Virus record (IMG/VR): IMGVR_UViG_3300046171_000255
Span: 1 to 28,967 of that record
Length of the DNA: 28,967 bases
Direction: 5' to 3' (one strand)
Origin: a virus
Under the pieces are notes generated by a model. That model had not been told where the DNA came from, did no database searches, and saw only the letters and a program-made list of their open reading frames with translations. Shown here piece by piece: positions 1 to 28,967 of the stretch. Positions within the stretch are counted from its first letter, which is position 1, and each line of letters opens with the position of its first letter. The translations under genes were made by a program, and so were the position numbers.

Positions 1-374
1 GTCATATGGTACGGAATCACATCCGTATAAACAAACCCAATAGTCTCGTCCTGATATGCCTTGTTCAGTTCCTCAAGACACTCTGGCATTAGAATGTCAT
101 CAGAATCAACCTCCACTAGAACATCACCCTCACCTTTATGAAAGGCATGATGCTTATGAAATCCAACACTGGTTGAAGGATCATCCGTGCGGTAAATTAC
201 AACACGGTCATCATTACGAATCTCTTCCTCAAGGTCTTCTTCATACAGAGCGTTGTTCAACCACAATACCCACTCCCAGTTCTCATAAGTCTGAGCAACA
301 ATACTGTCGTAGAGTTCTTTGAGATAGGGAGTCTTCTTATGTGCTGGTGTAATAATACTGAACTTATAATCCAT
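1..374 (-). CDS. GT2 family glycosyltransferase, 3' end cut by the window edge
   Basis: The start of an inverting GT-A glycosyltransferase of family 2, which transfers a sugar from a nucleotide donor. The translation opens MDYKFSIITPAHKKTPYL, the usual first beta strand and nucleotide-contacting segment, followed by the SIVAQTYENWEWVL helix and strand. The metal-binding VDSDDILMP motif (DXD type) lies near residues 89-97. Only about 124 codons are in the window, so acceptor specificity cannot be judged. The ATG at 374 is the first start after a near-consensus sigma-70 promoter at 398-426 and leaves a leader of roughly 17 bases. It is separated from the main sugar cluster by the photosynthesis and tail-fibre genes, so it may be an early gene acting on its own or the first of a second sugar block. 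Confidence 0.85.
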   Translation of the reverse strand, partial: MDYKFSIITPAHKKTPYLKELYDSIVAQTYENWEWVLWLNNALYEEDLEEEIRNDDRVVIYRTDDPSTSVGFHKHHAFHKGEGDVLVEVDSDDILMPECLEELNKAYQDETIGFVYTDVIPYHM

Positions 375-397
375 TCAAGTCATGATGATATATGGTC

Positions 398-426
398 ATT
401 ATATATGACCATGACAAGAACGTCAA
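398..426 (-). promoter_or_regulatory. Sigma-70 promoter overlapped by an inverted repeat
   Basis: Read on the minus strand, a -35 box TTGACG (426 to 421) is followed by exactly 17 bases and a perfect -10 box TATAAT (403 to 398). Transcription should start near 391, just upstream of the GT2 start codon at 374. A perfect 8-base inverted repeat, ATGGTCAT and ATGACCAT around a 5-base centre (392-412), covers the -10 box, as an operator would. No U-tract follows it, so a terminator is less likely. Confidence 0.75.
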
Positions 427-464
427 GAGTTAAGTTCTTTGATCTCCTGCTTCAGTGATGCGAC

Positions 465-884
465 TTATGAAGGTGGTGTTGGCCAGGTGGGGTTTGCAGG
501 GTCCGTGGTGTTAGCAGGCAGATCTCGCAGTGCTTGGCGATATGTAGTCCAAGCAGATTTAGTTTCTGTTGGCACATCATCTGCTTGGGTCCAATCTGAT
601 TCTGTGAGTTTTTTACTTCTCAGAAAACGGAGTCTGCCCCACTCTATAATTGGACCAACATCAGCGCGACGTGCTACAAGTTGGTCATGAGTTACCGCAA
701 TTGAGGGATCATCTTCCCAAGTAAATCTTTCTGTACCAGTGAATTTGTCTCCCATACCATATACACCATCTTCATCGGCATATTCAACAACCCAACCATA
801 ATCACTGTAGAGATACTGTGCTATTTGAGAAAGACACACATTCCCATTGTTGTATCTTATTTCTTGTTTAAAATTGAATGCCAT
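465..884 (-). CDS. Phage tail assembly chaperone-like protein
   Basis: A 139-residue protein. Residues about 90-139 (RSKKLTESDWTQADDVP, then a W-T-Y-RQALRDLP segment and a proline-rich end WPTPP) match the short domain seen at the C-terminus of many phage tail-fibre assembly or tail assembly chaperone proteins (Phage_tail_APC type). The N-terminal half is not recognised. It lies after the fibre gene and its three small partners, where a fibre assembly helper or a fibre-associated structural protein would be expected. The motif similarity is from memory and the role is inferred from context. Upstream, 885-925 is AT-rich and contains AATAAATA, one base from the T4-type late box. Confidence 0.65.
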   Translation of the reverse strand: MAFNFKQEIRYNNGNVCLSQIAQYLYSDYGWVVEYADEDGVYGMGDKFTGTERFTWEDDPSIAVTHDQLVARRADVGPIIEWGRLRFLRSKKLTESDWTQADDVPTETKSAWTTYRQALRDLPANTTDPANPTWPTPPS

Positions 885-925
885 TAGTCTTTAATAATAA
901 TGAGGAAATCGTACAATTTATTTAT

Positions 926-1366
926 TTAATTATCTCTGATGTAAGTGTAATTTACGGTAAAATAATCATAATTTTGCGCTTCATTCATTTCTACCTGTCC
1001 AGTCCACTCTCTAACATTCCATTGGAAGTTATAACTGCCAGGACCCATTTGAAATTGATAGAAAAATTCATTTTCTCCCCCATCATGATCTTCGTAACCT
1101 CTTTTATATCTACATGTTGTGCTATTTGCTGATGAACTTCCACTATGACTAAATCTGGTTTCCATTCCTCCATTACTACCCTCTCTAACATAAGAATAAC
1201 AGAAGAGTTTAAAAATTCCTTGATGACCGCTTGGAACGGTGAAACTATTTAAACTCAGATGAGTGACCCAAGATCCAGAAAGGTTTCTATTACTTGATGT
1301 GGTAGTGCTACTTTGTCCAGAATCAACTATGTTTGTTAACCCTGCTCCGCTTCCGTAAAATGCCAT
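926..1366 (-). CDS. Tandem fibre-associated protein, copy C (most diverged)
   Basis: A 146-residue protein of unknown family, the last in transcription order of three homologous genes. It shares with its neighbours the start MAFYG, the core SGSWVTHLSLNSFTVPSGH, a CYSY segment, the F-SHSGSSS motif, a YKRGYEDHDGGEN segment and the NFQWNVREWTGQ block before NYDYFTVNYTYIRDN. The pattern of short beta-rich segments with many Gly, Ser and aromatic residues suggests a small beta-sandwich virion protein, perhaps a fibre tip or adhesin. No signal peptide or membrane segment is visible. The ATG follows the upstream stop by two bases, with AGGG as a plausible ribosome site. Function unknown; a structural role is inferred from position. 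Confidence 0.7.
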   Translation of the reverse strand: MAFYGSGAGLTNIVDSGQSSTTTSSNRNLSGSWVTHLSLNSFTVPSGHQGIFKLFCYSYVREGSNGGMETRFSHSGSSSANSTTCRYKRGYEDHDGGENEFFYQFQMGPGSYNFQWNVREWTGQVEMNEAQNYDYFTVNYTYIRDN

Positions 1367-1368
1367 AA

Positions 1369-1806
1369 TTAATCCCTAATTACAATATGGTTTACCCCAA
1401 AATAATCATAATTTTGCTCTCGATTCAACACTACACCTCCAGTCCACTCTCTAGCGTTCCATTGAAAGTTATAGGTTCCTGCTCCTAAATGAAACGTATC
1501 AAAGTGTGTATTATCTCCCCCATCATGACCTTCAAATCCTCTTTTAAACCTAGTAACATGTCCATCTCCTGATGAGGATCCAGTATGACTAAATTTGAAT
1601 TCAGCACCCCCATTTGACTCTTCCCAACAATAAGAATAACAAAAACAATCAAAAACACCATAATGACCAGATGGAACTGTAAGAGAGTTGATGCTCAGAT
1701 GAGTGACCCAACTACCGGAGAGACTTCTATCACTTGAAGTATTTGTAGTGTTTTGATATGGGGTAACTATATTAGTTACACCCGTCGCAGGTCCGTAAAA
1801 TGCCAT
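1369..1806 (-). CDS. Tandem fibre-associated protein, copy B
   Basis: A 145-residue protein, middle member of the triplet. It is very similar to copy A (SDRSLSGSWVTHLSINSL, GVFDCFCYSYC, EFKFSHTGSSSGDG, GAGTYNFQWNAREWTGG) and less so to copy C. The junction before it is the same as the one before copy C: the upstream stop, two bases, then ATG, with the same flanking AGGGATTAATT, as expected from tandem duplication. Four cysteine and aromatic positions in the FDCFCYSYCWEES segment are shared with copy A but not fully with copy C. Function unknown; probably a virion surface protein acting with the long fibre. Confidence 0.7.
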   Translation of the reverse strand: MAFYGPATGVTNIVTPYQNTTNTSSDRSLSGSWVTHLSINSLTVPSGHYGVFDCFCYSYCWEESNGGAEFKFSHTGSSSGDGHVTRFKRGFEGHDGGDNTHFDTFHLGAGTYNFQWNAREWTGGVVLNREQNYDYFGVNHIVIRD

Positions 1807-1808
1807 AA

Positions 1809-2249
1809 TTAATCCCTAATGTATTTGTAAGCTACAGTAAAATAATCATAATTTTGCTCTTGATTCATCTGTATATTTCCAGTCCACTCTCTAGCGTTCC
1901 ATTGGAAGTTATAGGTTCCTGCTCCTAAATGGAAGGATGAATAGTGAGAATTATCTCCACCATCATTATTTTCATATCCTCTTTTAAACCTAGAAGTAGG
2001 TCCATCTGCTGATGAGGATCCAGTATGACTAAATTTGAATTCAGCACCCCCATGCTCACTTTCTCTACAATAAGAATAACAGAAACAATCAAAAATTCCT
2101 CTATGACCAGATGGAACTGTAAGAGAGTTGATGCTCAGATGAGTAACCCAACTACCGGAGAGACTTCTATCACTTGAGGTATTAGTATGCACCCTTGAAG
2201 CAGTAATTAAATTAGTTAAACCACCTCCACCATTTCCATAGAATGCCAC
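1809..2249 (-). CDS. Tandem fibre-associated protein, copy A (GTG start)
   Basis: A 146-residue protein, first of the triplet after the long fibre gene. It appears to start at GTG (2249-2247), overlapping the fibre stop by one base (TAGTG), which implies translational coupling to the fibre. The N-terminus MAFYGNGGGGLTNLI aligns with the other copies, supporting this start. The rest follows the common plan: the SGSWVTHLSINSLTVPSGH core, the cysteine-containing FCYSYC segment, the KFSHTGSSSADG loop, the DGGDN loop and the FQWNAREWTGN block. Two acidic glycine loops could bind metal or sugar, but that is only a guess. I do not recognise the family. Confidence 0.7.
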   Translation of the reverse strand: MAFYGNGGGGLTNLITASRVHTNTSSDRSLSGSWVTHLSINSLTVPSGHRGIFDCFCYSYCRESEHGGAEFKFSHTGSSSADGPTSRFKRGYENNDGGDNSHYSSFHLGAGTYNFQWNAREWTGNIQMNQEQNYDYFTVAYKYIRD

Positions 2250-5200
2250 TAATCAACCTCCTTAAGCATAAACATATATCTTTTACCATTACGTCTATTT
2301 ATTAAGAATAGATCATCTTTACCCTCTTGGATTGTGTAATCACCCCAAGTTCCATCTACCTCGTTTGTGCTACCCTCATTGCTGAGGTTAAGGTCATTGG
2401 TATAGACGTTGCGCCAGCGGACAGAAGACGTACCTAGGTCGTAAGTGTTGTTGTTTGCAGGACGGAAATGACCGCTGCCATCCATATATATGCGGTCAGT
2501 GCCGTTTTCACGGAATACAATTCCGCTGCTGCCACCAGAGATATAAAGCCAGTTGCCATGCGCTTGAATTTTTGGACTTGTAGAGTTACCAGTCCAGTCG
2601 CCATTTTCAAAACGAATGTCGCTGTTAGCTTTAATTAGAACTGCATTTGCACCACCAGAGAAACTGATGTCACCAGAAGCAGTGTCGGAAGTATCACTAC
2701 GAAGGAAAGCAGTGCTGTCTAAGTTATCAAGAGTTCCTGCGTTTCCACCATCAGGTCCTGTTGGACCTGTTGATCCAGTAGCACCCTGACGACCTTGATT
2801 ACCTTGAGGTCCACTAGGACCAGTAGGACCCGTGCCACCTGTCGGACCACCAGAACCTGTAGCACCTTGACGACCTTGAGCACCTTGAGGTCCACTAGGA
2901 CCTGTAGGTCCGGTGCTGCCGTTAGAACCAGCAGAACCCTGACGACCTTGATTACCTTGAGGACCTGTGGGACCAGTAGGACCCGTGGAACCACCAGAAC
3001 CTGTGGCACCTTGGACACCTTGAGGACCTGTTGATCCAGTAGCACCTTGACGACCTTGATTACCTTGAGGACCTGTGGGACCAGTAGGTCCTGTAGAACC
3101 TTGGACACCTTGAGGACCTGTGGGACCAGTAGGTCCTGTAGAACCTTGGACACCTTGAGGACCTGTGGGACCAGTAGGACCAGTAGTACCCTGAACACCT
3201 TGATTACCTTGAGGACCTGCTGAACCGTTAGAACCAGCAGATCCTGTAGTACCTTGGACGCCTTGAGAACCTTGAACGCCTTGATTACCTTGAGGACCCG
3301 TTGAACCTGTAACACCAGTATCACCTTTATCACCAGTTCTGGCGAAAGTAATGATTACATCTTCACTATTACTGAAGGAAGAAGCACTACCAGATACATA
3401 ACCACAACTTACAGTAAAGTATCCAGTGTTCTCAGTAAGACTGGAGATGGTAAACAGAGCAAAATCATCAGCGTTCAGTCTGTTAGAAATTCTAAAGTGC
3501 CCCTTGATTGTGGAGGTAGAGTCATCAATAGTTCTAATGAACGACTGAATATCAGTAGAATTATCATCAACATCATCAATATACAGCGCAGTAGCAGACG
3601 AAACTGTAGAGTTATTAAATTTTAGTTTACCTGCTCCAGGGTCACTAGCAGTGGTATTTGTTGAGAATGTATAGTCAAACGTAGCACCACCAAAGTTGCC
3701 ATCAGCACCCTGAACGCCTTGAGCACCCTGAACGCCTTGAGCTCCTTGAACACCTTGAGCTCCTTGAACACCTTGATTACCTTGAGGACCTGTTGAACCA
3801 GTAGCACCTTGACGACCTTGATTACCTTGAGGACCTGTTGAACCAGTAGCACCCTGAACACCTTGATTACCTTGAGGACCTGTGGGACCTGTTGAACCAG
3901 TAGCACCTTGGACTCCTTGGTTACCTTGAGGACCACTTTGAGGACTTACCCAATCTAGAGCACTACCAGTAGAACTTAAAACCGATCCAGCAGCACCTAC
4001 ATGACCATCAGCATCTTGAATACCACCAGTAATCTTTACACCATCAGATGTGGTTTCAAATTTCTTGGAACTATCATAGTATAAGTTTACTGGACCATTG
4101 CGAATCATGTCGCAATATCTTTCAGAAAATATTGTGGTTCTAAATTCAATTTGTTTACCTTGAATAAAGAGACTGTTGGTATTATGCTTATGAACAATGT
4201 TAGAAGTACCAGAAGCAGTATGATATATCTCTAATCCTGCAGATTCTCCACCTCCAGAGAAACCAGAATTAGCATCACCGATTAATAGTTTATTGTCATC
4301 AGTTATTCTTACATCCGACGTGAAAGATGATACACCAACAAAAGTTGAAAAACCACTAACATTTAAATTAGCAACACTAGCATCCGAATTTGTGGAGAAA
4401 CTTCCTGTAGCACCTTGAACGCCTTGATTACCTTGAGGACCTGTTGAACCAGTAGCACCTTGTCTTCCTTGATTTCCTTGGGGTCCTACTAAACCACTAT
4501 TAGAACCTTGCCAAACACCGCTGGAATTAATTACTTGAGTGCTTCCAACATAGAGTCCGCCAGTGGCAGTAACAATACCAGAGGAGTTGACTTGTAATAC
4601 ATCAAGACCAGTTGTATGAATACTCTGAGTATGGAATTGAAGTCCTTGCGTATGACCTAAAGTTAAAGCAGTTCCAACATTAACTAAGTTATTATCACCA
4701 TCAAGGGTGAGAGAAGAACCACCAACCGTAAGAACACCAGTTACTCTGGCATCACCATCAACGACAAGTTTTACTGTTGGATTGGTGGTGCCTATACCGA
4801 CATTAGATAATGTATGAATACCTGCATTGGTGGATATCCAATCATCTCCAATTTCATCCAAAAAACCGGCGCTAGTATCAACCCACTGAGCACTATTGCC
4901 ATCATTATAATATATTTTGAGACGACCAGTATCACTTTCCCACCACAAATCACCACCATTTGGATTGGATGGAGCGTTATCGGATACAACAACTGTCTCA
5001 GAACCACCAGCAGTTTCTACCCACTGATTGCTACTACCATCAGCATAGTAAACATAAAGTTCACCAACGTCAGTATCCCACCAAAGATCTCCGGAACTAG
5101 GAGAACCGGGAGCACTAGTGGACATTGTAACACTAGCAGATCCACCACCACCACCACTGATATTAGTTAGGGCAGAACCATCACCATAAAACTTATAAGC

Positions 5201-5503
5201 AGTAACAATACCAGCAGCAAGAACTGCAGTATTATTAGAACCTACGGCAGTGCTAACATTGTCAGTACCAATACCAACGTCGCCAGCAGTAAAATTAATA
5301 TCGTAACTTAAGGAACCGACACCGACATTAAATGGGTTAACACAAACGACGGTCGTACCAATACCCACCCCATTGGGGTCTTTCTCTAGGTAAAGTTTAC
5401 CATCGTTTGTGTTGATCGCGAGTTCACCTAGCGCCAACTGATCGCTAGTGGGAACCTTATTAGGAGTTGAAGAACGCCTAATAAAAATCTTTGGATTTGC
5501 CAT
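2249..5503 (-). CDS. Collagen-like long tail fibre protein
   Basis: A 1,084-residue fibre. Residues 1-45 ([19 protein letters not shown], then the [17 protein letters not shown] motif) resemble the N-terminal domain of phage tropism and fibre proteins. Two homologous modules near residues 130-215, each with a GDLWW-(D/E)-SD/TD-G-L-YY-DG-QWV pattern, follow. Three Gly-X-Y collagen-like blocks lie at about residues 338-368, 523-602 and 724-919, built mostly from [14 protein letters not shown] and TGPTGPQG units. The C-terminal domain has the phage fibre motif [18 protein letters not shown] and ends [16 protein letters not shown]. The collagen blocks would form triple-helical rods between globular domains, consistent with a trimeric host-recognition fibre. 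The ATG at 5503 follows a late-type promoter about 55 bases upstream. Confidence 0.88.
2745..3330 (-). repeat. Collagen-like Gly-X-Y coding repeat, largest block
   Basis: About 195 codons of near-uninterrupted Gly-X-Y triplets inside the fibre gene, made of interchangeable 18- to 36-base units encoding [13 protein letters not shown] and TGPTGPQG segments. Smaller blocks of the same units lie at about 3697-3935 and 4400-4490. Units are nearly identical at the nucleotide level, so expansion, contraction or mis-assembly is likely here, and repeat numbers should be read with caution. Confidence 0.85.
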
Positions 5504-5530
5504 TATGTCTGTCGGTATATACCAGGATAA

Positions 5531-5565
5531 AGCAGTATGTACTGCTATCTGATATATTTATCAGA
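5531..5565 (-). promoter_or_regulatory. Probable late promoter and paired inverted repeats upstream of the fibre gene
   Basis: The minus strand reads GATAAATA at 5562 to 5555, one base from the T4-type late box TATAAATA, about 55 bases before the fibre ATG. It sits in a perfect 7-base inverted repeat (TCTGATA at 5548-5554, TATCAGA at 5559-5565 on the plus strand). A second perfect 7-base repeat (AGCAGTA/TACTGCT, 5531-5546) falls where transcription should begin. The first repeat also covers the HNH stop codon. Confidence 0.5.
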
Positions 5566-5944
5566 CACAATTATTCCTTCTAGAACCATACCTATAAAGG
5601 GTAACAGTTGGTTCTGGTTCCATCCAACTTTTGACTTTTTCGTAACGGTCAACATCAAAAAACTCCTGAGAAAGATACCAATCTTCCACAGGAGTATAAC
5701 CTTTATCTTGATTGCAGGAGTGGCAGGCACACAGACAGTTTTTTGTAAAGTCCGTGCCGCCTTTTGCTCTTGGAACGATATGATCTATTGTAAGATTCTC
5801 ATCAGACCCACAATAAGCACATTCCCAATCCCATTCTTGCTTTATCTTTTGCCTCCATAACCTTTTTGCTTCTGCGCTATTTGCTGTGTGGAGGTTAAAG
5901 ACATAGGCTTGAAAGGTATTGTAGAGAGGCATAAAGAATTGCAT
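5561..5944 (-). CDS. HNH endonuclease
   Basis: A 127-residue HNH-family nuclease. The core is complete: a CAYCG zinc knuckle, the catalytic segment LTIDHIVPRAKGGTDFTKNC (asparagine near the second strand), and the closing CHSCNQDKG knuckle, giving two CXXC pairs that bind structural zinc. Such enzymes nick or cut DNA; in T-even-like phages they are often free-standing mobile endonucleases. Its position just before the fibre gene suits a homing element, though it could be a domesticated gene. I chose the ATG at 5944, seven bases after the preceding stop; ATG at 5932 (MPLYNTF) is an alternative, and neither has a strong ribosome site. A longer reading upstream would overlap the preceding gene and is rejected. 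Confidence 0.85.
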   Translation of the reverse strand: MQFFMPLYNTFQAYVFNLHTANSAEAKRLWRQKIKQEWDWECAYCGSDENLTIDHIVPRAKGGTDFTKNCLCACHSCNQDKGYTPVEDWYLSQEFFDVDRYEKVKSWMEPEPTVTLYRYGSRRNNCV

Positions 5945-5951
5945 CTTGCAA

Positions 5952-6140
5952 TTATTTATTATCGTCAAACCCGACAATCTTTTTCCATTTATTAAACATC
6001 GCTTGCATATGCCATGACTGTGCCAAACTCTTTGGTCCACTCTCCAGTAAAGCAAGTTCTCTCGGGTCACTTGTAAACTGTTTGTACTCCTCTCTCCAGT
6101 CTCTCAAGTTTGAATTATCAGGAGAAGAAAACTTCGTCAT
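5952..6140 (-). CDS. Small protein of unknown function (62 residues)
   Basis: A 62-residue soluble, charged protein (MTKFSSPDNSNLRDWREEY... ending KKIVGFDDNK). The start at 6140 lies inside the end of the preceding gene, overlapping it by 23 bases; a longer frame from 6182 would overlap far more. The composition is coding-like (acidic and aromatic, few rare patterns), and the short distances on both sides suit an operon. I do not recognise a domain. It is probably a conserved cyanophage accessory protein, but that is inference. Confidence 0.6.
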   Translation of the reverse strand: MTKFSSPDNSNLRDWREEYKQFTSDPRELALLESGPKSLAQSWHMQAMFNKWKKIVGFDDNK

Positions 6141-6429
6141 AATCACCCTCACCAACAACTTTAACTTCTTTCCAAGAACCACCTACACCACCATCCATGT
6201 TAACAACAATATCTCTTGTAGGAAGTTTAATATGATCATATTGTGCAACATCAACAATTTGACCCATCACAGGAGTGAACTGATAGTAATGCCCATTCCA
6301 ATTTTTGTTTCTACTAAAAACAAGATTGGTGGCATCACGGAGACCACCACAATCGGCAATCTTCTTACCAGTAGGATCAAATACAGTATAATAACCTGGA
6401 TATGGATCAGTTTGTTGAATTAGTTTCAT
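6118..6429 (-). CDS. Hypothetical protein (103 residues)
   Basis: A 103-residue soluble protein beginning MKLIQQTDPYPGYYTVFDPT and ending in an acidic segment GEGDYDEVFFS. No known motif is seen; GYYTVFDPTGKKIADCGG looks like a small beta-hairpin unit. It overlaps the end of talC by 23 bases and the next small gene by 23 bases, so it is translated from the same message as petE, petF and talC. Its function is unknown. Confidence 0.65.
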   Translation of the reverse strand: MKLIQQTDPYPGYYTVFDPTGKKIADCGGLRDATNLVFSRNKNWNGHYYQFTPVMGQIVDVAQYDHIKLPTRDIVVNMDGGVGGSWKEVKVVGEGDYDEVFFS

Positions 6430-7066
6430 TTACAGATGCCCAGTCCTTGTCAAAAATTTCAAGACCTTTATCGGTCAGGATGTGATCATACATTTGGTCA
6501 AATACCTTTGGTGGCATTGTGCAGATCTCTGCTCCATTATACCATGAACGAACAGCACGTTGAACGCTACGGATAGAAGCAGAAAGAACTTGTGTCCTTA
6601 CACCATGAATACGGTAGAGTTCAGAGATAGAACGCACAACCTCAAGACCAGCAACAGACTGATCATCAAGACGACCAACAAAAGGTGAGACATAAGTAGC
6701 ACCTGCCTTAGCAGCAAGCACTGCCTGAGCAGCACTGAAGATAAGAGTCACGTTGACCTTGATGTTCTGGTCAGAAAGAGACTTACAAACAGCAAGTCCT
6801 TCACGAGTACAAGGAACCTTTACGGTGCACACATCTCCAAACTTTTCATAAAGACGTTTACCTTCACGATACATTTCACCCTCATCACCAACCACTTCCA
6901 TACTGATATCAGTAATACCAATATCTTTGATCTCTTGGTAGACATCTTCAGGATCACGACCACTCTTCATAATAAGAGTAGGATTAGTAGTGACACCATC
7001 TACCAATCCTGTTTTAAAATATTTATTGATAATTTCAGTGTCAGCAGTATCAAGAAAAATTTTCAT
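6407..7066 (-). CDS. talC: Transaldolase, TalC/FSA type
   Basis: A 219-residue phage transaldolase. It moves a dihydroxyacetone unit between sugar phosphates in the pentose phosphate pathway; in cyanophage infection this is understood to push host carbon away from the Calvin cycle toward NADPH and nucleotide precursors. Family landmarks are MKIFLDTADTE at the start, GVTTNPTL (residues 24-31), the Schiff-base lysine in TVKVPCT (Lys83), VNVTLIFSAAQA and a YVSPFVGRLDD phosphate-binding strand. The length matches short TalC enzymes rather than the roughly 330-residue cellular TalB. I start at the MKIFLDT methionine (7066); an upstream ATG would add seven residues and run into the end of petF. It lies 20 bases after petF and overlaps the next gene. 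Confidence 0.96.
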   Translation of the reverse strand: MKIFLDTADTEIINKYFKTGLVDGVTTNPTLIMKSGRDPEDVYQEIKDIGITDISMEVVGDEGEMYREGKRLYEKFGDVCTVKVPCTREGLAVCKSLSDQNIKVNVTLIFSAAQAVLAAKAGATYVSPFVGRLDDQSVAGLEVVRSISELYRIHGVRTQVLSASIRSVQRAVRSWYNGAEICTMPPKVFDQMYDHILTDKGLEIFDKDWASVNETNSTN

Positions 7067-7086
7067 ATATCTATGAGTGTATTGCA

Positions 7087-7708
<622 letters not shown>

Positions 7709-7849
7709 TAATGTATACGCAACTACACTATCTATATCTTCCAGACTGAAGTGTATCGTATATTTGTTTTGACTTCATGACTTACCATTTCACCATGTTC
7801 TGTAACACATAGAAAACCTCTAATGGATCGTGGGCCCTTGACTACACTA

Positions 7850-8407
7850 CTATTTGAGACAAAAATTAAATGATATAGAAATCCTGTCTTCAGAACTTTT
7901 ATTAGATTCGACAAGATGAGGTAGATACGAAGGAAACAAAAGCAGCGCACCTTCCTCTGGATCCATCTTTAATTCATCTGGTCCAACATAAAAGTTTACC
8001 ATTTCATGTGGATGTCTAATTACAAAACTACCACAATTTCGTGGACAAGAAACCCAAAATACTGCAGATAAAATACTAGTAGGATGAATATGAAGAGTAT
8101 TATATGATTCAGGAGGATTTACATTAAACCAATAAGAATCAATTTGTAAATCTAAATCATATTCTCCAAGTCTAGTATTAGTTTTAAATGTTTCAATCGC
8201 AGAGTACAACGCATCAGGAATGGCATTTGGAACTGGCACAGGATCATTAAGTGTAAATATTTTTGATTGCCATCCCCCCTTACAAGATCTTAATGAAGGA
8301 GGGTTTTCTAATCTGTATTCTTGAATATTATTTTTTAATTGATCAAGATCAAATGATTCATCAACCATTTCAGATACAATTTTAATAGGGAAGATATAAT
8401 TATCCAT
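7850..8407 (-). CDS. 2-oxoglutarate/Fe(II) oxygenase-like protein
   Basis: A 185-residue protein of the putative 2OG-Fe(II) oxygenase group common in cyanophages (TIGR02466-like). It has the expected double-stranded beta-helix signature: NTLHIHPTS (His106/His108) for the first iron ligands, GALLLFPSYLPHLVESN with the distal His164, and a conserved Arg in DRISISFN (Arg175) for 2-oxoglutarate. The substrate is unknown; relatives are linked to carbon/nitrogen signalling or DNA/protein hydroxylation only by inference. The start codon at 8407 directly follows the T-tract of the terminator at 8408-8430, leaving no ordinary ribosome site, which is unusual. The MDNYIFPIKI start fits the family. Confidence 0.8.
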   Translation of the reverse strand: MDNYIFPIKIVSEMVDESFDLDQLKNNIQEYRLENPPSLRSCKGGWQSKIFTLNDPVPVPNAIPDALYSAIETFKTNTRLGEYDLDLQIDSYWFNVNPPESYNTLHIHPTSILSAVFWVSCPRNCGSFVIRHPHEMVNFYVGPDELKMDPEEGALLLFPSYLPHLVESNKSSEDRISISFNFCLK

Positions 8408-8430
8408 AAAAAAAGGAGTCCGTAGACTCC
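8408..8430 (-). terminator. Rho-independent terminator after the psbD-doxX small-gene run
   Basis: On the minus strand GGAGTC, the loop TACG and GACTCC form a perfect 6-base stem, followed by seven T residues that end at the ATG of the oxygenase gene. It ends the message carrying doxX and the three small genes. Confidence 0.85.
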
Positions 8431-8437
8431 TAGTATA

Positions 8438-8656
8438 TCAAGTATCATCTTGTTTGTAAAGATCTTCTAGTCTTTCTTTTGTAAGATCAATATACATGAT
8501 CTCTTCACCATCGGCGGGTGCTTCAGGATGCTTTGGTTTAGGAGGATTCCTCATCTCTATATTGATAGATTGAATGTTACTCCACATCATAGCGAAGGCA
8601 GCACCACCAATAGCAGCAAAGCATACAAAGTAAAGAAAGACTTCAAAGTTATTCAT
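8438..8656 (-). CDS. Small single-span membrane protein (72 residues)
   Basis: A 72-residue protein with an N-terminal transmembrane segment (FLYFVCFAAIGGAAFAMMW, residues 7-25) and a charged tail containing a proline-rich stretch NPPKPKHPEAPADG and an acidic end. I start at MNNFEVF (8656), which overlaps the preceding gene by eight bases; a longer frame from 8701 overlaps by 53 bases and adds a non-matching basic segment. I do not recognise the family, but the shape suits a small inner or thylakoid membrane protein. It is the last gene before the terminator. Confidence 0.7.
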   Translation of the reverse strand: MNNFEVFLYFVCFAAIGGAAFAMMWSNIQSINIEMRNPPKPKHPEAPADGEEIMYIDLTKERLEDLYKQDDT

Positions 8657-8870
8657 GATCACTAAAGTGTTTTTGGATAACTTCAATACGCTCTTCTTCA
8701 TGAGCGATGATATCTACCTGCTCCTGAATAGCAGCAAGCACATCAGGGTGCTCACCAATACCAACAGGATTGTGTAGGTATACTTCTACGTTTGCTTTTG
8801 CTTTGGCAATATTACCTTGAGCATCAGCAAGTAGAGCATCCAACATTTTAACGCGAAGACTGCAAGACAT
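8649..8870 (-). CDS. Small alpha-helical protein (73 residues)
   Basis: A 73-residue protein that is almost entirely helical in character, with Ala/Lys-rich DALLADAQGNIAKAKANVEV and a Glu-rich C-terminal AHEEERIEVIQKHF segment that could form a coiled coil. No enzyme motif is visible. It starts six bases after the stop of the upstream gene and overlaps the next by eight bases, so it is co-translated with its neighbours. Function unknown. Confidence 0.65.
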   Translation of the reverse strand: MSCSLRVKMLDALLADAQGNIAKAKANVEVYLHNPVGIGEHPDVLAAIQEQVDIIAHEEERIEVIQKHFSDHE

Positions 8871-8876
8871 AATAAT

Positions 8877-9125
8877 TTAAGAGTTAGTTTGTAGTGATGT
8901 CATTGTATCATGAAGTTCTCCAATGTCACGGAGACCTTCAACGCTGAACCATGGAGCATTAGCCCAACTGAATCCTTCACCCATCGTGCTATCGGGTGCT
9001 GTTATATACCAATGACATGCTGTGTCTGGTACATCAACCGCACACTTAGACCAATCATCACTCCACTGTGGGACTTGTACCCACATGAGAGCAGCAAACA
9101 TAATACTGAATATTGATTTGATCAT
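8877..9125 (-). CDS. Small exported protein with signal peptide (82 residues)
   Basis: An 82-residue protein. The N-terminus MIKSIFSIMFAALMWVQVPQ has a short basic start and a hydrophobic core, typical of a signal peptide or anchor. The rest is Trp-rich (WSDDW, CHWYITAP, WANAPWF) with two cysteines (in SKCAVDV and TACHW) that could form a disulfide outside the cytoplasm. I do not recognise the family. It sits 28 bases after doxX in the psbD-doxX message, so a periplasmic or lumenal role during infection is plausible but unproven. Confidence 0.65.
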   Translation of the reverse strand: MIKSIFSIMFAALMWVQVPQWSDDWSKCAVDVPDTACHWYITAPDSTMGEGFSWANAPWFSVEGLRDIGELHDTMTSLQTNS

Positions 9126-9153
9126 GTCTTATTAAAGGTTATAGATCTAAGTT

Positions 9154-9564
9154 TTAATTAGAAGAATCGTTATTAAAGAGTCTCAGTTTTATGAGATGGT
9201 CTATTGAGAAGTTACCCGGACCACTGAGAACGATACATGCTGCACCTCCCCAATAAAGAACTAAAAGTTCTAACAAGTAGATGTTAAATCCTGATGTAAA
9301 CAGGGCATGATAAATTGCGAATGATATTGTACCTAGGATTGCCAAGGCACCCAGACGAGTGCCGAGTCCACAGATAACCATCCAACTCCCCACAACCTCA
9401 GCAAATGCTGCGAAGTATGAGGAGAAGATTGGAAATGGAAGATGCAATGGTCGTACAAATGCATCCGCAAAGTTTTCAATGTTCTCTAGTTTCTCATATC
9501 CATGATGGATAAGCATGGTGCCTAACGCTATACGAAGTAATAAGAATCCTAGAGATTGAATCAC
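9154..9564 (-). CDS. DoxX family membrane protein (GTG start)
   Basis: A 136-residue protein with four hydrophobic segments (about residues 5-20, 47-65, 70-90 and 95-115) and the DoxX pattern [19 protein letters not shown] followed by an [22 protein letters not shown] loop and helix. DoxX-like proteins are small quinone-associated membrane proteins of uncertain function. It appears to start at GTG (9564) in a GTGA overlap with the psbD stop codon, so its translation is probably coupled to D2. The constant pairing with psbD suggests a role in the photosynthetic membrane. The family is well supported; the exact job is not known. Confidence 0.88.
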
Positions 9565-10615
9565 AATGCGTTACCTCTTGGTAGAACTTCTTCTGGGAAT
9601 ACGAATGACTCATGTGGTTGATCAACTGGTGCTAACCATGCACGGAGTCCTTCATTCAATAAGATGTTCTTGGTATAGAACGTCTCGAATTCAGGATCTT
9701 CTGCTGCACGAATCTCTTGACTCACAAAGTCGTAAGCACGAAGATTAAGAGCAAGCCCAATAATCCCAATACTACTAGTCCAGAGCCCCATAACTGGAAC
9801 AAATAACATAAAGAAATGAAGCCAGCGTTTGTTACTGAAAGCGATACCAAAAATTTGAGACCAGAATCTGTTGGCCGTAACCATAGAGTAAGTCTCTTCC
9901 TCTTGGGTTGAGTCAAATGCTTTGAATGTGTTTGCTTGATCTCCATCTTCATACAATGTATTTTCTACTGTAACACCATGGATAGCACTGAGTAGTGCTC
10001 CTCCTAGTATACCAGCAACTCCCATCATATGGAAAGGGTTGAGCGTCCAGTTATGGAAACCCTGTAGGAAGAGTAGAAAGCGGAATATCGCAGACACTCC
10101 AAACGACGGTGCAAAGAACCAACTGGACTGTCCGAGAGGGTAGATGAGAAACACACTGACAAAAACAGCGATAGGCCCAGAGAACGCAATAGCATTGTAC
10201 GGACGGATTCCAATTAACCTAGCCAACTCGAATTGACGAAGCATGAAACCAATGAGGGCAAATGCTCCGTGGAGTGCCACAAAATTCCAGAGTCCCCCAA
10301 GTTGGACCCAGCGGACGAAATCCCCTGAGCCTCAGGACCCCAGAGAAGAAGAAGAGAATGACCCATAGCGTCAGCTGGAGTGCTAACTGCCGCTGTAAGA
10401 AAATTTGCACCCTCAAGATAGGAACTAGCGAGACCGTGGGTATACCAGCTCGTTGCGAAAGTCGTGCCAGTAAGCCAACCGCCAATAGCAAGATAAGCAG
10501 TGGGTAGAAGAAGAAGTCCAGACCAGCCAATAAAAACGAAACGATCCCGCTTAAGCCAGTCGTCGAGTACGTCAAACCATCCCCTCCTTTGTTGTTGTAA
10601 AGTTGATGCTACCAT
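9561..10615 (-). CDS. psbD: Photosystem II D2 protein, interrupted by a one-base deletion
   Basis: D2 of the photosystem II reaction centre. Repairing one lost base gives 351 residues, the normal length. The N-terminal part (to about residue 97) ends at [11 protein letters not shown]; the reading frame then shifts, and D2 sequence resumes with [17 protein letters not shown] and runs to [14 protein letters not shown]. The break is in a run of four G residues (plus-strand C run 10322-10325) where five would restore [16 protein letters not shown]. Conserved features downstream include [15 protein letters not shown], the [19 protein letters not shown] loop and the [14 protein letters not shown] helix. 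The start ATG is preceded by a strong AGGAGG site. As written, only a short truncated protein would be made; a sequencing error is likelier than a real mutation. Confidence 0.93.
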
Positions 10616-10696
10616 TTTTTTATTACCTCCTTAGGGTAGAAAAGATTTTTCTGTAATGGTTTATAACTTATCATATCTTAACACAAAAATAGAAAT

Positions 10697-10730
10697 AAAA
10701 AAAGGGGTCGTAATGACCCCTCCTTTTTTA
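10697..10730 (-). terminator. Rho-independent terminator after psbA
   Basis: The minus strand forms a perfect 6-base stem GGGGTC/GACCCC around ATTAC (10720-10704), followed by a run of seven T residues. It lies 15 bases beyond the psbA stop codon and would separate the psbA and psbD messages. The opposite strand also has a T-rich tail, so it could work in both directions. Confidence 0.9.
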
Positions 10731-10744
10731 TATATGAACCACTA

Positions 10745-11825
10745 TCAACCGACAGAAGGTGCGGTGAGTGCTACAGGTGTAGACTCAGCAGCAGCAAGGT
10801 CGAGTGGGAAGTTGTGTGCATTTCTTTCATGCATAACTTCCATACCAAGACCTGCACGGTTCAATACGTCTGCCCATGTGTTGAGCACACGACCCTGACC
10901 ATCAAGGATGGACTGGTTGAAGTTGAAACCGTTCAGGTTGAATGCCATCGTGGAAACACCAAGTGCGGTGAACCAGATGCCAACAACAGGCCATGCAGCA
11001 AGGAAGAAGTGCAAGGAACGGGAGTTGTTGAATGAAGCGTATTGGAAGATCAAACGACCGAAGTAGCCATGTGCTGCGACGATGTTATAGGTCTCTTCCT
11101 CTTGACCGAACTTGTAACCATAGTTCTGTGACTCTTGCTCAGTTGTCTCACGAACAAGCGAGGAAGTAACGAGACTTCCGTGCATAGCAGAGAACAAAGA
11201 TCCACCGAATACCCCAGCAACGCCGAGCATGTGGAACGGATGCATAAGAATATTGTGCTCTGCCTGGAAGACGAGCATATAGTTAAAAGTACCAGAGATA
11301 CCAAGAGGCATAGCATCGGAGAAAGAACCTTGACCGAAAGGATATACGAGGAAGACAGCAGATGCTGCAGCGACTGGAGCAGAGTATGCTACACAGATCC
11401 AGGGACGCATACCTAAACGGTATGAAAGTTCCCACTCACGTCCCATATATGCATAGATGCCGATAAGGAAGTGAAATACTACGAGTTGGAAAGGACCACC
11501 GTTATACAGCCACTCATCAAGTGATGCGGCTTCCCAGATGGGATAGAAGTGAAGACCAATTGCGTTGGAAGATGGAACAACTGCACCAGAGATGATGTTG
11601 TTACCATACATGAGTGAACCTGCGACGGGTTCACGGATGCCGTCGATGTCCACGGGGGGAGCAGCGACGAAGGCGACGATGAAACAGATGGTTGCTGCCA
11701 ACAGAGTTGGAATCATCAGTACGCCGAACCAACCGACATAGAGGCGGTTATTGGTAGAAGTTACCCACTCGCAGAAAGATTCCCACGGATTGAGATTGAT
11801 TTTGTTGTAGTGTAGCGTTAGCCAT
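10745..11825 (-). CDS. psbA: Photosystem II D1 protein, frameshifted near the start
   Basis: D1 of the photosystem II reaction centre. From the internal methionine of [11 protein letters not shown] the frame is open to the end (VALTAPSVG), with the [12 protein letters not shown] segment carrying manganese-cluster ligands and the C-terminal processing site, and the [20 protein letters not shown] loop. The true start is ATG at 11825 ([10 protein letters not shown]...): the frame from there stops after 25 codons, while [20 protein letters not shown] is present one frame over. Exactly 40 bases separate ATG from the conserved Trp codon where D1 proteins have 39, so there is one extra base between about 11786 and 11800. 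Corrected length is 359 residues, normal for D1. It is transcribed from the dual promoter near 11990 and ended by the terminator at 10697-10730. Confidence 0.94.
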
Positions 11826-11953
11826 TGTACTGAAAAAAAAGTAAGATCATCAGGGAAATGATGGTTTTACTATTCCTGTATCACCCTTAGACACAGGTAT
11901 GAAAGACGTTTTTAGACACCCTATAGGTCTTGGTTTGAGGGGTGTGAAGACTT

Positions 11954-11979
11954 GTTAAGAAATATGTTGGTTTCTTAAC
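11954..11979 (-). promoter_or_regulatory. Stem-loop at the 5' end of the psbA leader
   Basis: A perfect 9-base inverted repeat (GTTAAGAAA and TTTCTTAAC) around an 8-base loop. It lies 10 bases downstream of the promoter boxes, so it should be the very start of a psbA leader of about 155 bases. A 5' hairpin here could protect the message from decay or serve as an operator. There is no U-tract, so I do not call it a terminator. Confidence 0.55.
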
Positions 11980-11988
11980 TAACTGACT

Positions 11989-12022
11989 TATTTATAGTAC
12001 TACGGTTTTCCGATCCTGTCAA
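11989..12022 (-). promoter_or_regulatory. psbA promoter with overlapping early (sigma-70) and late (T4-type) elements
   Basis: The minus strand has a perfect -35 box TTGACA (12022-12017), 17 bases of spacer, and TACTAT as -10 (11999-11994, four of six consensus bases). Overlapping it by three bases is a perfect T4-type late box TATAAATA (11996-11989). The same site could therefore be read by host sigma-70 polymerase early and by the phage late factor later. The first box begins four bases after the stop codon of the upstream small gene. Confidence 0.8.
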
Positions 12023-12025
12023 CCC

Positions 12026-12211
12026 CTAAAACCGATACCCATCCAATTCATCCAAAACATAACTCAGATGTTTCTGAACCAATTCCTGCTCTCCAGGATA
12101 AAGGTGTCTTTTCCGCCCACCAATATCCTCAATAACATCATAATGTGCATTGTTCTTTATCTTCATAATGCGACAACGCAACTCTTCAATACTTACTTGA
12201 TTTCTAGGCAT
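12026..12211 (-). CDS. Small basic protein (61 residues)
   Basis: A 61-residue protein (MPRNQVSIEELRCRIMKIKN... ending LDELDGYRF), mostly helical with a basic centre (GGRKRHLYPG). No domain recognised. I start at the ATG at 12211, two bases past the T-run of a terminator; a longer frame from 12253 would run through that hairpin. GAGGG in the 3' arm of the hairpin lies about 10 bases before the ATG and may be its ribosome site. The psbA promoter starts immediately after its stop. Confidence 0.6.
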   Translation of the reverse strand: MPRNQVSIEELRCRIMKIKNNAHYDVIEDIGGRKRHLYPGEQELVQKHLSYVLDELDGYRF

Positions 12212-12213
12212 AT

Positions 12214-12244
12214 AAAAAAGACCCTCTACAGTATGTAGAGAGTC
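12214..12244 (-). terminator. Rho-independent terminator after the hli small-gene run
   Basis: The minus strand forms an 11-base stem, GACTCTCTACA with TGTAGAGGGTC (one G-U type pair), around a 3-base loop, followed by six T residues. It lies six bases past the stop of the 44-residue gene and should end the early hli message. Confidence 0.88.
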
Positions 12245-12249
12245 TAGCG

Positions 12250-12384
12250 TCAATTTGGTGTTGGTGCATATACTGGTGTCATCAAACCACCACCTGGACC
12301 GTCATTATCGTCATCAACATCAATATCAGATAAGACTGCATTAATAATAAAAAGAATTACCAGACCCGATGCGAATACTAACAT
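12250..12384 (-). CDS. Very small membrane protein (44 residues)
   Basis: A 44-residue reading frame, MLVFASGLVILFIINAVLSD followed by an acidic run DIDVDDDND, a PGGG turn and a proline-rich end PVYAPTPN. One transmembrane segment (residues 2-18) is clear. It begins directly after the stop of the hli gene (TAAATG) with no gap, and ends six bases before a terminator, so it is the last gene of the hli message. Similar small hydrophobic proteins accompany hli genes in cyanophages; function unknown. Confidence 0.65.
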   Translation of the reverse strand: MLVFASGLVILFIINAVLSDIDVDDDNDGPGGGLMTPVYAPTPN

Positions 12385-12492
12385 TTACCATACTCCAGGA
12401 ATGATTTGTCCTGTGACTGCATAACTACCCATTGCGGCAATGACTCCGATCATTGCTGCCCAACCATTAATCCGTTCTGCGTTTTCGTTCAT
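12385..12492 (-). CDS. hli: High-light-inducible protein, short form (35 residues)
   Basis: A 35-residue single-helix chlorophyll-binding protein. The motif ENAERINGWAAMIGVIAAMG carries the conserved Glu, Asn-Gly and Arg pattern that binds chlorophyll in the Hlip/light-harvesting family, and the C-terminal TGQIIPGVW is typical of phage Hlips. Such proteins protect photosystem II or help D1 assembly under light stress. The ATG overlaps the stop of the 49-residue gene by four bases (ATGA), and the next gene begins directly after its stop. Confidence 0.93.
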   Translation of the reverse strand: MNENAERINGWAAMIGVIAAMGSYAVTGQIIPGVW

Positions 12493-12638
12493 TTTTCTAG
12501 TTCCTGTGTTTTGTTGTAAATGATAATTTTGCTTCCATCATGACTAAACATCAGTTCGTCATCATGATCCCAGCAAAGTTCTTCGTATAAGGCATTGAGT
12601 TTCTCCATGTCATCATAGAGAGCATTGGGATCAGGCAT
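12489..12638 (-). CDS. Small acidic protein (49 residues)
   Basis: A 49-residue soluble, acidic protein starting MPDPNALYDDMEKLNALYEE and ending YNKTQELEK. The N-terminal half is likely helical; the centre (DDELMFSHDGSKIIIYN) looks like a beta-hairpin. It has no recognisable motif. The downstream hli gene overlaps its stop by four bases, which supports it being translated. Transcribed from the hli promoter at 13220-13248. Confidence 0.65.
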   Translation of the reverse strand: MPDPNALYDDMEKLNALYEELCWDHDDELMFSHDGSKIIIYNKTQELEK

Positions 12639-12660
12639 AATAATTAGAAATGTTTTCTAT

Positions 12661-12888
12661 CTATTCGCCTTCACTCAATACGAAGTAGAATTTGCTTTGG
12701 TCTACTGGTGCATTCTCATAAGATGAAATGTCACCATATTGTTTGTGATCTTTGTAACCTACCATACGACCCTTCGTATTTTGAAGAGCTGACATGAAGA
12801 CTACGAAAAAGAATACTGCTGGCGCACCGACAAGCAGTGCTCCTCCAATTACATAATAAGTCAGAATTTCAAGTAGAGAGTTTTCCAT
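12661..12888 (-). CDS. Small membrane protein (75 residues)
   Basis: A 75-residue protein with one long hydrophobic segment (residues 8-33, YYVIGGALLVGAPAVFFFVV) and a hydrophilic tail containing NTKGRMVGYKDHKQYGD. The ATG overlaps the stop of the 28-residue peptide by one base (TGATG). Its place between two hli genes suggests the thylakoid membrane, but I do not recognise the family and nothing in the sequence gives a reaction. Confidence 0.7.
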   Translation of the reverse strand: MENSLLEILTYYVIGGALLVGAPAVFFFVVFMSALQNTKGRMVGYKDHKQYGDISSYENAPVDQSKFYFVLSEGE

Positions 12889-12974
12889 CAGTAGGTTTCT
12901 GAAAGTTGTTCCACAGTATAACCGAGCAGACAGAAAAAAGCAACTGTCGTGACGGTGAAAATAACTTCAGTCAT
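12888..12974 (-). CDS. 28-residue membrane peptide
   Basis: A tiny frame, MTEVIFTVTTVAFFCLLGYT followed by VEQLSETY. It is almost all one transmembrane helix with a short polar tail. Both ends couple to neighbours by TGATG: its ATG overlaps the hli stop and its stop overlaps the ATG of the 75-residue gene. That double coupling is the main evidence that it is real, since its length alone would not support a call. It resembles the size class of small photosystem or cytochrome b6f subunits, but I do not see a match to a named one. Confidence 0.55.
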   Translation of the reverse strand: MTEVIFTVTTVAFFCLLGYTVEQLSETY

Positions 12975-13192
12975 CAGAATCCGAAGACACCAAAGAAAAA
13001 TACACTACCGGAAGTAGCATAAGAGATAACAGCAGCAACAAATCCAAGCATAGCAGTGCGTCCATTCAATTTCTCTGCTTTCTCAGCATATGACTCATAT
13101 CCATAACGCTCAGCATCAGTCTGCGAGACATACATCTGAGGTTCTTTAGCGAACAGATTTTGCTGTCCGTGCTCATTCGTTGTTACAGTCAT
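12974..13192 (-). CDS. hli: High-light-inducible protein, long form (72 residues)
   Basis: A 72-residue Hlip. The C-terminal half has the chlorophyll-binding helix AEKLNGRTAMLGFVAAVISY followed by ATSGSVFFFGVFGF; the first 38 residues are a polar extension. It is the first gene of the early message starting near 13213; the leader carries a GGAG ribosome site seven bases before the ATG. It is expected to bind chlorophyll and protect photosystem II while phage D1 is inserted. Confidence 0.94.
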   Translation of the reverse strand: MTVTTNEHGQQNLFAKEPQMYVSQTDAERYGYESYAEKAEKLNGRTAMLGFVAAVISYATSGSVFFFGVFGF

Positions 13193-13219
13193 GTTACACT
13201 CCGTTATAAATCTTTACAT

Positions 13220-13248
13220 ATTATATAGGAAACATAAAGTTTTGTCAA
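13220..13248 (-). promoter_or_regulatory. Near-perfect sigma-70 promoter for the hli operon
   Basis: The minus strand reads TTGACA (13248-13243), 17 bases, TATAAT (13225-13220): both boxes match consensus fully with ideal spacing. The -35 box abuts the last codon of the GT25 gene at the end of the sugar cluster. A start near 13213 gives a leader of about 21 bases with GGAG before the hli ATG. It should be read immediately after infection by host polymerase. Confidence 0.88.
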
Positions 13249-14037
13249 CTACTTTCCTTCAAATCCAGGAGGTAATGTTCCCAAAAACGGATCATACTCA
13301 AAGATTTTACCCCAATCCTGATCTATGGCACTAGTTTTCCAGAAGTTCCAAAGTCCATCATGACTACTTCTATGAAAAACATCCACATGAATATCATGGA
13401 TATCTGAACCCAAATCAATTTTGTATAGAAAGAGTGGAATAGCAAATGTATTACCGGCGTTGTAAATGAGGTCGTCTGCTACTGCCCTAGGTTTCATACC
13501 TTGGTCCAACTTGTATTTTTCTCCACGACAATGAAGGTCAACCAATTTTTGAGCATGACGACGTGTAATCATATAACATGCTGTGGAGAAATCATTTACA
13601 AACCTTCTATGCATTTTCATATAAATCTGTGCTGGATTGATTACAGCAAGTTGTACTACATCATAATCATATGAAACTTTGGCGTTAAACTCTTTCCATG
13701 TGAATGGCCAGTAAGTAATTGTAGAAATATCACAATCATCTTCCATCATCAAGGCGCATGGAGCATCAGTCTCCAAAAACATCTTCATCGCATTAAGATG
13801 TGAAGTAACACAACCAACTTCTCCAGAAGTCATGTTGTCAGGGTATCTTCCCTTCAGTATTTCACTCAGGTCATTATCACCCCTACCATCATAGGCAGAG
13901 ACACGAGTATATTTTTCCAGTTCCCAATACTTGAATTGATCCTCCATGTATTTCCATCTATCAGTTTTATCATCAAGATTGATACAATAGATTGGTGGAA
14001 GACCTTTGACTTTGGGTAGTGCTTTATTTCTGTCCAT
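13249..14037 (-). CDS. GT25 family (LPS-type) glycosyltransferase
   Basis: A 262-residue enzyme of the GT25 group, which includes LPS galactosyltransferases and collagen galactosyltransferase-like proteins. Marks of the family are CINLDDKTDRW (residues 18-28), the SGEVGCVTSHLNAMKMF segment (71-87) and the metal-binding MMEDDCD (98-104). It would transfer a hexose, often galactose, to a growing glycan. It overlaps the upstream methyltransferase by 14 bases and is the last gene of the sugar run. Acceptor and donor are not determined by the sequence. Confidence 0.87.
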   Translation of the reverse strand: MDRNKALPKVKGLPPIYCINLDDKTDRWKYMEDQFKYWELEKYTRVSAYDGRGDNDLSEILKGRYPDNMTSGEVGCVTSHLNAMKMFLETDAPCALMMEDDCDISTITYWPFTWKEFNAKVSYDYDVVQLAVINPAQIYMKMHRRFVNDFSTACYMITRRHAQKLVDLHCRGEKYKLDQGMKPRAVADDLIYNAGNTFAIPLFLYKIDLGSDIHDIHVDVFHRSSHDGLWNFWKTSAIDQDWGKIFEYDPFLGTLPPGFEGK

Positions 14038-14647
14038 TTCTTAAAATAAAAAATCCATTACCATGAGGATGTGGTTCAACCCACTTCTCCTTAATTGACC
14101 CAAGAGAATATGAGAACTTCATAAGTTCCATATCCTGCGATTCAAACATTTTAATCCACCACTCTTCATCTTTTTTGGTAACGTGAGTAACGTCTACCTC
14201 ATACTCTCGGATCCTAAACCTATCATCATCTCCAAGAGGAATTACAAAGAAAAACTGGTCTGATTTCTTTTTAAAATTTTGAAGAACAAAAGGAATGTCT
14301 TCTACTTCAACATGCTCAAGAACATCCTTACAAATGAGCAGATCATAAACCTTATCATTTGGGAGAGAAATATAGTCCCTCACATTAGGATGACAATTAT
14401 CAACAGCATACTCACTAATATCTTCACCCCAAGCATCACATCCAATAATACGCAGAGCATTTACTAGGAAACCTTTAGCACAACCATAATCAACACAAGT
14501 CTGAAATTCAAAGTTATTTTGAATATCAAGTGCTTCAGGAATGGAACGAGTGGGCATCCACTTGTAATCTTCATATCCAGAGATATGTTTTCTTACACCA
14601 TCCTCATAATAGTCTTTAGTAAATTGATGAGTGTCAAGCGAAATCAT
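14024..14647 (-). CDS. Class I SAM-dependent methyltransferase
   Basis: A 207-residue methyltransferase. Motif I is CVDYGCAKGFLVNAL (residues 51-65), followed by the acidic strand end WGEDIS and the motif DLLICKDVLEHVE, the usual signature of small-molecule and sugar O-methyltransferases. It overlaps the radical SAM gene by 14 bases and the GT25 gene by 14, so it is translated with them. It may methylate a sugar on the glycan; the substrate is unproven. Confidence 0.85.
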   Translation of the reverse strand: MISLDTHQFTKDYYEDGVRKHISGYEDYKWMPTRSIPEALDIQNNFEFQTCVDYGCAKGFLVNALRIIGCDAWGEDISEYAVDNCHPNVRDYISLPNDKVYDLLICKDVLEHVEVEDIPFVLQNFKKKSDQFFFVIPLGDDDRFRIREYEVDVTHVTKKDEEWWIKMFESQDMELMKFSYSLGSIKEKWVEPHPHGNGFFILRNGQK

Positions 14648-15758
14648 TATGAATAGTGTCAGTTAAAATGTCGTCAATCAGTTCGTTCTGCATGGCATAC
14701 TTACAGTAATGGCATCCATGATGTCTGCGTGTTGGACCTTGAGTATAGAACTCTTCAATACCATCAATATCGCAGACGGCAAACTGTGACTCGGGAACAT
14801 AGTTGTAGTTGTTCTCAATAGACAGTTCGGCAGATGGACAAGCATAGATGTACCCATCAGTGAATAGGAATGGTTTGACCATATGCATATAGCAGTGGTC
14901 ATTTCTACGTTCACCTTTGAAGTTGAAGTCGGAGAGGAACGCATACTTCAGTTTGCGTCCACGGTCCTCTTCATATGCCACAATGATGTCACGAATGGTA
15001 TCAATGTCTTTCTCAGTTTCCTTTACATCCTTAATGGCGTTGAAGGCAATACGACAAGGAATACCATTATCCTCCACCCAGTCTAACATACGGATGAAGT
15101 TTTCGGTAGTCTGAAATTTCTTAGAAAGCACACGCTTATTCTTTACATCACTCCAATCTCCAATAATGTTGGGATTCTTAGAGGTCTCTAGATTCTCATC
15201 CCAAACATAAGCAGCAGATGGCTTACAATTGGTGCCTTCAAAAACACTCAGATCATAATCATAACCCTCATAGAACCCATACATTCCCAGACGTACCCAG
15301 TCAAATAATTCTACAATATCTTTCTTGATAGGACGATCGGCACCAAAGCGTGCTCCATTAGTACAGATACCAAGACTGAATCCCAAGTCTTTAGCATACT
15401 GGACAATTTCTTTGAAATGTGGGTGGATACTAGGTTCACCACCACCAGTGAACTCAACACCAGTTACACCAATTGCCTTGAAACTCTCAAGTGCCTGGAA
15501 TACTTTTTCCGTAGGCATCTTTTCTGAAATGTCTCTATTCGCAAAGCAACAAAAAGAACAAGTCAGATTACAAGCATTCGTCAGTGAGATGTGTGCCATC
15601 ACTGGCGAAGGTGGTTTGCCTTCCTGAAGGTTCTGTAACTTTGGAAGTTGTTTCAGAAGTTTGGTAAGGTTACTACTATAACTTCTACCATCCTCTTTAT
15701 CTTGTGTTTTTCTAATCGTTCCATCTTCATTGAAGATGCTTTCGCCGCGATAAACCAT
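14634..15758 (-). CDS. Radical SAM protein with C-terminal cysteine cluster
   Basis: A 374-residue radical SAM enzyme. The [4Fe-4S] motif CX3CX2C is at Cys63, Cys67 and Cys70 (ACNLTCSFCC). A GGGEPSIHP segment forms the SAM-binding region. The C-terminal part has further cysteines (YACPSAEL, and GCHYCKY at Cys349/Cys352), as in SPASM-type proteins holding extra iron-sulfur clusters. Such enzymes modify peptides or sugars by radical chemistry. Between a glycosyltransferase and a methyltransferase in a sugar cluster, a role in modifying a sugar is the natural guess, but the substrate cannot be read from the sequence. Confidence 0.88.
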   Translation of the reverse strand: MVYRGESIFNEDGTIRKTQDKEDGRSYSSNLTKLLKQLPKLQNLQEGKPPSPVMAHISLTNACNLTCSFCCFANRDISEKMPTEKVFQALESFKAIGVTGVEFTGGGEPSIHPHFKEIVQYAKDLGFSLGICTNGARFGADRPIKKDIVELFDWVRLGMYGFYEGYDYDLSVFEGTNCKPSAAYVWDENLETSKNPNIIGDWSDVKNKRVLSKKFQTTENFIRMLDWVEDNGIPCRIAFNAIKDVKETEKDIDTIRDIIVAYEEDRGRKLKYAFLSDFNFKGERRNDHCYMHMVKPFLFTDGYIYACPSAELSIENNYNYVPESQFAVCDIDGIEEFYTQGPTRRHHGCHYCKYAMQNELIDDILTDTIHNDFA

Positions 15759-15764
15759 AGTTCT

Positions 15765-16472
15765 TTAATAATGTTCTTTCCACTGGTGGACTACAGGGTA
15801 ATCCATATAATTAGGTTCACGAACTTCGCCTAACCATTCAGCACTCTGATATTTATATCCCCTCTTGCCAAAATGATACACAGTGCATATGTCAACAATA
15901 CCAAGTCCTTTGTATCCACCAGGGTAAGAGTGTTCTTCTATCAGTTCGTCCTGATTCTCTGTGATGTCTTTGATAATGTCATCGTAGATACTCAAAAAGA
16001 TTTCTACATTGTACATACTACCACCACACATACCATATCTTTCAATATCCAACCCACCCTGCTCAAGGCAGTCGCGTCTCATATTTCTAGGCATTACACC
16101 ACCAATTCTAACACCTTTTAAGGCAAATGGTTTATCCAATTTGAATGGTTGCCGAATCCATACATCATCCTCAAGGAACATCATATACTCGGTTTCACAT
16201 AAGTCACAAGCAAGTTTATGTCTTTTGAAAAACTCTGATGTTCTGTAAGCGTTGTAGAAATCTCTATTGTATCCATTCTCTGCGTTGCCAAAGATATTCT
16301 CCCTCCAACGATAATGGCAAGAATACTTCTCAGCAAGATCAGAGAAATCCAACCCTCCATCAGAAATAAGGAGAATTGGATTATCAGGAAAGGACTTTCT
16401 AAAGTTATCTAAAACAAACTCTGTCGCTTTCTTATTGTTATAACAAGGAAAGACTGCACCAAACTCAACCAT
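15765..16472 (-). CDS. GT2-like glycosyltransferase
   Basis: A 235-residue glycosyltransferase-like protein. The N-terminus MVEFGAVFPCYNNKKATEFV and the PILLISDGG strand are typical of GT-A folds, and FLEDDVWI (residues 99-106) is the metal-binding site. A GGVMPRNMRRDCLEQGG loop and a late H/W-rich segment would shape the acceptor site. I start at ATG 16472, which overlaps the carbamoyltransferase stop by one base; a GTG one codon earlier is an alternative. It is followed after six bases by the radical SAM gene. Confidence 0.75.
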   Translation of the reverse strand: MVEFGAVFPCYNNKKATEFVLDNFRKSFPDNPILLISDGGLDFSDLAEKYSCHYRWRENIFGNAENGYNRDFYNAYRTSEFFKRHKLACDLCETEYMMFLEDDVWIRQPFKLDKPFALKGVRIGGVMPRNMRRDCLEQGGLDIERYGMCGGSMYNVEIFLSIYDDIIKDITENQDELIEEHSYPGGYKGLGIVDICTVYHFGKRGYKYQSAEWLGEVREPNYMDYPVVHQWKEHY

Positions 16473-18043
16473 CACTTCACCTCAAACAAATAATCTTCAA
16501 TGACCACATAGTCCATTTTGGTATTATTTAACGCATACAGAGCATCCTCAATAGAGGACAGAATGGGATATCCACGAATGTTAAAAGAAGTATTCAACAA
16601 AACATTTGTTTCAGAGATCTTACCAAACTCCGTCAGTAATTCATAAAACTCTGGATGTGATTCTTCAGTCACAGTCTGAAGACGTGCAGTATTATCAATA
16701 TGAGTAATAGATGGAAGATTCTCAACATACTCATCCTTGACCTTTGGAGCATAACTCATATACTCAAGGTTATCAAAATTGCGCGATTCAAAATACTTTG
16801 AAGCATCTTCCTTCTTACAGAAAGGAGCAAAGGGACGATACCACTCACGGAACTTAACCTTGGTATTCAGAATGTCTTTCATCTCCCTGATGTTAGGATC
16901 ACAGACAATAGAACGATTACCGAGTGCCCGTGGTCCTACTTCAGAATCACCATAGACAAGTCCAATAATATTACCATCCTTGATTAGTTGTGCCAGTTCT
17001 TTTTTATCAATCTTTCTGGCATTATACTTTTCAATATACTCAGGGAAGAGTTCCTTGTCAGTCAAAGGCAGACCAGCATAAGTGATATTAACATTCTTCT
17101 CCGGTTTCTTGTAGAGAAACATGTGGCCCAGAGACAAACTTCCATCATGAGGATTTGGTGGGACATAGATCTGTCGGTTGGTGTGCTTCTTCAGTTGCTC
17201 ATTTACCAGAACATTCAGGGCACAACCACCAGTCAATACTAAAGGAACATCATTATCATACCGATCAAGAACACTAAAGAAAGCAACCTCAAACGCTCTC
17301 TGTGCCGTAGCAGCGATATCATATCCCTCTTGACCCTCAAACACCCAGTTCTCCAGTGGGTTGTCCCAGGGGTTATCCAAATTCTTCAGAGGCAGTCCAG
17401 TCTTTTCTGCAAGTTGTTTATAATCACGATTGAAGAAGAACATAGCAAAAGCAGGAACATGCTCTTCAATTACATTCCCGTAAGCACAGAGACCCATCAT
17501 CTTACCAGATAGAGCAAGTTGATGACGACTCTTCTCTGCCACCTCACGGATCATAGAACCACAGAGAAGATATCCACCACCAAAGTCAGACGGAACTTTC
17601 TCTAGAAGTTTGATACCTTTCTTGTTAGCAGTATAGACATTAAAATGTCCATCATCACCACCACCATCATATGATACAACAAGTGCCTCTTCAAACGGAG
17701 ACATGTAAAAAGCAGAAGAGGCATGACACTCATGATGTCTGGCGATCGTCCTTACATTGTCAGTGTTGAATACTTCCTTGAGTATGGAAGGTGGTTGAAC
17801 ATATCCATCCGTGGATACAAGAACTGCTTCATAGTCGTTCTCAACACCCCAATCTTCCTCAGCAATCTCACGACACAGAGTTAAAATCTCTTTCTGATAC
17901 TCAGGAGTATTGTCTTCGTGAAGACGGAAATATCTCTTCTTTACAAGACGCTCTACTTCAATAGTGTAGTATTCATCAGTCTTTGCATTATAAAAAGACA
18001 CGTTGGCATCGTGTCCTGCAAAAATACTAACTAGGTTCTTCAT
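16472..18043 (-). CDS. Carbamoyltransferase, NodU/CmcH family
   Basis: A 523-residue O-carbamoyltransferase. It transfers a carbamoyl group from carbamoyl phosphate, through carbamoyl-AMP, to a hydroxyl on a sugar or small molecule. Evidence: the N-terminal FAGHDANVSF, the HHECHASSAF metal-binding motif (residues 103-112), SYDGGGDDGHFNVY, LTGGCALNV, and the C-terminal YGDSEVGPRALGNRSI followed by FREWYRPFAPF. Length matches cyanophage and bacterial members. The ATG overlaps the upstream GT4 stop by four bases. The group is known for NodU (Nod factor) and cephalosporin carbamoylation; here a glycan carbamoylation is inferred from context. Confidence 0.95.
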   Translation of the reverse strand: MKNLVSIFAGHDANVSFYNAKTDEYYTIEVERLVKKRYFRLHEDNTPEYQKEILTLCREIAEEDWGVENDYEAVLVSTDGYVQPPSILKEVFNTDNVRTIARHHECHASSAFYMSPFEEALVVSYDGGGDDGHFNVYTANKKGIKLLEKVPSDFGGGYLLCGSMIREVAEKSRHQLALSGKMMGLCAYGNVIEEHVPAFAMFFFNRDYKQLAEKTGLPLKNLDNPWDNPLENWVFEGQEGYDIAATAQRAFEVAFFSVLDRYDNDVPLVLTGGCALNVLVNEQLKKHTNRQIYVPPNPHDGSLSLGHMFLYKKPEKNVNITYAGLPLTDKELFPEYIEKYNARKIDKKELAQLIKDGNIIGLVYGDSEVGPRALGNRSIVCDPNIREMKDILNTKVKFREWYRPFAPFCKKEDASKYFESRNFDNLEYMSYAPKVKDEYVENLPSITHIDNTARLQTVTEESHPEFYELLTEFGKISETNVLLNTSFNIRGYPILSSIEDALYALNNTKMDYVVIEDYLFEVK

Positions 18044-18990
18044 TTGACAAGTGATACAAGGTGTTCAACAGCAGGAATGTAGTGCTTCTTCAGAACTGCT
18101 TTCCATTCAAACTCTTTAGCATACTCAAGAATCTCATCTCTATGTGCGATAGAGTATTCCCTGTTTTCAATTATAGCATTCTCTACAAATTCTAGATCAT
18201 TTACCTTAGACTCTGGAATGATTGTGATGAATTCCTTGTCGGCATCAAGATTTGCTTTGCCCCATTCCGTCACAACAACACCAAGTCCAGCAGCAAGAGC
18301 TTCCATACAGACTAAAGGATGTGCCTCACCGTCTGACAGGAGAACAAGATTACCATAATCAGTCAAGTCCTTAAACAAAACTTCCTTGGACCATTCACCA
18401 AGATAGTTCTTTTCAGTATTAAATCTATTGTCAGCAATATTTCCAGCAAACCAAAGACTATCAATACTCTGGAACATATGCTGACGCTTACGATAGTCAA
18501 TCTTCGCAAGGTAAATACTGCGGTTAGGATACTTGGGTATATCCGTTGTGCGGAATCTAGAAATATCTACACCATTTGGAGTGACAAAAAGTTTTTTATT
18601 CTCAATATTAGACATCACCCGATACACATTCTTGATGCCTTCAGACAAACAGAATACATTTGGTTTGATCTGAGTAAAAGCATTTAGGACATTCACATAT
18701 CCATTAAACATTTCAGGACGCTCAAGATACCCAAAGTGACTTGTAATGGCACATGGATATTGAATATAAGGAATGATAGGAATAAACTCATCATAATGAA
18801 CATGAACAAAGTCAGGTCTAAACTCATTAATTTGATCAATGATTTGACGACCATCTTTAGTGTTGATGATTTTCACTTCGTGCCCCAGTTTCTCCAGAGC
18901 ATTCTTGGTATCCCAGATAAGGATCTCTACAGCACCCCAACCTGTAGGAGGGATAGGCATGATACCAGGTCCAACTAATACAATTCTCAT
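18040..18990 (-). CDS. GT4-like glycosyltransferase (GT-B fold)
   Basis: A 316-residue retaining glycosyltransferase of the GT4 type. The N-terminal domain has VGPGIMPIPPTGWGAVEIL, the glycine-rich acceptor loop; the C-terminal domain starts after FVTPNGVDISRF and holds the EX7E motif EAHPLVCME (Glu222 and Glu230) that binds the nucleotide-sugar. It is shorter than many GT4 enzymes but both domains are present. It overlaps its neighbours by four bases on each side (ATGA). Confidence 0.9.
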   Translation of the reverse strand: MRIVLVGPGIMPIPPTGWGAVEILIWDTKNALEKLGHEVKIINTKDGRQIIDQINEFRPDFVHVHYDEFIPIIPYIQYPCAITSHFGYLERPEMFNGYVNVLNAFTQIKPNVFCLSEGIKNVYRVMSNIENKKLFVTPNGVDISRFRTTDIPKYPNRSIYLAKIDYRKRQHMFQSIDSLWFAGNIADNRFNTEKNYLGEWSKEVLFKDLTDYGNLVLLSDGEAHPLVCMEALAAGLGVVVTEWGKANLDADKEFITIIPESKVNDLEFVENAIIENREYSIAHRDEILEYAKEFEWKAVLKKHYIPAVEHLVSLVK

Positions 18991-19793
18991 CGTTTACCTA
19001 ACTCCGTAAATAACTCCATGTGCTTACCAGTGTATCTCTCAAAGACAGCAAAATCGTCAGGATACTTCTTAACCAGATAACCAAAAGCAATCTGTTCATT
19101 ATTAACAAACCCTTTCTTTATCATAAGATTTTCTAATAGTTCCTTTATATGTGTAGAAACTTTTTTTATAGATTCGGGTCCTCCACCAAACATAGATCCC
19201 AAGATGAAAGAACGATTGTCTAGAAGATACTCTTCTGGGATCTCATCTGCTTCAGCAAGATCTTTGTAGAACTCCATGTTCATTTGTATCAGGAAGCTGT
19301 CCTCCATCTCATTTAAAGACTCTACAGCATTAGGACTAGGATAGTCAAGTGCAGTATCATATCCCTCAAAGAATCGTGAAGATCCTGCATCCATCCAGAA
19401 GAAATGCTTGCTGTTATATGGGTTCTCGTTTGCTGCTTGCTTCAACCATTCAAACTTAGAATACTGAATGATGGAATACATGGAGTGCTGACACTCAATA
19501 CGACTAGGATCAGCAATCATCTCTTTGTAGTCGTCAGACTCAATAATCTTATCCAGATTATCCTTAAGATAGTAATATGGAATCTCTTCAATCTCTTGAG
19601 TGATAACCGTAGTGGGAACTGCCAGTCTCCTCTCTTCAATAAAGTCTTGAACATCCTTGGAGACGAACAGAATCATCGGACATTTCAGTTTCAGAAAGAT
19701 GTCAAACCACCGCAGATACTCTTCCCACTTCCTACCATCCATACCCTCTCTATGAATATTAAATAGGGCAGATACAATAGTTACATCATTCAT
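18987..19793 (-). CDS. HtrL/YibB-type protein, probable glycosyltransferase
   Basis: A 268-residue protein resembling the HtrL/YibB (WlaTC) family found in LPS and capsule loci. The N-terminus VTIVSALFNIHREG and the motif HFFWMDAGSSRFF (residues 130-142), which provides a metal-binding aspartate like a DXD, agree with a GT-A fold. A second conserved loop near FILGSMFGGG would hold the donor. The donor and acceptor are unknown. Both ends overlap neighbours by four bases. Confidence 0.72.
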   Translation of the reverse strand: MNDVTIVSALFNIHREGMDGRKWEEYLRWFDIFLKLKCPMILFVSKDVQDFIEERRLAVPTTVITQEIEEIPYYYLKDNLDKIIESDDYKEMIADPSRIECQHSMYSIIQYSKFEWLKQAANENPYNSKHFFWMDAGSSRFFEGYDTALDYPSPNAVESLNEMEDSFLIQMNMEFYKDLAEADEIPEEYLLDNRSFILGSMFGGGPESIKKVSTHIKELLENLMIKKGFVNNEQIAFGYLVKKYPDDFAVFERYTGKHMELFTELGKR

Positions 19794-20749
19794 AACAGAC
19801 TCATAATTGATTGAACACGATTGACAAAAGTATGATTCTCCTGAACATACTTCATAGCATCCTTGATGAACTTGTAATCAGTTCTCTTTTCCATAGCATC
19901 ATAGAAAAGTTGTGCCGTATCTTCTTGATAGAGGCAGTGACCTTCAAACTCTTTGTAGACCTCAGGAGAGTTTGTAGTTCCCAGATGTCCCCAACTGATA
20001 GACTTGAAGGTTCGGCAAGGTATATATCCATTCTTGATATGTTCAGGACCACGGATATCCACACCTAAGATGGACTTCATAGTTCTTTCCTTGACTTGCT
20101 CTTCAGTCAAAGGATTCTGCCAGGGATCATTATGAACGAACTCAATACCATTTTTCTGACACTCTACCAGGAAAGGTTTGAACGTACTGAAGTTCTCACA
20201 TACTCCATGATTTGACAGATTACCACTGAAGTAGATTTTGTTTTCTCTTGAATGGTTGATGTCCTCAAAGTCAAACTCCTCAGGAAGGATATTTGCTGCC
20301 CAACTGATATAGAACTTGTCATAGTCATCAGTCCAGTATTGATGATGATCATTCAACACCTGAACTCTACGGGTGGTTTTGGGTTGATAGTAAGTGCATG
20401 GACCAACCTTTTTTACCTTTTCTTTATCAAGGGTGAAGGCATAAACATGGTCCTTGTGCCAGATGTCATTTGTCCTTACATCAACAAATCGTTTTACTTT
20501 ACCCAGATACTTATCAGGATTTGGACAGACGTGAACAAAGTATGTGCTAGTTTCGTTGATCGGAATATTTTTATCAGCAAATCCCTCAGTCCAGAACAAG
20601 CAGTCATTCCAATCAAAGTCTTCTGGATACTCTTCATCGTGGAACCAGTAAGTATCATATCCAAGATGCTTGAAAGCTTTATAAAAAGCAGCGTGGATGT
20701 AAGAGTGGGTGTGTGAATAGAGGGGATAACCCCAGATGACTACCTTCAT
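19790..20749 (-). CDS. Putative glycosyltransferase, GT-B-like
   Basis: A 319-residue protein I cannot place in a named family. It opens MKVVIWGYPLYSHTHSYIHA, a beta-alpha start with an acceptor-loop look, and its C-terminal half (ILGVDIRGPEHIKNGYIPCR, KSISWGHLGTTNSPEVYKEF) resembles the donor domain of GT-B enzymes, where a late loop selects the sugar. No signal peptide or membrane segment is seen. It overlaps both neighbours by four bases and belongs to the glycan cluster. Function assigned mainly by context. Confidence 0.6.
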   Translation of the reverse strand: MKVVIWGYPLYSHTHSYIHAAFYKAFKHLGYDTYWFHDEEYPEDFDWNDCLFWTEGFADKNIPINETSTYFVHVCPNPDKYLGKVKRFVDVRTNDIWHKDHVYAFTLDKEKVKKVGPCTYYQPKTTRRVQVLNDHHQYWTDDYDKFYISWAANILPEEFDFEDINHSRENKIYFSGNLSNHGVCENFSTFKPFLVECQKNGIEFVHNDPWQNPLTEEQVKERTMKSILGVDIRGPEHIKNGYIPCRTFKSISWGHLGTTNSPEVYKEFEGHCLYQEDTAQLFYDAMEKRTDYKFIKDAMKYVQENHTFVNRVQSIMSLL

Positions 20750-21519
20750 TTCAAATCCACCTGCAGTTCTTTAGAGTTTTCTTTAATCAATCTACGCTGT
20801 TCTTTAATATCAATACTTCCTCTTTTCATCATAGTGACGCCAAGGTCAGAGATTTCACCAGGAACCTCAGCATCACAAATACACTGCTCAATCAACTCAT
20901 GCATATGGCGTAGACCATCTTGATAGTAGGTAATAATCTTACCATAAGTTTCATTCACCGTTTTCATATGCTCTAATGGACCAAACCAGAACCAGTCCTG
21001 GTATTCTCTTCCTACTCCACACTGAATAGAACCATCCATCATATAGATTTTATCAGTATCAAACTCGGAGAAGTCAAGAGGTTCGGCAAACTCAAGGTCT
21101 GTGCGAGCACGGATAATCAAATCATAGTCCTTCAGAGCCTCAAAAGACATAGACTGATTAATTGAATACCACTGACTACGTTGCCGTGTGATGATACTAC
21201 GAACAATATCAGCATCTAGACTTGGGTCAAAAGCACACTTGGTAGGAAAGTCTTCATATCCAAAGTACTCTTTTGGTTTATGTGGTTCAATAATAATTTC
21301 TTTGGGACGAAACTTGCTGACAAACTCCTCCATAGGATCATACTCTACAGGATAGGTATCATCACTTTCCCATACAAAAGTTTTACCCTTGTAGGATTCG
21401 TCCCACCACATGTGAGCAAATACATCTACTTCATTCTTTTCAAAAATACCTTTTTGATATTGTTCAAAAGATTTGTCAATATATCTGGGTTGACCAGAAA
21501 AACAAAGTGCAATTTTCAT
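20746..21519 (-). CDS. Glycosyltransferase-like protein, paralogue 1 of a pair
   Basis: A 257-residue protein with MKIALCFSGQPRYIDKSFEQ at the start, shared closely with the next gene upstream. Common blocks are VDVFAHMWWDE, the YDLIIRARTDLEF motif (residues 132-144, likely a DXD-type metal site) and a YQDWFWFGPLEHM block. The two paralogues differ in most loops, as expected of enzymes with a shared fold but different sugars. This arrangement is seen in glycan clusters of large phages and viruses, but I do not know a characterised member. The gene overlaps its neighbours by one and four bases. Confidence 0.65.
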   Translation of the reverse strand: MKIALCFSGQPRYIDKSFEQYQKGIFEKNEVDVFAHMWWDESYKGKTFVWESDDTYPVEYDPMEEFVSKFRPKEIIIEPHKPKEYFGYEDFPTKCAFDPSLDADIVRSIITRQRSQWYSINQSMSFEALKDYDLIIRARTDLEFAEPLDFSEFDTDKIYMMDGSIQCGVGREYQDWFWFGPLEHMKTVNETYGKIITYYQDGLRHMHELIEQCICDAEVPGEISDLGVTMMKRGSIDIKEQRRLIKENSKELQVDLK

Positions 21520-22280
21520 CAGAATCTAGGTAATGTAATATTAATAGGCAGTGGATAAGATTTAATATTGAAGAAATCAATAATCTTTTTATGGATGAGT
21601 TCGCAACACCAGGCACCACCTGTCTGTTCCATACACGCATCAATACAATAGTCTAGCATAGGAAACGCAGACATGAAAGGGTCCATAACTTTGCTACCAC
21701 CAAAGTTAAACCAATCGTTGATCATTCCATCTGGTTGATTTTGAGTCCCTGAGTAAAATACAACATCTTTTGGAAATAACTCATACTGTATTCCATTATA
21801 AACTTGGGCATCAGTCCTCATACGAATTACATAATCATATCGGAAATCATTTTCATACTCATACTCTTTCTTCAACAAAGATGCTCTCATCAAAGAATAA
21901 TGATATGAGATGATGTTGTTTACATCACGAATCTCAAAGTTTGGTTCTTTTTCATAATCTGGTTTACCACCCTTATATCTGTCAAGACTAGGCATGTAAT
22001 TACTTGACAACTCTGAGTTGAAAAACTTTTTACTCTTTTCAACTAAAAGTTTTTTTGGTTCGTAAGTTTGTTTGAATATATCTATGGCATTAGGACCGAT
22101 GCGCTGGTCCTTCCAACCACCATCTCCACCATACTTATATGGTTTTGTTTGAAGGTCTTCATCAAACCATAGATGTGCAAAGACATCTACGTCGTAGTCT
22201 CCAATAACATTCGCCTTGGTTAATTGAGAGACTTCGTTGACAAACCTAGGTTGTCCAGAGAAACATAAAGCAATTCTCAT
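21519..22280 (-). CDS. Glycosyltransferase-like protein, paralogue 2 of a pair
   Basis: A 253-residue paralogue of the following gene, with the same opening (MRIALCFSGQPRFVNEVSQL), VDVFAHLWFDED, the YVIRMRTDAQVY motif (residues 150-161) and a DWFNFGGSKVMD block. A TGGAWCCELIHKK stretch near the C-terminus is not obviously shared. The pair probably arose by duplication. A glycosyltransferase role is inferred from the RTD motif and the cluster; catalysis is not demonstrated. The ATG overlaps the HAD-fusion stop by four bases. Confidence 0.65.
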   Translation of the reverse strand: MRIALCFSGQPRFVNEVSQLTKANVIGDYDVDVFAHLWFDEDLQTKPYKYGGDGGWKDQRIGPNAIDIFKQTYEPKKLLVEKSKKFFNSELSSNYMPSLDRYKGGKPDYEKEPNFEIRDVNNIISYHYSLMRASLLKKEYEYENDFRYDYVIRMRTDAQVYNGIQYELFPKDVVFYSGTQNQPDGMINDWFNFGGSKVMDPFMSAFPMLDYCIDACMEQTGGAWCCELIHKKIIDFFNIKSYPLPINITLPRF

Positions 22281-23331
22281 CCTAAAAATTCACTCAAGTT
22301 TTCATTATTTCTTGGAATATTTATTGCCTCGCAAGAAGGGAAGGAATTGCTTCTGGCAAAATCATTAACCACTACTCGCTTACAGTGTGGCAGTCCCATA
22401 ACCAGTTGATCAAATGGTATTCCTTTCGTTTGCAACTCCATAATCGTGAGTTGTCTAAATTTATCTGGTCTACTTGTAGTTAAAACTATCTTTGTTTTAC
22501 CTTGTTCATGCAACTCAGCAAGAAAATCAATATTGTTTTCTATTGGTTCTCCTGAGCCAACGTAAGGTGGAAAGTGATGTGAAGAATTAGTAATCAAAGT
22601 GCCGTCAATATCTACAAATAAACATTTGTATTGTGACTTGTACTTGTTCCATGCATCAAGTGTACCCCAGTCTTTGAAATCAGTTGTCTTAGTTCCATAA
22701 AATGTAGAACCAGATAACATCATCTCAAATATAATGTGACTGATGTAACATTCACCGTCCATATCTTGTAGTTTTTCAAAAGTTTTACAGAACTCTTTGC
22801 ATCTGCAAAACCATAACCACCACTTGAGAACGTGGAACTAATAACTTTCTTTTCTACTATGTTAGTAACAACATCATTTACATCAAGATCAACATAACTC
22901 TTAGTCCGAGCGTTGATATCATCCATGTCATTCAAATCAAAGTATGCAACTTGATTTCTTTCTTCAACATCACATCTATAGAAACCATCAGAGTCCTTAA
23001 TAAAAACAAAACCATCTAAATCATATCCACTCAGGAATGTATAGACAGTTTCAGATTGCGAGTCTGTTTGTTCAGGCAGTAATACTATGTTTGATTTTTC
23101 ACGAAGTCCAGCGTCATCTAATTCAGAAACAAAACCTTTCATAAACTGATACTTGTCCTCATGTTGTTGAAGACAAATAAAATATATGTTGTCAAAGAAA
23201 TCTAAATTAAGCCCACTAATCGCCTCTGTTACCATCATGCGATTTGTCATTGGATGTGACAACATCCACTTCGGTCTTAGTTTCGGAAATCTGGTTGATC
23301 GCCCCGCCATCGGAACTACAAGAGATCGCAT
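22277..23331 (-). CDS. Nucleotidyltransferase-HAD phosphatase fusion, interrupted by one lost base
   Basis: As written this is two frames. The first opens MRSLVVPMAGRSTRFPKLRP, the nucleotide-binding loop of sugar-phosphate nucleotidyltransferases. The second carries a HAD phosphatase domain with CLFVDIDGTLITNSS (Asp241 and Asp243 of the repaired protein), VLTTSRPDKF and KRVVVNDFARS. Restoring one A in the run read as three (22796-22798 on the plus strand) joins them through FADAKEFCKTFEKLQDMDGE with no stop and gives 351 residues. Similar fusions occur in capsule loci and would activate a phosphorylated sugar or alcohol to a nucleotide form and dephosphorylate a partner. The precise substrate is unknown. 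It lies between the kinase-like gene and the paralogue pair, which suggests one pathway. Confidence 0.8.
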
Positions 23332-24117
23332 ACAACTCTGTTGATTTTACTATACCCTCTAGTATAACTCTTTGATCATCAGAAGTCAAGTAGGGTTCGA
23401 TTCTTAAAGCATTCATAACATCAAGAATGTGAAAGCTTTCATTCATAAAAGATTCATATCTGACTTCAAGTTTATCCCATATGTATTGATAGATTTGATG
23501 TATTCGATTTGAATATACATCTTGATTTCTGACTGCCCATAGATGATGTAAGTCCTGTTTGAGTTTGACTAGATCAGATAGAAATGTATCAACATAACAA
23601 TCTAGAAAATCTATAAAGAACAATCGGTTCTTGTGAAATATAATATTAGCAAAGGTTAGATCACCATGACAGAATGTATGTGGAACTATTATTTTATTAT
23701 CTTCTACATATTTTCTTAAGAATTCAATATATTTTTTGTGAGAACTTTTTTCTTTAAGACTATCAATCTTTGTTAGTATTTTATTTGTCGCATCAAAACT
23801 TCGAGCAGTTGATATGAGTGTGTCAAAGTAATCAAAGAGAGTTGATACTACAAACTCAACATCATTTACAGAGGCACTCGAAAAGAATTCTTCAAAACTT
23901 TTACCAGCAATATACTCCATATCAAAATAATTTTGTTGATATCATATACCTTTGGTGCATCTATATTTTTATAGATTCGATTACCAAACACTACTTGTTT
24001 ATCTGCTTGAGATAACAATCTTGAATTATAATCTGTCGTAGGAGAATATTTTCTTAATACTCTATCATTAATTAATTCTAAACTGCAACCAGATAAACCA
24101 GTGTTCAGTTTTGTCAT
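23216..24117 (-). CDS. APH-type kinase-like protein, interrupted by one lost base
   Basis: A kinase of the aminoglycoside/choline-kinase fold, seen as two frames. The N-terminal part (MTKLNTGLSGCSLELINDRV) ends at KVYDIN; the next frame opens MEYIAGKSFEEFF. One extra A in the run of four at 23931-23934 joins them as DINKNYFDMEYIAGKS. Brenner's motif is FCHGDLTFANII (His151, Asp153, Asn158 of the repaired protein) and the metal-binding Asp is in FIDFLD (Asp170). Such enzymes phosphorylate small alcohols or sugars. The ORF runs 116 bases into the next gene; the true stop may be near 23329, where one added base would give TAATG. Choline, ethanolamine or sugar are possible substrates; the sequence does not decide. 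Confidence 0.78.
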
Positions 24118-24832
24118 TGATGATACTTAGAATTATCCTTTGATACATGAACTATCTTTGGTTCAAACTGACATTGAGATGTAAAGTCCTCTGGGAAAGC
24201 AAACGCAGGGTGTAAAACTTTCACATCAAGTCTTCTCTCTGAAAGAACTTGTTCATCTGACTCTCATCATGCCATACAGCAATAGTGTCCCTCGTCTCAT
24301 CATCTTTGGTGCGACGGTCAAGTTCTGCCATCATACCGATGACTTCAGGAACCTTACCACCCCACAGACAACCCTGCCAATAGGTTGAAATGTCATCATC
24401 CTCTGTGATAGCAGCACGCGACTCTGGGTTCGTCTCAAAAGCACCTGGATACTGTGTGTGAGGGTTCATACCCAAGAAATGGCAAGGATGATGAACACCT
24501 ATGAAAAACTTGTCCGTAAAGATGTCTTCAGGTTTTACTTCATCAACCAGAATCATATCAGCATCAAGAAACAAGAAGTAATCATACTCCTGAATCTCTT
24601 CAGATGCTTTTAGTAAGGTGCCAAACCTATAGAGGGTGATGTATGGCCAGGGAAGATGCTCCTGATAATATGGAGTGATGTTGTCAGGAATACCTTCCAA
24701 CTCACCATCAGTAAAAACCAAGTATCTTTTCTCACATCCAGGGGCAAGGTATTTTTCACAAGACTCATACCAACTGGGAAGAAAGTCAAGATACTTGTTA
24801 GTGCCAATAAAGGCAACTGCAAGTTTAGGCAT
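24114..24832 (-). CDS. GT6 family glycosyltransferase (ABO-type), frameshifted near the 3' end
   Basis: A retaining GT6 enzyme, the family of blood-group A/B transferases and alpha-1,3-galactosyltransferase. Landmarks are FLFLDADMILVDE with the DXD metal site (residues 90-92), HHPCHF, the STYWQGCLWGG acceptor segment (149-159) and VWHDES (186-191). The first frame stops after 203 residues (24221). One extra A at the run 24233-24234 keeps the frame through RLDVKVLHPAFAFPEDF and KIVHVSKDNSKYH, the normal GT6 C-terminus, to a stop overlapping the kinase ATG by four bases; length 239. It would add Gal or GalNAc in alpha-1,3 linkage, probably to a fucosylated galactose. Cyanophage GT6 members are known to retain DXD; most bacterial ones have NXN. 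Confidence 0.9.
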
Positions 24833-25514
24833 TTTTTACAAAAGTCAAACGACAGACATTCAAGTAAGAGAAGTTTGGAACACTGAACAAGTTCTTTTTA
24901 CGATTTGTCCAACGACCTACAAGGGAAAGACCTTGCTCTTTTGCCAAAGCGATGATGGAAGATGGTTTCATAAACTCACCAACATCAGTATTCATATTAA
25001 CATCCGAGGATATAATAACATGACCACCCGGTTTCAGGCAACGGTTAATCTCTCTAAAGATTTTAGTAAACTGCTGCTCACCATCTGGACATACACCACT
25101 AGGTCCGCAGAAGTGAGCATATGCACAGAGATCAATGAAAACATCAATACTCCCATCTTCTACCGTAGGGAACCAGTCAAAGGCATTTGAGTTAACCATA
25201 TTGACATTACTTCCTTCACAGTCATGGTCAAGACGACCACCACACACAGGGGTGTCTACACCAGTCACATCATTACCCCAAGAGTCAATAATATGAGGAA
25301 CACATCCTCTAGCACATCCAAGGTCTACCACCTTTACACCATTATCTGGATACAGTTCTTGGAACCTCTCCAGAACACTAATCCATTTGATGATGGCATC
25401 AGTCTTAGTCCACAAGTCTTGATGAGGAAAGTTTTGAGGATATTCCCTCGCTGCCATTACATTTAATGAGTGATCTAAATCACCAAGATTAAACAGAGTA
25501 TTAGTAATAGTCAT
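24825..25514 (-). CDS. Class I SAM-dependent methyltransferase
   Basis: A 229-residue methyltransferase. Motif I is VKVVDLGCARGCVPHI (residues 60-75), followed by VTGVDTP for the ribose-binding acid, the strand GSIDVFIDLCAYAHF and the late motif CLKPGGHVIISSD. This is the standard core of O- or N-methyltransferases. It overlaps the sulfotransferase-like stop by four bases and the GT6 ATG by eight bases, placing it directly in the fucose/GT6 segment. Likely it methylates a sugar hydroxyl, but nothing in the sequence sets the substrate. Confidence 0.86.
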   Translation of the reverse strand: MTITNTLFNLGDLDHSLNVMAAREYPQNFPHQDLWTKTDAIIKWISVLERFQELYPDNGVKVVDLGCARGCVPHIIDSWGNDVTGVDTPVCGGRLDHDCEGSNVNMVNSNAFDWFPTVEDGSIDVFIDLCAYAHFCGPSGVCPDGEQQFTKIFREINRCLKPGGHVIISSDVNMNTDVGEFMKPSSIIALAKEQGLSLVGRWTNRKKNLFSVPNFSYLNVCRLTFVKNA

Positions 25515-26164
25515 TTGATATGAAATTCAGGAAGTGAGTTATACAGTTCAGTAGCATCCTTTAGAATAGAAGTAAATTCATCCTTCATATCATCTGGGAT
25601 GAGGTCAATCGTAGAGTTTCTATCTCTCTGAACATATTGCTCAGGAACTTTCTTTTGACCTAAGAAGTCAACGAATATTTCTTTCCCATATTTCCACTGA
25701 ACATCTGACTTGACACAGAGAACTGGGTATTTGATCTGTCTTTGTGTCCAGTTGTATATATGTTCATATGTCATGAACCAGTCTTGACCACCTCTTACAT
25801 ATTCTTCTAAAGAATATTTTTTTACAAACTGAGGATGAACCCGATAGATTTCTTTTGTCTGTGGATGAATTTCTACATTATCAGTCCGCGTAGGATGTAG
25901 AGGAAGACCTTTATTCTCAATATGAGTGACTGGCATATCCCTACGAAAGATAGAGATAATAGATTGAACGGGGTCACCCATCACAAAGATTGCTTTCTCA
26001 ATCTCATCATAAACTGGTGGATACAGAGTGTGCTTACATCGTCCAAAGTTAATACCTTGGTGAAAATGATCTCGGTTACTTTCAATCCCAAGACCGTTAA
26101 TGATTTTGAATAGTTGACTAGAGGCACAACCACCAATACTATTCAATACTGTTACTTCTTCCAT
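25511..26164 (-). CDS. Sulfotransferase-like protein
   Basis: A 217-residue protein with a modified P-loop NSIGGCASSQLFKI (residues 8-21) and the segment FVMGDPVQSIISIFRRDM (60-77), which has the Arg/Ser pattern used by sulfotransferases to bind the 3'-phosphate of PAPS. These suggest transfer of sulfate to a sugar, but the P-loop deviates from the classical form and the later helices are not diagnostic. I start at the ATG at 26164, which overlaps the GT11 stop by one base (TGATG); a start at 26188 would overlap more. It could instead be another P-loop transferase. Confidence 0.6.
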   Translation of the reverse strand: MEEVTVLNSIGGCASSQLFKIINGLGIESNRDHFHQGINFGRCKHTLYPPVYDEIEKAIFVMGDPVQSIISIFRRDMPVTHIENKGLPLHPTRTDNVEIHPQTKEIYRVHPQFVKKYSLEEYVRGGQDWFMTYEHIYNWTQRQIKYPVLCVKSDVQWKYGKEIFVDFLGQKKVPEQYVQRDRNSTIDLIPDDMKDEFTSILKDATELYNSLPEFHIK

Positions 26165-26967
26165 CAGATTACCTTCCAACCTTTGCAATATAAGTCTTTC
26201 AAATTATGTTTATCATCAGGAAACCACTTCTTAGGAGCAATCACCTTTCCGCGATTACCTAACCAAGCTGCCCACCAAGAGAATGAAGAGTTAGCAATAA
26301 TAAAGTCAGAACACATACTCATCAGACACTGATCAATATATCCACTATCATTTTCGGAAATCATAAACCGATCATCCTGAAAAAGGTCTTGCTCGTGACA
26401 CCAGGAAGAGTCATCAGAGAATACAATAACAGGAACGTCATATTCAAATTGCTTAAGTGCCTTCTTGTAATAAGACATATCAAGGGCACAGTGGTTTGAA
26501 TTTGTAAGATAATCCTTTCTACGAATATGAAGTCCAATGACTTGATCAACACCAAGACCATCAATCATCTCCTCACAAGGTTCACGAATTTCATCTTTGA
26601 ATGTAAAGTTGTGACGAATTTCTTGCTCTACATTCTTGAAATACTTTTCACTTTGAAAGAATCCCCAAATGTTTGTCCAATCAGGACATCTCTTATGTAA
26701 CTCTTCATTATAATGAAAGTTACCTTCAAACGCAGTAGGTCTTCCAACATCAATACTTTGAATATTCAGAACTGATGTTGTCTCCATAGTGAAACAATCA
26801 AACAGTTCTGTTCTATTAGGATTTCCTAGACCATCATCAACCGCATCCTGATAAAAGGGAAAACAATATTCCACACCCGTGTTAGCAGCAACACCACGGA
26901 GTGCTGCATATTGAAACATTTGATTACCAATACGTCCCAATCTTCCCAGATTGTTAAATCCAATCAT
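26164..26967 (-). CDS. Alpha-1,2-fucosyltransferase (GT11)
   Basis: A 267-residue GT11 fucosyltransferase. The motif GRLGRIGNQMFQYAALRG (residues 8-25) forms the start of the fold, VIGLHIRRKDYL (143-154) binds GDP-fucose, VIVFSDDSSWCHE follows, and FIIANSSFSWWAAWLG is the family's late motif. It transfers fucose from GDP-L-fucose to O-2 of galactose, the step that makes the H antigen in animals. It directly follows the GDP-fucose synthase gene, overlapping it by 14 bases, so donor and transferase are made together. Confidence 0.95.
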   Translation of the reverse strand: MIGFNNLGRLGRIGNQMFQYAALRGVAANTGVEYCFPFYQDAVDDGLGNPNRTELFDCFTMETTSVLNIQSIDVGRPTAFEGNFHYNEELHKRCPDWTNIWGFFQSEKYFKNVEQEIRHNFTFKDEIREPCEEMIDGLGVDQVIGLHIRRKDYLTNSNHCALDMSYYKKALKQFEYDVPVIVFSDDSSWCHEQDLFQDDRFMISENDSGYIDQCLMSMCSDFIIANSSFSWWAAWLGNRGKVIAPKKWFPDDKHNLKDLYCKGWKVI

Positions 26968-27889
26968 GATTTAAAAAATAATTGTAGGTTCGCTGAAGAC
27001 CTTCTTCAATACCAATCTGTGGATACCATCCAGTCTGCTTAATTCTAGAAACATCCATAACCTTACGCAACGTTCCGTTAGGTTTACTGGTGTCCCACAT
27101 TATAGCACCTGTGTAACCGACCACATCTGCGACGGTTTCTGCAAGGTTCTTAATAGTTATATCAGTTCCTGTACCCACATTAATGATGTTTTGTGGATCA
27201 TTATATTCATTCATCAGATGAACACAAGCATCAGCAAGATCATCCACATATAAGAACTCACGCATCGGAGAACCATCACCCCAGCAAGTTACAGTAGGTT
27301 GATTGGTTTCTTTTGCCTCATGGAATTTGCGAATAAGACCAGGAATAACATGAGAGTTTTCTGGATGAAAATTATCCTTCACACCATACAGATTACAAGG
27401 CATCACAGAGATAGCGTTGAACCCATACTGCTCATGATATGACTGACACATCTTGATACCAGCAATCTTGGCAATGGCATAAGCATCATTCGTTGGTTCT
27501 AGAGTACCGGTCAGCAATTGGTCTTCTTTGATGGGAATATTCGTATGCTTAGGGTAAATACACGATGAACCAAGAAAAAGAAGTTTCTTGGCACCAGTAT
27601 AGTAAGCAGCATCTATAACATTATTCTGAATCATCAGATTGTCATAGATGAACTCTGCCTTATGGTTTTGATTACCAATAATTCCACCAACCTTAGCCGC
27701 AGCAAGAAAAACAAAATCAGGTTGATGGATAGAGAACAAATTCTCTACTTGATCTTTTTCTCTAAGATCACATTCCTTACTAGGAATCATGACCAGATTC
27801 TTATGTCCCAGTTGACGAAGTTTACGAACAATAGCAGAACCAACCAGACCGTTGTGTCCTGCTACAAAAATTTTAGACTTATTGTCCAT
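26954..27889 (-). CDS. fcl: GDP-L-fucose synthase
   Basis: A 311-residue bifunctional epimerase/reductase that turns GDP-4-keto-6-deoxy-mannose into GDP-L-fucose with NADPH. The Rossmann nucleotide loop is [13 protein letters not shown], the catalytic Ser/Cys region is GSSCIYP (107-113), and Tyr137/Lys141 form YAIAK. The C-terminal [20 protein letters not shown] motif is typical. I begin at MDNKSK (27889); an upstream ATG at 27907 lacks a reason to be used and increases overlap with gmd. It overlaps gmd by 11 bases and precedes GT11, a three-gene fucose unit. Confidence 0.95.
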
Positions 27890-28880
27890 AAAGCACCATG
27901 TCCTCAATTAGTTCTTTAAACGAAATTTCAGGTTCCCAACCAAGTTTTTCTTTTGCCTTCGTGGCATCACCAAGTAAAGATTCAACTTCAGCAGGTCGAA
28001 AATACTTTTTACTAACCTTTATTATAGGGCGTTTAGTATTCCAATCATATCCCACTTCATTTATACCTTCACCCAACCATTCAAGGTTCATATTATAATG
28101 TCTTGCCGCCATTTCTGCAAACTCTCTAACAGAGTATTGTTTACCTGTTGCGATCACATAGTCATCGGGTTCATCCTGTTGTAGCATTAGCCACATCGCT
28201 TTGGCATAGTCTTTCGCGTGTCCCCAATCCCTTCTAGAATCGAGATTGCCGAGAGATAATACGTCTTGTTGTCCAGATGAAATTCGAGACAACCCAATGG
28301 TAATTTTTCTGGTGACAAAGGTTTCTCCCCGTCTTGGACTTTCGTGATTGAATAGTATTCCAGAACTTGCATGTAATCCATAAGACTCCCTATAGTTTTT
28401 AACAATCCAAAATCCATATAACTTTGCTACGCCATATGGAGAGCGTGGGTAGAATGGTGTTGTTTCGGTCTGTGGAACCTCCTGAACGAGTCCATAAAGT
28501 TCGCTAGTGGATGCTTGATAGATGCGTACAGTATCCTCCATACCAAGAATACGGACTGCCTCTAGAACTCTCAAAGTGCCTAAAGCATCAGTCTGTGCAG
28601 TATATTCCGGCAGTTCAAAAGAAACCTTCACATGACTCTGAGCACCAAGATTATAGATCTCATCAGGTTTGACCTTCTGAATCACCTTGATAATATTCGT
28701 AGAGTCTGTCAAGTCTCCATAATGAAGATGCAACCGTTGATAGATATGATCAATCCTATGAGTATTGATCAGAGAAGATCTCCGAATAATACCATGAACT
28801 TCATATCCCTTTTCGAGAAGAAGTTCTGCAAGGTAAGATCCATCTTGACCCGTAATACCAGTAATCAGGGCAGTTTTCAT
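27879..28880 (-). CDS. gmd: GDP-mannose 4,6-dehydratase
   Basis: A 333-residue short-chain dehydratase that oxidises GDP-D-mannose to GDP-4-keto-6-deoxy-D-mannose, the first step of GDP-fucose formation. Evidence: NAD(P)-binding [18 protein letters not shown], the catalytic STSELYG (124-130) and YXXXK at Tyr149/Lys153 in [12 protein letters not shown], the [18 protein letters not shown] loop and the [17 protein letters not shown] strand, all specific for GMD. The ATG overlaps the upstream stop by four bases. The same intermediate could also feed rhamnose or perosamine pathways, but the adjacent fcl points to fucose. Confidence 0.97.
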
Positions 28881-28967
28881 AGTTTGATCCAGCGTTCATT
28901 AGCGAGAGTCCATTCAACAACCTCTGCGATACGCTCTCGGATATCTTGAGGTTCCCAACCCATACGA
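28877..28967 (-). CDS. End of an NAD-dependent sugar epimerase/dehydratase-like gene (partial)
   Basis: The last 29 residues are visible ([20 protein letters not shown]...NERWIKL) before a stop that overlaps the gmd ATG by four bases (ATGA). The GWEP-(X)n-EVVEW-(X)n-W pattern is the usual closing helix of extended short-chain dehydrogenases acting on nucleotide sugars. Everything that would define the reaction lies outside the window. Confidence 0.6.

Follow-up and report, generated by a model that had tools for sequence, protein, structure and literature searches.

A viral gene run that probably builds a branched sugar similar to the human ABO blood-group core, in a module whose relatives often seem to swap fucose for L-galactose

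Introduction

In E. coli O86, according to PMC4202792, the GT11 enzyme WbwK makes the H structure and the GT6 enzyme WbnI extends it into a blood-group B epitope. The module proposed below is likened to this system by published enzyme roles; the metal motif differs, being DXD in the phage GT6 and NXN in most of the sampled bacterial GT6 (best 80 of 237 loci). A second bacterial GT6, BoGT6a of Bacteroides ovatus, acts on 2'-fucosyllactose, as stated in PMC3961637. Here we describe a GT11-GT6 gene run of a marine cyanophage, IMG/VR record IMGVR_UViG_3300046171_000255, the 28,967-nucleotide window being the whole stretch analysed, and compare it with related phage and bacterial loci.

Results

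Gmd, fcl, GT11 and a DXD-bearing GT6 form one overlapping run on the minus strand of the window (Table 1), with overlaps of 1 to 14 bases at all five junctions from gmd through GT6. Gmd exceeds the equivalog cut-off of NCBIfam TIGR01472 (556 versus 415 bits). Fcl falls below that of NF047922 (469 versus 500 bits); its best PDB match is E. coli GDP-fucose synthetase 1bws (E 2.5e-110), and the Cys acid, His base and Tyr-x3-Lys of GDP-L-fucose synthase (GMER) are all present in this alignment, residues by which it can be classed as a clear member of that family. Its start is the ATG at 27889; the fcl queries spanned 26954-27886, one codon shorter. GT11 is well above the PF01531 cut-off (103.9 versus 23.9 bits) and has the HxRRxD motif, which is found in 59 of 60 dereplicated viral GT11+GT6 units, the window among them. 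No PDB relative of GT11 was found by sequence at E<=0.1. The family also includes HhFT2, an alpha-1,3 enzyme, so membership by itself does not fix a 1,2 linkage. The sequence-only reading had placed gmd, fcl, GT11 and GT6 together in one overlapping run, with a methyltransferase between GT11 and GT6, and the profile and PDB matches and the gene coordinates agree with it.

Table 1. Features of the sugar-gene run in the window.
Feature	Coordinates	Strand	Evidence
gmd, GDP-mannose 4,6-dehydratase, 333 aa, intact	27879..28880	-	TIGR01472, PF16363, PDB 7kf3 E 3e-150
fcl, GDP-L-fucose synthase, 311 aa, intact, 11-base overlap with gmd	26954..27889	-	PDB 1bws, diagnostic residues
GT11 (alpha-1,2-fucosyltransferase family), 267 aa, intact	26164..26967	-	PF01531 E 1.2e-29, PHROG 2644 E 2e-108, HxRRxD
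Conserved protein (sulfotransferase-like in the sequence-only reading), 217 aa	25511..26164	-	14 locus matches, 74-98% identity
Class I methyltransferase, 229 aa	24825..25514	-	PF08241 E 1.3e-7
GT6, first 203 codons, DXD and WHDES, frame broken near 3' end	24221..24832	-	PF03414, translation
GT6 C-terminal part, other frame, different lineage (L017-like)	24114..24263	-	87% identity over 45 aa to L017 GT6
APH/choline-kinase-like kinase, split over two frames, in recombinant cassette	23216..24117	-	PF01636 E 3e-7 (main part)
Nucleotidyltransferase-HAD fusion, split over two frames, in recombinant cassette	22277..23331	-	PHROG 3980 and 1238
Remaining sugar-gene run	13249..22280	-	Pfam and PHROGs
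Two PHROG 13607 proteins	20746-22280	-	
Protein without assigned function	19790-20749	-	
YibB/HtrL-like protein	18987-19793	-	
Glyco_transf_4 protein	18040-18990	-	
NodU-type carbamoyltransferase	16472-18043	-	
Second protein without assigned function	15765-16475	-	
Radical SAM protein	14634-15758	-	
Second methyltransferase	14024-14647	-	
GT25	13249-14037	-	

The label "sulfotransferase-like" for the conserved protein between GT11 and the methyltransferase had to be abandoned. A Pfam search relaxed to E<=1 gave it no family, PDB sequences match at chance level (best E 0.14), a profile comparison with the Sulfotransfer_2 gene of ACG-2014f gave no match, and its AF2 model is poor (pLDDT 45.6). 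The methyltransferase accompanies it in 14/14 loci carrying it, some of which are the same contig.

The GT6 of the window matches PF03414 (E 6e-17, 61.8 bits against a cut-off of 25), with DAD as its metal site and a WHDES motif. All 60 viral units, the window included, retain the two Asp of the metal site, the His on the acceptor side and the Glu of WHDES that is catalytic; the C-terminal Lys is kept in 59, with a gap in the remaining one. Thus the family and DXD site claimed earlier stand; the gene is not intact, which had been missed. Its frame stops at 24221, ahead of the C-terminal Lys region, and the C-terminal part runs on in another frame to 24114. The GT6 of relative L002 is intact (239 aa), and in L017 the homologues of the split kinase and of the split nucleotidyltransferase-HAD fusion each occupy one frame (299 aa, stop to stop, and 356 aa). 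Judged from these alignments, the frameshift marks the border of a recombinant cassette, and relatives are intact. It is one of three apparent frameshifts in 22280-24260, and the GT6 looks chimeric.

An AF2 model of the intact L002 GT6 (pLDDT 92.4) has BoGT6a (4ayj) as its best PDB match, with TM 0.87 and the catalytic Glu kept; for human GTA/GTB, TM is about 0.8. BoGT6a differs in its NXN motif and in being metal-independent (PMC3961637), and its pocket aligns as AGG versus QGC in the window, so that the donor of the phage GT6 is not readable from the pocket. A prediction of UDP-Gal versus UDP-GalNAc was dropped, because according to PMC4202792 the choice of donor is not settled by position 268, and Q/C lies outside the description given there.

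Linkage was counted for the GT11/GT6 pair. Among GT6-selected viral loci (the best 80 of 123, a biased choice), GT11 is near GT6 in 75/80, or 38 of 40 clusters at 90%. Starting from GT11, GT6 is nearby in only 15/54 viral loci and 7/30 clusters at 90%. This one-way dependence, GT6 loci mostly holding GT11 and not the reverse, would fit GT11 acting before GT6. The co-occurrence survey called for earlier thus found the pair together, and the suggestion that the two enzymes act in sequence is strengthened, the order itself being still a matter of interpretation. In bacteria, GT11 accompanies GT6 in 52/80 loci and 49/76 clusters (best 80 of 237, with search patterns that included the pocket motif, another bias). 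Where GT11 is a separate frame (n=51), it lies within 1 kb in 30 loci, versus 7.6 expected from random placement within the locus. Counted against a module are the 28/80 bacterial loci (same best 80 of 237) without GT11 in the flanks examined, and phage loci L065/L066 and L228, in which GT6 has 10 kb on each side and no GT11, as well as the broken GT6 frame of the window itself. Phage records matching the window GT6 numbered 71; in the annotated phage set GT11 is present in 15 of the 18 loci taken and absent from L228 and from L230 and L231, the last two being short fragments of faecal origin. Taken together, gene neighbourhoods support the view that GT11 and GT6 belong together, strongly linked in phages and recurring in bacteria.

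GDP-mannose 3,5-epimerase (GME) makes GDP-L-galactose, and L-galactose is the 6-hydroxy form of L-fucose. Across the 60 units, fcl is present in 21, GME in 29, both in none and neither in 10. This exchange was an unexpected result, coming from relatives outside the window. Of 32 phage records with annotation, 31 list GME under another name. Its Cys/Lys/Arg residues are present in 26/26 proteins examined, and the Cys/His of fucose synthase in 19/19 fcl proteins, window included, with diagnostic residues as given in PMC8787198. A first count had given GME 26, fcl 19, both 0 and neither 15; searches of 47 hand-picked whole records then raised the fcl count by two units and the GME count by three. 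The GME tally at E<=1e-20 holds 22 records; 9 were not counted, being 29-35% cross-matches of fcl-type proteins.

The Fisher p for exclusion is about 6e-9 on the revised counts, entered by hand, and 1.8e-6 on the first counts, but the units are related and this is no independent test. In trees of 58 units, built without L229 and L131, the donor switches 4 times for GT11 and 5 times for GT6, neither-route units not being counted. Several observations count against the module reading. The 10 units with neither route in the sequence examined include 43-205 kb records searched whole (L074, L076, L080, L091 and L092). Units L022 and L043 have gmd without fcl, alongside GME. S-SCSM1 and viral locus L140 hold gmd, fcl and GME, without a GT6 match, so that the exclusion of two routes is no rule for GT11 as such.

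On the question of a host origin, 386 genomes from the phylum of a Gastranaerophilales MAG (MAG included), a phylum-wide sample and not a Synechococcus/Prochlorococcus count, yielded 10 with GT6 and 2 with GME (E<=1e-60). Of four GT6 loci inspected there, three have a NAN motif, and for the fourth the pattern gave no clear motif.

For timing, we took TATAAATA to be the late-promoter motif. It has 2 matches versus 1.84 expected by chance, and was discarded as a hint.

Discussion

We propose, with a probability of roughly 0.62, that this gene run represents the L-fucose form of a glycan module widespread in cyanomyoviruses, making a branched, blood-group A/B-like end. Gmd and Fcl would convert host GDP-mannose to GDP-L-fucose; GT11 would attach alpha-L-fucose to a galactose-like sugar, probably at its position 2; GT6 would then add a hexose or HexNAc next to the fucose, giving a branched end like the blood-group A/B trisaccharides, which may be modified further by the methyltransferase encoded beside GT6 and by other products of the run. 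We infer the order, linkages and sugars; the enzyme families and the gene linkage are observed. The host envelope, with LPS or another surface glycan altered during infection, is the likeliest destination, and a guess.

In the sister module GME takes the place of fcl, so L-galactose would be the sugar added first. The replacement in 29/60 units suggests that the same transferase pair is fed either L-fucose or L-galactose. The H-antigen analogy drawn earlier therefore suits units with the fucose route and is limited by these 29, which have the GDP-L-galactose route instead. We give even odds to a broader scheme, in which the GT11-GT6 pair of cyanomyoviruses is conserved while its donor cartridge can be exchanged (gmd plus fcl for GDP-L-fucose, or GME for GDP-L-galactose). 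For most phages with Q-G-C type GT6 (29/43 units) the product would in that case be a blood-group A/B trisaccharide analogue with L-galactose, of which no description was found in the literature searched. Phages would alternate between the 6-deoxy and 6-hydroxy forms, perhaps as a way to vary a surface epitope.

The main alternative, rather unlikely in our judgement, is that the glycan decorates the virion and not the host surface, for example on the collagen-repeat tail fibre at 2249-5503. Collagen-like surface proteins can be glycosylated on Thr, as is BclA of Bacillus, and the 1084-aa fibre encoded on this contig has collagen repeats by profile PF01391 and contains 105 Gly-X-Y triplets, 13 of them GPT. 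However, large downstream genes, one each from P-SSM2, ACG-2014f and DSL-LC02, have no Gly-X-Y runs (3/3), and the module seemingly does not travel with a collagen fibre. Somewhat less probable again is a dense sugar-gene island in which GT11 and GT6 are mere neighbours and gmd/fcl supply the synthesis of something else made by the run. The many further sugar genes would suit it, as would gmd without fcl beside GME, the 10 units without a donor route, and the two-route loci L140 and S-SCSM1; the replacement of fcl by GME without overlap in the related GT11+GT6 units, with the 4 and 5 donor-state changes on the two trees, speaks against it. Modification of phage DNA, which PMC10611076 proposes for PF03414 proteins of DSL-LC02/03, appears very improbable here: the modelled GT6 is structurally like enzymes that act on sugar acceptors, and it is accompanied by a GT11 and by enzymes making GDP-sugars.

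The proposed A/B-like branched end is a concrete, testable product for a common island of marine cyanophages vaguely named "LPS genes", in which GME can now be recognised where nearly all annotated records use another name. The GT11/GT6 pairs offer a natural series for L-fucose versus L-galactose specificity, and DXD-type GT6 is the rule in these phages, whereas NXN prevails in the bacterial sample.

Close relatives among known systems are the modules of the Synechococcus phages Bellamy, S-CAM9, S-PRM1, S-8S53/55/56 and SynMITS9220M01, whose GT11 is 53-57% and GT6 57-63% identical to those of the window where listed; unlike the window, they have GME upstream of GT11 and no fcl in the stretch examined. 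As far as gene content tells, the gmd-fcl-GT11-GT6 combination is not new, being found in one run also in P-SSM2, ACG-2014f and DSL-LC02. P-SSM2 had been cited for a lone GT6, which made the full set appear striking, a contrast that does not hold. Its GT6 is 33% identical to that of the window, with an AGG versus a QGC pocket, and other genes lie between its fcl and GT11; nonetheless its run PSSM2_257-271, like that of the window, comprises a GDP-mannose dehydratase, an fcl-type epimerase, GT11 and GT6 on one strand and ends in a GT25.

The sugar-gene run of the window

The window, a virus record of 28,967 bases, carries psbA and psbD, together with frames which, from reading their translations, we take to be transaldolase, ferredoxin and plastocyanin; the six annotated relatives first compared with it belong to the Kyanoviridae. 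Families were assigned by Pfam, PHROGs, NCBIfam and PDB sequence matches. Transcription of the part of the sugar-gene run considered here passes from gmd through fcl, GT11, an unknown gene and a methyltransferase to GT6, with successive frames overlapping by 1 to 14 bases. The enzymes that a sequence-only reading had spotted here, gmd, fcl, GT11 and GT6, are real and were correctly recognised, according to family and PDB matches. The PDB alignment of the gmd dehydratase spans almost its full length, and the catalytic residues of Fcl are present. The same reading had called the gene between GT11 and the methyltransferase sulfotransferase-like. This label was wrong: profile searches and PDB sequence matches gave no recognisable resemblance to a sulfotransferase, and the predicted structure was of poor quality.

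No polymer export or ligation gene was recognised with Pfam and PHROGs among the 20 window proteins scanned, so the run probably uses an acceptor supplied by the host or the virion. A passage of the paper on phage S-SCSM1, citing others, favours a change of the host surface (PMC9602691).

Coordinates of features in the window and of one gene in a comparison record
Feature	Coordinates	Strand	Remarks
Sugar-gene run	28967 to 13249	minus	long run in the window
Cassette	22280-24263		GT6 tail, kinase, nucleotidyltransferase-HAD; mostly L017-like within L002-like surroundings
Radical SAM protein and NodU-type carbamoyltransferase	14634-18043		also within the sugar-gene run
psbD and psbA N-terminus	9561-10615 and 10745-11825		broken across reading frames
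Tail fibre	2249-5503		1084 aa, collagen repeats; contains 105 Gly-X-Y triplets (13 GPT); shares its contig with the sugar run
Three tandem paralogous proteins	926-2249		about 145 aa each (MAFYG...); downstream of the fibre
GME under another name	L082:10113-11195		example from a cyanophage record

Two donor routes accompany the GT11-GT6 pair

Among relatives, the donor route looks as if it had been exchanged beneath a conserved GT11-GT6 pair, as judged from gene content and trees. Immediately upstream of GT11, phage Bellamy has a gene annotated as NAD-dependent epimerase/dehydratase. Among solved structures, the closest relative of its product is the GDP-mannose 3,5-epimerase (GME) of Arabidopsis (E 2e-82, 280 bits), with which its catalytic residues align, and its top match beyond GME reaches 71 bits. 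A profile built from four such phage proteins tells GME from fcl, GME-labelled proteins scoring at least 396 and the highest other score printed being 122. Once the first count had been revised after searches of whole records, the 60 dereplicated viral loci having both GT11 and GT6 (units) comprised 29 with GME, 21 with fcl, 10 with neither and none with both. In 47 selected records searched whole, GME was found in 13, fcl in 20 and both in none. A Cys/Lys/Arg signature was present in 26/26 GME proteins examined, and Cys/His in 19/19 fcl proteins; these signatures distinguish the enzymes, according to a review (PMC8787198).

The arrangement GT11-unknown-methyltransferase-GT6 seen in the window is associated with GME in viral loci L004-L006 and L009-L012, and with gmd and fcl in the window, L002, L003 and L013. 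Quick trees of 58 units show 4 changes of donor state for GT11 and 5 for GT6. No description of such a swap among relatives was found in the literature searched. L-fucose is 6-deoxy-L-galactose. GDP-L-Gal is accepted by fucosyltransferases, according to the same review (PMC8787198), and in plants short of GDP-Fuc, L-galactose partly replaces fucose, as another paper reports (PMC4935801).

Outside the units, the two routes can coexist. In S-SCSM1, which has no GT6 match, gmd and fcl are found alongside GME; it is the only phage common to the GME list and the fcl records listed (60 of 73). Likewise, viral locus L140 has GT11 beside gmd, fcl and GME, with no GT6 match. Units L022 and L043 have GME with gmd and without fcl. 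Neither fcl nor GME was detected at E 1e-20 in five records of 43-205 kb having GT11 and GT6 (L074, L076, L080, L091, L092), and no GME was found in the flanks of 80 bacterial GT6 loci (best 80 of 237).

The DXD aspartates of GT6 were kept in 60/60 viral units; the first metal-site position of bacterial GT6 (best 80 of 237) was Asn in 65 and Asp in 15. The donor-pocket triplet was Q-G-C in 43 viral units, A-G-G in 15 and other in 2. All 29 GME units had Q-G-C, and the fcl units had A-G-G (13) or Q-G-C (7, including the window), 1 not being resolved by the pattern.

GME is seldom named as such. It matched 38 phage records, or 37 after dropping one at 28% identity, 5 of which are unannotated. 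Of the 32 annotated records, one, the GenBank copy of S-SCSM1, uses the name GDP-mannose-3',5'-epimerase; the other 31 use UDP-glucose 4-epimerase, nucleotide-sugar epimerase and similar names.

Linkage of GT6 to GT11

Viral loci were chosen by GT6 (best 80 of 123) or by GT11 (54 loci), bacterial loci by GT6 alignment (best 80 of 237), and neighbour genes were labelled with profiles built in this analysis. The co-occurrence of GT6 and GT11, which the sequence-only reading had proposed to survey in cyanophages along with gmd and fcl, was found: GT11 lay within the flanks of 75/80 GT6-selected viral loci (best 80 of 123). Among the five others, the downstream flank is truncated in L042, L045 and L057, and 10 kb of sequence is available on either side in L065 and L066. 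Conversely, only 15/54 GT11-selected loci had GT6. After 90% dereplication, GT11 was present in 38/40 GT6 clusters and GT6 in 7/30 GT11 clusters. In viruses, GT6 thus hardly occurs without GT11, and GT11 often occurs without GT6. A requirement of GT6 for the product of GT11 would lead to such a one-way dependence. In the annotated phage set, 15 of 18 loci had GT11, the exceptions being L228 (a megaphage) and two short faecal fragments, L230 and L231.

Gene order is variable, GT6 preceding GT11 in 12/60 units, and the linkage is therefore more than inherited synteny. In bacteria, GT11 was near GT6 in 52/80 loci (best 80 of 237), and a separate GT11 frame lay within 1 kb of GT6 in 30/51, where random placement in the locus predicts 7.6. 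Because loci share descent, these counts are not independent trials. The suggestion that GT11 and GT6 may act in sequence is strengthened by linkage in both viruses and bacteria.

A chimeric GT6 and its cassette

In the window, the GT6 gene is a broken chimera. Over the first 198 codons it shares 96% identity with phage contig L002; the final 45 codons lie in another frame and match L017, a lineage separate from L002, at 87% identity. The kinase that follows is 87% identical to L017 in its main part, its N-terminal 60 residues or so showing 69% identity to L017 and 83% to L023; the nucleotidyltransferase-HAD gene shows 94% and 84% identity to L017. Judging from these identities, both genes share a foreign stretch with the GT6 tail. 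Downstream of 22280, identity to L002 is back to approximately 95%, and one breakpoint lies inside GT6, close to the WHDES motif.

Three frameshifts were seen in the sugar run, all inside this cassette. They reflect either a mixed-strain assembly with residual indels or a decayed recombinant cassette. The splits in psbD and psbA, elsewhere in the contig, suggest residual indels or mixed strains. Intact GT6 copies were found in relatives of the window.

Comparison with known phages

Matches among 50,697 phage records numbered 71 for GT6, 102 for GT11 and 73 for fcl (E<=1e-60), and repeats of ACG-2014f made up 45/60, 27/60 and 37/60, respectively, of the matches listed. The names 'glycosyltransferase family 6' and 'family 11' are already used in GenBank records. 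According to a 2014 paper, GT6 occurs in two cyanophages (PMC3961637). The gene list of the S-SCSM1 paper includes gmd, fcl, GME and an alpha-1,2-fucosyltransferase (PMC9602691). PF03414, GDP-L-fucose and GMD genes also feature in the Dishui Lake paper, where GT6 is interpreted as phage-DNA-modifying (PMC10611076). No proposal of a blood-group-like route in phages was found among the titles and abstract beginnings listed by searches of open-licence literature.

The combination of gmd, fcl, GT11 and GT6 is not new. Its occurrence as a full set had been held to be striking, with P-SSM2 cited for a single GT6, but P-SSM2 itself has it in a single run: PSSM2_257 (GDP-mannose dehydratase), 258 (fcl-type epimerase), 265 (GT11) and 268 (GT6), by annotation and HMM labels. 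ACG-2014f, DSL-LC02, P-SSM5 and AG-345-F15 (L226) have the same set as the window.
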